The position numbers were made by a program, and so were the translations under genes. Positions 1 to 64,000 of a stretch of 64,000 nucleotides of DNA are shown here, piece by piece. Within the stretch, counting starts at the first letter, position 1. Each line of letters starts with the position of its first letter. Source of the stretch: Bacteroidia bacterium (GTDB lineage Bacteria; Bacteroidota; Bacteroidia; Cytophagales; Cyclobacteriaceae); the NCBI GenBank assembly GCA_030425425.1, contig JAUIAO010000025.1:1-64000 (forward strand). Reading direction: 5' to 3'. Below the pieces are notes generated by a model that worked only from the letters and a program-made list of their open reading frames with translations, was not told where the DNA came from and searched no databases.

Positions 1-537
1 CAAACGCTATCTCAGACCAATCTGAAAACGAAGGTTTTGCCAGCAACACCATTGATTTGACGAATGTCTTCACAGATGAAGATGGCGATGTACTGACTTT
101 CACAGCGACAAGTTCAGATGAAAGCGTGGCGACTGTTTCAATCAATGGCTCAACTTTGACTTACACAGAAGTAGCGAATGGAACAACCACCATCACCGTA
201 ACAGCGGATGATAGCAATGGCGGTACAGAGACGGATGATTTCACTTTGACAATCAGTAATGTAAACGACGCGCCTGTTTTGGCAAACGCTATCTCAGACC
301 AATCTGAAAACGAAGGTTTTGCCAGCAACACCATTGATTTGACGAATGTCTTCACAGATGAAGATGGCGATGTACTGACTTTCACAGCGACAAGTTCAGA
401 TGAAAGCGTAGCGACTGTTTCAATCAATGGCTCAACTTTGACTTACACAGAAGTAGAGAATGGAACAACCACCATCACCGTAACAGCGGATGATAGCAAT
501 GGTGGTACAGAGACGGATGATTTCACTTTGACAATTA
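1..537 (+). repeat. Tandem 282-bp coding repeat, nearly identical copies
   Basis: Bases 1-282 and 283-537 carry the same sequence with only a few substitutions, for example gtggcg/gtagcg and gtagcg/gtagag. The period of 282 bases equals 94 codons, so copy number can change without a frameshift. Each copy encodes one Ig/cadherin-like domain. Confidence 0.95.
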
Positions 538-1130
538 TTGATGTGAATGAAGCTCCTATCGTACTGAATGCATTGGCTGATGAGGAGCAGGAGGAAGGAT
601 TTGAAACATTGACTGTAGACCTGAGTGATGTATTTGAGGATGGTGATGGAGATGTTTTGACGTACAACGTTTCGGTGGATGATGAGTCTGTTGTAACAGC
701 ATTTGCGGGAAGCTCTGATCTCACAATTACAGAAGTATCTCCTGGAGAAACGACCATCACAGTTACTGCAGAAGATGGACGTGGGGGATCAGTATCCGAT
801 GCGTTCAATATTACGATCATCAAGGCAGAAGTACCAGCCGAGCCATCTATTCCACAAGGATTTAGTCCGAATGGTGATGGAGTAAATGATCAGTGGGTGG
901 TACCAAACATTGAAAATTATCCAAATAACCGGGTGAATATATTCGATCGTGGCGGTAAGCTGGTTTATTCCACCACAGGTTATAACAACACAGACAATGC
1001 TTTCGAAGGGTTGGCCAATGCATCATCGGCTATTAGCAGATCGAGTGGATTGCCGGACGGAGTGTATTACTATGTGATCGATCTGGGTAATGGAGAGACT
1101 AGAAAAGGAACCATCATAATCAAGCAATAA
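1..1130 (+). CDS. Repeat-rich secreted protein with gliding-motility (type B) C-terminal sorting domain, 5'-truncated by window edge
   Basis: The reading frame is open from base 3 and the true start lies outside the window. What is visible is a series of Ig/cadherin-like repeats of about 94 residues (motifs LTNVFTDEDGDVLTFTA and TTTITVTADDSNGG). Two copies are almost identical in DNA and a third (about 540-820) is divergent. The C-terminus (about 850-1128) has the GFSPNGDGVND motif and the VNIFDRGGKLVYS / GVYYYVIDL pattern of the CHU_C (T9SS type B) domain, known from SprB-like and other type IX cargo. The role is inferred as a cell-surface or secreted adhesin-like protein. The downstream gene, 11 bases away, encodes a PorP/SprF-family protein, the usual partner for secreting type B cargo. 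Function beyond surface display cannot be read from the repeats. Confidence 0.9.
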   Translation, partial: NAISDQSENEGFASNTIDLTNVFTDEDGDVLTFTATSSDESVATVSINGSTLTYTEVANGTTTITVTADDSNGGTETDDFTLTISNVNDAPVLANAISDQSENEGFASNTIDLTNVFTDEDGDVLTFTATSSDESVATVSINGSTLTYTEVENGTTTITVTADDSNGGTETDDFTLTIIDVNEAPIVLNALADEEQEEGFETLTVDLSDVFEDGDGDVLTYNVSVDDESVVTAFAGSSDLTITEVSPGETTITVTAEDGRGGSVSDAFNITIIKAEVPAEPSIPQGFSPNGDGVNDQWVVPNIENYPNNRVNIFDRGGKLVYSTTGYNNTDNAFEGLANASSAISRSSGLPDGVYYYVIDLGNGETRKGTIIIKQ

Positions 1131-1141
1131 CCAAAGGAATC

Positions 1142-2818
1142 ATGAAGACTACAATTAAAATTATCACGACCATTATTGTGTTGATCCAATTCACTTTGGT
1201 TCGAGCACAGCAGCAGCCAAACTATTCACAGAACAAGCAAGCGCAAATGTTCTTCAACCCGGCACATATCGCCACAGTGGAAGGCATTACCGCTCGATTG
1301 CTTGGGCGCTGGCAGTGGGTTGGTTTTGATGGTGCACCTACTACTTATTCAGCTGGATTTGAATACGGGTTGCCACAAAAAAATCTTGGTTTAGGCTTAG
1401 GATTGATCAATGACGAAACTGCAGAATTCCGAAATACATCCATTCAGATATATTCGGCATACAAGCTACAGGTTTCAAAAACAGGGAGTTTATCAATGGG
1501 CTTGACAGGATCGATCAATACGATTTCACAAAAACTCACCGAAACCTTTGTTTTAGAACAGGAGAATCTATTCTCGACAGATTTGCAGGAGACAAATGCC
1601 AATTTTGGGGTAGGCTTTCATTTTCAGGAAAAGAATTGGTGGGCGGGTGTATCGATGCCTTATATTCTCAATCAATCTTTTGAAGACAATACTGTCAAGT
1701 TTTTCGATCAGAGACGTCACTACTATTTGCAGGGAGGATATCGCTTCAGCGTGAGCCCGAAAGTGGATTTGGAGCCGACAGTTCTGACCAAATTGGTATC
1801 TGGAGGGATTCCTGATTTTAATGTGACCACCATTGCCTGGTATGATGACAAAATAGGAGGTGGTATCGGTTATCGGAATCAGGAATCAGTGAATTTTATA
1901 CTTCAGACGAAAGTGAACGATGGATTAATGATAGGATATGCTGTTGACATGATAGTGGATAAGGATTTGAGCCAGCTGGCCAACTCATCTCATGAAGTAG
2001 CGTTGGTTTTCAGAAGTCTGGGGGCGACCAAAAACAAAGACACTGATGGTGATGGTGTTAAAGACAAAGAAGATGAATGTCCTGAGACGTTTGGTCCTGC
2101 ATCAAACAATGGATGTCCTTATCCGGATACGGATGGTGATGGAGTGATCGACAAGAATGATGATTGCCCAGGTTTGGCTGGCTCACCGGAATTGGGAGGT
2201 TGTCCTGATTCGGATGGCGATGGGATCAAAGACTCAGAAGACAGCTGTCCGAATGAAAAAGGATCAGCCAGAAACAATGGCTGTCCTGATAGTGATGGCG
2301 ATGGGATTATCGATGCAGAGGATAAGTGTCCGAACGTGGCGGGACTAGAACAGTTTGGCGGCTGTCCAGATACGGATGGTGACGGTGTTCAGGATAAGCT
2401 GGACAAATGCCCGGATGTAAAGGGGACATTAGAAAACTTAGGTTGTCCGGAAGTTTCTGAAGCGTCCAAAGAGGTACTCTCAGCAGCGGTTTCGGGTGTT
2501 CAGTTCCAGTCTGGGAAAGATATTTTGACCAGTGAATCCTCTAAAGTTCTGGATCGGGTAGTGGAAGTGATGGTCAATAACCCATCCTACAAGCTGGAGA
2601 TTTCGGGCTATACTGATAGCTCAGGAGATGATCAGAAAAACCTCGAATTATCCAGAAAACGAGCAAAGAGTGTACTGGAATATTTGGTAGAAAAAGGAAT
2701 TTCGAGAGAGCGATTATTTTCAGAAGGATTTGGAGAGGTCAACCCTGTAGCTGATAACAGTACAGCGGCAGGAAGAGCCAAAAACAGAAGGGTAGAGTTT
2801 GAGTTGAAATTGAAATAA
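1142..2818 (+). CDS. PorP/SprF-family type IX secretion protein fused to TSP3 repeats and an OmpA domain
   Basis: 558 residues. Residues 1-22 form a signal peptide ending at RAQQ. Residues about 24-295 match the PorP/SprF family (YSQNKQAQMFFNPAHIA, then beta-barrel-like strands). From about residue 300 to 438 there are five calcium-binding TSP3-type repeats (D-T/S-D-G-D-G-x-x-D ... C-P). The last 105 residues form an OmpA/MotB peptidoglycan-binding domain (ISGYTDSSG, LSRKRAKSVLEYL, AKNRRVEFEL). Known for the family: SprF is needed to export SprB, and SprF-like genes commonly sit next to type B cargo genes, as here. The fusion suggests an outer-membrane secretion or anchoring partner that also grips the cell wall, which is inference. 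A strong terminator follows, so this probably ends the transcript. Confidence 0.92.
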   Translation: MKTTIKIITTIIVLIQFTLVRAQQQPNYSQNKQAQMFFNPAHIATVEGITARLLGRWQWVGFDGAPTTYSAGFEYGLPQKNLGLGLGLINDETAEFRNTSIQIYSAYKLQVSKTGSLSMGLTGSINTISQKLTETFVLEQENLFSTDLQETNANFGVGFHFQEKNWWAGVSMPYILNQSFEDNTVKFFDQRRHYYLQGGYRFSVSPKVDLEPTVLTKLVSGGIPDFNVTTIAWYDDKIGGGIGYRNQESVNFILQTKVNDGLMIGYAVDMIVDKDLSQLANSSHEVALVFRSLGATKNKDTDGDGVKDKEDECPETFGPASNNGCPYPDTDGDGVIDKNDDCPGLAGSPELGGCPDSDGDGIKDSEDSCPNEKGSARNNGCPDSDGDGIIDAEDKCPNVAGLEQFGGCPDTDGDGVQDKLDKCPDVKGTLENLGCPEVSEASKEVLSAAVSGVQFQSGKDILTSESSKVLDRVVEVMVNNPSYKLEISGYTDSSGDDQKNLELSRKRAKSVLEYLVEKGISRERLFSEGFGEVNPVADNSTAAGRAKNRRVEFELKLK

Positions 2819-2840
2819 AAACAGCGATTATTTGAGATAC

Positions 2841-2876
2841 AAAAACCTGTAGTCCCGAAGATTACAGGTTTTTTTC
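2841..2876. terminator. Bidirectional rho-independent terminator
   Basis: An 11-bp stem (aaaaacctgta / tacaggttttt) with an 11-base loop has A and T tracts on both sides. It lies between the convergent PorP/SprF gene and the symporter gene and can serve both. Confidence 0.9.
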
Positions 2877-2892
2877 TTTGGTAATGATGTAT

Positions 2893-3894
2893 TTAATCTG
2901 TGCTATCCTTCACCGGCTTACCTCTCCACCAGGTGGCGAGGCTGGATCCTGTGATGTTCATGAATGGACCAAACACGGCAGGAGCCAGGCCCATAGTGGC
3001 GACTCTGCCCATTTCAAGTGCAATGCCTGAAGCCAGGCCTGAATTCTGCATGCCCACCTCTATGGCTATTGTTCTGGATGATTTTTGATCCATGCCGAGC
3101 ATTCTGCTAATCCAGTAACCTAGCGTATAACCTGTCAGGTTGTGGATCATCACCACGACTATCAAGATCAACCCAATTTCTTTCAAAGATTGATGACCAG
3201 CCGCAGTTATTACGGTAATAATAATGGCAATGCCTGCCATGGAAATCTTTGGCAATGCCTTGTCCAGACACGGGAATTTTCCGTGCCAAAAATGATTGAA
3301 AAGTAGCCCGGCACTAATTGGAAGCAAAACGATTTTTGAAATACTAATCAGCATTGCCACAAAATCGATAGGGACGAGCTGATCCGCAAGAATTTTCATC
3401 AGAAATGGGGTCATGATTGGAGCCAGTATAGTAGCTACAGCTGTGAGAGTGAGTGATAGTGCCAGATTGGCACCGGAAATATATGCCATCACATTAGATG
3501 CCAGCCCACTTGGCGAGCAACCAACCAGTATAACTCCCGCTGCAATTTCTGGAGGTAGACCTCCTACTGAAACGAGACCATATCCTACTAACGGCATAAT
3601 CGTAAATTGTAATAAGAGACCAATAAAAACTCCTTTTGGCATTCTGATTACATTCACAAAATCACGAAAACTCATGGCTGTTCCCATCCCAAACATGATA
3701 ATGATCAATAGGGGAATGATTAACGATTTGGTTTGGAATGATCCTATTGCAATGAAAATCTCAGGGAAAGACATGGCAGCCGTCACCGCAGCGAAAATCA
3801 GTAAAGTGAATGCAAATCCGCTTGTATGCTCATTTTTTGCAGAAATTATGGCCAGTATTAGGAATAATCCAATTAGTGAGATGTTCAAAATCAT
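2893..3894 (-). CDS. Bile acid:sodium symporter (SBF/BASS) family transporter
   Basis: About 333 residues with 9-10 hydrophobic segments. The family signature around VILVGCSPSGLASNVMAYIS (middle of the protein) and the late EVGMQNSGLASGIAL segment match the two crossover regions of BASS/SBF transporters that hold the sodium sites. It acts in the inner membrane as a sodium-coupled carrier of an organic anion. The substrate cannot be told from the sequence; bacterial members move bile acids, pantoate, pyruvate-like acids and others. An ATG start at 3894 is chosen over a TTG three codons upstream. It is transcribed divergently from the unknown gene at 4052, sharing a 150-base promoter region with nested inverted repeats. 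Confidence 0.9.
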   Translation of the reverse strand: MILNISLIGLFLILAIISAKNEHTSGFAFTLLIFAAVTAAMSFPEIFIAIGSFQTKSLIIPLLIIIMFGMGTAMSFRDFVNVIRMPKGVFIGLLLQFTIMPLVGYGLVSVGGLPPEIAAGVILVGCSPSGLASNVMAYISGANLALSLTLTAVATILAPIMTPFLMKILADQLVPIDFVAMLISISKIVLLPISAGLLFNHFWHGKFPCLDKALPKISMAGIAIIITVITAAGHQSLKEIGLILIVVVMIHNLTGYTLGYWISRMLGMDQKSSRTIAIEVGMQNSGLASGIALEMGRVATMGLAPAVFGPFMNITGSSLATWWRGKPVKDSTD

Positions 3895-3945
3895 TGAAAG
3901 CAAATTTTCAATGAAGATATACTAAGGTCATTTATTTCACCAAAA

Positions 3946-4008
3946 AAAATGATCATGACAATTCAAATTACAAGTTGTGACAGAATATGTCATGAACTTG
4001 ATCATTTT
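3946..4008. promoter_or_regulatory. Divergent promoter region with nested inverted repeats
   Basis: Outer arms aaaatgatca (3946-3955) and tgatcatttt (3999-4008) are perfect reverse complements. Inside lie catgaca (3954-3960) with tgtcatg (3988-3994), and tgaca-N5-tgtca (3978-3992). The element sits between the divergent symporter and the gene at 4052 and could be an operator for either. No regulator is identified. Confidence 0.4.
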
Positions 4009-4051
4009 AGAAGAAATTTTATTAGAACACATTTGTTGAAATTTATAACAA

Positions 4052-5761
4052 ATGAATTCATATCAGCACACCTTTCATATTCCCGTAATGGGACTAAGCT
4101 ATACCGTAGATACTCCGATCAAGATTGCGAAGTATGGTATTACTTCCGTAGTTTCTATTGTTCAGGATGAACTAGTAGAGCGTGCGAGAAAGTATTATTC
4201 CTCATTGAATAATCTTCCTTTTACACCTATTTCTAAAAAAGATCCAGAATACAGAAGTAAGAGGATAACGGCTTACCTTAATTTGTCCAATGAATTGGTC
4301 AAACGAGATTTTGAAGCATTAAAAAATGATCCTGAGGAGTTAACAAAGTATGCGAGAATGCTTCCTGGAAATGTAACCTTAGAAGAACTCAGGGCTAATT
4401 TGGATCAATTAAAGCCGGGGAAAATTGATGTAAATATCATGACGAAGCTGGATCGTCAGCCTTCTGAAAATGATGACATGCTCACAGAAGCTAGCTCAGC
4501 GGTGAAGGGATTTGCAGATAGTGATTTGGAAGCATCCATTGTTTTGTCAGCTGGATTAAACCCACGGCTTTTCTCTTTCATGGAAAACCTGGAGGATTTT
4601 TTCCCTGATGGAAATGGACAGATTAAAAAGAAAATTGTTTTGAAGGTAAGCGATTATCGATCTTCTTTGATTCAGGGAAAAATGCTGGCGAAAAAGGGAC
4701 TATGGGTTTCTGAGTATCGCATAGAGTCTGGCCTCAACTGTGGAGGACATACTTTCGCTACAGATGGCTTGCTGATGGGGCCAATCCTGGAGGAATTCAA
4801 AAAAGAAAGAGATAACCTATTTAAAGAACAAGAAACCATCTGCCGTGAGGCCTGGGAACGAATGGATAAATTACCAGCCAAAGGTCTGGAACTATTAGTA
4901 ACTGTACAGGGAGGAATTGGTACATCTGCGGAACGCGAAATGCTGGAGGAAATGTATGATGTACATGCTACGGGCTGGGGGAGTCCATTTTTGTTGGTGC
5001 CAGAAGCTACCTCTATAGACGACCAAACCCTGAAGGAATTATCAGATGCTGGTGAAGATGATATATATAACAGTGGCGTTTCTCCACTGGGAGTGTCATT
5101 CAATACCATCAGAAATAATTCAGCTGATCAATGGAGAAAACAAAATATTGAAAACGGCAAACCAGGGTTTACTTGTCATCAGAAACATTTGGCCCTCGAT
5201 AATTCGGTAGAGAAAACTGGAATCTGCACCGCATCAGTTAAATATCAAAAGCGAAAAATTGAGGAGTTGAAATCCCAAAACCTTGATCCGGAAACATATC
5301 AAAAAGCGTTTGATAAAATCGTAGAAAAAGAATGCTTATGCGATGGTTTGTCTAATTCGTTTTATAAAAAATTCAACCTCTCTGCTCGTGCTCAGAATGA
5401 GGGAGTGAGTGTTTGTCCCGGACCAAACCTGGCATATTTTGACAGAACTTATTCTCTGGAAGAAATGGTGGGTCATATCTATGGTAAAAACAATGTAGTG
5501 GAGATGGAACGTCCACATCTTTTTATCAAGGAGCTAGGCTTGTATGTGGAGCACTTTGAGAAATTGCATGCAGAAGCTGACGATTCTCCGAAAACCGCCA
5601 GACAGCTTAAGAAATTTGAGGCTAATCTTTTGGCTGGAATCAAATATTATGAGGATATAGCTTCAGAAATCTGTGCAGGCGAATTACAAAAGTTTAAGGA
5701 TAGCCTGAATGAATTCAAGATTCGGGTACAACCTGAAGAACTAATTACAGAAACGGTCTAG
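4052..5761 (+). CDS. Conserved Bacteroidota protein of unknown function with clustered cysteines
   Basis: 569 residues, no signal peptide or membrane segment, so probably cytoplasmic. From memory the family is widespread in Bacteroidota but uncharacterised; its N-terminus (HIPVMGLSYTVDTPIKIAKYG), ESGLNCGGHTFATDG and GWGSPFLLVPEAT blocks are the recognisable ones. Gly-rich pieces such as VTVQGGIGTSAE loosely recall TIM-barrel flavin oxidoreductases of the nitronate-monooxygenase type, but no family motif is certain. Cysteines at residues 230, 375, 392, 428, 430 (CxC) and 455 could bind a metal or Fe-S cluster or form a redox relay; this is inference. The last four bases overlap the convergent oxyR gene, which makes an oxidative-stress link worth testing. 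No function is assigned. Confidence 0.85.
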   Translation: MNSYQHTFHIPVMGLSYTVDTPIKIAKYGITSVVSIVQDELVERARKYYSSLNNLPFTPISKKDPEYRSKRITAYLNLSNELVKRDFEALKNDPEELTKYARMLPGNVTLEELRANLDQLKPGKIDVNIMTKLDRQPSENDDMLTEASSAVKGFADSDLEASIVLSAGLNPRLFSFMENLEDFFPDGNGQIKKKIVLKVSDYRSSLIQGKMLAKKGLWVSEYRIESGLNCGGHTFATDGLLMGPILEEFKKERDNLFKEQETICREAWERMDKLPAKGLELLVTVQGGIGTSAEREMLEEMYDVHATGWGSPFLLVPEATSIDDQTLKELSDAGEDDIYNSGVSPLGVSFNTIRNNSADQWRKQNIENGKPGFTCHQKHLALDNSVEKTGICTASVKYQKRKIEELKSQNLDPETYQKAFDKIVEKECLCDGLSNSFYKKFNLSARAQNEGVSVCPGPNLAYFDRTYSLEEMVGHIYGKNNVVEMERPHLFIKELGLYVEHFEKLHAEADDSPKTARQLKKFEANLLAGIKYYEDIASEICAGELQKFKDSLNEFKIRVQPEELITETV

Positions 5762-6702
5762 TCCATCATGATATGTGGGTCTACCACGTCATAATCTTCA
5801 TTATTTAGCATATGGTGAGGTATGTTTTGCTTGATGTATGATTCGAGTAATTCCACATATCTCACCTTATCATAATTTGGTGTTAGGATCATTCCGATTT
5901 CCCTGGCTTTTGGTTTTCCAGCTATGATCTTGAGGTTTTCTTCCTGATACTCGTTGAGGCTAAGAGTTGTTAATTCTGGCAAAATTGTCAGCCCACCACG
6001 TGCATCTACAATTCTGATCAGGGCATCTATACTGTTACTTTGATAGACGAATTTTTTGCCTTCTCTGATAGATTTTAGATCACAAAAATCACTTACCTGA
6101 TCACGGAAACAGTTCCCTTCATCCAATAGCCAAAGCATGTCCTGATCAATGTCTTCTACATGCACCTCTTGAGAATTAAAATTCTCCGATTGAGAAGCAT
6201 AAATGTAAAATCGTTCATAAAACAAAGGAATGGTTTGGATACCGTAGATATTGACGGGAGTACTAATGATTCCTAGATCGATATCTCCATTTCTGACACT
6301 ATTCACACATTTTTCTGTGATCAGCTCTTTAAATATCAGCTTCAGTTTTGGATAATCCGTCTGCATAGACTTGCTGAAAAGGGGAACCAAAAAAGGTGCG
6401 AGCGTAGGTATGATGCCAATTGTCAAGGTGCCACTGAAGTCTTCTTTTAGGTTTTCCACAAAACCCTCCAATTGTTTTACATGATTGAGGATTTCCTGTG
6501 CTCGGATCAGAAAAAGCTCTCCATCCTTGGTGACTACCAGTGGCGAATTGGTCCTATTGAAAAGCTTCACACCAATACTTTCTTCCAGTTTCTGGATTTG
6601 AATGCTTAAAGCAGGTTGACTAATTCCCAAATGGTCCGCAGCCTTTTTGAAATTTTGAAATTTCTTTAAAGCCAGAGCATATTGCAATTGATTGAAGGTC
6701 AT
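5758..6702 (-). CDS. oxyR: OxyR-type LysR-family peroxide-sensing regulator
   Basis: 314 residues from the ATG at 6702. An upstream in-frame ATG at 6747 would add 15 residues that do not look like a LysR N-terminus, whereas MTFNQLQYALALKKFQNF is typical. The winged helix-turn-helix spans residues 1-60 (AADHLGISQPALSIQIQKLE), followed by a LysR effector domain. The segment EGNCFRDQVSDFC holds two cysteines nine residues apart (C198 and C207), matching the spacing of the redox pair C199/C208 of E. coli OxyR. This strongly supports peroxide sensing by disulfide formation. The gene converges with and overlaps the unknown gene at 4052 by four bases. No catalase or dps gene lies in the window. Confidence 0.93.
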   Translation of the reverse strand: MTFNQLQYALALKKFQNFKKAADHLGISQPALSIQIQKLEESIGVKLFNRTNSPLVVTKDGELFLIRAQEILNHVKQLEGFVENLKEDFSGTLTIGIIPTLAPFLVPLFSKSMQTDYPKLKLIFKELITEKCVNSVRNGDIDLGIISTPVNIYGIQTIPLFYERFYIYASQSENFNSQEVHVEDIDQDMLWLLDEGNCFRDQVSDFCDLKSIREGKKFVYQSNSIDALIRIVDARGGLTILPELTTLSLNEYQEENLKIIAGKPKAREIGMILTPNYDKVRYVELLESYIKQNIPHHMLNNEDYDVVDPHIMMD

Positions 6703-6786
6703 ACGTGAAAAAACTAATCTGAATAATAACTGATCGAATATAGTCAATGAATCTCATCCCGGAAATAGTGGAGCGTAAAATCAAAA

Positions 6787-6815
6787 AAGCTCCGAATATT
6801 TTACATCCGGAGCTT
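6787..6815 (-). terminator. Rho-independent terminator for the 183-residue membrane protein
   Basis: On the minus strand the stem aagctccg / cggagctt is followed by a run of six T. It lies just past the stop of the gene ending at 6843 and upstream of oxyR, separating the two. Confidence 0.85.
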
Positions 6816-6842
6816 CTATGCTTTGATTCTATCTGATGCAAT

Positions 6843-7394
6843 TCAGGTAGTAATTCTAAACCCTTTTTTCAGTTGATTGGCAAAGCTTTCATAGAAGATG
6901 CCACCCACTTCAAAGCTTCGAAGTTTGAGCAGTTGCTCCATTTTGGATAACAGTCTGGATAGCTGATTTTCTTCGTTGCTCATTTCTGTGAGCAGCTGCC
7001 AGTGTGTACTGTTGATCAGTTCGCTATTGTCCAGATATAAGATATTCTCGGTATCAATCGAAATTTTGATTAGGTCATCCTCAGTATATTTCGCTAGGCA
7101 CATATTCAGTTCAGATTCAATGTCCTGTCTTGTCTTTTTAAAGGATGTATAAAGTTTCGCCCAGATATAGAAGTAATAACATCCAAATAAGAAGGAAGTC
7201 ATACCAATGGGGACAAGATTGAATTGGACGGAACTGGAAAGTATGAATAATACTCCACCGATTCCAAAGGTGAAACTCTTAATGATTCCAAGGAGATGTT
7301 TCTTTCTGAAAGAATCTGCTCCACGATCGATCTGTTTTGCATAAAACCGCTCAAATTCACGAGGGCTTAGCTCAAGCTGTGTTGTTTTGATCAT
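6843..7394 (-). CDS. Hypothetical membrane protein (two transmembrane helices)
   Basis: 183 residues. A short basic cytoplasmic N-terminus (about 45 residues) is followed by two adjacent hydrophobic helices (about 42-60 and 62-82) and a soluble C-terminal half. The plan resembles YcxB-like proteins of Gram-positive bacteria, but the similarity is only architectural and I do not assign a family. It stands alone between terminator-flanked or spaced neighbours. Function unknown. Confidence 0.7.
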   Translation of the reverse strand: MIKTTQLELSPREFERFYAKQIDRGADSFRKKHLLGIIKSFTFGIGGVLFILSSSVQFNLVPIGMTSFLFGCYYFYIWAKLYTSFKKTRQDIESELNMCLAKYTEDDLIKISIDTENILYLDNSELINSTHWQLLTEMSNEENQLSRLLSKMEQLLKLRSFEVGGIFYESFANQLKKGFRITT

Positions 7395-7495
7395 GTCTAA
7401 AATGTAAGGCTGTTGACTGGTGAATTTAAAGAATTTTTATATCAGTCTCAATAATTTTTGGTAGACATCTCTATCCTCCTGAAAATCAGAATGGT

Positions 7496-8026
7496 TTAGC
7501 CTTTACTTTCACCTGTAAATCCTTCCTGTTTGCTGGTGAAAAGTACATTGAAGGAGGTTAGGCTGCCGTATATTTTAGTAATGTATTGTTGTAAATTTAC
7601 TTTTTCCTGATCTGAGAGATCGGAGCTATTGATACGTTGCTCCATTACTCTGAGCCTGTCTCTTACCATTACTATTTTATGAAAAAATGTTTCGATAGGT
7701 AATTCGTAAGATTTCAATTCTGGATTGCCAGGCTGAAAAATAATTTTACCATCTTCCCATTTGTGATGCATGTCTTCTGTCGATACTTCATCAGCAATCC
7801 TACCTATGATTTTTTCAAGTGACCGTTCTACATCTGCAAGGCTTACTAGTCCATTGATAGGTTCTGCTGCTTCCAATACTTCCAGTTCATCATCAGCATA
7901 AAGTAAGCCGATTTCACGCACTCCATGATTAACGAAAGTGATGATCAACGATTCTGACGTAACTTGTACTACTACGCCAACACCCAATTCTTCGTGACGT
8001 ACTCTTGAGCCTATACCGATGTTCAT
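7496..8026 (-). CDS. Conserved hypothetical protein with CarD/KOW-like N-terminus
   Basis: 176 residues, no signal peptide. The first 55 residues (GSRVRHEELGVGVVVQVTSESLIITFVNHGVREI) resemble the SH3-like beta-barrel found in CarD, UvrD-tail and KOW domains, which bind RNA polymerase or RNA. The rest is charged and helical. Similar short proteins occur in many Bacteroidota genomes without a known role, as far as I recall. A nucleic-acid or polymerase interaction is only a guess from the fold pattern. An imperfect promoter element (tatatttc) lies upstream on the minus strand. Confidence 0.7.
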   Translation of the reverse strand: MNIGIGSRVRHEELGVGVVVQVTSESLIITFVNHGVREIGLLYADDELEVLEAAEPINGLVSLADVERSLEKIIGRIADEVSTEDMHHKWEDGKIIFQPGNPELKSYELPIETFFHKIVMVRDRLRVMEQRINSSDLSDQEKVNLQQYITKIYGSLTSFNVLFTSKQEGFTGESKG

Positions 8027-8085
8027 ATTGTTTTTATTTTAAGTGTACAGAGCGAAATATAGTTAGGAAATTTAATTTGAAATAA

Positions 8086-10584
8086 TCATTCCCAATTTGC
8101 TTTCAAATCAGTGATGACCATAGAAGCTCCTCCATTGTAATAAATCCCAAATCCTCCAAAATCATTGGCTTCAGCAGGAGTAGAAATATCAATTTCAGGT
8201 AAGACTTCTTCAGTATAATCTTCCTTATTATAAGAAGCCGTGGTAGAGCCTTTGGCGAGAATCAGTGTGTTTTTAAAAGTAAGATCGAGAGTGAAATCAG
8301 GTCGGTAGCATGAGGTGGAAATTGCATCGCTGATAGGTGCTGCAGTTCCATTTTCATACTTGACGAAATAGCAATCGATGGCTCGGCCATATTTTGTGGT
8401 ACGAATAAGTCTAAGTCCGTATCCGGTCATAGTCTTTGTGTCAAATTTGATCAATACATCCATGTACAATGGAGCTACACTAAATCCCTGTCCGGCAGTT
8501 TTGGACGGAACTATTTTTAGATGTAAACTCATATTTTCTTTCTTAGCGTCCACAGGTGTAAAACTCATGAAACCGCTTCTCCCTTGAGTGAGTCCCCATG
8601 AATCTTCAGCTCCGTATTTTGCTGTGCCATACCACCAGGCATCTCCTGTGACAGGTCTGTCAGGATTTTCGATGTGTCGGAAAGTCCAAAAACCTGGAAT
8701 TGAATTTATCTGATTTTTGGTGGACAGAATCGAAAAATCAGGATTTATCAAATTGGATTCTGAGAGAATGTCTTTCGGTTTTATTGATTTTTTGTAAATG
8801 ATTTCGAATGATTTTCCTAACTCACTTCGGATGTGCTTTGGTTGTATCACAGCCTTAATGAAGTAGCCTTCATCACCAGAAGTGAGTTGATAGTTTCTTA
8901 ATGGCTTATTCAGTTTTGTAGTCGCTACTTCTATCGATTTATTTCCCTTTTTATCAGTGCATCTGTACCAGGTGATTTTAGATTGATCTGAGTAAGCTGA
9001 TGCCAGTGTATAATTAATTTTGACATGCCCTTCTTTATGAATGCTCAAAGTAGGAGGTTTCAGCATCGAGGGAGCAGGAAGAATCTCTGGCCGGACGTAG
9101 AAATGATGTGCGGTTTCCAGACCAGAAGCCGTTGTGGCTTCTACGATTACTTCTTTTTGTTCCATTCCCTGATTGTTAGGAATGAATAAAGGCTGGCTTT
9201 GATCGGGAGCAATCATTAAGGATAGATAATCACCTCCATTTTCTAGATAATTGATTTTGACACTTCCTTTGTCAGATTCGTAATTGCCAAATCGGTAAGT
9301 TCTGTAATTGAGTTTGGCAGTGTCTTTTTTAGTTTCCAATTCATTTTTTTCGATCAGCAATCGAAGTTGAATTGGGATATCTGTGAGGTTTCGCCCCAAT
9401 TTCTTTTCGGCTTTTAAAACCAATCCCTTTATTCCCATCGGATCCCAATCATCATTTCCGCGAAGAAGGTTGTATGTATTATAAACAACCTGGTCACCAA
9501 ACTGGAACCAATATGCATCTAATAAAGGGAGTCCTTCCATGTCCACAGTATGTGTGGAGTCTCCGATTAGGATTGGATTTCCATTGAGTGTGACGTGGTA
9601 TTGGTAATTTCTGGCAGTCGCTGGAGGATTGTCACGCCAATTGATTTCCAGATCTTGTTTGCCCGTAATTCTTGTATCCACGAGAGCTAATTGACCATTG
9701 GCTTTTGTGAAATATTGAACATTCGACACGGAATTAATATCACAATTTAGGAATACAGCACCTGTACCAGTAGTGTGATAAAATGGTTTGGGACTATAAA
9801 ATTCAAAGGTACTATTGAGGTAAACAGCTGATCCATTGAGTGCATCGTCGGTGGATTCGAAATGACATTTATCAAAAAGGGCTCTTTTACTTCCCACGAA
9901 AGGACACAGGTTTAGTCGACTAATAAAGTGTGTATTTCGAGCAAATATTTTATCTCCATTACAATGGATTAGCTGTGCCTGAACGATGGCCGAAGCTCTT
10001 TTGGATCTGGACAGTTCTGGTTTCAGCGGATATATAAGATCAACATTGCAGTAGTTTCCAAAAGTGATATTCTCGGCGCTGGTGCCATCACCTTCAAATC
10101 GGAACATGGTGAAATTTCCTTTGGCACCTATTGTTTGTCCTCTGTTACTAGCCAGAACTACATTTTCCGGATTTGGATTCAATCCATGAAATCTGAGCCA
10201 TTCACATTTGATGATCATTCCATAGGGAGAATGGTAATTCTCCGCGGGAATGCGGATTTCTGGATCATCCGGGTCATCAACCCAATACACATAAGGAGCG
10301 ATGTGTAAGGTCATTGGCTCACTTTCTGTACCATGTTTCAGGTCTTTTACTGCGTCTTGTAAACTGCTGTAAACAAACGGAAAACGATTGGCTTCTGTCT
10401 TACTTAATTGACCATCTATGAAGAATGATCTTGGTCCTAAATGTATGGTGTCATTTGCATACACGATTAATGATTCACCAAAATGAATAGGATGATCATG
10501 ATCCAGACTATGATAGTTCCAGTCTTTCTGAGCAGATAGAATTAAAGAAATACAAAACAGCAAGATTGTGAGCAGATACTTCAT
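8086..10584 (-). CDS. Secreted right-handed beta-helix protein, pectin-methylesterase-like
   Basis: 832 residues with a signal peptide (MKYLLTILLFCISLILSAQ). Residues about 80-330 contain SLQDAVKDLK, SAIVQAQLIHCNGDKIFARNTHF, FDKCHFES-TDDALNGSAVYLNSTF and GAVFLNCDI. This is the same order of elements as the beta-helix of pectin methylesterases (QAVA..., the second strand set, then a D-containing turn followed by a small residue). The exact QDTL and DFIFG motifs are not present, so the catalytic identity is uncertain. The middle (about 420-610) looks like Ig/Fn3-type linkers. The last 200 residues (FWTFRHIENPDRP ... DFGGFGIYYNGGASMVITDLKANWE) look like a jelly-roll, lectin-like domain. It is probably an extracellular polysaccharide-acting or binding protein. 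It stands alone, far from the glucan locus. Confidence 0.75.
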   Translation of the reverse strand: MKYLLTILLFCISLILSAQKDWNYHSLDHDHPIHFGESLIVYANDTIHLGPRSFFIDGQLSKTEANRFPFVYSSLQDAVKDLKHGTESEPMTLHIAPYVYWVDDPDDPEIRIPAENYHSPYGMIIKCEWLRFHGLNPNPENVVLASNRGQTIGAKGNFTMFRFEGDGTSAENITFGNYCNVDLIYPLKPELSRSKRASAIVQAQLIHCNGDKIFARNTHFISRLNLCPFVGSKRALFDKCHFESTDDALNGSAVYLNSTFEFYSPKPFYHTTGTGAVFLNCDINSVSNVQYFTKANGQLALVDTRITGKQDLEINWRDNPPATARNYQYHVTLNGNPILIGDSTHTVDMEGLPLLDAYWFQFGDQVVYNTYNLLRGNDDWDPMGIKGLVLKAEKKLGRNLTDIPIQLRLLIEKNELETKKDTAKLNYRTYRFGNYESDKGSVKINYLENGGDYLSLMIAPDQSQPLFIPNNQGMEQKEVIVEATTASGLETAHHFYVRPEILPAPSMLKPPTLSIHKEGHVKINYTLASAYSDQSKITWYRCTDKKGNKSIEVATTKLNKPLRNYQLTSGDEGYFIKAVIQPKHIRSELGKSFEIIYKKSIKPKDILSESNLINPDFSILSTKNQINSIPGFWTFRHIENPDRPVTGDAWWYGTAKYGAEDSWGLTQGRSGFMSFTPVDAKKENMSLHLKIVPSKTAGQGFSVAPLYMDVLIKFDTKTMTGYGLRLIRTTKYGRAIDCYFVKYENGTAAPISDAISTSCYRPDFTLDLTFKNTLILAKGSTTASYNKEDYTEEVLPEIDISTPAEANDFGGFGIYYNGGASMVITDLKANWE

Positions 10585-10669
10585 AAGATCAAGAGAGTAG
10601 CATCAGCAATTTACTTGATCTGTCTTGAAAAATTGATGTCTAAGATTACATAGACAAGTTCGTGATCTT

Positions 10670-11866
10670 TTACTTGTTTCTGTAATTCCTTCTCTTTCCA
10701 CCTTTTCGGAAAGGTTTTGGGCTATAAGCCGGCCCTTCTCCGATATATGCTGGTATTTTAGCTTTTGGCACAGGATTCCCCAATAACTCTTCGATCGCCA
10801 GCATTTTTTGCTGTTCTTTTTCATTCACAAAAGTAAAGGCTGCCCCTGTAGATGCTGCACGGGCTGTTCTGCCAATTCTGTGTATGTAATCTTCACCGTC
10901 ATTAGGTACATCATAGTTAATGACAATATCTATGTCTTCTACATCTATACCTCTCGAAAGGATATCAGTGGCGACTAGTGTCTTCAAATTTCTATGTTTA
11001 AATCGACTGAGCACATCCTCTCTGGTTTTTTGTTCCAGATCAGAATGGATTTCCTCAGCGGACATTTCTAGTCTTTTCAGCTCTTTAGTAAGACGCTTTG
11101 CACTTTCTTTAGTGGAGCAGAATACAATTACACTTCTAAGAAAATCTGCCTTCAGTATATGTTTTACCAGATCAATTTTTTGTCTGTCATAGCATACAAA
11201 TGCTGCCTGCACGATTTTTTCATTGGGCTTTGAAATGGCAATGCTGATTTCCTCCGGTTCGTTCAGGATTTTTCTGGCCAGTTCTCTTATTTTTCCTGGC
11301 ATAGTGGCTGAAAACAACAGCGTTTGGCGTTCTTTTGGCAAGTAGCCAATGATCTTCATGATGTCTTCATTGAAGCCCATGTCCAGCATTCGATCAGCTT
11401 CATCCAGAATCAAATAATCCAATTGTTGCACCTTTACATATTTCATGTTGAGGTGAGCAATCAGCCTGCCCGGAGTACCAATGATAATGTCCGCACCTTC
11501 GGTCAGTGCTTTCTTTTCACGATCAAACGACTGACCGTCACCACCACCGTATACTGCCAATGAGCTGACAGATGTATAATAGGAGAGCCCTTCCAGCTGC
11601 TGATCTATCTGAACGGCAAGCTCTCTGGTAGGTACAATGATCAGTGCCTTAATGTGCTCATCAGAGGGCTGCTCAATGATTTTGTGGATAATCGGAAGCA
11701 GGAATGCAGCAGTTTTGCCAGTTCCCGTTTGGGCGGCAGCAATGATATCCTTTCCTTCTAAAATTTTGGGTATGGTGGCCTCTTGTACTGGTGTAGCGTT
11801 TTCAAATCCAATCGCCTCTATTCCTTCCAGCAATTTTGGATTCAGATCTAATTCTGAAAATTTCAA
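10670..11866 (-). CDS. DEAD-box ATP-dependent RNA helicase, RhlE-like
   Basis: 398 residues from a TTG start at 11866, chosen because KFSELDLNPKLLEGIEAIGF is the expected Q-motif region and no ATG lies near. All core motifs are seen: AQTGTGKT (I), PTREL (Ia), TPGR (Ib), DEAD (II), SAT (III), ARGIDVED-type DILSRGIDVEDID (V) and HRIGRTAR (VI). The tail is short and basic (KPFRKGGKRRNYRNK), typical of RhlE-like helicases that remodel rRNA or mRNA in the cytoplasm. It is preceded on the same strand by the peptidase gene but separated by a terminator. Confidence 0.93.
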   Translation of the reverse strand: MKFSELDLNPKLLEGIEAIGFENATPVQEATIPKILEGKDIIAAAQTGTGKTAAFLLPIIHKIIEQPSDEHIKALIIVPTRELAVQIDQQLEGLSYYTSVSSLAVYGGGDGQSFDREKKALTEGADIIIGTPGRLIAHLNMKYVKVQQLDYLILDEADRMLDMGFNEDIMKIIGYLPKERQTLLFSATMPGKIRELARKILNEPEEISIAISKPNEKIVQAAFVCYDRQKIDLVKHILKADFLRSVIVFCSTKESAKRLTKELKRLEMSAEEIHSDLEQKTREDVLSRFKHRNLKTLVATDILSRGIDVEDIDIVINYDVPNDGEDYIHRIGRTARAASTGAAFTFVNEKEQQKMLAIEELLGNPVPKAKIPAYIGEGPAYSPKPFRKGGKRRNYRNK

Positions 11867-11927
11867 TTTATTCTTCTTTAAACGGCTAAGTTACAAAATA
11901 CAATTTTCTGGATGATATTAAATAACA

Positions 11928-11959
11928 AAGGTCTCATTGCAAAAAAACAATGAGACCTT
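11928..11959 (-). terminator. Rho-independent terminator after the M49-like peptidase gene
   Basis: A 12-bp perfect stem (aaggtctcattg / caatgagacctt) with an 8-base loop. On the minus strand it is followed by a T-rich stretch, immediately downstream of the stop at 11981. Confidence 0.85.
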
Positions 11960-11980
11960 CGATTTCTATTCAAATGACCT

Positions 11981-13627
11981 TTATAGTCCTAATACTTCTA
12001 CTCCCTGGTCAAAAACGATATCTACCGGGATATCTTTTTCTTCCAGCTTGTTCAGATCTGCTCTGAGGTCTGTGCCAATTACTCCTTTTTCCTTTACTAA
12101 GGCATCCACTCCGTCGTAATCACCATCTCCTTGCAGGGTCAGGATTTTTGCAGAGAGTGCATTCATGGCCTCTTGCATTTTAGCAAAATCTACCGAGTAC
12201 GTGCCGTCCTCGTTTTTATTGAAAGCTCCAAATTCCTTAAAGAAATTGAATCTGATCATATTGGCCTTACCATGAGCACTGGCTGCTCCAAAACGCACAG
12301 ATCGGAAAATACTCGCCATAAAAGTGGTGTAATAAGATTCATTACTGCCTTCCAATTCGCCTTTTTCCAACAATTGGGTAATCATATAAAGGCCTAAAAT
12401 ATCTGCTTTGCCTTCTTCCAAAGCGGAGCTATGTGCTTGCAATGCTCTTCTTACAGGGCCTTTGCCAGTGATTGTATTTTTGATGCCCAGACCGTGCGCC
12501 ACTTCATGGAACATGGTATTTGCGAAGAAAGCATCGAATGTGATATACCGCTGCTGCTCAGGAGTGATCAAAACTTTGGAAATCGGAACCAATATTTCAT
12601 CAAACTTTGCGCGCATGGCATTTTTGAGCTGTAGTCTTCTGGATCCTTTGGCCAATTGTACTTCTTCGTCATTTGGTAAGTTGATCGCGATGGTTTTAGA
12701 TCCCGAATTACAATCTCCGGCATAGTACACCACATCATAAGCGTTAAGATCTGCATCACTGCCAGGTTTTTCGGCTTTGTATTCATCAGCTACAGGTAAT
12801 CCTTTCTGCAGTTCTGGTAAGAAAGCAGCATACTTTGAAAGCTTATCGCTCCACACTTTGTCTTTTACCAACACGTAAGCTTCATGTGCGGCTTTGTAAT
12901 TGTATAGCTTGTCTTCATAGTTCTCGATTGGCCCAATGACCACATCGATACCGTTCGTTTTCATGTCCATCCAGGCCATGTCAGACGGTTGATAATCATC
13001 CGTCAACAAAGCATCCGCTCTCAAGGACAAATATTTTTTCAACCCTTCATCTTCGGCAAGATCAGCGCATTCACTTAATAATGCTGAGGCTCGTTGTACC
13101 TGCGACGCAAACATTTCGTTATATGGGATGACTTTCAGGTTGCCCTCATCGTCTCTTCTTAAAAATGTATAAAGACTCTTTTTACCTTCCAGATCGGCAG
13201 CTTCAAATTCCTCTTTAGTCATATCAGTAGGGTAAAAGTTAGCCCCAAGTGGCTTTTCACCTACGCCTTCCATAAATGGCTTATTGTCGTTCAATCTATC
13301 CCATGGGCCATAGTTGATTTTCACAAAAGCTTTGGTGACTTCATTGTCAATCGATGAAAGTAACTCATCCTTGTCGCCGTATGATTCATACCAGAAAAGC
13401 TCATCCATGATTTTGGCCGCTCCGATAAGCTTGGGAATCATTTGTTTTTCTGAATCACTAAGCACAGAAATATCAGTAGTCAGGCGTACTTTTTTGTAAT
13501 CATCTAATCGTGCTTGTAATGGGTTTTCCTCCATGATCTCTTCCGATTGACTTTCGGATTTTTGAGGGCCACAGCTGATTGCCAAAACGGCAATCATAGT
13601 CGAGAAAAAATAAGAAATGTACTTCAT
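11981..13627 (-). CDS. Zinc-metallopeptidase lipoprotein of the dipeptidyl-peptidase III (M49)-like group
   Basis: 548 residues. The signal peptide ends in a lipobox (VLAISC), so it is predicted as a lipoprotein in the periplasm or outer membrane. The zinc motif reads FHEVAHGLG, followed 30 to 40 residues later by EEGKADILGLY, the counterpart of the EExRAD/E motif of dipeptidyl-peptidase III. Classical DPP III has the longer HExxGH, whereas this protein has a normal-length HExxH, so substrate choice may differ. The N-terminal half (residues 30-300) is helical and matches the M49-like relatives annotated as Zn-dependent hydrolases in Bacteroidota, from memory. It is a single gene, divergent from the GyrI-like gene. 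Confidence 0.85.
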   Translation of the reverse strand: MKYISYFFSTMIAVLAISCGPQKSESQSEEIMEENPLQARLDDYKKVRLTTDISVLSDSEKQMIPKLIGAAKIMDELFWYESYGDKDELLSSIDNEVTKAFVKINYGPWDRLNDNKPFMEGVGEKPLGANFYPTDMTKEEFEAADLEGKKSLYTFLRRDDEGNLKVIPYNEMFASQVQRASALLSECADLAEDEGLKKYLSLRADALLTDDYQPSDMAWMDMKTNGIDVVIGPIENYEDKLYNYKAAHEAYVLVKDKVWSDKLSKYAAFLPELQKGLPVADEYKAEKPGSDADLNAYDVVYYAGDCNSGSKTIAINLPNDEEVQLAKGSRRLQLKNAMRAKFDEILVPISKVLITPEQQRYITFDAFFANTMFHEVAHGLGIKNTITGKGPVRRALQAHSSALEEGKADILGLYMITQLLEKGELEGSNESYYTTFMASIFRSVRFGAASAHGKANMIRFNFFKEFGAFNKNEDGTYSVDFAKMQEAMNALSAKILTLQGDGDYDGVDALVKEKGVIGTDLRADLNKLEEKDIPVDIVFDQGVEVLGL

Positions 13628-13721
13628 AAATATTAGGTTGTTTATTTGATGGGAAAGTTAGGAAAAGATCAGGAAAGGATTTGAATAAAATCTGACTGAT
13701 GGTAGGATATGAATATTGTTG

Positions 13722-13739
13722 TATGTTTATCGAAACATA
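13722..13739. promoter_or_regulatory. Inverted repeat in the divergent M49-like / GyrI-like promoter region
   Basis: tatgttt-atcg-aaacata is a perfect 7-4-7 inverted repeat. It lies 13 bases before the GTG start of the GyrI-like gene and about 95 bases upstream of the divergent peptidase gene. A possible operator or leader hairpin; no regulator is identified. Confidence 0.35.
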
Positions 13740-13752
13740 ACTTTTCAAAACT

Positions 13753-14235
13753 GTGCAGTCAAAATTAGTAGAAGCACCCAAGCGATATTTTGCAGGAAAA
13801 AGATGTCAAATGTCTTTAGTTAATAACCAAACTGCAGATCTCTGGCGAGGGTTTATGCCCAGAAAAAAGGAGATTAATCACGCTGTGGGATCAGAACTTT
13901 TTTCGATTGAAGTTTATCCTAAAGAATACTTTAGTTTGTTCAACCCTGCCAGCAGTTTTGAAAAATGGGCCGCTGTTGAGGTGCAGGATAAATCAATGTT
14001 GCTGGGTGATATGGAGTATCTGATAGTTCCACCGGGACTCTATGTGGTATTTCAATACAAGGGTTCTCCTCAGGAAGCACCAAAGTTCTTTGCATATATT
14101 TTCAAACAATGGATGCCGGCCTCTGATTTCGAACTGGCACATCGTCCTCACTTTGCGGTAATGGGTGACAAATATGATAATGAAAGTGAGGATTCTGAAG
14201 AAGAAATATGGATCCCTGTGAAACCTAAAGAGTAA
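13753..14235 (+). CDS. GyrI-like small-molecule-binding domain protein
   Basis: 160 residues. The start is a GTG at 13753; an in-frame stop lies just upstream and the next ATG (13810) would remove the first beta strand. Motifs: KRYFAGKRCQMSLVNNQTADLWRGFMPRKKEI at the N-terminus, then EKWAAVEV and VPPGLYVVFQYKG. They match the stand-alone GyrI-like/AraC effector-binding (SOUL-like) domain, which binds hydrophobic or cationic small molecules in the cytoplasm. The acidic tail (ESEDSEEE) is unremarkable. Physiological ligand unknown. A terminator hairpin follows at once. Confidence 0.85.
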   Translation: MQSKLVEAPKRYFAGKRCQMSLVNNQTADLWRGFMPRKKEINHAVGSELFSIEVYPKEYFSLFNPASSFEKWAAVEVQDKSMLLGDMEYLIVPPGLYVVFQYKGSPQEAPKFFAYIFKQWMPASDFELAHRPHFAVMGDKYDNESEDSEEEIWIPVKPKE

Positions 14236-14236
14236 T

Positions 14237-14258
14237 AGAGTGACCTTCAGGTCACTCT
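14237..14258. terminator. Terminator-like hairpin between convergent genes
   Basis: agagtgacc-ttca-ggtcactct is a 9-bp perfect stem with a 4-base loop. It lies two bases after the GyrI-like stop codon and 18 bases before the end of the convergent SMP-30-like gene. The T tract on the plus strand is weak. Confidence 0.65.
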
Positions 14259-14276
14259 AAATTCAAAATTTTGATA

Positions 14277-15170
14277 TTATTTCTCCAGCTTATAAGCTGC
14301 CACCTGGTTGCCGAAAAATGTAGGGATATAAAGGATCATTTCTTTTTGGTTGAATTCTATATCAGCTGTGTTTTTACCGTCATCTTTTGTGTCTAGTAAT
14401 TTTGTTTTCTCCCATTTTGAATTGACAAAATATACCTCACCGTTCCAGTTTGACACCAAATAGTCATCACCAACTTTGACCACTCCATCTCCGCTCGGTA
14501 TAGAATCCACCAGCAGATTCACCATCTTATCATTGTATTTGATGTAATTGAAGGTACCAGCGCCAGATGTTGCGAGCATTAATCGATCACCATTGTGCAA
14601 TAAGCCGTTTGGTCTTCCCAGTTCTTTGCTCACCAACCAGGTAGATAATTCTCCATTGGTGTCGAGTAGGTGAATTTTATCTGTTCCAGAGTCAGAGAAA
14701 TAGACATTGCCTGTATCATCCACTGTGATGTCATTTAGAAACTGAGCACTGTCAACGGTGGTTTTTTCGATCACTTCTCCACTTTCGATATCAATCGTCC
14801 ATATTTCATCAATGTTGGTCACATAAAGTTTGTTTTCGAACAATCCCATACCCTTTGGTGCATCCAGACCTGTGATCCATTTTTCATCAATGATTTTGCC
14901 GTCTTTCGGACTTATTTTGGCAATGAAGCCGTCTTCATCCTGGGCTGTAGGAGGTACGCCATTGATACAAGAAACATACAAGATGTCGTTAGTTTCATCA
15001 TATAAAACAGACTCTGAGGTGGTAAGGAGAGTGTCAGATTCCCAGAGCATTTCCAGTTTGGGACCCGGAGACTCCTGGATAGGTTGTTTTTCTGAGTTGC
15101 CTTGCTTACCAGTCTGACTGCATGATGTGAAAAACACCGCCGAAATGATGATTAAATAAATATGTTTCAT
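14277..15170 (-). CDS. SMP-30/gluconolactonase-like beta-propeller lipoprotein
   Basis: 297 residues. The signal peptide has a lipobox (FFTSC). The body shows repeated beta-propeller blades (ESVLYDETNDILYVSC, GLDAPKGMGLFENKLYV, LNDITVDDTGNVYFSDSGTDKI, RPNGLLHNGDRLMLATSG), the pattern of SMP-30/strictosidine-synthase-like propellers. Such proteins hydrolyse lactones or esters or simply bind ligands. The conserved N and D metal ligands of gluconolactonases cannot be confirmed by eye. It is predicted to be attached to a membrane in the periplasm. Enzyme activity is unproven. Confidence 0.8.
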   Translation of the reverse strand: MKHIYLIIISAVFFTSCSQTGKQGNSEKQPIQESPGPKLEMLWESDTLLTTSESVLYDETNDILYVSCINGVPPTAQDEDGFIAKISPKDGKIIDEKWITGLDAPKGMGLFENKLYVTNIDEIWTIDIESGEVIEKTTVDSAQFLNDITVDDTGNVYFSDSGTDKIHLLDTNGELSTWLVSKELGRPNGLLHNGDRLMLATSGAGTFNYIKYNDKMVNLLVDSIPSGDGVVKVGDDYLVSNWNGEVYFVNSKWEKTKLLDTKDDGKNTADIEFNQKEMILYIPTFFGNQVAAYKLEK

Positions 15171-15255
15171 TTTTTAGATATTTAGGTTTTCGATTTGGTT
15201 TGTGGAGTTATAACATCTGCCAGCCGAAAATGTGAGATTATTTTATGAATTGGAC

Positions 15256-15756
15256 TCATTTGGAAGAGCGTTTGCCCAATTCAATGACTTCAAGATTTTG
15301 GGGTTTTTGATCTCTTATTTCAAATCTTACTAAGGTTTTTATTTGGTGAAAACCATGTTTACCAGCAGCGCCAGGATTGATAAATAGCAATTGATTGATT
15401 TTGTCGAATTCTACTTTCAAAATATGTGAATGTCCGCAAATCAAAATTCCAGGTAGATGCTCTTTGATCAGTCCTTTTACCCGGGCATTATAGTGTGGTG
15501 GCTTTCCCGCAATGTGAGTCATTAGCACGTTTACTCCTTCGCAGCAGAAGATCAGGTTTTCGGGTGATGCCGCTCTTATTTCATGGCCATCTATATTTCC
15601 GTATACGCTCTTCGTAGGTTTAAATTTTTCCAGTTGATTGAGCAAATCCATAGATCCAATATCACCTGCATGCCAGATTTCATCCATTTCGTCGAAATAT
15701 TTGAATACTAGCGGGTCTAAATAGTTATGAGTATCAGATAAAAGTCCTATTTTCAA
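15256..15756 (-). CDS. YfcE/MJ0936-family metallophosphoesterase
   Basis: 166 residues from a TTG start at 15756 giving MKIGLLSDTHNYLD, the usual beginning of the family. A TTG at 15795 would add 13 basic residues and cannot be excluded; there is no ATG. The metal-binding motifs are all present: DTHN, GDIGSMD, GNIDGHE, THIAGKP and GHSHI. These enzymes are cytoplasmic, Mn2+-dependent phosphodiesterases of small size. The physiological substrate is not known. The gene is divergent from the H-NOX gene with about 95 bases between them. Confidence 0.88.
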   Translation of the reverse strand: MKIGLLSDTHNYLDPLVFKYFDEMDEIWHAGDIGSMDLLNQLEKFKPTKSVYGNIDGHEIRAASPENLIFCCEGVNVLMTHIAGKPPHYNARVKGLIKEHLPGILICGHSHILKVEFDKINQLLFINPGAAGKHGFHQIKTLVRFEIRDQKPQNLEVIELGKRSSK

Positions 15757-15852
15757 ATTAGTTTTCGTTTTGATTGATTTTTTTAATGAAGACAAATTAA
15801 AAGGTTTACTCTTGGTAAGCCTATTTCAATGTCCAACCAAATATATTTTTTC

Positions 15853-16386
15853 ATGAAAGGAATTGTTTTTACTGAGCTGATGGAGATGGTGGAAGCCAAA
15901 TTTGGAGATGAAGTCATGGACAATGTCATCGAAAAGGCTGATTTACCTTCTGGAGGTGCTTATACCGCAGTAGGTTCCTATCCTCATTCAGAGCTGGTAG
16001 AGGTAGTGAGCAGGTTATCAGAAGAAACCGGATTATCAATAGATGATTTACTGATGGCATATGGTGAGCATCTGTTTGGAATTTTTACTAAGGCTTATTC
16101 TTCATTTTTTGTCAATGAATCCTCTGCTCTTGATTTTCTAGCGAAAATCGAAAGTAAAATTCACCCGGAGGTACATAAGCTCTATCCAGATGCCGAGCTA
16201 CCAACGTTTGAAATTTTGCATCACTCTGAAGAAAAACTGGAAATGAACTATTACTCCGGTAGAAAAATGGGGAAGTTTGCAGAGGGGCTCATCAAAGGCT
16301 GCCTGGCCTATTTCAACGAAAAAGCTATAATCGAAACAGAATCCCTTGAAGATGGAAGAAAAGTCAGGTTCAGTATCCATAAGTGA
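15853..16386 (+). CDS. H-NOX (heme nitric oxide/oxygen binding) sensor protein
   Basis: 177 residues from the ATG at 15853. An upstream ATG at 15829 would add eight residues, but MKGIVFTELMEMVEAKFG is the canonical H-NOX start. The proximal heme histidine is in KIHPEVHKLYPDAELPTF, which aligns with LHDHLATIYPGMRAPSF of soluble guanylate cyclase. The YxSxR heme-propionate motif appears as YYSGR. It is a soluble cytoplasmic heme sensor for NO, or O2 if a distal tyrosine is present, which I cannot confirm. Its 3' end overlaps the hybrid histidine kinase gene by 35 bases, matching the known H-NOX/HnoK pairing, so the two should be translationally coupled. Confidence 0.95.
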   Translation: MKGIVFTELMEMVEAKFGDEVMDNVIEKADLPSGGAYTAVGSYPHSELVEVVSRLSEETGLSIDDLLMAYGEHLFGIFTKAYSSFFVNESSALDFLAKIESKIHPEVHKLYPDAELPTFEILHHSEEKLEMNYYSGRKMGKFAEGLIKGCLAYFNEKAIIETESLEDGRKVRFSIHK

Positions 16387-18874
16387 TCTGGAAAAACAGA
16401 TTGCGCGATTAAAACGCCGCATCGACAGGGAAGTTACTGCCAGAAAATCAGCAGAGCGATTACTAGAGGAAAAATCTCTGGAACTCTATCAATCCAACCG
16501 AAAACTTGCACGACTCAATGAGAGCCTGGAAAAAACGGTGCATCGGCGTACCAACACCCTGGCTTCACTTATTAAAAACCTGCAAACAGGAATTTTGCTT
16601 GAAGATGAAAATCGAAAGGTACTCCTGGTGAACGAAAAACTCTGTGAATATCTTGGATTGGAAATAGACCCTAAACAATTAATAGGGGAGGATTTTACCG
16701 AAACGCCTTCCTTTATAGATATTTTTGATGACGATAGTGCGGCTGTAGAGCGCCGAATGCAGGCCTTATATGATAATCGAAAAATTGATTCTTTGGATGC
16801 TATACGTCTGAAGAATGGAAGGGTAATGCGCAGAGATTTTATTCCAATTTACTCTGATGAAGAGTATTTGGGGCAGCTGTGGAAGTTTCAGGACATTACC
16901 CAGCAGTATCAATACGAAGAAAGAATTCGACAATCTGAAGAAAAGTATCGGGGCATCATAGAAAATATGGAATTGGGGTTGATTGAAGTTGACCTTGATC
17001 ATAATATTATCAAAGCCTATGATTGGTTTTGCGATATGACTGGCTATGCCCATGAGGAGCTCATTGGTAAGAATATGCGCGAACTTTTCTTACCCAAAGA
17101 ATATGATCAGAAGATCAATGACGAAGATAACCGGAGAAAACAGGGTGAGCCGAGTATCTATGAAATCCAGATGAGACGAAAGGACGGTCGACTGATTTGG
17201 GTGCTGATCAGTGGTGCACCGATTTACGATACCAATGACAATGTGGTCGGTTCTATCGGAATTCATTATGATATCACAGATCGAAAGTCACTGGAAAACG
17301 AACTTCGCGAAGCAAGAGAAATGGCAGAAAAAGCCAGAGAAGCAGAGAAGCAGTTTCTAGCCAATATGAGTCATGAAATCCGAAACCCGATCAATGCTAT
17401 TGCCGGTATCATCAACCTTTTATACGATACTAAACTTTCTTCTGAGCAGCTTGAATACCTGAATAATATCAAATATGCTGCGGATATTTTGCTGGGATTG
17501 ATTTCGGATATTCTCGATATTTCGAAAATAGAGGCCGGTCAGATGGAACTCAATGAACGAGAGATTGATCTGGCAGAAGTCCTCAATGCGATTATTCAGA
17601 CTTCCAGATTTAAGAGTACAAGTTCTAATCTGGAATTCAACTGTGAAATAGATGAGCAATTGAAAATTCCTTTGATTGCTGATCCCACAATGATCAATCA
17701 GATTTTCTTGAATCTAATAGGTAACTCAATCAAATTCACAGAAGAAGGAGAAATCAGAATCAGTGCCTCATTGCTCAAAGATCACGGTGAAGAGGTAGAG
17801 GTCGTCTGCAAAGTGGAGGATACAGGAATAGGTATTTCTGAAGAGCAAATGCAAAATGTGTTTGAAAAATTCAAACAAGCAAGTAAAGAGACCAAGTTAA
17901 AATACGGAGGTACCGGGTTGGGACTTTCCATTGTAAAACAATTAGTGGAGCTCTATCAGGGAAAAATATCGGTTGAAAGCGAGGAAGGTGAAGGAACATC
18001 TTTTATTTTCACGATGATTTTCAGCAAGTCAGAAGACGGTAAGGAAATAAATATCATTGCTGAAAAGGATCAGGAAGATAGCGTGGAAACATTGAAGAAA
18101 GTATTGGTAGTAGAAGACAATAAGATCAATCAGCAGTATTTGGTTGGCTTATTGAAGCGATGGGAGATTCCTTATGATATTGCTAATAATGGTGCTGAAG
18201 CTTTGTCGTTAATCGAAAAATCATCCTATGACACGGTGCTGATGGATATTCGGATGCCAGTGATGGACGGCTATGAAGCTACTATCAGAATACGTAACCT
18301 TGAACATAATGCTAATAAGCATGTGCCAATTATAGCACTTACCGCTTCAGCTCTTGTGGACGAAAAGCAAAAGGCATTGGATGCGGGTATGAATTATCAC
18401 CTTACCAAACCATTTGCACCTGATCAACTTTTGAGTATCTTGTATCAAATTAATAATGATGCCTCAGGGTCATCAGTAAACTTAGCAGACCAACCAGTGG
18501 AAAATACATTTCAATTTAACGATAGCTTGGATACAGCCTATCTTGATTCCTTGTTTGGAGATGATCTGGAACGAGCAGCCATTATGTTTGGTATTTTTAC
18601 CAGAACCATGTCCTCAGAGATTGCCCAGTTAAGAGATCAATTAGCAGCAGGAGACTTTCCAGCAGTACGGGAAATTGCTCATCGCATCAAGCCAAATTTT
18701 GCTATGGTGGGTCTTACTGAAGAAACTGATCGGATGAAAATAGTAGAAGAAGCGGCAGATAGAGGAGATGAAAATACTGTCAGAAAAGAGCTGGACGGCT
18801 TTTTTCAGACATATCCAGAAAAGATGTCGCTGATCCAGTCAGAGCTGGACCGAATCCAGCAGGAATTATCATAA
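16352..18874 (+). CDS. Hybrid histidine kinase with PAS domains, receiver and Hpt (H-NOX partner)
   Basis: 840 residues from the ATG at 16352; a TTG two codons upstream is possible. No signal peptide or membrane helix, so it is soluble. Order: coiled coil (about 10-70), two PAS domains (about 72-185 and 195-315), HisKA with the phospho-histidine in NMSHEIRNPINA (H341), HATPase (NLIGNS, DTGIGIS, GGTGLGLS), a receiver with phospho-Asp in VLMDIRMP (D632), and a C-terminal Hpt domain with REIAHRIKPNFAMVG (H777). The H-D-H chain needs a further receiver, and a LytTR response regulator follows 50 bases downstream. It is predicted to be controlled by the overlapping H-NOX protein, as in HnoX/HnoK systems. 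Confidence 0.95.
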   Translation: MEEKSGSVSISDLEKQIARLKRRIDREVTARKSAERLLEEKSLELYQSNRKLARLNESLEKTVHRRTNTLASLIKNLQTGILLEDENRKVLLVNEKLCEYLGLEIDPKQLIGEDFTETPSFIDIFDDDSAAVERRMQALYDNRKIDSLDAIRLKNGRVMRRDFIPIYSDEEYLGQLWKFQDITQQYQYEERIRQSEEKYRGIIENMELGLIEVDLDHNIIKAYDWFCDMTGYAHEELIGKNMRELFLPKEYDQKINDEDNRRKQGEPSIYEIQMRRKDGRLIWVLISGAPIYDTNDNVVGSIGIHYDITDRKSLENELREAREMAEKAREAEKQFLANMSHEIRNPINAIAGIINLLYDTKLSSEQLEYLNNIKYAADILLGLISDILDISKIEAGQMELNEREIDLAEVLNAIIQTSRFKSTSSNLEFNCEIDEQLKIPLIADPTMINQIFLNLIGNSIKFTEEGEIRISASLLKDHGEEVEVVCKVEDTGIGISEEQMQNVFEKFKQASKETKLKYGGTGLGLSIVKQLVELYQGKISVESEEGEGTSFIFTMIFSKSEDGKEINIIAEKDQEDSVETLKKVLVVEDNKINQQYLVGLLKRWEIPYDIANNGAEALSLIEKSSYDTVLMDIRMPVMDGYEATIRIRNLEHNANKHVPIIALTASALVDEKQKALDAGMNYHLTKPFAPDQLLSILYQINNDASGSSVNLADQPVENTFQFNDSLDTAYLDSLFGDDLERAAIMFGIFTRTMSSEIAQLRDQLAAGDFPAVREIAHRIKPNFAMVGLTEETDRMKIVEEAADRGDENTVRKELDGFFQTYPEKMSLIQSELDRIQQELS

Positions 18875-18924
18875 TTATTCATTTTTAACTAACTTAAATT
18901 TTATTCACCTAATCAGCCCACAGC

Positions 18925-19608
18925 ATGCGATGTATCATAGTAGATGACGATGAAATGTCTCGCGAGTCTCTGAAGACACTTTGCGAAAAAATTGATGATT
19001 TAGAGCTTTTAAGTATTTGTTCCAGTGGATTGGAAGCTATGAAGTTCTTAAAATCCGAACAGGTAGATTTGGTTTTTCTGGATATAAGAATGCCTGATCT
19101 TTCGGGTATGGACCTGATTAAAAGCATGGACAATTTGCCACAGATCGTTTTTACTACGGGTCACTCTGAATATGCCGTGGAGGCATTTGAACATCATGTC
19201 ACGGATTTTTTAGTGAAGCCCATAGAGTTACCTCGTCTGATCAAGGCTGTAGATACTGCAAAATCAAGACTGTCTACCACAGAGGTAAATGAAGAAACCA
19301 CGGAACTGTTCCTGAAAGTAGATGGCCGATACGTCAGACTAAATCTGGATGAAGTCCTATACATAGAGTCATTAGGGGATTATGTAACCTTCATCACCAA
19401 GGATCAGAAGTATATAGTGCTCTCTACATTGAAAAATATAGATGATAAGATCAGTAACAACAATTTCCTGAAAGTACATCGCTCTTATATTGTCAATCTG
19501 ACCAAAGTGGTAGATATCGAGGAAACAAATATGGTGATTGGAGACAAAGTGATTCCGATAAGCAGGGCTAATCGATCAATTTTAATGAACCGAATTAAAA
19601 CTATATAG
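18925..19608 (+). CDS. LytTR-family response regulator (likely output of the H-NOX phosphorelay)
   Basis: 227 residues. An N-terminal receiver (about 1-118) contains the acidic pocket IIVDDDEM and the phospho-acceptor in VFLDIRMPDLSG (D53). A LytTR DNA-binding domain occupies about 130-225 (VLYIESLGDYV, FLKVHRSYIVNL, IPISRANR). It is a cytoplasmic transcription factor. Only 50 bases separate it from the hybrid kinase and there is no terminator between them, so it is very probably the final phosphate acceptor. Its target genes are not obvious in the window. Confidence 0.93.
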   Translation: MRCIIVDDDEMSRESLKTLCEKIDDLELLSICSSGLEAMKFLKSEQVDLVFLDIRMPDLSGMDLIKSMDNLPQIVFTTGHSEYAVEAFEHHVTDFLVKPIELPRLIKAVDTAKSRLSTTEVNEETTELFLKVDGRYVRLNLDEVLYIESLGDYVTFITKDQKYIVLSTLKNIDDKISNNNFLKVHRSYIVNLTKVVDIEETNMVIGDKVIPISRANRSILMNRIKTI

Positions 19609-19723
19609 ACATAATGGAGCTGATCATTTTTTGCTGCTGTACAAACTTTCTAGATAGTTGATGCTGTATAGTAGGTCATGGTCATAGAGTGACATTTGTT
19701 ACTGCACAGAAAGCTGTTCCGGG

Positions 19724-19731
19724 TATCTTTG
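19724..19731 (+). promoter_or_regulatory. Bacteroidota -7 promoter element for the DUF983 gene
   Basis: tatctttg matches the TAnnTTTG consensus of the Bacteroidota housekeeping promoter, 28 bases upstream of the ATG at 19759. A ttg lies further upstream, but its spacing is longer than ideal. Confidence 0.5.
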
Positions 19732-19758
19732 CGACACTTTACTTTCAAAACCACTCAG

Positions 19759-20145
19759 ATGTTTAAGTTTCTCGGAAATATTATTTCACACAAATGTCCT
19801 AAATGCCGAAAAGGACCACTTTTTACTCACAAAGCTTACGACCTGAAGCATTTTAGCAAAATGCCTAAGCAATGTGAATGCTGTAATCAACCGTATGAGC
19901 TTGAGCCATCTTTTTACTATGGTGCGATGTATGTGAGTTACGCTCTGCAGGTGGCTTTGCTAGTGACTGTTTTTACGGCTTATCAAATACTCTATCCGGA
20001 TGTAGACGTAATGATAATGATTGCCACTGTGATCGGGGTTTCTGCTATTCTGTACCCGGTTATTATCAGACTGAGCCGGAGCATTTGGATACATTTTTTT
20101 GTGAGTTTCAGCAAGGAGGTTTCGGAGAATTGTAAGTGTAAGTAG
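19759..20145 (+). CDS. DUF983 family membrane protein
   Basis: 128 residues from the ATG at 19759. In-frame upstream codons exist, but MFKFLGNIISHKCPKCRKG is the standard family start and a promoter element sits just before it. The N-terminal zinc-ribbon-like cysteines (CPKCRKG, then CECCNQPY) precede two transmembrane helices (about 60-80 and 88-108), and the tail ends CKCK. The domain is found in many Bacteroidota and Proteobacteria, and no function is known. Confidence 0.88.
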   Translation: MFKFLGNIISHKCPKCRKGPLFTHKAYDLKHFSKMPKQCECCNQPYELEPSFYYGAMYVSYALQVALLVTVFTAYQILYPDVDVMIMIATVIGVSAILYPVIIRLSRSIWIHFFVSFSKEVSENCKCK

Positions 20146-20246
20146 TGATTGGTGAATTTGTGAATAGTGAGTAGTTAATTAGTTGCCTACTGAATGTTGC
20201 TTACTGACTATTGGTTGAAGTACTCTGAAATTGCTTTCTAATAGAT

Positions 20247-20276
20247 AAGTGTATTTTTACGAAAGAAAATACACTT
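20247..20276 (+). promoter_or_regulatory. Perfect 11-bp inverted repeat before the LytS-type kinase
   Basis: aagtgtatttt (20247-20257) and aaaatacactt (20266-20276) are perfect reverse complements separated by tacgaaag. The repeat ends two bases before the GTG at 20279, so it could be a promoter-overlapping operator or a hairpin affecting translation initiation. Confidence 0.45.
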
Positions 20277-20278
20277 TC

Positions 20279-21313
20279 GTGAAACAACTGTCTTCCAAAA
20301 AGCACTTCTACTCAATTAATGCAATTAGTCTAATAGTAATTGGTGGTATTTTATTTTTGAAGGCATCACCCGTTCAGACCTTTGCATCCATATTAGCTCT
20401 TGTACTTGCTATATTTCTAATCAGTTCATTGGCTTTTTACCTGGTACAGTACACGCATCGCACGGGACATTATGTTTTATTGATGCTTGGGGCAATCATC
20501 ATTTACTGGCTTTTAAGTACTTTTTTCATCATCATATTGGAGCGCTTCTTTCGGGAAGAAGAGCGCTATACCCTGGTGGAATACCCTCAGTTCCTTATTC
20601 AAAACAGGACCTTTGTTCTGGATGCCATACTTTGGGTGACTGGATACACAGCCATCCTCTACATTTTCAGAATCAAGGATCGACTCAGTGCCACGGAACT
20701 CAAAGTAGCAAACCTCGAAAAAGAACTGTACCGTGCAGACCTAAACACTCTGAGAAAAGAGATCAATCCGCACTTCTTGTATAATGCCATGAACGGGATT
20801 GCCATGAAGGTACGGTTAGGAGAAAACAAATCAGCGGTCTCTATGATTGCTGCCCTGAATGATCTACTAAGGTTGAGCCTCAGAAAAGGAGATGAAAAAC
20901 TCATCAATGTAGCAGAAGAAGTGGTGTTGTTACAAAAATATCTTTTGATCGAAAAAGAACGATTTGGAGAGGATACCACTATTGATATGCTCATTGACGA
21001 ATCGATTTATCAGGAGAAAATACCCGAACTCATCCTTCAGCCATTGGTAGAAAATGCATTCAAGCACAGTAGTATTCAGAATCAGGAAAAACGAACCATT
21101 CGGGTCACCGGAGAGCGCACGTCTTTTGGGATTGTTTTTTCCATTTATAATACCGCCTCTAACAAGACGAATATCAACTTTTCAAACCAAGGTGTGGGTT
21201 GGCCCAATGTGGTTCATCGGCTTAGGAAAATCTGCGGTACTGCCTTTCGTTTCCAAAGTTTCAATAGCGAAGAAGGGATTGTTTTTAGAATTAGCATACC
21301 AGAAAAGAAATGA
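20279..21313 (+). CDS. LytS/YehU-type sensor histidine kinase
   Basis: 344 residues if translation starts at the GTG at 20279; a GTG at 20249 would add ten residues but lies inside an inverted repeat. Four transmembrane helices occupy roughly the first 130 residues. The His_kinase domain has the phospho-histidine in EINPHFLYNAMNGIA (H165) and the short ATPase motif LILQPLVENAFKHS. It is an inner-membrane sensor with no large periplasmic domain, so it probably senses membrane or cell-envelope state. Its stop overlaps the start of the LytTR regulator (atga), giving a classic two-gene operon. Confidence 0.92.
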   Translation: MKQLSSKKHFYSINAISLIVIGGILFLKASPVQTFASILALVLAIFLISSLAFYLVQYTHRTGHYVLLMLGAIIIYWLLSTFFIIILERFFREEERYTLVEYPQFLIQNRTFVLDAILWVTGYTAILYIFRIKDRLSATELKVANLEKELYRADLNTLRKEINPHFLYNAMNGIAMKVRLGENKSAVSMIAALNDLLRLSLRKGDEKLINVAEEVVLLQKYLLIEKERFGEDTTIDMLIDESIYQEKIPELILQPLVENAFKHSSIQNQEKRTIRVTGERTSFGIVFSIYNTASNKTNINFSNQGVGWPNVVHRLRKICGTAFRFQSFNSEEGIVFRISIPEKK

Positions 21314-22077
21314 AAGCAAAATGCCTGATAGTAGATGATGAGCTTACTGCTCGGCAGGGGCTAAAAATGCTCTGCGATGAGAATGCACATTTGAATGTGG
21401 TGGGCATTTGTAAAAATGGGATGGAAGCCATCGATGAGATCCATGCGCTCCAACCAGATATTGTGCTTCTGGATATACAGATGCCAGGGATTGATGGTTT
21501 TGAAGTAGTGGCCAGCATCAAAGAGCCAAAACCTAAATTCATTTTCATTACGGCTCATGATCATTATGCCATCAAGGCATTTGAAATAAACGCCATAGAT
21601 TATCTGCTAAAGCCGTTCAGTGACGATCGTTTCGAGCAGGCTATTGCCAGAGCTATAAAGCTTATCAAACTCAATGAGAGTCAAAACCTTGAGTCATTGG
21701 TCAAATCCAGGCAAAATAAAACTCAGGAAGGTTCTACTGACCCGGATGGCAATGACTTTGGGCGGCTGGTGGTTAAGTCCTATGGATCAGTTCACATCAT
21801 CCAAAAAAATGAAATCAGGTTTATTGAGGCTTTTGATTACTATGTGAAAATTCATGTGAGTGATCGCTATTACCTTATCCGTGAAACCATGAAGAAAATG
21901 GAACAGCTTCTGGAAGATCAGTTCATGAGAATTCATAAATCATACATCGTTAATCGAACACATATAAAAAGTCTGATCAAACATAGCAGCATAGAATACG
22001 AAGTGGAGCTTCACACTTCGCTAAAGCTAAAGGTCAGCAGAGCCAAAATCGCAGAACTGAAGGAATGGCTCAGATAA
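21310..22077 (+). CDS. LytTR-family response regulator
   Basis: 255 residues. The receiver domain (about 1-120; LIVDDELTARQ, phospho-Asp in IVLLDIQMPGIDG, D55) is followed by a linker and a LytTR DNA-binding domain (about 155-250; IRFIEAFDYYVKIH, MRIHKSYIVNRTHI, LKVSRAKIAELKEW). It is the cognate partner of the overlapping LytS-type kinase. The downstream ABC-type permease (98 bases away) is a plausible target, because this pairing is common in Bacteroidota; this is inference. Confidence 0.93.
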   Translation: MKAKCLIVDDELTARQGLKMLCDENAHLNVVGICKNGMEAIDEIHALQPDIVLLDIQMPGIDGFEVVASIKEPKPKFIFITAHDHYAIKAFEINAIDYLLKPFSDDRFEQAIARAIKLIKLNESQNLESLVKSRQNKTQEGSTDPDGNDFGRLVVKSYGSVHIIQKNEIRFIEAFDYYVKIHVSDRYYLIRETMKKMEQLLEDQFMRIHKSYIVNRTHIKSLIKHSSIEYEVELHTSLKLKVSRAKIAELKEWLR

Positions 22078-22175
22078 TTGACCGTTCACTGCATGGGTTT
22101 TACACTTCACTGCATAAATACATCGGTAAAAAGGTTCCTTCGTTAGTTTGACCATCACGATCGACACCAGATATC

Positions 22176-24596
22176 ATGCTAAAGAATCACATCATATTCG
22201 CTATCAGGCTTTTTCTCAAAGAAAGAATTTACTCTACTCTGAACATTCTGGGGCTATCACTTGGGATCACTGTAGGGATTATTCTATTGCTGTATTTACA
22301 AAATGAATTGAACTACGATCAGCATTTTGCCAAATACGACCAGATCTATCGATATACCAATCACATGAAAGCTCCTGGTGCCGACTTTAATACGGCTCGC
22401 TCATCCAGAAGACTGGGGCCTGTTTTTAAAGAAGATCTTCCTGAGGTATTGGAATATGTGAGGTTTCTTCAAGGTGGGGAGCCTCTGGTGTCGAGTGCAG
22501 ATGATAACGCCATCAGGCAGTTTTATGAAGACCAGGTATGGTTGACGGATAGTACGATATTCAAACTATTTGATCATACCTTTTATGAAGGAAACCCAAA
22601 GACATGTCTGGCTGGTCCCGGTAAGGTGGTGCTCACCCAAGCCATCGCACAAAAATATTTTGGTGATGCTCCTGCGCTGGGAAAGCGACTAAAATTCAAT
22701 GAGGATGATACGCGTGAGGTTACTGCGGTCATTTCTGATCTGCCAGAAAACACCCATCTACAGTATGAGATCCTTTTATCAGACATTCCGCTGATCGACT
22801 GGGATCAGGGCGCAGAAGCGGAAAGGACCTCAGAGGTTTATTGGAACCCCGGTAGCTACACCTATTTGTTGATGCCAAAAGACTATGACATCAATAAGTT
22901 CTATGACAAATTTCCAGAGATACATGATAAGACTTTCGGGCTTTTTGGGAAGCGAATACAAGGCACGGTAGATCCGGAGCTGCAGCGTATTGATAAGATT
23001 CATTTCAGTTCTGAAAAGGGTGGAGACCAGCCAACTGGCAACCTGTCTTATGTGTACACCTTTGCTGCTGTGGGGCTGTTTATTATCCTGCTAGCATGTA
23101 TCAACTACATGAATATGGCCACTGCCAGATCTGTAACGCGAACAGGTGAAATGGGTATTCGAAAAGTACTGGGCTATTCTCGGGCCTCTCTTTTCGGAAG
23201 TGTGATGGTGGAGGCGCTCCTGATGGCATTCGTCGCTTTGGTTCTGGCCAATGTATTCACATTTTTCATTTTAGAATTATCGCCTTTCAATGATCTGATT
23301 CACAAAAACTTGACCTTGAATTACTTGTCTAATCCAAGCCTCATTCTAGGTATGATCAGCATCACGGTTGTGATCGGGTTTGTCTCCGGGATCTATCCGG
23401 CATTATACATTCCATCTGTGCCGGTGGTGACAGCCTTAAAAGGAACATTCACTGGAGACAGGGTAGGGGCTTTCCTAAGAAAATCCCTGATCACCTTTCA
23501 GTTTGCGATCAGTCTGTTTGTAATCATTTGTACAGTATTGATGGATGAGCAAATAGAGTTTATGCAAAACAAAGACCTTGGCTTTAACAAAGAGCAGGTG
23601 ATCCTGATCGATGTGCAGGATACGGTGGTAGAGAACCGCACGCCGGCCATCACCAACGAACTGATGAAAAATCCTAATATCATCGGGACGACCAACTCTT
23701 ATGGCGTACCGGGCAAGGGTGTTGGTGGGCCTGTGATGATGGTAGAAAAAGACTCTGGCATGGTGCAGCAGCATCTGAACTCGCTTTATGTGGGAAAAGG
23801 ATACCTGGATCTGATGGAGATCAAAATAATAGATGGACGAGGGTTTAGGGAGAATTCTGAAGCGGATTACTATAAGTCTTTTCTGATCAATGAATCGGGC
23901 GCCAAAGAACTGGGCTGGGGTGATGATGCGATTGGGAAGAAGGTACGTCACTTTCATGGGAAGGAAGACCTGCACATAGTGGGTGTTTATAAAGATTTTC
24001 ATTACGAATCTCTTCACAACAAAATCAATCCCTTGTTTTTGGTTCTGGATAGCGATAAGGGCGGCACATTTTATATCAAGATTAAGCCTAATGATATGCG
24101 CGCTACGCTCGATTACATAGAGAGTGTCTGGACGCAGTTCGATACCAAACATCCATTTGAGTATACCTTTATGGATGAAGAATTTGCAAGGCAATATGAA
24201 GCTGATCTTACTCAGAAGATCCTGATTTCTATTCTATCCTATGTTTGCATTTTTGTTTCTTTACTAGGGCTGATAGGACTGTCAGCATTCACTGCCAGCA
24301 GAAAAGCGAAAGAAATCAGCATCCGAAAAGTGCTGGGAGCGAATATCCCCACCATCATTTTACTCTTTTCTAAAGACTACATTCGCTTGATATTGATTGC
24401 TTTTGTGATCTCTGTGCCGTTGGCTGACTATGCAATCGTAGAGTGGATGTCAGGTTTTGCCTACAGGATGGAAATCAACTGGTTTTACTTCATCATTCCG
24501 GGGCTGGTAGTGTTGTCTCTTGGTTTACTTACAGTCACCATACAGTCACTTCGCTCTGCCAGAGCTAATCCGGTGGATGGTTTGCGGAGTGAGTGA
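22176..24596 (+). CDS. MacB/FtsX-type ABC transporter permease
   Basis: 806 residues. Two tandem permease units: a membrane helix near residue 20, a MacB-type periplasmic domain (about 45-250), three helices (about 285-425), a further helix near 437, a second periplasmic domain (about 460-660) and three C-terminal helices (about 685-795). Family motifs include ARSVTRTGEMGIRKVLGYSR and ASRKAKEISIRKVLGANIPT before the FtsX helices. No ATP-binding subunit is encoded next to it, which is usual for this Bacteroidota subgroup. The role is export of, or defence against, an antimicrobial or lipid substrate, not determinable here. It is probably regulated by the upstream LytS/LytTR pair. The stop codon lies in the first unit of a heptamer repeat array. 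Confidence 0.9.
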   Translation: MLKNHIIFAIRLFLKERIYSTLNILGLSLGITVGIILLLYLQNELNYDQHFAKYDQIYRYTNHMKAPGADFNTARSSRRLGPVFKEDLPEVLEYVRFLQGGEPLVSSADDNAIRQFYEDQVWLTDSTIFKLFDHTFYEGNPKTCLAGPGKVVLTQAIAQKYFGDAPALGKRLKFNEDDTREVTAVISDLPENTHLQYEILLSDIPLIDWDQGAEAERTSEVYWNPGSYTYLLMPKDYDINKFYDKFPEIHDKTFGLFGKRIQGTVDPELQRIDKIHFSSEKGGDQPTGNLSYVYTFAAVGLFIILLACINYMNMATARSVTRTGEMGIRKVLGYSRASLFGSVMVEALLMAFVALVLANVFTFFILELSPFNDLIHKNLTLNYLSNPSLILGMISITVVIGFVSGIYPALYIPSVPVVTALKGTFTGDRVGAFLRKSLITFQFAISLFVIICTVLMDEQIEFMQNKDLGFNKEQVILIDVQDTVVENRTPAITNELMKNPNIIGTTNSYGVPGKGVGGPVMMVEKDSGMVQQHLNSLYVGKGYLDLMEIKIIDGRGFRENSEADYYKSFLINESGAKELGWGDDAIGKKVRHFHGKEDLHIVGVYKDFHYESLHNKINPLFLVLDSDKGGTFYIKIKPNDMRATLDYIESVWTQFDTKHPFEYTFMDEEFARQYEADLTQKILISILSYVCIFVSLLGLIGLSAFTASRKAKEISIRKVLGANIPTIILLFSKDYIRLILIAFVISVPLADYAIVEWMSGFAYRMEINWFYFIIPGLVVLSLGLLTVTIQSLRSARANPVDGLRSE

Positions 24597-24803
24597 ATAG
24601 TGAATAGTGAATAGTGATTGGTCTTTGGTCTTTGGTCTTTGGTAATCGGTATTCGGTGCTTGGTGTATAGTCTACAGTGAATAGTGATTGGTTAATTAGT
24701 TGATTGGTGATTAGTGAGGAATGATTGGTGAAAAAACACAATGACCCAATAACTCGTACCCAGTCAAAAGTCAAAAGTCAAAAGTCAAAAGTCAAAAGTC
24801 AAT
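24593..24803. repeat. Intergenic heptanucleotide tandem repeat arrays
   Basis: Three arrays with period seven: gtgaata repeated three times (24593-24613), tggtctt three times (about 24619-24639) and gtcaaaa five times (24763-24797). Degenerate copies lie between them (agtgattggttaattagtt and similar). A related degenerate stretch occurs at 20146-20240 (gtgaatagtgagtagttaattagtt). No gene is seen here; this is a short repetitive sequence family, with no target-site duplications or transposase. Confidence 0.85.
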
Positions 24804-24830
24804 AACCCAATAACTATCAACCAACCATCC

Positions 24831-25865
24831 TCAATAACTCGTCTCGTCAATTTTTACTTTTCCCTTGAATGTCCAGAATACAAAACCGGTATAAAGCCCT
24901 ACCAGCGGAGTACCAATGGCCGCAATGATCAGCATAATGCCGAGTGTCTTTTCAGAAGCATGTGCATTGTGTACAGTTAGACTATATTCAGGGTCGATAG
25001 TGCTCATCAGGATCAGGGGATAAAGCTCAAAAGCCACTACTAGCAGTAAGGATGACATAGTGAGTGCAGAAAAGAAGAACGCATATAAGTACTTGCGCTT
25101 ACTGATCAGCCTGGGGATATTGGCAATACTCAGAAAAGCAATTAGAGCTATGGAGAAGAAAACCGGGTGTTCCTTGAGGTCATCTGAGAGGTGAGGGACG
25201 TAAATCAACGTATAAGCAGTCAATAGTGAGAATAATACTACAAATCCAATAATCGCCTGCTTCACATGCATTCTGAGCTGAAGGTAAAGTCGCCCTTCTG
25301 TCTTCATGATGAGATATATCCCTCCGTGCATCATAAACAGTGCTACGGTAATCAGCCCTACAGTGATGGCGTATGGATTGAGGAACTCTAACCAGTTGCC
25401 GGTGAATTCTTTGTCGGGACCAATTTTAAGGCCGAAAAGGATGTTTCCAAGTAATACACCCAGCAACAATGAGAGCATGATGCTGGAAATTCCATAAGCC
25501 GTGTCCCACATCTGTCGCCACCAGCGCATAGGTTCTTTACTGCGAAATTCAATGGAAATCGCCCGGAATATCAGGAAAGTAAGGAAAAGCATAAACGGAA
25601 TGTACATGGCAGAAAACAAAGTGGCATAGACATCCGGAAATCCGGCAAACAGCGCACCTCCACCGATCACCAACCAAACTTCATTGCCATCCCAGACGGG
25701 CCCTACTGCATTCAGGGCGATTCTTCTGTCCTGATCCGTTTTGAGAAAAAGATGCCAGGCACCAGCACCAAGATCAAAACCATCTAAAATGACATAACCT
25801 GTAAATACGGCTCCTACAACCAGAAACCACCACGTTGAATAATCTATCCCTAAAAATGTCTCCAT
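24831..25865 (-). CDS. cydB: Cytochrome bd ubiquinol oxidase subunit II
   Basis: 344 residues from the ATG at 25865; a TTG directly before it is not needed. Eight or nine transmembrane helices and the signature GYVILDGFDLGAGAWHLFL followed by GPVWDGNEVWLVIGGGALFAGFP identify CydB. It is the inner-membrane partner of CydA in the high-affinity quinol:O2 oxidoreductase that works at low oxygen. It lies 22 bases downstream of cydA in the same operon. No cydX-like small gene or cydCD is seen next to it. Confidence 0.96.
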   Translation of the reverse strand: METFLGIDYSTWWFLVVGAVFTGYVILDGFDLGAGAWHLFLKTDQDRRIALNAVGPVWDGNEVWLVIGGGALFAGFPDVYATLFSAMYIPFMLFLTFLIFRAISIEFRSKEPMRWWRQMWDTAYGISSIMLSLLLGVLLGNILFGLKIGPDKEFTGNWLEFLNPYAITVGLITVALFMMHGGIYLIMKTEGRLYLQLRMHVKQAIIGFVVLFSLLTAYTLIYVPHLSDDLKEHPVFFSIALIAFLSIANIPRLISKRKYLYAFFFSALTMSSLLLVVAFELYPLILMSTIDPEYSLTVHNAHASEKTLGIMLIIAAIGTPLVGLYTGFVFWTFKGKVKIDETSY

Positions 25866-25887
25866 CAATGATTCGTTTTGAGTGTAA

Positions 25888-27258
25888 TTAAAATGCTCCA
25901 GCGATTTCCTTTTGTTTTGGTCGCTCGTCTATCAAGTCATCTTCAGCCGGGCCATGTTGTATTTTCTTGTTCAGTAGATAGATAAACAAACTGAACAGCA
26001 ATATGTAAATCAATGAAAACAGTATGATCGAAAACATCACCTGATTGGCCGTGACCACCTTAGATAAAGCATCAGAAGTCCTCAGTAAACCATAAACAAC
26101 CCAAGGCTGTCTGCCCATCTCCGCCGCAAACCATCCAGCCTGATTGGCAATCTGAGGAAGGAATACAGAAAAAATGGCCAGCATTAAAAACCATTTATGT
26201 TCAAACAATTGGCCTCTAAACCAAAGAAACCCACCCAGCAAGCTGATTCCAATTAGTGCCATACCAATGGCTATCATGATGTGATAAAACTGAAATACAG
26301 CATTCACCTGTGAGGGCTGATCTTCTTTTGGGAATGCATTTAGTCCTATTACAGGTTCGGTAAAATTATAATGAAGCAAGAAGGAGAGCCCGCCGGGGAT
26401 AGACAGTCCGGTGACTTTCTCGTTTTCCTGATCTACCCAGCCCAGGATATACATGTCTGCTGCTGCCAGACTATCATAGTGGCCCTCCATCGCTGCAAGC
26501 TTTGCTGGTTGGTTTACAGCCACACCATCTGCCGAATGATGACCAGTGAGCAGCTGCCCTAGTGAAAAAATGATTGCCACCACCAGAGCTACCTTAAATG
26601 CTTTTTTGGAGACTTCTACATATCTGTTTTTCAGTAAATAATACGCATGGACACTCATCACCAGAAACGCCCCAGCCAGGAACGAACCCAACCAAACATG
26701 AGAAAGTCTGTCCACACTACTGGGATTGAAAACCATGGCCCAGAAGTCCGTAATTTCTGCCCGGGCATTCATACCTTCTCCCACGATGTGATATCCGGCC
26801 GGAGTTTGCTGCCAGCTATTGGCTACCACAATCCATACTGCCGAAAACAGGGATCCAAACCAAACTCCTGCGGTAGAGATAAAATGAACTTTCGGACTTA
26901 CTCTGTTCCATCCGAAGAGAAGTACACCGAGAAACCCACTTTCCAAAGCAAAAGCAAAAATCCCTTCTGCCGCCAGTGCACTACCAAATATATCTCCTAC
27001 ATATCTGGAGTAGGTTGCCCAATTGGTGCCAAACTCAAACTCCATTACAATACCGGTGGCTACCCCGATACCAAAGGTTAATGCAAAAATCTTGGTCCAA
27101 AACCTCGCTAGTACATGATATTCCGGGTTTTTAGTCAAAAGGAACTTACCTTCCAGAATAACCATAATCAAGCCCAATCCTATGCTTAGCGGAGGATAGA
27201 TATAATGGAAAGACACGGTGAGGGCGAATTGGATCCGGGAGAGAATTTCTACGTCCAT
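25888..27258 (-). CDS. cydA: Cytochrome bd ubiquinol oxidase subunit I
   Basis: 456 residues, nine or so transmembrane helices. Heme b595 ligand candidate H18 (FALTVSFHYIYPPLSIG), the acidic pair in GSALAAEGIFAFALESGFLG (E98 and E106) and the GRQPWVVYGLLRT block near the C-terminus are conserved CydA features. The length is shorter than E. coli CydA, indicating a short Q-loop form. It oxidises quinol and reduces oxygen in the inner membrane, giving respiration at low O2 and tolerance to NO or sulfide, which fits a genome with an H-NOX sensor. It is the first gene of cydAB, with a clear promoter upstream. Confidence 0.97.
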   Translation of the reverse strand: MDVEILSRIQFALTVSFHYIYPPLSIGLGLIMVILEGKFLLTKNPEYHVLARFWTKIFALTFGIGVATGIVMEFEFGTNWATYSRYVGDIFGSALAAEGIFAFALESGFLGVLLFGWNRVSPKVHFISTAGVWFGSLFSAVWIVVANSWQQTPAGYHIVGEGMNARAEITDFWAMVFNPSSVDRLSHVWLGSFLAGAFLVMSVHAYYLLKNRYVEVSKKAFKVALVVAIIFSLGQLLTGHHSADGVAVNQPAKLAAMEGHYDSLAAADMYILGWVDQENEKVTGLSIPGGLSFLLHYNFTEPVIGLNAFPKEDQPSQVNAVFQFYHIMIAIGMALIGISLLGGFLWFRGQLFEHKWFLMLAIFSVFLPQIANQAGWFAAEMGRQPWVVYGLLRTSDALSKVVTANQVMFSIILFSLIYILLFSLFIYLLNKKIQHGPAEDDLIDERPKQKEIAGAF

Positions 27259-27277
27259 GGTTCTGAATATTTGACAT

Positions 27278-27285
27278 CAAAGTTA
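27278..27285 (-). promoter_or_regulatory. cydAB promoter -7 element
   Basis: On the minus strand the sequence reads taactttg, a perfect match to TAnnTTTG, 19 bases upstream of the cydA ATG. Confidence 0.6.
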
Positions 27286-27306
27286 TATACCAAGGTGCTA
27301 TGACCG

Positions 27307-27320
27307 GTAACAATTGTTAC
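27307..27320. promoter_or_regulatory. Perfect palindrome upstream of cydAB, candidate CRP/FNR-family site
   Basis: gtaacaattgttac is a perfect 14-bp palindrome. Its centre lies about 41-43 bases upstream of the start point expected from the -7 element, the classic position for a class II CRP/FNR-type activator. The regulator is not encoded in the window. Confidence 0.55.
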
Positions 27321-27411
27321 GATCTTTGGGTAAATTATATCGTTTATTGTGGTCAAAGCGATTCAGATTTATACCAGATTTGGATTGTTGTTTTACTATA
27401 AAATTGAATAA

Positions 27412-27675
27412 ATGGCTGAGAACGAAATGATATTAAGAGATCACCTGGCGATGGATCGTACAAAATTGGCAAATTATCGAACCATGTTGGCATTCGTACG
27501 AACGAGTTTGTACCTCGTCGTATCTGGATTAGCGGTGATGAATGTAGAAGTGCTGGAAGGGATACGATTTCTGGGGTGGATATTGATAGGTTCCAGCCTG
27601 ATCACTTTCATATCTGGTATCTGGAATTATTTTCATTTCCGATCCAAAATGAAAACGCTCTACATGCAGGATTAG
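27412..27675 (+). CDS. DUF202 family small membrane protein
   Basis: 87 residues. The motif LAMDRTKLANYRTMLAFVRTSLYL, followed by two transmembrane helices (about 28-46 and 52-70), is the DUF202 domain known from YidH-like and VTC-associated proteins. It sits in the inner membrane and has no established biochemical role. It is divergent from cydA across a 153-base region that holds the palindromic site, so co-regulation with respiration is possible but unproven. It converges with the ThuA gene with only seven bases between them. Confidence 0.85.
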   Translation: MAENEMILRDHLAMDRTKLANYRTMLAFVRTSLYLVVSGLAVMNVEVLEGIRFLGWILIGSSLITFISGIWNYFHFRSKMKTLYMQD

Positions 27676-27682
27676 AGATGGT

Positions 27683-28387
27683 TTACTTTCTCAATGTCCA
27701 GAGTATCCCGTTTTTGAGATGAGTCAGGTAGGTTGTGTCTGCATATGCCTCGCTGGTGTGCCCCAGAGCAGTATAGAATACTCTAGACTTTCCAAATTCT
27801 CTACACCAGGCTATTGGGTGGTTTTTTGGGTGAATTCCGCCTTCATAGGTGCTTTCGTCTACAGCCAGCAAATAGGTAAACTCCTTTGAAAATGGTTTTC
27901 TGAAGTTATACCATTCATCATAATGGATCCATTGAGTTGGGATCATGGAGTTGATTGGGTGTTCGGCTGCTAAATTGATAATAGTTGCGGTTTGCTGAGC
28001 GGGATGGCTTTCGAAATAGTTTCCGATTAGATTCCCAAACCATTCCCATTCAAATTCGGTATCGGAGGCGGAGTGAATACCAACAAAGTGACCACCTTTT
28101 AGAATGAATTTCTCAAAAGCCTGCTGTTGATTTTCATTGAGTATATCCCCGGTCGTTTGTAAGAAAATGATCAGGTCATACTTTTTCAGGTTTTTTCGAG
28201 TGAAGAGCGTGGAGTCTTCCGTAAAAGTGACTTCAAAATCTTCCTGATCTGCAATTTGCTTTAATGCCTGCTGACCTGCGGGAATACTTGCATGTCTGTA
28301 GCCATTTGTTTTAGAAAATACCAACAGGCTCTGAGCTTGTATATGAACTGCCAGATTAAAAAGAGTAATGAATAAGATGTTTTTCAT
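27683..28387 (-). CDS. Secreted ThuA-domain (trehalose-utilisation-like) protein
   Basis: 234 residues from the ATG at 28387, which gives a signal peptide (MKNILFITLFNLAVHIQAQ). A TTG or ATG further upstream would overlap the regulator gene and hide this signal. Class I glutamine-amidotransferase-like fold: LLVFSKTNGYRHASIPAG, FILKGGHFVGIHSASDTEFEWEWFGNLIG and RVFYTALGHTSEAYAD are ThuA hallmarks. Members are tied to sugar metabolism in polysaccharide-utilising Bacteroidota, without a settled reaction. It lies 47 bases downstream of, and in the same direction as, the glucan-locus regulator. Confidence 0.88.
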   Translation of the reverse strand: MKNILFITLFNLAVHIQAQSLLVFSKTNGYRHASIPAGQQALKQIADQEDFEVTFTEDSTLFTRKNLKKYDLIIFLQTTGDILNENQQQAFEKFILKGGHFVGIHSASDTEFEWEWFGNLIGNYFESHPAQQTATIINLAAEHPINSMIPTQWIHYDEWYNFRKPFSKEFTYLLAVDESTYEGGIHPKNHPIAWCREFGKSRVFYTALGHTSEAYADTTYLTHLKNGILWTLRK

Positions 28388-28434
28388 ACCAAAGTCTAAA
28401 GTTAAATGAATTCCCTGTTCATTAGGTATGTGGA

Positions 28435-31353
28435 TCAATACCCCATCATATACTCTACCAGATTGGTTTCGCGGCTGATATTGAGCTTTTTTCGTAATCT
28501 ATATCGACTGATTTCCACTCCTCTAACCGAAATATTTAGCAAGTTGGCAATTTCCTTAGAAGACATGTTCATTCTGAGGTAAGCACACAGCTTGATTTCC
28601 TGTGGTGTGAGCGTAGGGTGATCATTTTTGACATTGGTAAGGAAGTCACCATGCACCTGATCAAAATGTTTGGTAAACTGCTCCCAGCCTTCATCTTCTG
28701 CAAGATTGCGGTCTATTTCTTTGATCAGTTTTTTGATACCCTCTTTTGATTCCGATTTGCTGAGCTCTTTCATAGTGTCACGCACGTTGAGCATGAACTC
28801 ATTTTTGTTGATGAGGTGCATCGTCGTTGTAGCTAGTTCACGGTTTTTATGATCGATTTCAGATCGGAGTTTGTCGTTTTTAAGTCGGGTGATTTTAGCC
28901 TCACTTTCTTTGGATACCTGCTCAATTTTGCTGTCTTTTTCTTCTAGTTCTTTTTGTTGATGGAGCGTGAGTTGTTCTTTGTCTTGTTTGTGTTTTCTGG
29001 ATTGCCAATACATGGCCATAAAAAATATCATAATAGCTGTGAATACATAAAGAGCATAAGCAAGATTGGACTTATACCAAGGTGGAAATACCTTGAATTT
29101 AAAAGTTGCGGGCTCACTTATATCGCCAAATACGTTTTTCGCCCTGACCATAAAAGTGTATTCTCCCTGGGTGAGGTTAGTGTACTCTTTATCATTGATC
29201 GATGACCATGGCGACCATCCTTTATCAAATCCCTCTAGTTTGTATTGAAAAGTGATCTCAGCCTGACCATCGAAATATGGCGCGGCATAGGTAAACTTCA
29301 AAGAGGCGAAATTCGCCGGGAAACTGGTTTTATATGAATTCTCTAAAGGTCCGGATCCATTGTAATTGAGGTGATAGTCATCTGTGACAGATTCAATTTT
29401 TCTTATAAATACATCAAACGATTGATCCCTGATGTAAGGCATATTGGGATTATAATGAATGAACCCTTCTTTAGCTCCGAGCAGTACGTTTTCGTGATCA
29501 AGTACGGTGATGTTTTCCAGATCATCAGAGAGGTATTTTCTTATCCTTACAAATTCATTCACATGTTTTTCGTATTCACCAAAAGAGTTTTGCTTCAGAT
29601 ACCCCAGTTCTTCATTGCTTAAGAAAAACAGGTTGCCGTTGTAGTTATACTCCAGTTCACTAATGTGGATATCTGGGCTGATCAGCTGTTCTAATTCCTG
29701 ATTATGTACAAAAGAATCAGAATACTGATCATAATTAAATACTCCATAGGCAGCCGGGAACACGAGCTGATTGCCAATTTCAAACACATTGATCAGGATG
29801 TCTGAAGGGAATCCGGATTCCTGCCCATAATATTTGACATTGGTAATTGCGGTTTGAATTGAATCAGTAGTTAATTTAAAAACGCCCTTATAACCATGGG
29901 TCATAAAAATTGAAGTGTCATTAATCAATTGAAAAACTCTGCTAGACTCTTTAAAGTCCTTCATTTTTTCTACTCGATAGGGAAATTGGTCTTCCAGGTC
30001 CAGAGTGATAAAACCTTCATATGTACCTCCAAGTATTTTACTGGTCCCTGGTATTGGTTCAAACTTCCAGGTTCCTTTCTCATCATAGATGTTTTTAGCT
30101 TTTTTATTTTCTATTACAAAGGCTCCATTGTGATGAGAAAGAAGCAACTGATCGTCGATTTGCTGTATGTTGTAGACTTGTCCTGAGGTGTTTTCGATGA
30201 GTTGATATTTAGCTTCTGCTGTAATGGGGTTGGGGTTGGCATTTTGATAGAAGAGTCCGTTGCTAGTACCCAGATAAATTCCATCTTTATATTTTAAGCC
30301 ACAATATCCCGTGCCGGGTAGACCAGTTTGTTCATCGATAATATTAAATGGTGATGACAATTCGATCATACACAGACCATTGTTGAGACCTGCCCATAGG
30401 TTTTGAAATTGGTCCTCATAAAGTGACAATACAGTCCGGTTGCTTAGTCCACGATCTTTGGTGAGCTGCTGGAGCGGAGTGCCTTCCGGAGATATTACGA
30501 TGATCCCACTATTTTGAGTACCAATAGCAATGGTATTGTTTTTAAGTAAAAGGGCAGTATTGATAGCCGATCGGATTAGAAAGTCTGCTATTGGAATGTT
30601 CCACTTTTTGAATTGATGATCTTTGAACTGATAGATACTTCCATTTTTCTGAAAGATGAGGAGGCTGTTATTGCTGTGAGGAAGAATGGCCGTCACTTCG
30701 CTGCCTAGCAGTACTTCACCTCCGGGTATTCGCTGAGCAGTCTGGTTGATCATTTCCATCAGCCCCACCTCTTGACTGTACAGATAATAAGAGCTGTTGA
30801 CATTAAACATCAGGTCAAAATCAAATTTACCTTGAAGTTCAAAAACTTCATTTCCATCAAAAACAATGGTTTTCAAATAAGAACAGAAAATGATTTTATC
30901 CTCAAACCGGGTGATCTTCCAGATGTCCTCTATGTTTTTTGAAGAGTCCGGTAGCAGATCGTACAAGCTGGTAAATGCCAGCGAACCATTTTCGTCTGAT
31001 TGGAAGTAACCAAATTGGTTTTGACCACCCACATAAATACGATTGTCATGATCTATAAATACGGATCGTAGCCTGGTATTATTGATGATTTCATAATTTC
31101 TCCAGTTCTTACCATCATACTCCAGTAGGCCGAAGTTGTTGGCTACATAGATTAAGCCACGTTTGTCTTGTGCGATTTTCCAGTTCTGGATACCTCCTCT
31201 GTAATCATTGGTGTTAAAAGTAGTGATCAGAGGGATTTTGGAAAATTGATAATGATTGCCTTGAGAAATTGCTCGTTCATTCAAGAAAAATTGAATTAAC
31301 AGGTATGCAACTAGTACATAAGGCATTTTCACTGAATGGAATCTAATATTCAT
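28435..31353 (-). CDS. Membrane-spanning beta-propeller/Y_Y_Y regulator with LuxR-type HTH output
   Basis: 972 residues. N-terminal signal segment (about 10-32), two-component-regulator-propeller blades (about 40-650), a Y_Y_Y domain (about 660-745; FQYKLEGFDKGWSPW, GEYTFMVRAKN), one transmembrane helix (about 752-772), a coiled coil (about 780-845), and a C-terminal LuxR-type helix-turn-helix (LTPQEIKLCAYLRMNMSSKEIANLLNISVRGVE). There is no kinase or receiver, so it is a one-component sensor. Periplasmic glycan binding is presumed to control a cytoplasmic DNA-binding head. It is divergent from the first gene of the glucan locus, so it is the probable local activator. Confidence 0.9.
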   Translation of the reverse strand: MNIRFHSVKMPYVLVAYLLIQFFLNERAISQGNHYQFSKIPLITTFNTNDYRGGIQNWKIAQDKRGLIYVANNFGLLEYDGKNWRNYEIINNTRLRSVFIDHDNRIYVGGQNQFGYFQSDENGSLAFTSLYDLLPDSSKNIEDIWKITRFEDKIIFCSYLKTIVFDGNEVFELQGKFDFDLMFNVNSSYYLYSQEVGLMEMINQTAQRIPGGEVLLGSEVTAILPHSNNSLLIFQKNGSIYQFKDHQFKKWNIPIADFLIRSAINTALLLKNNTIAIGTQNSGIIVISPEGTPLQQLTKDRGLSNRTVLSLYEDQFQNLWAGLNNGLCMIELSSPFNIIDEQTGLPGTGYCGLKYKDGIYLGTSNGLFYQNANPNPITAEAKYQLIENTSGQVYNIQQIDDQLLLSHHNGAFVIENKKAKNIYDEKGTWKFEPIPGTSKILGGTYEGFITLDLEDQFPYRVEKMKDFKESSRVFQLINDTSIFMTHGYKGVFKLTTDSIQTAITNVKYYGQESGFPSDILINVFEIGNQLVFPAAYGVFNYDQYSDSFVHNQELEQLISPDIHISELEYNYNGNLFFLSNEELGYLKQNSFGEYEKHVNEFVRIRKYLSDDLENITVLDHENVLLGAKEGFIHYNPNMPYIRDQSFDVFIRKIESVTDDYHLNYNGSGPLENSYKTSFPANFASLKFTYAAPYFDGQAEITFQYKLEGFDKGWSPWSSINDKEYTNLTQGEYTFMVRAKNVFGDISEPATFKFKVFPPWYKSNLAYALYVFTAIMIFFMAMYWQSRKHKQDKEQLTLHQQKELEEKDSKIEQVSKESEAKITRLKNDKLRSEIDHKNRELATTTMHLINKNEFMLNVRDTMKELSKSESKEGIKKLIKEIDRNLAEDEGWEQFTKHFDQVHGDFLTNVKNDHPTLTPQEIKLCAYLRMNMSSKEIANLLNISVRGVEISRYRLRKKLNISRETNLVEYMMGY

Positions 31354-31614
31354 TTGGGTGTTGAGGTAATTTACGGATATGAAAGTATATAAGAAAAATT
31401 GAAAATGTCCTTAAAATCATATTTAATAAGGTTTTTATACCTGATTGATGAAGTATTGATGTAGTAATAAAACAATAGTGATGTAGTGTTGTTGAGGTAT
31501 AAATTGGCGATCTATATAGTTTTAATGAGCACATTTGTTGAAACGATATTGAAATCGTTTGCTGTTTGACAAAATGTCAATAACCCTTATTAAAAAAACC
31601 TAAATATTACATTT
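31354..31614. promoter_or_regulatory. Divergent promoter region of the beta-glucan locus with phased direct repeats and palindromes
   Basis: Four copies of a 9-base motif, TGATGAAGT (31446), TGATGTAGT (31457), TGATGTAGT (31479) and TGTTGAGGT (31490, weaker), start at spacings of 11, 22 and 11 bases, so they all lie on one face of the helix. Two inverted repeats follow: aaacgat-N6-atcgttt (31541-31560) and ttgaca-aaa-tgtcaa (31566-31580). No small gene is seen. This is a candidate operator for the divergent LuxR-type regulator. No perfect TAnnTTTG element was found for the rightward promoter. Confidence 0.5.
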
Positions 31615-33432
31615 ATGAGAATGATTAAAGAAAACAGTAAGATTTTCGCATTTCTAGCGATGATTGCTCTACTGGTTTATCTGCCAGCTTGTGAAACCGA
31701 TCCGGATGAGCCGGATCCAACAGGGTCAGACCCGATTGCTAGTTTTCAGTATGAAGTGAATACTGAGAAATGGAACGAAGTGACTTTCACCAACTTCTCC
31801 CAGAATGAAACATCATGGGCTTGGAATTTTGGTGATAGCGTAGGTACATCTACTGAAGAGAATCCTACATACACTTATGCAGACGGAGGTACATACACAG
31901 TGACCCTGACAGTAACAAATGATGCGGGAGTGACAGCTTCTAAATCAGAGTCAGTAACAGTTCAGGATCCATTGGCTGCTCAGCGTACACTAGTAGGTGA
32001 CAATGGTAAGACCTGGTATCTATTAGCTGATCCTGCAGGTGGAGCTACTTATGAAGTAGGTCCGGTTGATAGATCTGCCTGGTGGTGGGGTCTTGGTGTA
32101 AATGAAGATCTATGTGTGAGAACATGTATTTTCAATGATAGCTGGACGTTCAACACAGACGGTACATTTACTTTCGATAACCAGGGAGATGCTTGGGCTG
32201 AAGGTGCTTTCAAGGAGGACTTACTAGGTTCTTGTTTTGATGCTACTGTGTCTGACAACTGGGTAGGTGCTAATGGTGAAGACCTGACAGCATGGAATTC
32301 TGGTTCTCACGGGTTTACTTATGATGCTACAGCGAATACTTTAGCAGTAGATGGTGGTTTCATTGGTATCCCTAAAGCAACCCCTGATGGGGAAGTAACA
32401 GCACCAGTAGCTGGTGGTATGACCTACAATGTTGTGAAATTGGTTGATGCGGATGTTGATACTTTGATCGTTGAAGTAGAATTCATGTCTGGAGACACTC
32501 CTGCATACTGGAGATCTGTATTGGTAAGTTATGACAATGAATCTGACATGGTTGTAGTAGATGACTGTGCACCAGTAGAAAATGTAAATGTTACTTTGAA
32601 TGTAAACATGAATGACTATACAGGATCATTCACTACTGCAATGGTAAGTGGATCTTGGAACGGCTGGGGCGGAAGCGTAGCTATGGATGACTCTGATGCT
32701 GATGGTATCTGGAGTGCAACTATTGAAATGCCAGCTAACACGGATTCAATTGAGTACAAATTCCACCTTGATGAATGGACTGTTCAAGAATCTTTAACTG
32801 ATGGTAGCTCTTGTACTAAAACGACTATCGATGGTGAAAATACTTACATCAACAGAGTAGTAACTACTGCTGAGGCTGATGTGAATGTGGCTGCTGTATG
32901 CTGGGAGAGCTGTGAGAATTGCGCTTCTGGTTTCGTAGTTGGAGACCTTGTAGGTAACTGGAAATTGTCTCCTGAAGATGGTGGAGTAGGTGTAGGACCA
33001 ACCCTTGGAGATATCTCTTGGTGGTCAACTACAGCTGCTGTAGCTACAGGTGATAGAGCGTGCATGTTTGATGATGTATTCACTTTTGATGATGCCGGAA
33101 ACTTCTCTTATGAAATGGACGGAAGTACATTCCTGGAAGGATGGCAAGGAGGAGATGCTGACAATGCATGCGGAACTCCAACAGCTCCATTTGATGGATC
33201 AGGAACATACACTTATACAGCTACTGAAACGTCTATCACTTTAAATGGTGTTGGTGCATTCATCGGTTTGCCTAAGGTTACTAACACGGCAGAAATTAGT
33301 GATAATGCTAATGCTCCTTCGTCTGTAACATACATGATTACTGACTACAGCGCTGGATCATCCAAAAAGTTGACTCTGGATATCGAAGCAGGTACTGGAG
33401 TATTCTGGAGATTTATATTAGTATCAGAATAG
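31615..33432 (+). CDS. PKD-domain lipoprotein with two copies of a glycan-locus module, surface glycan-binding-like
   Basis: 605 residues. The signal peptide has a lipobox (YLPAC), and the Asp/Glu-rich stretch after it suggests surface export. Order: PKD domain (about 42-118; NFGD..., YTVTLTVTNDAG), module A (about 130-312; TWYLLADPAG, IFNDSWTFNTDGTF, GGFIGIPK, YWRSVLVS), a CBM20/CBM48-like starch-binding-type domain (about 325-440; MVSGSWNGWGG, YKFHLDEWT), and module B (about 447-605; NWKLSPEDGGVGVGP, FDDVFTFDDAGNFS, FIGLPKV, VFWRFILVSE). A and B are related to each other and to a segment of the giant protein at 54568-55044. It occupies the place where glucan loci encode a surface glycan-binding protein. 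Binding is inferred. It is followed by a strong terminator. Confidence 0.85.
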   Translation: MRMIKENSKIFAFLAMIALLVYLPACETDPDEPDPTGSDPIASFQYEVNTEKWNEVTFTNFSQNETSWAWNFGDSVGTSTEENPTYTYADGGTYTVTLTVTNDAGVTASKSESVTVQDPLAAQRTLVGDNGKTWYLLADPAGGATYEVGPVDRSAWWWGLGVNEDLCVRTCIFNDSWTFNTDGTFTFDNQGDAWAEGAFKEDLLGSCFDATVSDNWVGANGEDLTAWNSGSHGFTYDATANTLAVDGGFIGIPKATPDGEVTAPVAGGMTYNVVKLVDADVDTLIVEVEFMSGDTPAYWRSVLVSYDNESDMVVVDDCAPVENVNVTLNVNMNDYTGSFTTAMVSGSWNGWGGSVAMDDSDADGIWSATIEMPANTDSIEYKFHLDEWTVQESLTDGSSCTKTTIDGENTYINRVVTTAEADVNVAAVCWESCENCASGFVVGDLVGNWKLSPEDGGVGVGPTLGDISWWSTTAAVATGDRACMFDDVFTFDDAGNFSYEMDGSTFLEGWQGGDADNACGTPTAPFDGSGTYTYTATETSITLNGVGAFIGLPKVTNTAEISDNANAPSSVTYMITDYSAGSSKKLTLDIEAGTGVFWRFILVSE

Positions 33433-33446
33433 TATCTTCATATTTG

Positions 33447-33476
33447 AAAGAGGCTGGAATTAATTCCAGCCTCTTT
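33447..33476 (+). terminator. Strong terminator or processing hairpin after the lipoprotein gene
   Basis: A perfect 15-bp inverted repeat (aagaggctggaatt / aattccagcctctt, extended by one pair) with an effectively minimal loop lies between the lipoprotein gene and the GH16 gene. It should reduce read-through, so the lipoprotein may be made in excess over the downstream enzymes. Confidence 0.85.
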
Positions 33477-33505
33477 ATTAAAATCTTCCCCTGAAATCAA
33501 TCAAC

Positions 33506-34609
33506 ATGAACACAAAACTGTTTACCTGGATTTGGCTTATTCTAACCTTTTCTTCATGTGGAGGAGAAGAAGAAACGCCTTCTCTTGATCCTGCGAATCT
33601 TAGTGTCAATAACTCTCTTTCTGAATCAACACCGGGACTTATCAATGTAAGTGCAAATGCTGATCAAACGATAGAGTTCACTTTCGATCCCGGAGATGGA
33701 ACAGGCCTGCAAACCAATACCAACGGTCAATTTACCCATACATATACTGAAACTAATTTTTACAGTATTGAGGTCAGAGCCTATGGCGAGAACGGTAGAT
33801 ACTTGATCTACAAAGAGCAGGTAGCCATTTCACTAGATGGTGGAGAACCAAGTGATGTGGGTTATTCTACTCCTCTGAGTTATGATGGGATGACGCTCTT
33901 ATGGCAAGACGAATTCACCGGAAATGGAGTGGATCAGACAAAGTGGACATTTGAGATTGGAGACGGATGTCCAAATTGTGGATGGGGAAATAACGAATTA
34001 CAATATTACAGACAGGAAAATACTGCTGTGAGTGATGGATATCTTACCATCACTGCGAAAAAAGAGCCTTTTCAGAATAAAAACTATACGTCAAGCAGGC
34101 TTATCACGAAGGACAAATTCGAGTTTCAATATGGTCGGGTGGACATCCGAGCCAAAATGCCTGAAGGTCAGGGAATCTGGCCTGCATTATGGATGCTAGG
34201 TGCAAATATCGATCAGGTAAGCTGGCCAGCTTGTGGTGAAGTAGACATCATGGAGATGGTAGGTGGCGGAAGCGGCCGAGACAATGTGACACATGGTACT
34301 GCCCACTGGGACAACAATGGTTCGCATGCCGAATACGGTGATAGTTTCCAGTTAAGTTCAGGAAATCTGAGTGATGAATTTTATGTATTTTCAATCATTT
34401 GGACTGAAACATCCATTCGCTGGTTTATCAATGATACACAATATCATGCCATGAACATTACCGGATCGGATCTCTCGGAGTTTCAAAAAGATTTCTTCTT
34501 CATTATGAATATAGCCGTAGGGGGTAATTGGCCAGGAGCACCTAATTCCAGCACATTATTTCCTCAGACAATGACGGTGGATTACATCCGTGTATTTCAG
34601 CCAGACTAA
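33506..34609 (+). CDS. GH16 family endo-beta-1,3-glucanase (laminarinase-type) lipoprotein
   Basis: 367 residues with a lipoprotein signal (TFSSCGG). An Ig/PKD-like domain (about 30-115) precedes the GH16 domain (about 125-365). The catalytic motif EVDIMEMVG shows E245 (nucleophile), D247 and E250 (acid/base), with the beta-bulge spacing ExDxxE typical of laminarinases. Other marks are DEFTGNGVD-TKWTFEIGDG and GIWPALWMLG. It is predicted to sit at the outer membrane, making beta-1,3-glucan oligosaccharides for the SusCD pair encoded 22 bases downstream. Confidence 0.93.
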   Translation: MNTKLFTWIWLILTFSSCGGEEETPSLDPANLSVNNSLSESTPGLINVSANADQTIEFTFDPGDGTGLQTNTNGQFTHTYTETNFYSIEVRAYGENGRYLIYKEQVAISLDGGEPSDVGYSTPLSYDGMTLLWQDEFTGNGVDQTKWTFEIGDGCPNCGWGNNELQYYRQENTAVSDGYLTITAKKEPFQNKNYTSSRLITKDKFEFQYGRVDIRAKMPEGQGIWPALWMLGANIDQVSWPACGEVDIMEMVGGGSGRDNVTHGTAHWDNNGSHAEYGDSFQLSSGNLSDEFYVFSIIWTETSIRWFINDTQYHAMNITGSDLSEFQKDFFFIMNIAVGGNWPGAPNSSTLFPQTMTVDYIRVFQPD

Positions 34610-34631
34610 TTGTTAACCTAAGAAAACTAAC

Positions 34632-37600
34632 ATGAAAAAATATTTATTATCCGTGTTTGCTGGAGTCATGGCTGTCATAGCCTTCGGACAGCAAACAATA
34701 AATGGAACAGTGACTGATGCGGAAACTGGCGAGACCCTTCCAGGTGTGACAGTCATGGTAAAGGGTAAGGGAAATGTAGGAACCATCACCAACTTTGATG
34801 GATATTATGAACTAAAAGACAACAATCCAGAGCAAAAAATCCTAACACCTGAGGACGTTTTAGTCTTTTCGTTTGTTGGCTTTGCTCCTCAGGAGGTGAC
34901 AATTGGAGCACAATCTACCATTGATGTGGCTCTTGAACTGGATATTTCTGAGCTGGAGGAAGTAGTGGTGATCGGTTATGGTGTTCAGAAGAAAAAGGTA
35001 GTAACAGGAGCAATAGAAAGTATCTCCACAGAAGAAATTACGCAAACACCAGTTGTGTCAGCTACTCAGGCATTACAAGGACGTGCGGCGGGTGTACAAA
35101 TGACCAACCAATCAGGACAGCCAGGTGATCAGCCAAATATCATCATTCGTGGTATTGGTACCAATGGAGACGCAACTCCATTGTATTTGGTGGATGGAAT
35201 GGCTGTAAACAGCATTGATAACCTAAACCCTGCAGATATCAAATCCATGGAAGTGCTCAAAGATGCTGCTTCTACAGCGATTTATGGAGCGCGTGCTGCG
35301 AACGGCGTGGTTTTGATTACGACTAAGTCCGGTAACAAAGGAGGTAAATTCTCCATGACATACTCTGGTTATTACGGAATTCAGAATGCCGCTAAAACGG
35401 TGGATTTATTGAATGCTGATGAATATCAACAGATTATGGCACAAGCTGGTGCAAATTCCCTTACAGGCGACCCAATTGACCCTAACCAGGTTCCTGTAAA
35501 CAATACAGACTGGCAGAATGAACTTTATGCCAAGAACGTACCCATGCAGAGTCATTACATCGGTGTAGAAGGAGGAACAGAAAAGTCTTCATTTACCTCA
35601 AGTATCTCTTATTTTGATCAGGAAGGTATAGTAGGGGGTAGCAGATCCAAATTTGAAAGATATACTGCCAGACTCAATTCGAGAACTGACATCAATGACT
35701 ACATCAGCTGGGGTAATAACCTTACAGTGACACATCTGGAAACAAGAGGAGTAACCAGCAACGGAGCATTTAATGGAGCGATTGGTAGTGCACTAAATCT
35801 GGATCCACTCACTCCGGTTTATGAAACCGATCAAAATATCTTGAGCCAGGTTCCTTATTCTGCTGAGCCAGTGGTCACCAATGGTGCTGGGGATGTTTAC
35901 GGTATTTCGAATTATGTAGGTGGTGAGATTGTCAACCCTATGGCAAGATTGGAGCTTCAGAACGGAGTTGGTAAAAGAGATCAAGTTGTTGGAAATATTT
36001 TTGTTGAAGCTAAGCCAATAGAAGGTCTTACTCTGAAGTCTACTTTTGGTACAGATGTCATGTTCGGAGAAGGTAAAGGTTATACTCCATTATATTATTT
36101 GACTTCTACTACTAATAACATTGTAGCGACTAATGCCAATCAGTCTTATTACAGAGTTTCTACCATTCAGTGGGAAAATACAGCCATGTATCAAAAACAA
36201 TTCGGGCCTCATAAATTCAACTTCATGGTGGGTACTGGAATGATCGATAGAGATAACCGCTCTATGGGCGGAGGCGGTCAGGGAGTAAACACAGACAACC
36301 CTGATTTGATTTACCTTGATTTGACAGTAGACTCCACTCAACGAGTAGGAAGTAGCGCTTCAGAATACAGATTAGGTTCTATTTTTTCCCGTCTACTTTA
36401 TGACTACAATGAGCGAATTTCAATTGCGCTTACACAAAGAAGGGATGGGTCTTCCAACTTTGGTCCTAGCAACAAGTTCGGAAATTTCTACTCTGTAGGT
36501 GCTAGCTGGGTAATCAATGAAGAGCCTTTCTTCCCTAAGTGGAAAGAACTGAGTTTATTAAAGTTAAGAGCTTCCTGGGGACAGAATGGTAACGATAGAA
36601 TTGGGCAGTTTAGGTATGCACAGACAGTAAATTACAACATTGCATATAATTACAATAACGGGGCTGCACTTGGATCCTCACCAGGGTTGTTTGCCAGCTC
36701 CAATGTTCACTGGGAGTCTGCAGACCAGATTGATATTGCAGTGGATTTAGGATTGTTCAATAATCAATTAACGGCAACAGTTGACTACTACAAAAAGACA
36801 ACCAGAGACCTTTTACAGGTTCCGGTTTTTGAAGCTACCCTTGGATTGGATGCTGGAGAAAACAATGTTGGAGAAATGCTCAACGAAGGAGTGGAAATCA
36901 CCACACAGTGGAGAAGTTCAAAAGGGGATTTCAAATACTCGATTGAGGTAAATGCTACTCACAATAAGAATACCGCCACAAGAGTAGAAAATGGTACCAA
37001 CAACTTCCTTCCAGGTGCTTCTGCAGGTTTGAGAGGTGAAGTAACCCGATTAGTAGAAGGCGAGCCTGTGGTAAGTTTCTACGGATTTAAAACAGATGGT
37101 ATTTTCCAAAGTCAGGCAGATGTTTTTGCTCATATAAATGCTGAAGGTGATCCAATACAGCCGAGTGCAGTACCCGGTGATATTCGATTTGTGGATGTAA
37201 ACGGAGATGGCCGAATCAGTGATGATGACAGGACAGTAATCGGTAGTCCACTTCCTGATTGGACAGTAGGTTCAACTATTAACATGTCTTACAAAGGCAT
37301 TGATTTTGCAGCGTTGTTTACCGGAGTATTTGGTGTTGATCTTTATAATGCCATGAACCGACCGGATATCTATACATCCAATAGACAAGATTGGATCATG
37401 GATAGCTGGACTGAGGATAATCCTTCGAATACCATTCCTCGATTTATCGTCAATGATCCTAATAAAAACTACACCAGATCTACCGATATGTTGAACATCG
37501 AGAACGGATCATACCTGAGGTTAAAGAATATTCAGATAGGGTACACATTCCCTTCATATTTCCTGGAGAGAATGAAATCTTCCCATTGGAGAGTTTATGT

Positions 37601-37763
37601 GTCTGCTGATAACCTATTGACATTGACTGGATATAGCGGAGCAGATCCCGAAGTAGGTACTATTGCGAGCGATGGAAACATTTACATCCTTGATACAGGT
37701 ATCGATAGAGGTATTTACCCTCAGGCAAGGACCTTCAGAATTGGTACATCAATCACATTTTAA
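34632..37763 (+). CDS. SusC/RagA-type TonB-dependent outer-membrane transporter
   Basis: 1043 residues. A signal peptide (ending AFGQQ) is followed by a carboxypeptidase-D-like domain (TINGTVTDAETGETLPGVTVMVKG), a TonB box-like stretch and plug (about 115-225; EEVVVIGYGVQKKKVVTGAIESIS, LQGRAAGVQMT, IIIRGIG, LYLVDGM), and a 22-strand barrel ending in RTFRIGTSITF. It is the pore of a SusCD uptake complex, energised by TonB-ExbBD encoded elsewhere. The susD gene follows after 12 bases. The substrate is inferred from the enzymes around it to be beta-1,3/1,6-glucan oligosaccharides. Confidence 0.96.
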   Translation: MKKYLLSVFAGVMAVIAFGQQTINGTVTDAETGETLPGVTVMVKGKGNVGTITNFDGYYELKDNNPEQKILTPEDVLVFSFVGFAPQEVTIGAQSTIDVALELDISELEEVVVIGYGVQKKKVVTGAIESISTEEITQTPVVSATQALQGRAAGVQMTNQSGQPGDQPNIIIRGIGTNGDATPLYLVDGMAVNSIDNLNPADIKSMEVLKDAASTAIYGARAANGVVLITTKSGNKGGKFSMTYSGYYGIQNAAKTVDLLNADEYQQIMAQAGANSLTGDPIDPNQVPVNNTDWQNELYAKNVPMQSHYIGVEGGTEKSSFTSSISYFDQEGIVGGSRSKFERYTARLNSRTDINDYISWGNNLTVTHLETRGVTSNGAFNGAIGSALNLDPLTPVYETDQNILSQVPYSAEPVVTNGAGDVYGISNYVGGEIVNPMARLELQNGVGKRDQVVGNIFVEAKPIEGLTLKSTFGTDVMFGEGKGYTPLYYLTSTTNNIVATNANQSYYRVSTIQWENTAMYQKQFGPHKFNFMVGTGMIDRDNRSMGGGGQGVNTDNPDLIYLDLTVDSTQRVGSSASEYRLGSIFSRLLYDYNERISIALTQRRDGSSNFGPSNKFGNFYSVGASWVINEEPFFPKWKELSLLKLRASWGQNGNDRIGQFRYAQTVNYNIAYNYNNGAALGSSPGLFASSNVHWESADQIDIAVDLGLFNNQLTATVDYYKKTTRDLLQVPVFEATLGLDAGENNVGEMLNEGVEITTQWRSSKGDFKYSIEVNATHNKNTATRVENGTNNFLPGASAGLRGEVTRLVEGEPVVSFYGFKTDGIFQSQADVFAHINAEGDPIQPSAVPGDIRFVDVNGDGRISDDDRTVIGSPLPDWTVGSTINMSYKGIDFAALFTGVFGVDLYNAMNRPDIYTSNRQDWIMDSWTEDNPSNTIPRFIVNDPNKNYTRSTDMLNIENGSYLRLKNIQIGYTFPSYFLERMKSSHWRVYVSADNLLTLTGYSGADPEVGTIASDGNIYILDTGIDRGIYPQARTFRIGTSITF

Positions 37764-37775
37764 AAAGAAACTGAC

Positions 37776-39326
37776 ATGAAAAAAATATTTATTCTTACGA
37801 TATCTCTTGTCATTCTTTCAGGGTGTTCAAAAGATTATTTGACACTGGATCCTCAGGGAACAGTATTCGCAAGCAACTATTACACTACACTTGATAGAGT
37901 AGAGGAATCATTGGTGAGTACCTATGACGTACTAGGCTGGCAAAAAGGGCCAGGCTTGGCATGGTCTCCATATCTGGTTTTGGCAGAAGCTATGTCTGAT
38001 GATGCTTACGGCGGAGGTCAAGATGCCGGTGATGGAGCAGAAGAAGATGAATTCAACAGATTTACATTCTCCACTGCCAATGAGGTAATCAGGTCTATTT
38101 GGAAGAGAAATTACTTTGGAATATATAGAGCTAATTTTACCATCGATAAAGCTATGGCCTTAGAAGGAGTAGATCCAACTGAGGTAGACAGAGTAGTGGC
38201 TGAGGCTAAATTTTTGAGAGCTTTCTATCATTTCGAATTGGTAAGGTTCTTTGAAAATATCAAGCTTATTGACTTTTTACCAGAAGCTGATGCTGATGTC
38301 AAAATCCCTCAGAGTGCTCCTTCAGAAGTCTATAACTTTATTGCAAGTGACCTTGTAGAGGCAATTCCGAATTTACCAACGGCAATTGGTACTGGTCGTG
38401 CTACAAAATGGGCCGCACAGTCTTTACTGGCAAGAGTTTATCTTTTTGAGAAAGGATTTTATGGCAATGGCATTTCTGCGGGATCGCAAACTATTGATGA
38501 TGCTTATGTAATGACTCAGTTGAATGATGTGATTGACAATAGTGGTCATGATCTTCTGGCTGATTATGATCAATTGTTTCTCGCAGCGAATGAGTACTCT
38601 ATCGAGAATGTGTTTGAAGTAGGGTATGCTGGTGAGCCCGTAGGTGGCGACTGGGGTTCTGAGCAATTTATTGAAGGCAACCTTGCGGCGCAGATGATGG
38701 GACCAAGAGTAACCGGCGGAAGTACATATTACAGAGGTTGGGCATTTGCTATGATTTCTAATAAGCTATTTCAGGATATGCAAGGAGATCCAAGACTGGA
38801 TGCTACTATTTTGACAGAAGCGCAGATTCTTTCTGAGACGGGTACAACATTGAATAAAGGTTCCTATCAATATACAGGGCTGTATAATAACAAATACACT
38901 ACCCGACTGGAAGATAGAGGTACCATAGGAACACCTGAACTGCACAACATGACAAACTACCGTGTGATAAGATTTGCGGACGTGCTCTTGATGGCCGCAG
39001 AGATCAGTCAGGATGTGAGTTACATGAACAGGGTAAGAGATCGAGTGGGCTTGGCACCGCTTGGAGCATACACTGAAGATGCACTTTTTGAAGAACGTCG
39101 CAAAGAATTGGCCGGTGAAGGTCTCAGGTATTACGATGTTCTAAGAAGAGGGCTAGCTACTGCACAACAGGAGTTAACCATCACCAATGATATAGGTACA
39201 TTTTACACTGGAGATGATGCAGACTATGAAGTACAGTTTGGTGCAGGTTTCAGTGGATTTTTACCAATTCCACAGGCAGAGATCGAACTGGCCGATGGTA
39301 CATTGAAACAGAACGAGGGTTATTGA
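37776..39326 (+). CDS. SusD/RagB-family surface glycan-binding lipoprotein
   Basis: 516 residues with a lipobox (LSGCSKDYLTLDPQG), the classic SusD N-terminus. Helical TPR-like repeats follow (AKFLRAFYHFELVRFF, TKWAAQSLLARVYLFE). The end has LFEERRKELAGEGLRYYDVLRRG and LPIPQAEIELADGTLKQNEGY, both typical of the family. It forms the lid on the SusC barrel and captures oligosaccharides at the cell surface. A terminator-like hairpin follows the stop. Confidence 0.96.
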   Translation: MKKIFILTISLVILSGCSKDYLTLDPQGTVFASNYYTTLDRVEESLVSTYDVLGWQKGPGLAWSPYLVLAEAMSDDAYGGGQDAGDGAEEDEFNRFTFSTANEVIRSIWKRNYFGIYRANFTIDKAMALEGVDPTEVDRVVAEAKFLRAFYHFELVRFFENIKLIDFLPEADADVKIPQSAPSEVYNFIASDLVEAIPNLPTAIGTGRATKWAAQSLLARVYLFEKGFYGNGISAGSQTIDDAYVMTQLNDVIDNSGHDLLADYDQLFLAANEYSIENVFEVGYAGEPVGGDWGSEQFIEGNLAAQMMGPRVTGGSTYYRGWAFAMISNKLFQDMQGDPRLDATILTEAQILSETGTTLNKGSYQYTGLYNNKYTTRLEDRGTIGTPELHNMTNYRVIRFADVLLMAAEISQDVSYMNRVRDRVGLAPLGAYTEDALFEERRKELAGEGLRYYDVLRRGLATAQQELTITNDIGTFYTGDDADYEVQFGAGFSGFLPIPQAEIELADGTLKQNEGY

Positions 39327-39342
39327 TTTCGTTTTGATTAAG

Positions 39343-39367
39343 AAGAGGGGGAGGTTTTTCCCCTCTT
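39343..39367 (+). terminator. Terminator-like hairpin after susD
   Basis: aagagggg (39343-39350) pairs with cccctctt (39360-39367) across a 9-base loop and is followed by a T-rich tctttc stretch. It may attenuate transcription between the uptake genes and the MFS/glycosidase genes. Confidence 0.65.
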
Positions 39368-39394
39368 TCTTTCACATTTTCTAAGCACTACCTC

Positions 39395-40831
39395 ATGAAC
39401 ACTGGAGCTACCACACCTTTGGCAACAGACAGGGTTTCTTTTGGCCAAAAATTAGCCTATGGAACGGGAAACCTGGTTTTGAACCTGTTACCTGCCTCTT
39501 TAAATATCTTTATGTTTTTCCTGGTGACCGCCTTTGGAATGGATCCATTTCTGGCTGGCTTGCTAGGAGGACTTCCGAGATTGTTTGATGCCATCACAGA
39601 CCCTATTATGGGTTTCATCACAGACAATACGCAATCCAGATGGGGTAGAAGAAGGCCTTACATAGTGATAGGAGCGATAGCCAGTGGAGTCATTTTTGCA
39701 TTACTCTGGCAGCTAAATGCGGACCATACATCAGTTTATAACTTCTGGTACTTCCTCGTATTTTCTCTGCTTTTTACGCTTGGTAACACCACGTATGCTA
39801 CACCTTTTGTAGGTCTGGGGTATGAAATGACCACCGATTACAACGAACGTACCAGGCTTATGGCTTTTTCTCAGACGATGGGTCAGATTGCCTGGATGAT
39901 TGTGCCATGGTTTTGGGTGATTGTAGCAGATCCAGACCTATTTGCCGATCAGGGACAAGGCGTCAGGCAGCTATCAATAATTGTTGGGGGTATCTGTATT
40001 TTTCTAGGCATATTGCCCGGATTGTTTACGAAAGGTTTGGATTCCTCTCAGATGGAGAATAGAGCAGAATTGAATTGGAAAAACATGCTCAAAAACCTAA
40101 AAAGCTTATTAAAGAGTATTGTTCAGATCACCAAAAACAAGCCATTTTTAAGGCTCTGCGGAGCTACATTTTTAGTTTTTAATGGTTTCAATCTTGTTGC
40201 AGGGTTCGTTTATTTCATCATCGTATTTCACATGTTTGATGGTGATTATGGACTTACTGGTTCATGGCCAGCGTGGTTTTCTACTATGAGCGCTGTGGCC
40301 ACTGCATTTCTTGTGATTCCGATTATCTCCTGGATGTCTAATAAGATTGGAAAACGAAATGCTTTTATCGTTTCCACGGTTCTATCCATTATCGGTTATA
40401 TCCTGAAATGGTGGGGATTTAGTGATTCTAACGCCTGGTTGATTTTCATGCCAATTCCGCTGATGTCTTTCGGAATTGGAGGATTATTCACCTTAATGAT
40501 GAGCATGACCGCAGATGTTTGTGATCTGGACGAACTGAGGAATGGTCAGCCAAGAAAAGAAGGAACATTTGGAGCGATCTATTGGCTCATGGTGAAGATT
40601 GGTCAAGCCATTGCTCTGATCATTGGTGGTGCGGTTTTGAAATTTGTCGGCTTTGAAGCTGGCGCTGAGACACAGACGGTTGAGGCCATGACCAACTTAA
40701 GGCTTGCAGATATTATCATTCCATCAGCTGCGGCATTTTTAGCCATCGTGGTGATGTGGGGATACAATCTGAGTGAAGAAAGAGTCAAAGAAATAAAAGA
40801 CGAGCTGATTGCAAGAAGAGGCGAATTATAA
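39395..40831 (+). CDS. MFS sugar transporter of the glycoside-pentoside-hexuronide (MelB/GPH) group
   Basis: 478 residues, 12 transmembrane helices. FGQKLAYGTGNLVLNLLPAS at the start, DAITDPIMGFITDNTQSRWGRRRPYIVIGAI and the late DVCDLDELRNGQPRKEGTFGAIYWLMVKIG match the GPH family of cation-coupled sugar symporters (MelB, LacS, and plant/bacterial SUC-like relatives). It is an inner-membrane carrier, here most likely for beta-glucan oligosaccharides entering the cytoplasm. It lies 12 bases before the GH17 gene. Confidence 0.92.
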   Translation: MNTGATTPLATDRVSFGQKLAYGTGNLVLNLLPASLNIFMFFLVTAFGMDPFLAGLLGGLPRLFDAITDPIMGFITDNTQSRWGRRRPYIVIGAIASGVIFALLWQLNADHTSVYNFWYFLVFSLLFTLGNTTYATPFVGLGYEMTTDYNERTRLMAFSQTMGQIAWMIVPWFWVIVADPDLFADQGQGVRQLSIIVGGICIFLGILPGLFTKGLDSSQMENRAELNWKNMLKNLKSLLKSIVQITKNKPFLRLCGATFLVFNGFNLVAGFVYFIIVFHMFDGDYGLTGSWPAWFSTMSAVATAFLVIPIISWMSNKIGKRNAFIVSTVLSIIGYILKWWGFSDSNAWLIFMPIPLMSFGIGGLFTLMMSMTADVCDLDELRNGQPRKEGTFGAIYWLMVKIGQAIALIIGGAVLKFVGFEAGAETQTVEAMTNLRLADIIIPSAAAFLAIVVMWGYNLSEERVKEIKDELIARRGEL

Positions 40832-40843
40832 AATCATACAGTC

Positions 40844-42094
40844 ATGAATAGACTTATCAATATCACATTATTCACATTGATAGCTGTTTTTACAATTAAT
40901 TGTACAGAAAACAAACCTATGAATACATCCAAATCTGCTGCTGAAATCCTGGGAAACCCAGACTACCCTGCCATGTGTTTCGGGGGTTTTCGTGAGACCA
41001 CCAGAGATATAGTGCCATCTGTAAATGAGCTAAAAGAAGATCTGAGGATCATGGATGCTATGGGCATAAAAGTACTGCGGACATACAATACTACAGGTGA
41101 TAACCAGGTGGCGAATTTATTGCAAGCAATACAGGAGTTAAAAGTAGAAAAAGAAGCTTTTGAAATGTATGTCATGCTCGGTGCGTGGATTCAGTGCTAT
41201 GCCGAAGGAGATTCCGTCAATCATGACTTGGAGAACATTACTTCTAATAGAGCTGAAATGGAGGAGGCGATAAAGCTGGCAAAAAAATACCCGGATATTG
41301 TCAAAATGATTGCGGTAGGTAATGAAGCGATGGTACACTGGCAGTGGTACCATGTAAGCCCATCAATTATTCTGAAATGGGTGAATTACTTACAAGAACT
41401 CAAAGAAAAAGGAGAACTACAGCAAGATTTGTGGGTGACGAGTTCTGACAACTTTGCCTCATGGGGAGGTGGAGGTATGGAGTACCATAAAGAAGACCTC
41501 AATAAGCTTATAGAAGCTGTGGACTATGTAGCCTTCCATACTTATCCATTTCATGATACACATTATACGCCCGACTATTGGGTAAGACCAGATACGATTG
41601 AATACGAGTCGAATCTGGATGCAGCAAAAGATGGAATGAAGCGAGCAAAAGATTATGCCGTTTCACAATATCAAGGGGTCAAAGCCTATGTCGAGAGTCT
41701 GGGAATTGAAAATAAACCTATTCATCTGACCGAAACAGGCTGGGCGAGTGTGACCAATGAGCTGTATGGGGATGACGGGTCCAGGGCAGCGGATGAGTAT
41801 AAGCAGAAATTGTACTATGATCAGATTCTGGAATGGTCTGAAAAAGAAGGAGTGACTTGTTTCTACTTTCAAATTTTCGACGAGCCATGGAAGGATGCTA
41901 ATAACCCATTGGGCTCTGAAAATCACTTTGGTTTAATTGATATCAATGGACAAGCGAAATATGCCATTTGGGATCTTGTGGATCAAGGGGTATTTGAAGG
42001 ACTAGAGCGAGGAGGAAACCCAATTACTAAATCTTTCAATGGTGATGAAGAGGAACTGATGCAAACTGTGCTGCCTCCAAAAACTTTTGAATAA
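40844..42094 (+). CDS. GH17-like beta-1,3-glucanase lipoprotein
   Basis: 416 residues. A lipoprotein signal (FTINCTENK) is followed by a TIM-barrel domain with LRTYNTTGDN, IAVGNEAMVHW (E161 as acid/base in the GNE motif), VAFHTYPFHD and PIHLTETGWAS (E297 as nucleophile in TETGW), then VTCFYFQIFDEPWK. These are the signature elements of clan GH-A family GH17. It probably cleaves or transglycosylates beta-1,3-glucan in the periplasm or at the outer membrane. A second, leaderless GH17-like gene lies at 48453, so the locus seems to have one enzyme on each side of the inner membrane. Confidence 0.88.
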   Translation: MNRLINITLFTLIAVFTINCTENKPMNTSKSAAEILGNPDYPAMCFGGFRETTRDIVPSVNELKEDLRIMDAMGIKVLRTYNTTGDNQVANLLQAIQELKVEKEAFEMYVMLGAWIQCYAEGDSVNHDLENITSNRAEMEEAIKLAKKYPDIVKMIAVGNEAMVHWQWYHVSPSIILKWVNYLQELKEKGELQQDLWVTSSDNFASWGGGGMEYHKEDLNKLIEAVDYVAFHTYPFHDTHYTPDYWVRPDTIEYESNLDAAKDGMKRAKDYAVSQYQGVKAYVESLGIENKPIHLTETGWASVTNELYGDDGSRAADEYKQKLYYDQILEWSEKEGVTCFYFQIFDEPWKDANNPLGSENHFGLIDINGQAKYAIWDLVDQGVFEGLERGGNPITKSFNGDEEELMQTVLPPKTFE

Positions 42095-42109
42095 AAATCA
42101 ACTAAGACT

Positions 42110-43423
42110 ATGCGGACATCTATAGTTTCACTTTTATTAATCCTATTGATATCATCAGCTTGTACCACAGATATGAATGATAACCAGCAGGAAAATAACC
42201 TGCAACCAATAAAAGTTGAGATCAGACAGGAAAATGGAGCATATCAGATCTACAGAGGAGGCGAACCATATTCATTTAATGGCGCAGGACTGGGTGGTGA
42301 TATTCGATCACTGAAACGTCATGGAGGCAATTCATTCAGAACATGGGGAGTGGGAAACAGACGTCAGTCTGGCATGGAAGTACTGGATGACGCGCAGGCT
42401 CATGGCATGACCGTAACTATGTGTATCTGGGTTAGTCCGGAAAGACATGGAATGGATTATAACAACGAAGAACAAGTCGCTGAGCAATTTGAACGAATCA
42501 AAGAAGAGGTATTGGCGCACAAAGATCATCCCGCATTATTGATGTGGTCTATTGGCAATGAATTAAACCTGAACTATACCAATCCAAAAGTATATGAAGC
42601 AGTAAACGAAATTTCAAAGTGGATACATGAAGTAGATCCATATCACCCTACCACTACCACACTGGCATCTATGAATGCCGATGTAGTGAAAAATGTGATG
42701 GAATATGCGCCGGACTTGGATGTGCTGAGTGTGCAGGTGTATGGTGATTTGTTTGCACTACAAGAAATGATAGAAGCATCAGGCTGGGAGAAGCCGCTTA
42801 TGGTTACAGAATGGGGTACAATCGGTCATTGGGAAATGCCATCCACAGAGTGGGGAGCACCAATAGAGCAAACAAGCACCGAAAAAGCTGCTACCTACCT
42901 CAAAGGTTATAACAAATCAATAAAGCCATTTACAGATCAAATAATCGGAAATTATGTTTTTCTCTGGGGGCAGAAACAAGAACGGACTCCTACCTGGTAC
43001 GGTTTGTTTCTTGAAGGCGGAGAGGAAACAGAATCTATAGATGTGATGCACTACATCTGGAATGGTGAATGGCCAGAAAACCGAACTCCTAAGCTCAATG
43101 AGATGACTTTGGATGGAAAGCAATCCCGAGACAATGTTTATCTACAGCCAGATCAAGAGTACCCTGCAGCGGTAAATACTTACGATTATGAAAACGATTC
43201 GCTGATCTACAAGTGGGTGATTATGAGAGAAAGTGAAGCTACTGAAGAAGGTGGCGATCGCGAAGAGATTCCAGAACATATTGGCACCATTGAGAGTGCT
43301 ACTTCATCGGAAATCACCTTGACCACTCCTTCTGATGAGGGAGCCTATAGACTATTCGTATATGTGTTCGATGGGAACAACCATGCTGCACATGCCAATA
43401 TTCCATTTTTTGTCAGAAAATAA
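42110..43423 (+). CDS. Clan GH-A glycoside hydrolase lipoprotein, GH2- or GH158-like, family uncertain
   Basis: 437 residues. A lipoprotein signal (ISSACTTD) leads to a TIM barrel starting YSFNGAGLGGDIRSLKRHGGNSFRTWG. Catalytic candidates are E151 (LLMWSIGNELN) and E234 (LMVTEWGTIGHWE), 83 residues apart. The last 100 residues look Ig-like (AVNTYDYENDSLIYKWVIMRES ... GAYRLFVYVFDGNNHAAHANIPFF). The barrel alone resembles GH2, but the usual jelly-roll and sandwich domains are missing. The layout of barrel plus C-terminal Ig-like domain, and the 83-residue spacing, recall what I remember of GH158 endo-beta-1,3-glucanases; this is unverified. Neighbours on both sides act on beta-glucan. It overlaps the next gene by one base. 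Confidence 0.75.
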   Translation: MRTSIVSLLLILLISSACTTDMNDNQQENNLQPIKVEIRQENGAYQIYRGGEPYSFNGAGLGGDIRSLKRHGGNSFRTWGVGNRRQSGMEVLDDAQAHGMTVTMCIWVSPERHGMDYNNEEQVAEQFERIKEEVLAHKDHPALLMWSIGNELNLNYTNPKVYEAVNEISKWIHEVDPYHPTTTTLASMNADVVKNVMEYAPDLDVLSVQVYGDLFALQEMIEASGWEKPLMVTEWGTIGHWEMPSTEWGAPIEQTSTEKAATYLKGYNKSIKPFTDQIIGNYVFLWGQKQERTPTWYGLFLEGGEETESIDVMHYIWNGEWPENRTPKLNEMTLDGKQSRDNVYLQPDQEYPAAVNTYDYENDSLIYKWVIMRESEATEEGGDREEIPEHIGTIESATSSEITLTTPSDEGAYRLFVYVFDGNNHAAHANIPFFVRK

Positions 43424-44940
43424 TGAAAGCTAACATTTTCCATATCGCTTCATTCTTCACCTTGAGTGCTTGCTGTATCTTTTTGAGTGCTTGTTCGGTT
43501 GAAAATAAATCTGAGATGAATCTCCAAATTTTCGAAACTTCTGCTGCGGGAAACAAAATGCAACCGCTTGAATTTTCTGCAATAGAAAAAACACCAGATG
43601 CTGTGATTTCGGTAGATCCGCAGGTGAAATTCCAAACGATCACCGGCTTTGGAGGATCGTTTACTGAAGCGAGTGCCTATCTATTGAATCAATTGAGTCA
43701 GGCAAATCGTGATGCTATTCTCAAAGCGTATTTTGGTGATGATGGAGCACGATATTCCCTCACCAGAACGCATATCAATTCTTGTGATTTTTCATTGTCT
43801 AACTATTCATATGCCCCCGTGGCGGGTGATAAAGAGTTGGAGCATTTCAGTATTGATGAAGATCGTGATGACATCATTCCAATGATCAAAGATGCAATGG
43901 CCGTATCTAAAGACGGATTCAAGATTATCTCTTCTCCATGGACAGCTCCACCTTGGATGAAAGACAACAATAGTTATGTGGGTGGAAAACTACTTCCTGA
44001 GTATTACCAGACCTGGGCCAATTTCTTCGTGAAATATTTGGATGCCTATGAAGCCGAAGGTATCGATATCTGGGCAGTAACAGTAGAAAACGAACCACTT
44101 GGTAACGGGAATAACTGGGAAAGTATGAACTTTTCTCCAGAGGAAATGACTGATTTTGTTGTGAACTATATGGGCCCGACATTTCAGCAAAATGAAGTTA
44201 AAACCAAGATTTTTGGGTATGACCAGAATAGGGGAGAGGAGCTCAAACATTGGGCGGATGTGATGTACGCCAACGAAGAGACATCTAAATACTTTGATGG
44301 TATGGCTATTCACTGGTATGCCAGTACGTATGATTATTTTCCAGAGTCCCTTACTCACACACATCAAAAAGCACCAGGTAAACATCTGATCAACTCAGAA
44401 GCTTGTGTAGATGCAGAAGTTCCCAAATGGAATGATGATTCATGGTACTGGTCTAAAGAAGCTACGGACTGGGGCTGGACATGGGCTCCGGAAGATCAGA
44501 AATATCTCCACCCGAAGTATGTACCTGTGTACCGATACGCCAGAAATATCATTGGTTCTCTCAACAATTGGGTGGATGGTTGGGTTGATTGGAATATGGT
44601 GCTGGATCGTCAGGGTGGTCCCAATTGGTTTAAAAACTGGTGTGTAGCTCCTGTAATAGTAGATCCGGAGGCTGATGAAGTGTATTTCACGCCATTGTAT
44701 CATGCGCTTTCTCATTTCAGCAGGTATATCAGACCGGGTGCGATCAGAATTGGGTTTGAAAACTCATCTGAAACATTGATGAGCACCGCTACTCAGAATC
44801 CAGATGGGAGCATCGTCATAGTGTTGCTGAATATGGAGGAACAACCGCTAACCGTTGATATCAGGTTGGAAAATCAAAATAAAAAAATTCGCATTGATGG
44901 ACAAGCGATTCAGACAATCGTGATTCCTGCAGCGAATTGA
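43423..44940 (+). CDS. GH30 family beta-glucosidase/beta-1,6-glucanase lipoprotein
   Basis: 505 residues with a lipobox (LSACSVENK). The TIM barrel opens with QTITGFGGSFTEASAYLL. Acid/base E224 is in VTVENEPLGNGNNWESM and nucleophile E326 in LINSEACVD; the C-terminal beta sandwich follows (SHFSRYIRPGAIRIG, IVIVLLNMEEQPL). This is GH30 (subfamily 1 or 3 type). In laminarin loci such enzymes remove beta-1,6-linked glucose branches or cut beta-1,6-glucan. Its start codon overlaps the preceding stop (taatg), so the two enzymes are translationally coupled. Confidence 0.92.
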   Translation: MKANIFHIASFFTLSACCIFLSACSVENKSEMNLQIFETSAAGNKMQPLEFSAIEKTPDAVISVDPQVKFQTITGFGGSFTEASAYLLNQLSQANRDAILKAYFGDDGARYSLTRTHINSCDFSLSNYSYAPVAGDKELEHFSIDEDRDDIIPMIKDAMAVSKDGFKIISSPWTAPPWMKDNNSYVGGKLLPEYYQTWANFFVKYLDAYEAEGIDIWAVTVENEPLGNGNNWESMNFSPEEMTDFVVNYMGPTFQQNEVKTKIFGYDQNRGEELKHWADVMYANEETSKYFDGMAIHWYASTYDYFPESLTHTHQKAPGKHLINSEACVDAEVPKWNDDSWYWSKEATDWGWTWAPEDQKYLHPKYVPVYRYARNIIGSLNNWVDGWVDWNMVLDRQGGPNWFKNWCVAPVIVDPEADEVYFTPLYHALSHFSRYIRPGAIRIGFENSSETLMSTATQNPDGSIVIVLLNMEEQPLTVDIRLENQNKKIRIDGQAIQTIVIPAAN

Positions 44941-45006
44941 AATGCCAAAAACGACCGTCAAGGAAGGTCGTGAATTAAATAATAGAACCACACAAGTCAA
45001 TCAACT

Positions 45007-48000
45007 ATGTCTGACAACTTATTCATAAACGAGTCAATACTTCAAAACAAACCCTCTGAGATTTCCGGAGAATATGTGAATATCGGAAACGAAGAGTTTT
45101 ATAAAATCAGCAATTACGACCAGATGAGACCATTTTTCATCAGTCTGGTGAGTGATTCTGATTTGTGGATGTTCATTTCTACCACTGGTGGTCTCACGGC
45201 GGGCAGGAAAGATGAGAATTCTTCTTTGTTTCCATATTACACGGATGATAAGCTGGAAGACGCAGCGGAGTTTACTGGCAGCAAAACCATCCTCAAAGTA
45301 GTGAATCAAGGCAAAACAAGTCTTTGGGAACCATTTTCGAATCACTTTGATGGAATTTATCAGGTCAGTCGCAACCTGTACAAGAATTTTTATGGCAATA
45401 AGCTGATCTTCGAAGAAGTGAATCATGATCTGGGTATTACATTTTGTTATTCCTGGCAGTTTTCACAGCAATTTGGAATTGTTAAAAAATCATCGATTTC
45501 CAATCAGAATGATGAGGATGTTATGGTCTCCGTGCTGGACGGTATTCAAAATCTCCTCCCGGCTGGTGTTAACCCGGGACTGCAATCTGCGGCTAGCAAC
45601 CTGGTGAATGCTTACAAAAAAAATGAGTTGGATGCAGAATCTGGTTTGGGCATATACATGCTCAGTGCGATGATCGTAGACAAAGCAGAGCCGAGTGAGT
45701 CACTGATGGCTAATACTGTTTGGACATCTGCAAGTCAGGTAAAAAACAGATTACTAAGTAGTCGTCAGCTAGCCAGTTTCCGTAAAGGAATAGCACTCGT
45801 AAATGAAGAAGATGTAAGAGCGGAGCGAGGAGCGTATTTCATAGAAATGGACCTCAAACTGTCTGAAGGGCAGGAGAATAGCTGGTATCTTGTTGCTGAG
45901 GTCAATCAGGATCATGGTGATGTAGCCAAGCTGATAAAACACTTGAAAGCACCCGAAACTTTGATCAAAGCAGTAGAAAATGATATCGCTAGTGGAACAG
46001 AAAATCTCTCAAGGCTGGTAGGAAAAGCAGATGGTTTACAATTGACGGGTGATAAATTGAGCGTTGGTAGACATTACAGCAATGTTATGTTCAACATCAT
46101 GCGTGGTGGAATTTTCGAAGATGGTTATGACGTGGAGTCAGCGGACTTGATCAGATATTTCAAAAGTATAAATTCCAAAGTCTTTGATCAAAATGCTGAT
46201 TTTTTGAATTCATTGCCTGAAACGATCGATTACACAGACTTAATTCAGCGGGCAGCTGCCACAGAAAATGCAGATGTTTTGCGTATTTGTGTCGAGTATT
46301 TACCGATTTCATTTAGCAGAAGACATGGCGATCCTAGTCGTCCCTGGAATAAGTTTTCTATTGTCATCAAAGACGAAAACGGAGACAAAATCCGTAATTA
46401 TCAGGGAAACTGGAGAGATATTTTTCAGAACTGGGAGGCACTCAGTCACTCTTTTCCAGAATACATTTTGTCCATGATCACCAAGTTTGTCAATGCGTCT
46501 ACGCTTGATGGATATAACCCTTACAGAATCACCAGGTCTGGTATTGACTGGGAGGTGATAGAGCCGGATGATCCATGGTCTTACATTGGGTATTGGGGGG
46601 ATCATCAGATCATTTACCTCCAAAAGCTGATGGAAGTGGCATTTGATCGGTATGAGGATGATTTCCTGAAGCTTTTGGCAGAAGATCAGTTTGTATACGC
46701 GAATGTTCCATATCGCATTAAGTCTTATGAAGCGATCAAGTCGGATCCTCAGGATACCATAGACTATGATCATGACGTGCAGCAGCGTGCTGAAGCAAGA
46801 GTTAACGAGTTTGGTGCTGATGGTAAGTTAGTTTTTGCAGGAGATGATCTTTTGAAAGCTAATTTGATAGAAAAGCTTCTAGTGAGCTTTCTGGCAAAAA
46901 TGACCAATTTCATTCCTGAAGGCGGTATTTGGATGAATACTCAGCGTCCTGAGTGGAACGACGCAAACAATGCGCTGGTAGGAAATGGTGTCTCCATGGT
47001 TACGCTATACTACATGCGCAGATTTGTGGTATTTGTTAAAGATATTCTGGCTAAAAGCCGGGAAGAAGAATTCAACTTGAACCAAAGTGTGATTCAATTG
47101 ATGAATGGGGTTCAAGAAGTACTTCAGTCCAATGAAAGTATATTGAATGGAAAGATCTCAGATAGTGATCGGGAGGTTGTTGTAGATGCATTGGGTAAAG
47201 CTGGGGCAGAATACAGGGCTCAGGTATATAACAATAACTCTACTTCAAGTACGAAAACTGATAAGGCAAAATTGATCGCCTTATTTGAATCTTCCTTAAA
47301 CTGGATTGATCACAGCATCACCGCCAATAAACGATCTGATGGGCTCTATCATGCTTATAACCTGATACAGTTTGATAATTCTGGTGCTCATATCGAATAC
47401 ATGTATGAAATGCTGGAAGGTCAGGTGGCTGTGCTTTCGGCAGGAAAACTTGATTTGAAAGAGAGTTTGGAAGTCTTGGATGCACTCAAGGCTAGTGATA
47501 TATATCGGGAAGATCAGTATAGTTACATGTTGTATCCAAATAGGACTTTGCCGCGATTCCTTGAGAAAAATACCGTAGCTAAGGAGTTTGTTAATAATTC
47601 CCAATTAGCCCAATCAATGATCGCCAATGAAGATCGATCAATTTTATATCAGGATGTATCTGGAGAAATTCATTGGAATGATCATTTCCGAAATGCCAAA
47701 GACTTGAAGAAGGCATTGGAAGGAAAATCGATCAATCAGGAAGAATATAATCAGTTTCTGAAGGCATACGAGTCTACCTTTAATCACAAGGCATTTACTG
47801 GAAGATCTGGAACCTTCTACGGATATGAAGGTCTGGGAAGTATATACTGGCACATGGTTTCAAAGTTGCTATTGGCTACTCAGGAAAACATTCATTCCAA
47901 CTGGGAAACTCATAAAGGCACTCCTGAAATGGGCAAAATGATTGATCATTATTACGAGATCAGGGCTGGAATAGGGATGAATAAATCACCTGAATTATAC

Positions 48001-48441
48001 GGTTCATTCCCGACAGACCCGTATTCCCATACTCCCGGAAATAAAGGCGTACAGCAGCCTGGTATGACGGGTCAGGTGAAAGAAGATGTCCTGAATAGAT
48101 GGGCTGAGTTAGGAATATCAGTCAAATCATCACGGTTGACATTCAATCCTGCGTTTTTGAGTGAAAATGAATTCTTGACAGAAGCGTCGAAATTCACCTA
48201 TTTCAATACATCTGACAAGCTCTGCGAAATATCCGTTGATAAAGGAGAATTAGCATTTACATACTGTCAGGTACCAGTAGTTTACAAGCTAGGCGATGTA
48301 GCACAGATCAATCTCAGCTTAGATTCAGGAGAAGTAACATCCTCCAAGGGAAATACTCTGGACATGGCAAATACCCAAAGTATTTTCAAAAGAGAAGGTA
48401 AAATTTCAAAAATAGAAGTCATCATTTCTAACACTAACTAA
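45007..48441 (+). CDS. Cytoplasmic beta-1,3-glucan phosphorylase, GH149/GH161-type (GH94-related)
   Basis: 1144 residues without a signal peptide. The C-terminal third contains TDPYSHTPGNKGVQQPGMTGQVKED, the phosphate-site region known from GH94, GH149 and GH161 phosphorylases. GGIWMNTQRPEWNDANNALVGNG stands where GH94 enzymes have the catalytic DWND motif; the candidate catalytic acid is D652. The large size fits GH149 better than GH94 cellobiose phosphorylases. Expected reaction: (beta-1,3-glucan)n plus phosphate to glucose 1-phosphate plus (glucan)n-1. It lies between GH30 and the leaderless GH17-like gene, consistent with cytoplasmic processing of imported oligosaccharides. The exact GH family is not provable by eye. 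Confidence 0.85.
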   Translation: MSDNLFINESILQNKPSEISGEYVNIGNEEFYKISNYDQMRPFFISLVSDSDLWMFISTTGGLTAGRKDENSSLFPYYTDDKLEDAAEFTGSKTILKVVNQGKTSLWEPFSNHFDGIYQVSRNLYKNFYGNKLIFEEVNHDLGITFCYSWQFSQQFGIVKKSSISNQNDEDVMVSVLDGIQNLLPAGVNPGLQSAASNLVNAYKKNELDAESGLGIYMLSAMIVDKAEPSESLMANTVWTSASQVKNRLLSSRQLASFRKGIALVNEEDVRAERGAYFIEMDLKLSEGQENSWYLVAEVNQDHGDVAKLIKHLKAPETLIKAVENDIASGTENLSRLVGKADGLQLTGDKLSVGRHYSNVMFNIMRGGIFEDGYDVESADLIRYFKSINSKVFDQNADFLNSLPETIDYTDLIQRAAATENADVLRICVEYLPISFSRRHGDPSRPWNKFSIVIKDENGDKIRNYQGNWRDIFQNWEALSHSFPEYILSMITKFVNASTLDGYNPYRITRSGIDWEVIEPDDPWSYIGYWGDHQIIYLQKLMEVAFDRYEDDFLKLLAEDQFVYANVPYRIKSYEAIKSDPQDTIDYDHDVQQRAEARVNEFGADGKLVFAGDDLLKANLIEKLLVSFLAKMTNFIPEGGIWMNTQRPEWNDANNALVGNGVSMVTLYYMRRFVVFVKDILAKSREEEFNLNQSVIQLMNGVQEVLQSNESILNGKISDSDREVVVDALGKAGAEYRAQVYNNNSTSSTKTDKAKLIALFESSLNWIDHSITANKRSDGLYHAYNLIQFDNSGAHIEYMYEMLEGQVAVLSAGKLDLKESLEVLDALKASDIYREDQYSYMLYPNRTLPRFLEKNTVAKEFVNNSQLAQSMIANEDRSILYQDVSGEIHWNDHFRNAKDLKKALEGKSINQEEYNQFLKAYESTFNHKAFTGRSGTFYGYEGLGSIYWHMVSKLLLATQENIHSNWETHKGTPEMGKMIDHYYEIRAGIGMNKSPELYGSFPTDPYSHTPGNKGVQQPGMTGQVKEDVLNRWAELGISVKSSRLTFNPAFLSENEFLTEASKFTYFNTSDKLCEISVDKGELAFTYCQVPVVYKLGDVAQINLSLDSGEVTSSKGNTLDMANTQSIFKREGKISKIEVIISNTN

Positions 48442-48452
48442 TCACCAACATT

Positions 48453-49334
48453 ATGTCTGCGAGATATCAAATCATGGCATTGGCAGGTCAGGACCTGTCT
48501 AGCAAAACTGAGGCAGAATTATCAGAGATATTCGAGCAAGTTTTGAAAAAAGGAATGCATGGAATCTGTATAAGTCCATATGAGGAGGGGCAGAAACCAG
48601 GCGATCAACTATCTGAAGAACAGATCAGAAGGAGATTGGAGATTTTACAGCCACATACCAAATGGGTTAGGACTTTTTCATGCACAGAAGGTAATGAATT
48701 GATACCGCGTATAGCCAAAGAATATGGGATGAAAACGCTCGTGGGAGCCTGGCTTGGTAAATCAGCTGAGATCAATCAAAAGGAAGTGGACGGACTGATA
48801 GAGGTGGCGAATGCAGGCCATGCTGACATAGTAGCAGTGGGCAATGAGGTAATGTACAGAAAAGATCTTACCGAAAGTGAATTAATCCAATTCATCAAAT
48901 ATGTAAAAGAAAGAGTAAATGTGCCAGTAGGATATGTGGATGCATATTATGAGTTTGAGCATAAACCTGAGATTACCGAATTATGTGATGTGGTATTAGC
49001 CAATTGTTATCCATATTGGGAAGGCTGCAGTCAGGAGTATTCGCTGCTGTATATGAAAGACATGTATCGAAGAGCTCAGAGAGCTGCCAACGGTAAAAAG
49101 GTGATCATTACTGAAACTGGATGGCCGGATGTCGGGCAAGTATTTCATGGAGCGGTTCCTTCCAGAGAAAACGCCATGAAATATTTCATTAACGCACAAT
49201 CCTGGGCCGAGGAAGAAGGAATAGAGATGTTTTACTTTTCGTCGTTTGATGAGGCCTGGAAAACAGCCGACGAAGGAGATGTAGGAGCCTATTGGGGAAT
49301 CTGGAACAGCAAGGAAAAACCAAAGTTTTTTTAA
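48453..49334 (+). CDS. Cytoplasmic GH17-like glycoside hydrolase
   Basis: 293 residues, no signal peptide. A compact TIM barrel with IVAVGNEVMY (E132 in the GNE motif), CDVVLANCYPYWEGC and VIITETGWPDVGQ (E221), then MFYFSSFDEAWK. This is a minimal GH17-type core. Members normally act outside the cell on beta-1,3-glucan; absence of a leader here implies action on imported oligosaccharides or a transglycosylase role. It starts 11 bases after the phosphorylase gene, so the two products probably work together. Confidence 0.85.
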   Translation: MSARYQIMALAGQDLSSKTEAELSEIFEQVLKKGMHGICISPYEEGQKPGDQLSEEQIRRRLEILQPHTKWVRTFSCTEGNELIPRIAKEYGMKTLVGAWLGKSAEINQKEVDGLIEVANAGHADIVAVGNEVMYRKDLTESELIQFIKYVKERVNVPVGYVDAYYEFEHKPEITELCDVVLANCYPYWEGCSQEYSLLYMKDMYRRAQRAANGKKVIITETGWPDVGQVFHGAVPSRENAMKYFINAQSWAEEEGIEMFYFSSFDEAWKTADEGDVGAYWGIWNSKEKPKFF

Positions 49335-49388
49335 GAATCTTCTATTGCAATGTTTAATATTAGCGATTAAACCAAGAACCCTAAATTG

Positions 49389-51686
49389 ATGAAAAAGCAT
49401 TTCTCCATTTATTCTATTATTCTAATACTGTTTATGACCAGTTTTTCCTGTCAATCTTCCGGAGATCAAGAAAAGAAAGAATCAAGCATTGATGCCAGAG
49501 TAGATAGCCTTCTGGCCTTGATGACTCTGGAAGAAAAAGTAGGGCAGACTGTGATGTACACCAGTACATGGGAATTGACGGGTCCTGCACCTGCAAATGG
49601 AAATAATGCTTATCGTGCTCAGCAAATAAGAAATGGACGCGTCGGAGGAATGCTCAATGTGATCGGGGCAAAAGGTACCCGTTCCGCTCAGCAATTGGCC
49701 GTTGAAAATTCCCGGTTGGGAATTCCACTTATTTTCGGATATGATGTGATACATGGCTACAAAACCATGTTTCCAATACCGCTTGGCCAGGCAGCATCAT
49801 GGAATGCTGAGGTGGCCAGAATTGGCTCAGAAATATCAGCGATTGAAGCGGCTTCATCTGGACTGCACTGGACATTTGCACCGATGGTGGATATATGTAG
49901 AGACGGCCGATTTGGTCGGATCATGGAGAGTGCCGGAGAAGATCCTTTCCTTACCTCAGTAATGGCTAAGGCATGGGTGAACGGTTATCAGGGAGATGAT
50001 TTATCAGATCAATATTCCATCGCGGCTTGTGCCAAACATTTTGCAGGTTATGGCTTTGTAGAAGCCGGTAGAGATTACAATACGGTAGATATTTCTCCGA
50101 ATACCTTATATAATACAGTACTCCCACCATTCAAAGCGGCGAGTGATGCTGGAGTTGCCACGTTTATGAATGCATTCAATGATTTAAATGGTGTACCGGC
50201 TACAGGAAACGCTCATATTCAAAGAGATATTTTGAAAGGAGAATGGGGGTTCGAAGGGTTTGTTGTTTCGGACTGGGGTTCTATTGGAGAATTGCTCAAT
50301 CATGGATTCGCTGAGGATTCTGCACACGCTGCACAGCTGGCAATGAGAGCAGGAAGTGATATGGACATGGAATCCGAAGTGTATGAATACCACTTGCAAA
50401 AAGCTATTGAAGAGGGAAAGATCAATGAGAAATTGCTGGATGATGCAGTAAGAAGAATATTGAAAGTGAAATTCCAACTGGGTTTGTTTGATGACCCATA
50501 TAAGTATTGCAACGAAGTATTGGAAAAGAAGAATTTACTAACTGTAGAAAACCTGGAAGCATCCAGAGATGCTGCAAGAAAATCAACGGTACTTCTCAAA
50601 AATGAAAAGAACCTTCTTCCATTAAGTAAAGACGTCAATTCTATTGCGGTAATAGGGGAATTAGCTGGTAGCAAGGACGTTCCTTTGGGAAATTGGCGTG
50701 CTCAGGCCAATAAAAATTCCGCGGTTAGTTTATATGAAGGAATCAAAAATGCGCTTGGAGATCGGACGAGCGTAGAGTTTGCGGCTGGATATCAACTCAT
50801 TGAAGGAAATCGTACTTTTTTCGATACGCTCAATTTTGCCGAAGATGATGGTTCCGGTTTCAAAGAAGCAATCCGGATTGCTAAAAGAAGTGAAGTTGTC
50901 ATCATGGCGATTGGGGAAGACTGCTTTCAATCTGGCGAGGGTAGAAGTCAGGCAGATATTACGTTGAAGGGCCGACAGCTGGAATTGCTCGAAAAAATTG
51001 CTCAGGTCAATTCTAATATCATCGTAGTATTAATGAACGGCCGTCCATTAGCTATTCCTGAAGTTCATCAGATTGCGCCGGCTATCTTAGAGTCATGGCA
51101 TGCTGGTTCTGAAGCAGGTAACGCAATCGCTGATGTCATTTTTGGTGAGTACAACCCATCTGGAAAACTACCGGTTTCATTTCCTTATGTCACGGGTCAG
51201 GAGCCATTGCATTACGACCGGAAAAGTACTGGCCGGATGGTGCCGGAGAATGATCAATATGATATGGTATTCTGGTCTCATTATGAAGATGCACCTAATG
51301 AAGCATTGTATCCGTTTGGTTTTGGATTAAGCTACACCAGTTTTGAATTTAATAACCTGGAAGTGATCGCCTCCGAAAACCCTGGCAAAATCACTGTATC
51401 TGTTGGCCTGAAGAATACCGGCGATTTGGAAGGAACAGAAACGATACAGGTTTATATTCGTGATATTGCCGCGTCCATTACACAGCCAATTAAAAAGCTT
51501 GTTGATTTTAAGCAAATCCGTCTTTTGTCAGGGCAAGAGGATCGCATATCTTTTACTCTGGACTCTTCAGATTTCGGTTTCTACAATCCGCAGTACCAAT
51601 ATATAGTGGAAGATGGCAAGTTTGAAATTATGGTAGGAAACCACTCCAATAATTTAATCAGTCAAACTGTTGAAGTAAAGTTTTAA
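49389..51686 (+). CDS. GH3 family beta-glucosidase lipoprotein (BglX-like)
   Basis: 765 residues from the ATG at 49389; a TTG one codon upstream is unneeded. A lipobox (TSFSCQSSG) precedes the GH3 N-terminal TIM barrel (DSLLALMTLEEKVGQT, GYDVIHGYKTMFPIPL, KHFAGYG), with the nucleophile in GFVVSDWGS (D295). The C-terminal alpha/beta domain (STVLLKNEKNLLPL, AIGEDCFQSGEGRSQADITLKG) and a fibronectin-like domain (YPFGFGLSYTSFEF) complete the BglX layout. It is periplasmic, removing terminal glucose from beta-linked oligosaccharides. Last gene of the locus, followed by a terminator. Confidence 0.95.
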   Translation: MKKHFSIYSIILILFMTSFSCQSSGDQEKKESSIDARVDSLLALMTLEEKVGQTVMYTSTWELTGPAPANGNNAYRAQQIRNGRVGGMLNVIGAKGTRSAQQLAVENSRLGIPLIFGYDVIHGYKTMFPIPLGQAASWNAEVARIGSEISAIEAASSGLHWTFAPMVDICRDGRFGRIMESAGEDPFLTSVMAKAWVNGYQGDDLSDQYSIAACAKHFAGYGFVEAGRDYNTVDISPNTLYNTVLPPFKAASDAGVATFMNAFNDLNGVPATGNAHIQRDILKGEWGFEGFVVSDWGSIGELLNHGFAEDSAHAAQLAMRAGSDMDMESEVYEYHLQKAIEEGKINEKLLDDAVRRILKVKFQLGLFDDPYKYCNEVLEKKNLLTVENLEASRDAARKSTVLLKNEKNLLPLSKDVNSIAVIGELAGSKDVPLGNWRAQANKNSAVSLYEGIKNALGDRTSVEFAAGYQLIEGNRTFFDTLNFAEDDGSGFKEAIRIAKRSEVVIMAIGEDCFQSGEGRSQADITLKGRQLELLEKIAQVNSNIIVVLMNGRPLAIPEVHQIAPAILESWHAGSEAGNAIADVIFGEYNPSGKLPVSFPYVTGQEPLHYDRKSTGRMVPENDQYDMVFWSHYEDAPNEALYPFGFGLSYTSFEFNNLEVIASENPGKITVSVGLKNTGDLEGTETIQVYIRDIAASITQPIKKLVDFKQIRLLSGQEDRISFTLDSSDFGFYNPQYQYIVEDGKFEIMVGNHSNNLISQTVEVKF

Positions 51687-51718
51687 AAAGCAGTTTTCAT
51701 ACTAATATGTGTAGTTGG

Positions 51719-51755
51719 AAGGTAATCTTTATTGGGTTACCTTTCCTTGTTTTTT
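51719..51755 (+). terminator. Rho-independent terminator of the glucan locus
   Basis: Stem aaggtaa (51719-51725) with ttacctt (51737-51743), an 11-base loop, and a downstream tgtttttt tract. It extends to a longer stem if one bulge is allowed. Confidence 0.75.
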
Positions 51756-51800
51756 AGTATTATTATCACAAATAATATAAAAAAATCAAGACTTAATTTT

Positions 51801-51896
51801 ATGAAAAACATGGCTTTAGCATTGTTAACAATGCCTTTTGTCATATTCTTTCATGAGTTTTTGAACGTATCACCCAAACCAAGTATCTTGTGTTGA
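51801..51896 (+). CDS. Possible 31-residue hydrophobic small protein (doubtful)
   Basis: An ATG-initiated frame encodes a short hydrophobic peptide (MKNMALALLTMPFVIFFHEF at the start). It has no recognisable homologue and may be chance; it lies between the GH3 terminator and the giant gene. Listed only because the stretch otherwise holds no gene. Confidence 0.15.
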   Translation: MKNMALALLTMPFVIFFHEFLNVSPKPSILC

Positions 51897-52019
51897 TAAC
51901 AATATTTGAGACTATTCAAATGAATTTTTGTAGTCAATATACCCCTTTTGGGGGGTTGATTTCTTGCAATTATTTGTAGTATTTAGCCCAGATTTTAGAG
52001 AAACCCTACCACATAATAT

Positions 52020-55000
52020 ATGAAAACACTTTCACGATTACCCCTATTGATGTTATTTCTAGTTAGTGGACTGCTCACTAATGCACAGGAAATAAAGAGA
52101 ATTTCAGAAGAAGCTTCTGCTTCCTGGAAAGAGCAGCTCGAAAAGTTATCTGAGCTTACTCAGACACCTTTGAAACAAAACCAAAGTTCGCTTGAGGCTG
52201 TGGCAACAACCCAAAACGTGGGGGCAATGGAGGTTGTCTCGATACAAGATTTGATTAAAGAATCTAAAGGTTCTTCCAAGTCTGCTGAATACAGCGAATT
52301 GAATTGGCAGAAGCAATTGGCAAAAATTGATGAAGCCAGTAAACGAAGATCAATTCAATCGAGCGGTCAGCCTCAGTTTAAATTATCAGATGGTAATGTT
52401 TCAAAAGAGAATGAACTGATCGAACAGAATAACTACTACGAGAACATGAAGCTGGCTATTCATGAAAGGAATGTACGACAGCAACAGCAGATCATACGGC
52501 AAGGAGGTAGCTTGAAAGCCAAATCAGTTTTAATGGGGCCTAAGACAGGGTTGGAGTTGGATCCGGAAACAGATAAATCCAGGGTAGAATCTCTCAGAAA
52601 ATTGGACGAGGAGAATCAAAATTTTATTCCAGACAATATCAATTCTCCTTACATAAATGTTGAAAGTCCGAAGACTGTGACCTCAAGTAATTCTACCTTA
52701 AGGTCTATCTCAAAATCTTCGATTCAACGAACATCTGCCAATTTCAGGGTTCCTCCGAGCACGGTTTATGATACGCTCGAATTTGGAATAGACAACTATC
52801 CAACCATTGATATTACAGATAATGGAGAGGGAATAGGAACAGTAACATTTACTACAGATTATATATATAGATTTATAGGGGTTTGTTTTGTGAATGATGG
52901 TGATACTTTGACCATCAACCCTGGTGTAGTCATCAAGGGGTATCAATATCAGCCAGAGCCATCCATGCTAGTCATTGCCAAAGGTGGAATGCTAGTTGCT
53001 CAAGGTACAGAATCCGCACCTATTATTTTTACAGCTGAGTCTGATGGACTTGTACCTCCGGCATCAAGTAATAATCTGGATGGTTCATACGATCAGTATA
53101 CTTCTGGTCTTTGGGGAGGAGTTGCCATTTTAGGAGATGGTTTGGTGAATAATGTCGTGGGAGAAACACATATCCTCGGAGGGGGAGAGTTTGGAGACGA
53201 TCCTCGATTTGAATTTGGTGGAGATGATTCTCAATCCAATAATGGTACGATTATGCAATATGTCTCTATCCGACATACGGGAGAATCTTCTCAGGCGTAT
53301 AATCCTGGTGAAGAACCTTTCAATGATGGGTTTGAGTCAGATACATTGTTCAATAGCAATGCACAAAATTGGAATTTCAATACAGGCGGGGGACTCGGTG
53401 AGTTCACTATTTCGGATTTTTCATTCACCGGTTCCAATGCATTGGAAGTTTTCGTTGGTGATGTAAGTACTAATGAATTGGATGTAAGTGCCGAAAGTGG
53501 TTTGATTGGTGTTACAACAGATAAAGATTACACGCTGACTTTGGAAGGTCTTAGCTATACTTCTGGCTTCTCACTCAATGTGGTGGTGATGACAGAGTTT
53601 GGTGAAGAATTAGGAAGAACTAATCACGTTTTTGATTCGGTGGAAACCTGGTCAACAGTCAATGTGTACTTCAATTCTGGAAGTAATGAAAACGTATATC
53701 TCTCTTTGAGATATTCAGACCCAAACAATGTAACATTAGTCTCTAATACAGTAGTGGTAGATGATGTGATTCTCTCTGTCCCTGAATCCTATTCATTTCG
53801 GGGTTTAGCCGATGGCTTGTCGCTGGCAGGAGTTGATGATGGAGCCATCATTGACCATATAGAAATTCTTGGTGCTTCTGGAGTTGGCCTTAGTTTTATG
53901 GGAGGTTATGTCAATGCCAGTCATATCATTACACGAAATTGTGATGATGATCTGATCGCCACTGACTATGGCTATAACGGTAAATTGCAATTCCTATTAG
54001 GATTTGAGTCAGAACAATTTAGAGCAGCACATTTTGGTAGTGGTGGTTCAGGAGCTATAGATGAAGGACGAGTATACAACGCTACTTTCATTGGTTCAGA
54101 TGAATTCGGCTTTGATGCCGTAAAATTCGAAGGAAATGCTGGTGGTCATTATTATAATTCGATTTTTCAGGGTTTCGGGGGCGGAATTAACGTGGAGTAC
54201 AAAGATACCGTTGCTTCATCGTATGACAAGTTGCAGAGTGGGGCGCTGAACATAAAGAATAACATCTTCTGGCAAGTGAATGGTGGTGATTATTTGACCG
54301 TAATAGATGAAGCAGGAACTTTCACAGGAGACATTTACACAGAACCTTCAGTAGGTGGAAATGTATATGATGATCCTCAATTGGATGGATCTTTCGTTCC
54401 ATCAAATAGTTATGTGTTTGATTTTTTCAACTCAGGTGATGATTTTTTCCAGGCTACCAGTTATGCAGGCGCATTCGAGCCGGGAGTAGACCCATGGACT
54501 TTCAATTGGTCCTACACTGGATCGAATGGTAGCGGATCTGGTGGAACAACTAGTCTTGATAATACTTTCTTAGCTGGAGACTGGAAAATAGAACCGATAG
54601 CAGGAGCTTTGGGTGTGGGGCCAACTCCTCTGGATTTATCCTATTGGTCAAATAACACGGAAGATATTTCTATCAGAGCTTGTCAGTTTGATGATATCTG
54701 GACTTTCGATGAATTTGGGAACTTGTCATTGGAACTCCAGGGACAAACCTGGTTGGAAGCTTTTCAAGGTATGAATGAAGGGTGTGGTACTCCAGTCGCG
54801 CCACATGATGGATCAGGAAACTACACCTATACAGTTTCTGATGCTTCTATCACTGTTTCCGGACAGGGGATTTATTTAGGTATTCCAAAAGTTTACAACG
54901 GCGGGGAATTAACTGCTCCTTCCGAAGCTCCTGAATCAATTACTTATGCGGTGAATGATTTCTATGAAGAAGGTGGAGTAAAAAGAATGACCCTGACAAT

Positions 55001-58000
55001 TGAGTCTAATTCAGGAGTATGGTGGACATTCAGAATGATCAATCAGGCACCTGCATCAATTGATATAGATCCTGATGATTATAATGCATTATTGGCAATA
55101 AGAGATGCCTTGGGAGGCAATCTTACCACGGAATGGAGTGAATCAGTTTCTCCTTCCAATTGGCCATATATTGAGTATTCAGGCAACAAGGTGTTTACTC
55201 TTAGTCTTGATGGTACTAACTTAAATGGAGATATACCTGTAGCGTTGACAAGTCTTGATCAATTGAATTATCTGAGTATAGGAGGAAACAATATCACTAG
55301 TCTTCCGGAGGGAATTGGTAGTTTGACCAACCTGAAGCATCTGTGGTTATGGGGAAATAATCTACAAGGATTACCGTCAGATTTCTTTGACCTGTCCAGT
55401 ACTTTGGAGATACTCGATCTTTCGCATAATACGGCTTTAGGCGAGGCTACTGCTGTTTCCATTATTCAATCATTTACAAACTTGGAGGGTTTATATCTGA
55501 GAGAACTAGGGTTGACGAGTATTCCTGATGAAATTGGTAATATTCAAAACCTAAACACTGTTGATTTTACCTATAATAGCCTGCAGTCTTTGCCAGCATC
55601 ATTTTTCACACTAGACCAGATGCAGAGATTGTATCTTGGTGATAATGATCTGGAAATGAGCTTTTCAGAGTTGTTGGTTTTTGACTCATTAAGATCAATA
55701 AACTGTTTTAGCAATAACATTTCTGGAACCCTGGAAGGTATATCCTCATTAACTAAACTGCAGGACATAAACCTCAGTGATAATTTACTTACAGGAAGTG
55801 TGCCGGCAGAAATTGGTGGATTGACCAACCTTTATTATCTGAATTTCAGCTACAATGAATTGACTGGTACATTACCACCGGAAATTTCACAGTTGATTAA
55901 TTTGAATTATTTGCTCTTACAGTGGAATGGGCTCACAGGAAGTATTCCTCAAGAATATGCAGCATTGGAGGCTCTTGTAAGGTTTTACATTTTTGAAAAT
56001 GATCTATCAGGAGAAATTCCGGATATTTTCGGGAATTGGTATCAAATTGAGCGTGTTGGATTATCCGATAACCAGTTTACTGGTGCGGTACCGTCTACGT
56101 TGGCTACCAGACAGTCTTTACAGCAACTATATGTAAATAATAACCAGCTGTCAGCTTTTCCTGAATCTGTGAACATGCCATTCCTTGGCTTGTTTTGGGC
56201 TTTTGGTAATAATTTCGAATTTGATGACCTAGAGCCGGCTTTGGTTTTATTGAACTCAGAATATATTTATGACTACCAGATTGCACCGCAGAACACTCCA
56301 GAACTTCCTGTTCAGTATATGCAAGGTGGAGAGAGGATTACGTTGGATGCATCAATAGGAGGTAGCGAGAACCATTATCAGTGGTATTACAATGGGAACC
56401 CGATAGAAGGTATCGATTCTGCCGTTTATGTAATCGAAAGTTTGGAGAAAAATTCTGTTGGATATTATTGGTGTGAGATTTCTAATGATTTGGTTACTCC
56501 AAATACTTCCCTGACCCTAAGCAGTGGAGAATGGAGATTGTTTTTCTCGGCACCTATAGCAGAATCAGATTCTTTAGCACTGGTAGAGATCTATGAAGCA
56601 ACAAATGGTGAAAACTGGAATAATGCCTACAATTGGTTAAATGCGCCAGTGATGAGTTGGGAAGGTGTATTCATAGAGAATGAAAGAGTTACAAAGCTCG
56701 ATTTATTCAATAAAAACTTACAGTCAGGGCTTCCTCCGGCGATTGGAGATTTAGATGCGTTGACCTGGTTGAGTTTGTATAATAATCCAAATATGGGTTA
56801 TGTGCCAGGAGAATTTTACGGTTTGACTAACCTAACCTATTTGGATTTAGATAATTCAGGTTTGAGAAGGCTATCACCGGGTATAAAAGAAATGACTAAT
56901 CTGGATACGCTATGGGTGGGTGGTAATCCATATGAAAACAAACTTCCATTGGAGTTATTTAATCTGACAGGTTTAATGACCCTTGGACTTCATAACACAC
57001 CTTTCGAGGGACAATTGCCATCTGAAATTGGTCAGTTGGTGAATTTGAAACAGCTGTGGCTAAACAATAACCCCGGAGTGATAGGTAATATACCGGCAAG
57101 TTTTGAGAATTTAACAGAACTCGAATATCTGAATATTGCGAATTCAGGCTTTACGGGAGGGTTGGAACATGTTGGAGCATTGACGTCACTAAAACAGCTA
57201 TACATATATGCTGTTCCTGCTGCTCATGATGAGTTGCCGGACAACTTTGCAAATCTTACCAACATGGAGCGATTCGGTCTTGGTTTTGCAGATTACGATC
57301 TGAGAGGATTCCCTGAGGAGATTTTCTCAATGACCAGGCTGAAGGTATTACAGCTCCCAGCCAGTAATATCAACAAAGATATCCCTGAAGGATTTGCTAA
57401 TCTGGATAGCTTGCAATTTTTGAATCTAAGAGATAATGGCTTAGGAATTACCAGTTTTGGTTTCGGTTCTTCCGTATTCTTTCCTGAAGGCATGGCTACT
57501 GATAGTTTGTATTCAGTTTACATTCAGGGAAATAACTTCGATGATATATCAATTTTCGAGAATAGCACAAAACTGACCAATTTCTATGCTTATGGTAATA
57601 AGCTGGATTTTGAAGATTTGTTGCCCTTTGAAGAGTACATGAGTACACATGAGAATTATACCCAGTATAATTTTTCTAACATGCAGCCTCTTGAGAGGCA
57701 ATATGTACAGTTGAGTCCGGGAGAAAGCATTACGTTCAATCCTCCATTATCTTATGACGAGTACACCTTTGTGGATTACTACAAAGATGAAGAGTATCTT
57801 CTTTCACTTGAAAGAGATTCTTTGGTTGGGTTCCTGCAAGCAGTTACACTAGAGAATGTTACCAACCCGGAATTTGATGGATTTTATGATGGCTATTTGT
57901 ATCATGAGATCATTTCGCCACTTTCAGATCTGACTTTACACCATGATTCTAGAAATATTCAGGTTGTTGAGTCTGTTTTGGAATCTGATTCACTGGCTTT

Positions 58001-61000
58001 GATCCAATTCAGAGATCACTTTATAGCTGATAATCCATATCATTTTGAAGGTTGGGCATTAGAAGAAGGGGATGATATTCCAGTTGAGAATTGGCCGGGT
58101 GTAGTGGCATATGGAGGAAAAGTCCTTGGGATTCAAATGAATGGATTGACTGGCACTCTACCAGTTGGAGTATTCAATCAATTTGATTCTTTGACTACTA
58201 TATATCTGGCTGATGGGCAATTGACTGGAAGTATACCGGCAGATGTTTTCACTGCGGAGATACAGTCCATTGATTTTGGAAGAAACAATTTGACGGGATC
58301 CATTCCTGAGATCAATTTAGAATCAGGAGCATTGGAATTCTTAGGGCTAGCTGGTAACCAACTGAGTGGTGAGATTCCTGCATCATTGGCAAACTTTACT
58401 GGATTATCTCAACTATACCTAGATGATAACAGGTTGACAGGAGCTATACCTTCATCATTCTTGAATTTGAGTTTCGGTGGATTTAGTGTCGATCGAAATA
58501 GATTGACAGATATACCAGCTGACTTCTTCTTTGCTTTGGAAGGTGCTTTTTATTCCAATTTCGAATACAATCAATTCGGTGCAGATGACCTGATTAACGG
58601 ATTAGGTAATAATGTATCTGCTGATTATAGCTATGCACCACAAGGTGAAGTCAGAGAGCTTACCTGGTCCGGTGACGCAAATTTAGAAGGTACTGTTACA
58701 TTACACGCTGAGCGCTTGCATTCGGCTGATCAGTTTTATTGGTTTAGACAAAACAAATACAATGGACTACCATACTATGATCAAATTGGAAGTTCTGGGA
58801 CTGATTCAACGTTTAATGTATATATAGAAGGCGAATGGGCACAAGCCAACTACATGGTCGTGGTTTTGAATTCAGAATACAAGTATGGAGAGTATCCATT
58901 CTTCTCTGAGCAAGTTCCTGTTGATCCATATGAGAAACGTTTTGCAAGCAGCCAAACAGGATCAACTTTTGATAATCCAAATGATTATGGAGCAGATTTG
59001 AGCGGGGCAGTTGGTTATCCTGATGTACCGCCTACTTTTAGTCCCTATGAATTTGAGGGACGAGCTGAGCTTGATTGGTGGAGATATGATGGATGGTGGA
59101 AGAATCCTAATGAACCGGAAGTGGATACTCTGGAATTGGGATATGATAATCCGATCCCGGTGAATTATGTGAGATTACACTCTCCGGCAAATGATTTACG
59201 GCTCAATACGCTTGTGCTTGTAGGTACGGGTGGAGAAGAAGCTGTTTTCGCTATTAATCGTTCTATATCAAATGATGAAAACCAGATCACATTCCCTAAA
59301 ACAGCCTTCCCGGTCAGCAGCGTTAAGCTGGTTCTTACCGGAGGCTCAATAGATGCTTTTGAAATAGGAGATACTGGAGTAGATGTAATAGAAAGTCCGG
59401 TGGTGGAAGATTATCATACTCCTGCAGGGCCTGACTTCTTGTACATAAACATTAATTATGCTGGATTAGCGGATTACATCGTAGTTGAGCGCAGTGTTGA
59501 TGGAGAGATTTTTGAAGTCATTGATAGTATCGGTTATGTAGGTTACTATAGAGATGATGTAGTGCCCGGCAAGTATTATTACAGAGCCAAAGCAGTATTC
59601 GAAGGTTTAGGTTTGGAATCAGATTACTCTGAAGTTGTTGAATCAGGAAACTGTGAACCGACAATTCCATCCAATAAAATTTGGAAAGGAACAAGCGTTT
59701 CCTTGGATGACTCTTCTCAACTCGCAGGTTTAACAGGTGTTCGTGATACAATGTATGTCAATGAGATTTTCAGAAATAATATTGGCGAGTATGGCGAAAA
59801 CGAGATTTCAGACTTAACAGCTGGATGGTTTGATCAGTTCTGGGAATATTACGAAGAGGGCGGATTAATTCTTGAAAAATGTGATTTGATTAAAGGCTAT
59901 AGTTACAACGGAACAGTAAGTCGTTTCGAAGGTTATTATGAGTCGGATACACTTTATATAGACTGGTGGGCTGACCAATATGGAATACACGGATTGTCTA
60001 AGTATTGGGTAATTGGAGATCAGGAGGAAGGAGATTATTTCTTGGAAAGGCCATATAGCCTGACGGCAGAATTGCAAAGTAAAAGTGCAATTTCATTGGC
60101 CTGGGAAGATAATAACCCGGATAGCACCTCTTATATCATTCAGGCCTCAGTAGATGTGGCTAGTAATTTTGAGAATATTGATATGGTGACTGCTGTTCAT
60201 CATTACAGCGCGCCAAATACTTTGGATGGTCAATATAGATTTTACAGAGTGATAGCTACTTATAATGATGAATCTACCTATCCTTCGAATGAAGTGAGCA
60301 TCATTCATAAAGCTCCTTTGTTTGATTTCGTTGAAAACGAAGTTAGTCAGGACATTAACAGGACATCATATGGAGGTTCGTGGGGAGATTTTGATGCGGA
60401 TGGAGATGATGATCTTTATGTAAGTAATGCCACTTTTGATGATTCACAGAGCGCTAAAAACTTCCTGTACGAGAATACTGGAAACGGTACCTTCAGAAAG
60501 GTTGTAGGTACTCTGGCCACAGCGGAGGATCGATTTACAAGATCAGCTACCTGGGGTGATTATAATAATGATGGTTTTATGGATATCTATTCTCCTGGTG
60601 TTTCTGAACAAATTCCTGATAGAATTTATCAGAATACCGGAAGTAGAAGTTTTGTGTTGGCCAATGAAGATGTAATGGCAGCTACTGCTCATACTTACTC
60701 TCCTTCAGAGACTGGTGTTTGGGTTGACTTGAATAATGATGGCTGGCTAGATCTTGTAAAATCTACAGGTTTTGTTCTCATGAATGATGGTACTGGACTA
60801 TTGACAGTGGGTGATGAACTGGAGATACCAGATGGTCCACTTTCTACTCTCAGATACTATTTCTGGTCAGTTTCTAATATTGACATAGACAGTGATGGTG
60901 ATCAGGATATTTATATTACCAGCGATGCTCAGAATATGCTGTTCATAAATGATGGTTCTGGAAATATGACTTATCATGAAAATGAGATTTCTAACTCTGG

Positions 61001-64000
61001 TTTGGCAAGCAGAGGTTATTCATGGGCTGATTTTGATAATGATGGCCTGATGGATTTACTCACTGGAGAGGGTGATATGAACCAGTTTGGAGTCTATAAA
61101 AATCTGGGGAATTTGGAGTTTTATTTTGTAGCACAAGGATCATCTGAAGGAGATGAGGGTTCTGACAATGGCAGTGATTTTACTGCAGGTAGAGGTTATA
61201 CTGTAGCGGATTTTAATAATGACGGAATGGTAGACGTATTGTTAAATGTAAACGGACGAGCTACGATTGCTATAAACAGAGGCTTCTTCAATTTCGAACC
61301 AATCAATATTGAAGATCAGGCATTCCCGCTGATGAACTTATTCTCTCATGTGGCAGTGGCTGATGTGAATCTCGATGGGTTTGTAGATGTTTTCTTGCCG
61401 AATCAGGATGTGGAAGGAAGTAATTTCGTGTATTTGAACAACGCTAATTCAAATTCCTGGATCACTGTTCAGCTAAAAGGTATCAGGTCTAATAAATCGG
61501 GTATTGGAGCTAGAATTACAGTAGAATCTAATTTGGACCAAGTGTTTACGCAGCAGGTTATATCTCAAAATGGACTGGGAAGTGGTAATAGTTTAGCTGC
61601 TGAATTTGGATTGGGCAGTGCCACATCAGTCAATAAAATTACCGTTTACTGGCCATCTGGAGACACTACAGTTGCTGAATCAGTAGCGACCAACCAAGTA
61701 TTTACTATGGTGGAAGTAGTGGAAGAAGAAGGCGGTGGTCCTACGGTAAACGAATCAGATTCCACGATTCTTTCGCTGCTTTATGATGAGTTGGGAGGTG
61801 AAAACTGGATCAATAATCAGGGATGGGGAGAAGGCTCTCCACTGGCATGGGAAGGCACATTCTGGAGCACACCTGATCCTGAGTCTGAAGATCTACCAAG
61901 ATTGATTTCATTGGTACTTAACGGGAATAATCTGACTGACACCATTCCGGGTGAAATTGGAGGATTGACAGAATTACAGATTTTAGATTTTAGTCAAAAT
62001 AACCTGAGTGGTAATATTCCATCCTCAATAGGTAACCTGACTAAACTCGTCAATTTATCCTTGAATGATAACCAATTAACAGGTAAGATACCGGCATCAG
62101 TTGGTACACTCGCAAATCTTGAAAACCTCGATTTGTTTAACAATAATATGTTTGGTGAACTACCTAGGACTTTAGGTGGACTTGTCAATCTGAAACAGTT
62201 TGAAATACAAAACAATGATTTCATAGGATTTGTACCTGCAGTCATTGGCACACTGAATAATTTGGAAATTCTGAGAATGGATAATAATCAATTTGAAGGA
62301 GTGTTGCCTGATGGATTGGGTGCGATGGAAAGCTTGGCAGTTTTGTATTTGAACGACAACCAGTTTACTGGAGAATTGCCTGATGATCTTGGGGATTTAA
62401 GTAACCTCTCAGAATTGAGAATATACAATAACGAATTCTTCGGAATAATACCGGCAACTTTCTCTAAGCTACAGGTACTGGAGTATTTAGATATCAGCAA
62501 TAATGATTTTGATGGTTCACTGAGTCCATTCAGCTCTTTAAGCTCTTTGTATTATTTCAATGCTAGTCAAAACCGATTCAGTTCTATGGGTGATTTCAGT
62601 GATATCACCTCTGATACAGTGATTGTGACTAATAACTGGTTGGATTTTGGTGATTTTGATGAGAACGAGCTGTTGATAATTAAAGATGTATTGGCCTACA
62701 ACCCTCAGGATTCTCTGTTCGAAGAAGAAGAGACATTACATGGTGTTGGTGTTCCAATCGACTTTGGATTTTCAATTGGTGGATCTGGAAATGTTTATAC
62801 CTGGAAGCTGAACGGAGAAATAATTGAGTCCGATGCGAATGTTTCGATCGAAGGTAGTTCTGTAAGCATCATTAGACCAGATTCACCAAATCAGGGAGAT
62901 TATGTATTGGAAATTACAAACGACAAGTATCCTGATGTGACACTTGTGACACGACCATATACTCTGAAGCTGACTTCATACGAAAGAGATAAGCAGGCAT
63001 TACTTGCTTTCAAAGCAGCCGTTCAGAATACTTATGATTTGAGCTCTTGGGTAGAAACTGATACCTTATCTAATTGGGAAGGTGTAACCTTAAGTGATAA
63101 TCCGGACAACTTACGAGTAATTGGTTTGGAACTTCCGGGTAACCCTGATGATGGAATGGTTCTAAAAGGAGCTGTACCGAGTAGTTTCGCTGACCTGTCA
63201 GGAATAGAAATTTTGAATTTGGCAGCTAACGAACTGTCTTCTTTCCCTAATATTTCTAAGTGGCCTAATGTGACATCTGTAGATCTGAGAAGAAATAGAT
63301 TGAAGTTTGCTTCTTTGATTCCAAATGTGAAACTGGGTACTAAGATCCAATATGATCCACAAAGAAGATTAGGTACTACATTATTTGATACACTTGTGGC
63401 TGGGGATGATCCGATCTTGTTCATCGAAAATCAAGGATTTGGTGCGAAGTATCAGTGGCAGTTTGGTAAATATATCCCGGGCCAATTCTACAATAATGAT
63501 GTGGAAATCTTGGATGATGCGAATTCAAGAGTATATCAGATTCAGGATTTGGATTATGATCAGATGGGAACGTATCGTGTGAGTGTAACTCATGATGAGG
63601 TGCCTGGTTTAGTTCTTCAAAGTAGAAACCAGAACATCATGGCAGCTACAACTCTTTTTGGAACTGTATATGCAGTTGATGATACCAATCCGGTTACCGC
63701 TGGAGAAGTGATAACATTCAGGAAAACACCTGTTGGTCCATTTGTACCTGAGGATACTGTGCAGATCAGTACTTCAGCTGAGTTCCAGTTTAATAATGTG
63801 GTATTGGGTGATTTCTTATTGCTGACTAAGCCAGATCGTGATGTTTATCCTATTACAACCGAGCCTGGTTCTACGGTAATAGTTGACAGTTATTATGATA
63901 CTGCCACCTTGTATGATGATGCGAAAACGCTCGAGGTAAGACAAAGAAGTAGTGGATTGGACATATTCATGAGCTATTATGAAATACCAGAGCCAATAGA
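52020..64000 (+). CDS. Giant secreted multidomain protein with beta-helix, leucine-rich repeats and FG-GAP repeats, 3'-truncated by window edge
   Basis: The frame is open from the ATG at 52020 to the window end: at least 3993 codons with no stop. Signal peptide about 1-23. Order: charged helical region (24-230); beta-helix-like region (about 260-800; LTINPGVVIKG, GTESAPIIFTA) with an inserted jelly-roll (about 437-590); a glucan-locus module (851-1008); LRR blocks (about 1019-1417, 1513-1874, 1984-2207, 3242-3557, 3652-3770) of plant type LTGSIPxxIGxLxxLxxLxLxxN; Ig-like linkers; seven FG-GAP/VCBS repeats (2771-3137; GDYNNDGFMDIY); an ASPIC/UnbV-like domain (3141-3232; GIGARITVES); and a CNA-B-like domain at the edge. 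No membrane segment is seen. It is probably a T9SS-exported adhesin or glycan-binding surface protein, but the C-terminal sorting domain lies outside the window. Confidence 0.9.
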   Translation, partial: MKTLSRLPLLMLFLVSGLLTNAQEIKRISEEASASWKEQLEKLSELTQTPLKQNQSSLEAVATTQNVGAMEVVSIQDLIKESKGSSKSAEYSELNWQKQLAKIDEASKRRSIQSSGQPQFKLSDGNVSKENELIEQNNYYENMKLAIHERNVRQQQQIIRQGGSLKAKSVLMGPKTGLELDPETDKSRVESLRKLDEENQNFIPDNINSPYINVESPKTVTSSNSTLRSISKSSIQRTSANFRVPPSTVYDTLEFGIDNYPTIDITDNGEGIGTVTFTTDYIYRFIGVCFVNDGDTLTINPGVVIKGYQYQPEPSMLVIAKGGMLVAQGTESAPIIFTAESDGLVPPASSNNLDGSYDQYTSGLWGGVAILGDGLVNNVVGETHILGGGEFGDDPRFEFGGDDSQSNNGTIMQYVSIRHTGESSQAYNPGEEPFNDGFESDTLFNSNAQNWNFNTGGGLGEFTISDFSFTGSNALEVFVGDVSTNELDVSAESGLIGVTTDKDYTLTLEGLSYTSGFSLNVVVMTEFGEELGRTNHVFDSVETWSTVNVYFNSGSNENVYLSLRYSDPNNVTLVSNTVVVDDVILSVPESYSFRGLADGLSLAGVDDGAIIDHIEILGASGVGLSFMGGYVNASHIITRNCDDDLIATDYGYNGKLQFLLGFESEQFRAAHFGSGGSGAIDEGRVYNATFIGSDEFGFDAVKFEGNAGGHYYNSIFQGFGGGINVEYKDTVASSYDKLQSGALNIKNNIFWQVNGGDYLTVIDEAGTFTGDIYTEPSVGGNVYDDPQLDGSFVPSNSYVFDFFNSGDDFFQATSYAGAFEPGVDPWTFNWSYTGSNGSGSGGTTSLDNTFLAGDWKIEPIAGALGVGPTPLDLSYWSNNTEDISIRACQFDDIWTFDEFGNLSLELQGQTWLEAFQGMNEGCGTPVAPHDGSGNYTYTVSDASITVSGQGIYLGIPKVYNGGELTAPSEAPESITYAVNDFYEEGGVKRMTLTIESNSGVWWTFRMINQAPASIDIDPDDYNALLAIRDALGGNLTTEWSESVSPSNWPYIEYSGNKVFTLSLDGTNLNGDIPVALTSLDQLNYLSIGGNNITSLPEGIGSLTNLKHLWLWGNNLQGLPSDFFDLSSTLEILDLSHNTALGEATAVSIIQSFTNLEGLYLRELGLTSIPDEIGNIQNLNTVDFTYNSLQSLPASFFTLDQMQRLYLGDNDLEMSFSELLVFDSLRSINCFSNNISGTLEGISSLTKLQDINLSDNLLTGSVPAEIGGLTNLYYLNFSYNELTGTLPPEISQLINLNYLLLQWNGLTGSIPQEYAALEALVRFYIFENDLSGEIPDIFGNWYQIERVGLSDNQFTGAVPSTLATRQSLQQLYVNNNQLSAFPESVNMPFLGLFWAFGNNFEFDDLEPALVLLNSEYIYDYQIAPQNTPELPVQYMQGGERITLDASIGGSENHYQWYYNGNPIEGIDSAVYVIESLEKNSVGYYWCEISNDLVTPNTSLTLSSGEWRLFFSAPIAESDSLALVEIYEATNGENWNNAYNWLNAPVMSWEGVFIENERVTKLDLFNKNLQSGLPPAIGDLDALTWLSLYNNPNMGYVPGEFYGLTNLTYLDLDNSGLRRLSPGIKEMTNLDTLWVGGNPYENKLPLELFNLTGLMTLGLHNTPFEGQLPSEIGQLVNLKQLWLNNNPGVIGNIPASFENLTELEYLNIANSGFTGGLEHVGALTSLKQLYIYAVPAAHDELPDNFANLTNMERFGLGFADYDLRGFPEEIFSMTRLKVLQLPASNINKDIPEGFANLDSLQFLNLRDNGLGITSFGFGSSVFFPEGMATDSLYSVYIQGNNFDDISIFENSTKLTNFYAYGNKLDFEDLLPFEEYMSTHENYTQYNFSNMQPLERQYVQLSPGESITFNPPLSYDEYTFVDYYKDEEYLLSLERDSLVGFLQAVTLENVTNPEFDGFYDGYLYHEIISPLSDLTLHHDSRNIQVVESVLESDSLALIQFRDHFIADNPYHFEGWALEEGDDIPVENWPGVVAYGGKVLGIQMNGLTGTLPVGVFNQFDSLTTIYLADGQLTGSIPADVFTAEIQSIDFGRNNLTGSIPEINLESGALEFLGLAGNQLSGEIPASLANFTGLSQLYLDDNRLTGAIPSSFLNLSFGGFSVDRNRLTDIPADFFFALEGAFYSNFEYNQFGADDLINGLGNNVSADYSYAPQGEVRELTWSGDANLEGTVTLHAERLHSADQFYWFRQNKYNGLPYYDQIGSSGTDSTFNVYIEGEWAQANYMVVVLNSEYKYGEYPFFSEQVPVDPYEKRFASSQTGSTFDNPNDYGADLSGAVGYPDVPPTFSPYEFEGRAELDWWRYDGWWKNPNEPEVDTLELGYDNPIPVNYVRLHSPANDLRLNTLVLVGTGGEEAVFAINRSISNDENQITFPKTAFPVSSVKLVLTGGSIDAFEIGDTGVDVIESPVVEDYHTPAGPDFLYININYAGLADYIVVERSVDGEIFEVIDSIGYVGYYRDDVVPGKYYYRAKAVFEGLGLESDYSEVVESGNCEPTIPSNKIWKGTSVSLDDSSQLAGLTGVRDTMYVNEIFRNNIGEYGENEISDLTAGWFDQFWEYYEEGGLILEKCDLIKGYSYNGTVSRFEGYYESDTLYIDWWADQYGIHGLSKYWVIGDQEEGDYFLERPYSLTAELQSKSAISLAWEDNNPDSTSYIIQASVDVASNFENIDMVTAVHHYSAPNTLDGQYRFYRVIATYNDESTYPSNEVSIIHKAPLFDFVENEVSQDINRTSYGGSWGDFDADGDDDLYVSNATFDDSQSAKNFLYENTGNGTFRKVVGTLATAEDRFTRSATWGDYNNDGFMDIYSPGVSEQIPDRIYQNTGSRSFVLANEDVMAATAHTYSPSETGVWVDLNNDGWLDLVKSTGFVLMNDGTGLLTVGDELEIPDGPLSTLRYYFWSVSNIDIDSDGDQDIYITSDAQNMLFINDGSGNMTYHENEISNSGLASRGYSWADFDNDGLMDLLTGEGDMNQFGVYKNLGNLEFYFVAQGSSEGDEGSDNGSDFTAGRGYTVADFNNDGMVDVLLNVNGRATIAINRGFFNFEPINIEDQAFPLMNLFSHVAVADVNLDGFVDVFLPNQDVEGSNFVYLNNANSNSWITVQLKGIRSNKSGIGARITVESNLDQVFTQQVISQNGLGSGNSLAAEFGLGSATSVNKITVYWPSGDTTVAESVATNQVFTMVEVVEEEGGGPTVNESDSTILSLLYDELGGENWINNQGWGEGSPLAWEGTFWSTPDPESEDLPRLISLVLNGNNLTDTIPGEIGGLTELQILDFSQNNLSGNIPSSIGNLTKLVNLSLNDNQLTGKIPASVGTLANLENLDLFNNNMFGELPRTLGGLVNLKQFEIQNNDFIGFVPAVIGTLNNLEILRMDNNQFEGVLPDGLGAMESLAVLYLNDNQFTGELPDDLGDLSNLSELRIYNNEFFGIIPATFSKLQVLEYLDISNNDFDGSLSPFSSLSSLYYFNASQNRFSSMGDFSDITSDTVIVTNNWLDFGDFDENELLIIKDVLAYNPQDSLFEEEETLHGVGVPIDFGFSIGGSGNVYTWKLNGEIIESDANVSIEGSSVSIIRPDSPNQGDYVLEITNDKYPDVTLVTRPYTLKLTSYERDKQALLAFKAAVQNTYDLSSWVETDTLSNWEGVTLSDNPDNLRVIGLELPGNPDDGMVLKGAVPSSFADLSGIEILNLAANELSSFPNISKWPNVTSVDLRRNRLKFASLIPNVKLGTKIQYDPQRRLGTTLFDTLVAGDDPILFIENQGFGAKYQWQFGKYIPGQFYNNDVEILDDANSRVYQIQDLDYDQMGTYRVSVTHDEVPGLVLQSRNQNIMAATTLFGTVYAVDDTNPVTAGEVITFRKTPVGPFVPEDTVQISTSAEFQFNNVVLGDFLLLTKPDRDVYPITTEPGSTVIVDSYYDTATLYDDAKTLEVRQRSSGLDIFMSYYEIPEPI
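54568..55044 (+). other. Glucan-locus module inside the giant protein
   Basis: This segment (GDWKIEPIAGALGVGPTPLD ... IRACQFDDIWTFDEFGNLS ... GIYLGIPKV ... WWTFRMIN) aligns without major gaps with module B of the lipoprotein at 31615 (GNWKLSPEDGGVGVGP ... RACMFDDVFTFDDAGNFS ... AFIGLPKV ... FWRFILVSE) and more loosely with its module A. Conserved cysteines (RAC, then GCGTP/ACGTP) and aromatics are shared. Confidence 0.85.

What the first reader, a model, noticed from the sequence alone, without database searches (positions are those of the whole stretch)
52020..64000. Giant secreted protein mixing plant-type LRRs, beta-helix and FG-GAP repeats in one frame
A single stop-free frame of at least 3993 codons carries five separate leucine-rich-repeat blocks of the plant GxIPxxLGxLxxL type. 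Ig-like spacers and a seven-copy FG-GAP/VCBS array with an ASPIC/UnbV-like domain interrupt them. Each family is known alone in Bacteroidota; this combination is not one I recognise. It suggests a very long surface fibre for binding glycans or other cells.
Basis: partly seen in the sequence, partly recalled or inferred. Interest (0 to 1): 0.75.

Follow-up and report, generated by a model that had tools for sequence, protein, structure and literature searches.

The report
Giant surface protein beside beta-glucan genes
A marine bacterium makes a huge secreted surface protein from many binding modules, encoded right next to its genes for eating beta-glucan (an algal storage sugar), which suggests, without proving it, that the protein helps the cell hold on to such sugar or to the cells that contain it.

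Summary
The frame ends 661 bases past the window and encodes 4213 aa (466 kDa) with a T9SS type A sorting domain. It is no assembly chimera: residues 1013-4213 (LRR-Ig x3, an unassigned region, seven FG-GAP motifs, ASPIC, LRR-Ig x2, tail) are colinear in giants of three other Marinoscillum genomes. The N-terminus (beta-helix-like repeat with an inserted domain, then one more domain) is a variable add-on. New here: in 6 of 6 held Marinoscillum genomes the slot between the GH3 gene of a beta-1,3-glucan locus and TetR/ABC1-kinase genes holds one to three members of this LRR/T9SS family; the full giant sits there in three, elsewhere in a fourth. Residues 846-1012 are 47% identical to a domain of the locus's own glycan-binding-type protein. 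Best reading: a surface capture protein for beta-glucan or algal cells; binding is inferred, and a general adhesin is nearly as likely. FG-GAP + LRR + T9SS frames also occur in Imperialibacter and Cyclobacteriaceae MAGs. New variant of a known kind.

The parts
52020..64000 (+). Giant T9SS protein gene (4213 aa; runs on to contig position 64661, outside the window)
52020..52754 (+). Signal-peptide-like start and charged N-terminal region, residues 1-245
   Evidence: read by eye; aligns over its length (cov 0.96) only to the G004 giant
52755..53309 (+). Beta-helix-like repeat, first part, residues 246-430
   Evidence: relatives in 53 of 59 genomes, counting both parts; alignment A3; no Pfam match for this sequence
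53310..53810 (+). Domain inserted in the beta-helix-like region, residues 431-597; unidentified
   Evidence: absent from the 14 relatives aligned; no Pfam match
53811..54554 (+). Beta-helix-like repeat, second part, residues 598-845
54555..55055 (+). SGBP-type domain, residues 846-1012, 47% identical to copy 2 in the neighbouring locus's own PKD protein
55056..56543 (+). LRR block 1 + Ig-like, residues 1013-1508
56544..57953 (+). LRR block 2 + Ig-like, residues 1509-1978
57954..58844 (+). LRR block 3 + Ig-like, residues 1979-2275
58845..60353 (+). Region without Pfam match, residues 2276-2778 (discoidin/FN3-like by eye only), conserved in all four giants
   Evidence: (residues 2276-2770)
60354..61499 (+). 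FG-GAP array, seven DxDxDG motifs, residues 2779-3160
61500..61724 (+). ASPIC/UnbV domain, residues 3161-3235
61725..62963 (+). LRR block 4 + Ig-like, residues 3236-3648
62964..63662 (+). LRR block 5 (LRRNT_2 cap) + Ig-like, residues 3649-3881
63663..64000 (+). Start of the conserved tail (carboxypeptidase-regulatory-like stretch, below Pfam cut-off, then T9SS type A sorting domain), residues 3882-4213, ending at contig 64658
51717..51745 (+). Terminator-like hairpin (12 pairs, T-run) between GH3 and the giant, suggesting a separate transcript
   Evidence: pattern match only
28435..31353 (-). Regulator with Y_Y_Y and LuxR-type domains, divergent from the locus
31615..33432 (+). PKD domain + two copies of the SGBP-type domain; presumed surface glycan-binding protein of the locus
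33506..34609 (+). GH16 (matches also the SKN1/KRE6 beta-glucan model)
34632..37763 (+). SusC
37776..39326 (+). SusD
39395..40831 (+). MFS sugar transporter
40844..42094 (+). GH17-like (26.4 bits, just below the Pfam cut-off of 28.2)
42110..43423 (+). GH2-type TIM-barrel protein
43423..44940 (+). GH30
48453..49334 (+). GH17
49386..51686 (+). GH3, last enzyme gene before the giant

Best explanation
The gene encodes a T9SS-exported, surface-attached giant that serves as an accessory capture protein of the adjacent beta-1,3-glucan (laminarin-type) utilisation locus. Shown: the frame, the sorting domain, the conserved core and the conserved place beside the locus. Inferred: after export and removal of its sorting domain it stays on the cell surface; the five LRR-Ig units and the FG-GAP propeller form a long display arm; variable N-terminal modules (here a beta-helix-like region and an SGBP-type domain related to the locus's own binding protein) hold beta-glucan or glucan-bearing algal cells near the GH16/GH17/GH30/GH3 enzymes and SusCD.
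For: T9SS type A domain and SprA in the genome. Locus genes for GH16, GH17, GH30, GH3, SusC/SusD and a sugar transporter. The slot between GH3 and TetR/ABC1K is filled by family members in 6 of 6 Marinoscillum genomes, while none of the 8 stretches (17-18 kb) from other genera that carry the SGBP-type domain, 7 of them SusCD-GH16 loci, shows such a gene. The SGBP-type domain is shared with the locus's own binding protein, and in those 7 loci its gene lies between SusD and GH16; its 18-row profile matches the solved 'PKD domain protein' 7kv5 at E 1.7e-4. Published: SGBP-B of Bacteroides uniformis binds beta-1,3-glucan with high specificity (PMC7157763, passages).
Against: The SGBP-type domain is in this giant only; the three other giants lack it. 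One giant (G001) lies away from the locus, though beside another SusC. A terminator-like hairpin separates GH3 from the giant, so co-transcription is doubtful. The fold model of the domain was mediocre (pLDDT 68.6) and its best Foldseek hits were weak avidin/lipocalin-like barrels (best E 0.014; 7kv5 not among the 50 rows shown). A single-sequence search with the locus's own PKD protein finds only its PKD part in the PDB up to E 0.1, not 7kv5. No binding or expression data.
Confidence: 0.45

Rival explanations
1. A general adhesin of surface-living Cytophagales that binds other cells or surfaces; its place beside the beta-glucan locus is an inherited neighbourhood without a shared function.
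For: Matches to its LRRs lie in many open frames of 1000 to over 5000 aa across Cytophagales; paralogues with the same tail lie elsewhere in the same genomes; SusC lies within the fetched stretch at 4 of 8 other Marinoscillum family loci looked at and at none of 9 from other genera (some of these only 5-16 kb), so a general tie to glycan loci is not shown; the giant of G001 is away from the beta-glucan locus.
Against: The slot is kept in 6 of 6 genomes although the gene set inside it changes, and this giant carries a domain that, in the other genera found, sits in SusCD-GH16 loci in 7 of 8 cases.
Confidence: 0.4
2. A receptor or signalling function based on the plant-type LRRs.
For: LRRs resemble plant receptor ectodomains.
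Against: Pfam finds no kinase or other signalling domain; the T9SS tail predicts export; the similarity is one of repeat consensus. Transmembrane segments were not tested.
Confidence: 0.05
3. Assembly artefact joining two genes.
For: The gene is very long and repeat-rich at the protein level.
Against: Core colinear in three other genomes; no DNA direct repeat of 30 bases or more found; GC 0.37-0.42 over the gene and its flank; the frame is unbroken.
Confidence: 0.01

Closest known systems
SGBP-B of Bacteroides beta-1,3-glucan loci (PMC7157763; 7kv5-7kv7)
   Same: Profile-level similarity of one domain; loci with SusCD, GH16 and GH3
   Different: Here the domain is one of about twenty in a 4213-aa T9SS protein; SGBP-B are, as I recall, lipoproteins of a few hundred residues (the 7kv5 chain has 290)
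[quoted passage not shown]
   Same: A Cytophagales glycan-locus binding protein
   Different: Two-domain outer-membrane protein; not compared by sequence here
LRR/FG-GAP T9SS proteins of Imperialibacter (2974 aa, L059) and Cyclobacteriaceae MAG HetDA_MAG_MS6 (1636 aa, L057)
   Same: FG-GAP, ASPIC, LRR and T9SS tail in one frame
   Different: Fewer LRR blocks matched, no beta-helix-like or SGBP-type domain matched, and no beta-glucan locus genes in the fetched stretch (22 kb and 11 kb)
Plant LRR receptor ectodomains (FLS2, GSO1)
   Same: LRR consensus of the GxIP type
   Different: No kinase found; no evidence of common function

Membership tests
T9SS type A cargo | C-terminal sorting domain over the curated cut-off | tested here: met
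   TIGR04183 28.4 bits, cut-off 23; PF18962 39.3 bits, cut-off 27
T9SS type A cargo | N-terminal signal peptide | tested here: inconclusive
   Hydrophobic start read by eye; no predictor run
T9SS type A cargo | T9SS translocon in the genome | tested here: met
   SprA, nearly full length, at G000:C10; other T9SS parts not searched
[quoted passage not shown]
   47% to a domain of the locus's own PKD protein; profile hit to 7kv5, E 1.7e-4, but no hit by single sequence; that 7kv5 is an SGBP-B is recalled
[quoted passage not shown]
   Model pLDDT 68.6, no PDB match at E <= 0.001
[quoted passage not shown]
   needs protein
[quoted passage not shown]
   The giant has a T9SS tail and lies past GH3 behind a terminator-like hairpin; hence not filed as an SGBP-B
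Right-handed beta-helix protein | Beta-helix fold | tested here: inconclusive
   Mostly strands in the model, but pLDDT 37.7; among 15 aligned members only a sub-threshold Pectate_lyase hit in 2 (E 0.044 at best)

The most novel reading that the evidence does not exclude
Marinoscillum beta-glucan loci carry a third, so far undescribed class of capture protein: giant T9SS proteins with plant-type LRR-Ig arms and exchangeable N-terminal binding heads, in a genus-wide variable slot (often with an S74-chaperone fibre protein), which acquire heads from the locus's own SGBP-type gene.
Probability: 0.3. Interest if true: 0.65.

Novelty: new variant of a known kind. Interest (0 to 1): 0.45.

Why it matters
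Laminarin is a major algal storage glucan in the sea (general knowledge), and how surface-living Bacteroidota get hold of it beyond SusCD and small binding proteins is poorly known. If this giant captures glucan or algal cells, it would tie at least one of the many unexplained giant LRR proteins of Cytophagales to a substrate and make their function testable in a cultured genus.

Tried and rejected
Assembly chimera: rejected. Confirming the beta-helix by structure: only two sequences in the alignment, pLDDT 37.7; no PDB sequence match for the 15-row profile up to E 1; no Pfam or NCBIfam family beyond stray weak hits. Confirming the SGBP fold: weak, unrelated barrels on top. General tie of the tail family to SusC: 4 of 8 other Marinoscillum loci and 0 of 9 from other genera, not convincing; the SusC search scored 42-44 matches per genome and its list was cut, so no statistic was made. 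How common the ASPIC-LRR junction is: of 390 genomes sampled from the order, 100 have some match at E <= 1e-15 to residues 3091-3420; in the rows listed (the list was cut) most cover either ASPIC or LRR alone, two genus members (G000, G001) cover nearly the whole query, and two others (G233, frame of 1641 aa; G247, 2614 aa) span part of ASPIC and the LRRs, so the junction is not limited to the genus. NCBIfam hits to LRR models such as XopAC, XopAE, XopL are far below their cut-offs and reflect LRRs only. Literature: eight searches; in the listings, titles and opening lines shown, none describes such a protein; the papers listed were not read beyond the passages cited.

Full report
The frame. 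Window 52020-63998 is open. The contig is 79,199 bases long and the frame stops at 64661, giving 4213 aa, about 466 kDa, pI 4.1, with 9 cysteines. It ends in a T9SS type A sorting domain. SprA, the T9SS channel, is in the genome.

Domains. Five LRR blocks, each followed by an Ig-like stretch; seven FG-GAP calcium-type motifs with an ASPIC/UnbV domain between LRR blocks 3 and 4; a carboxypeptidase-regulatory-like stretch (20.3 bits, below its cut-off of 32.3) before the sorting domain. Only one Ig-like stretch gives a Pfam hit and it is below its cut-off here (Ig_3, 25.8 bits against 30); the equivalent passes it in the three orthologues. The other Ig-like stretches and all block limits are my reading. 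Residues 2276-2770 match no Pfam family; 'discoidin' and 'FN3' are by eye. Residues 246-430 and 598-845 form one repeat region whose relatives, many of them in frames of 400-700 aa, occur in 53 of 59 genomes searched (own genome included); 55 of 59 have some match to the N-terminal query, but G006 and G036 match only residues 854-1009. The 167 residues between the two parts are an insertion absent from the 14 relatives that I aligned. I could not prove the beta-helix fold.

Relatives. Genus: Marinoscillum, from contigs of identical length in named records: G001 = M. furvescens DSM 4134, G002 = M. pacificum MRN461, G004 = MAG MSM7; G003 = a MAG titled Rickettsiales, evidently mislabelled. The window's own species and G005 are not named. 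Full giants occur in G000, G001, G004 and G005 (4 of 6 held genomes), with residues 1013-4213 colinear, 26-70% identical per block (Ig2 and 2557-2690 lowest) and seven FG-GAP motifs in each. N-termini differ: G004 has the beta-helix-like region without the insert and without the SGBP-type domain; G001 and G005 have neither. In a tree of the last 565 residues of 19 proteins, giants and the 1025/1044-aa forms group together (100/100), but the four giants are not resolved as a clade of their own; the 618-626-aa forms make another clade (100/100); the 1025-aa form of G004 is sister to the G004 giant (100/99), a local duplication or conversion.

The slot. In 6 of 6 genomes the space between the GH3 gene of the beta-glucan locus and TetR and ABC1-kinase genes holds tail-family genes: one in G000 (the giant), three in G005, three in G004, one each in G001, G002 and G003. 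The giant of G001 lies on another contig, a few genes from another SusC. In 5 of 6, not in the window's genome, a protein with an S74-chaperone domain (Pfam in four; by 39% similarity in G005) is encoded directly before one of them, 0-12 bases away or overlapping by one base. The window's genome has two S74 genes on other contigs. The 8 stretches from other genera fetched for the SGBP-type domain show no gene of this LRR family.

The SGBP-type domain. Residues 846-1012 are 47% identical to the second copy in the locus's own PKD protein (window 32947-33429), against 22-37% for the 16 other rows aligned, which suggests domain exchange within the locus. Outside the genus, 8 of the searched genomes have a match to it; in 7 of these 8 its gene lies between SusD and GH16, and the eighth (G043) has no SusCD in the stretch. 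In the window and in G004 the order differs: the gene comes first, before GH16 and SusCD. The 18-row profile matches 7kv5 at E 1.7e-4, the only PDB hit up to E 1. I recall 7kv5-7kv7 as Bacteroides SGBP-B structures (Tamura et al. 2021; paper not held; title seen in a reference list). BuSGBP-B binds laminari-oligosaccharides from the trisaccharide up (PMC7157763, passages). Against this: the fold test did not confirm it (pLDDT 68.6, top Foldseek hits weak avidin/lipocalin barrels), and a single-sequence PDB search with the locus's PKD protein found only the PKD part.

Other occurrences. FG-GAP, ASPIC, LRR and T9SS tail in one frame also in Imperialibacter (2974 aa) and a Cyclobacteriaceae MAG (1636 aa); a 3035-aa frame of another MAG has FG-GAP, LRR and tail, with no ASPIC hit at E <= 1e-5. 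Large LRR frames are frequent in Cytophagales, and two genomes outside the genus have matches that span part of ASPIC and the LRRs.

Judgement. A general adhesin remains nearly as likely. Of algal Bacteroidota, one paper reports LRR proteins and their transcripts in Dyadobacter and suggests a part in interaction with plant immunity (PMC9430724, passages); another mentions them in passing (PMC9606717, one passage). The comparison with CHU_1279 rests on passages of PMC12016534.

Noticed in passing
L049 3755-20000 and L050 (G000:C2, to the contig end): A second giant frame in the same genome, at least about 6115 aa and reaching the contig end, with matches to the beta-helix-like and FG-GAP/ASPIC regions.
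   Followed up: partly
L047 12206-14680; L048 9368-12697; L044 14025-16502; L039 14278-17112: Proteins with a C-terminal S74 endosialidase-chaperone domain, encoded directly before an LRR/T9SS gene in the slot, suggesting a trimeric fibre made together with it.
   Followed up: partly
window 45007-48441: 1144-aa protein in the beta-glucan locus with no credible Pfam match, 52% identical to a protein beside another genus's locus (L068 13612-17064).
   Followed up: no
G116:C14: A 10,615-aa open frame with an LRR match in another family of the order.
   Followed up: no
L056 / G003: MAG record titled Rickettsiales bacterium that is evidently a Marinoscillum-like Cytophagales genome.
   Followed up: partly
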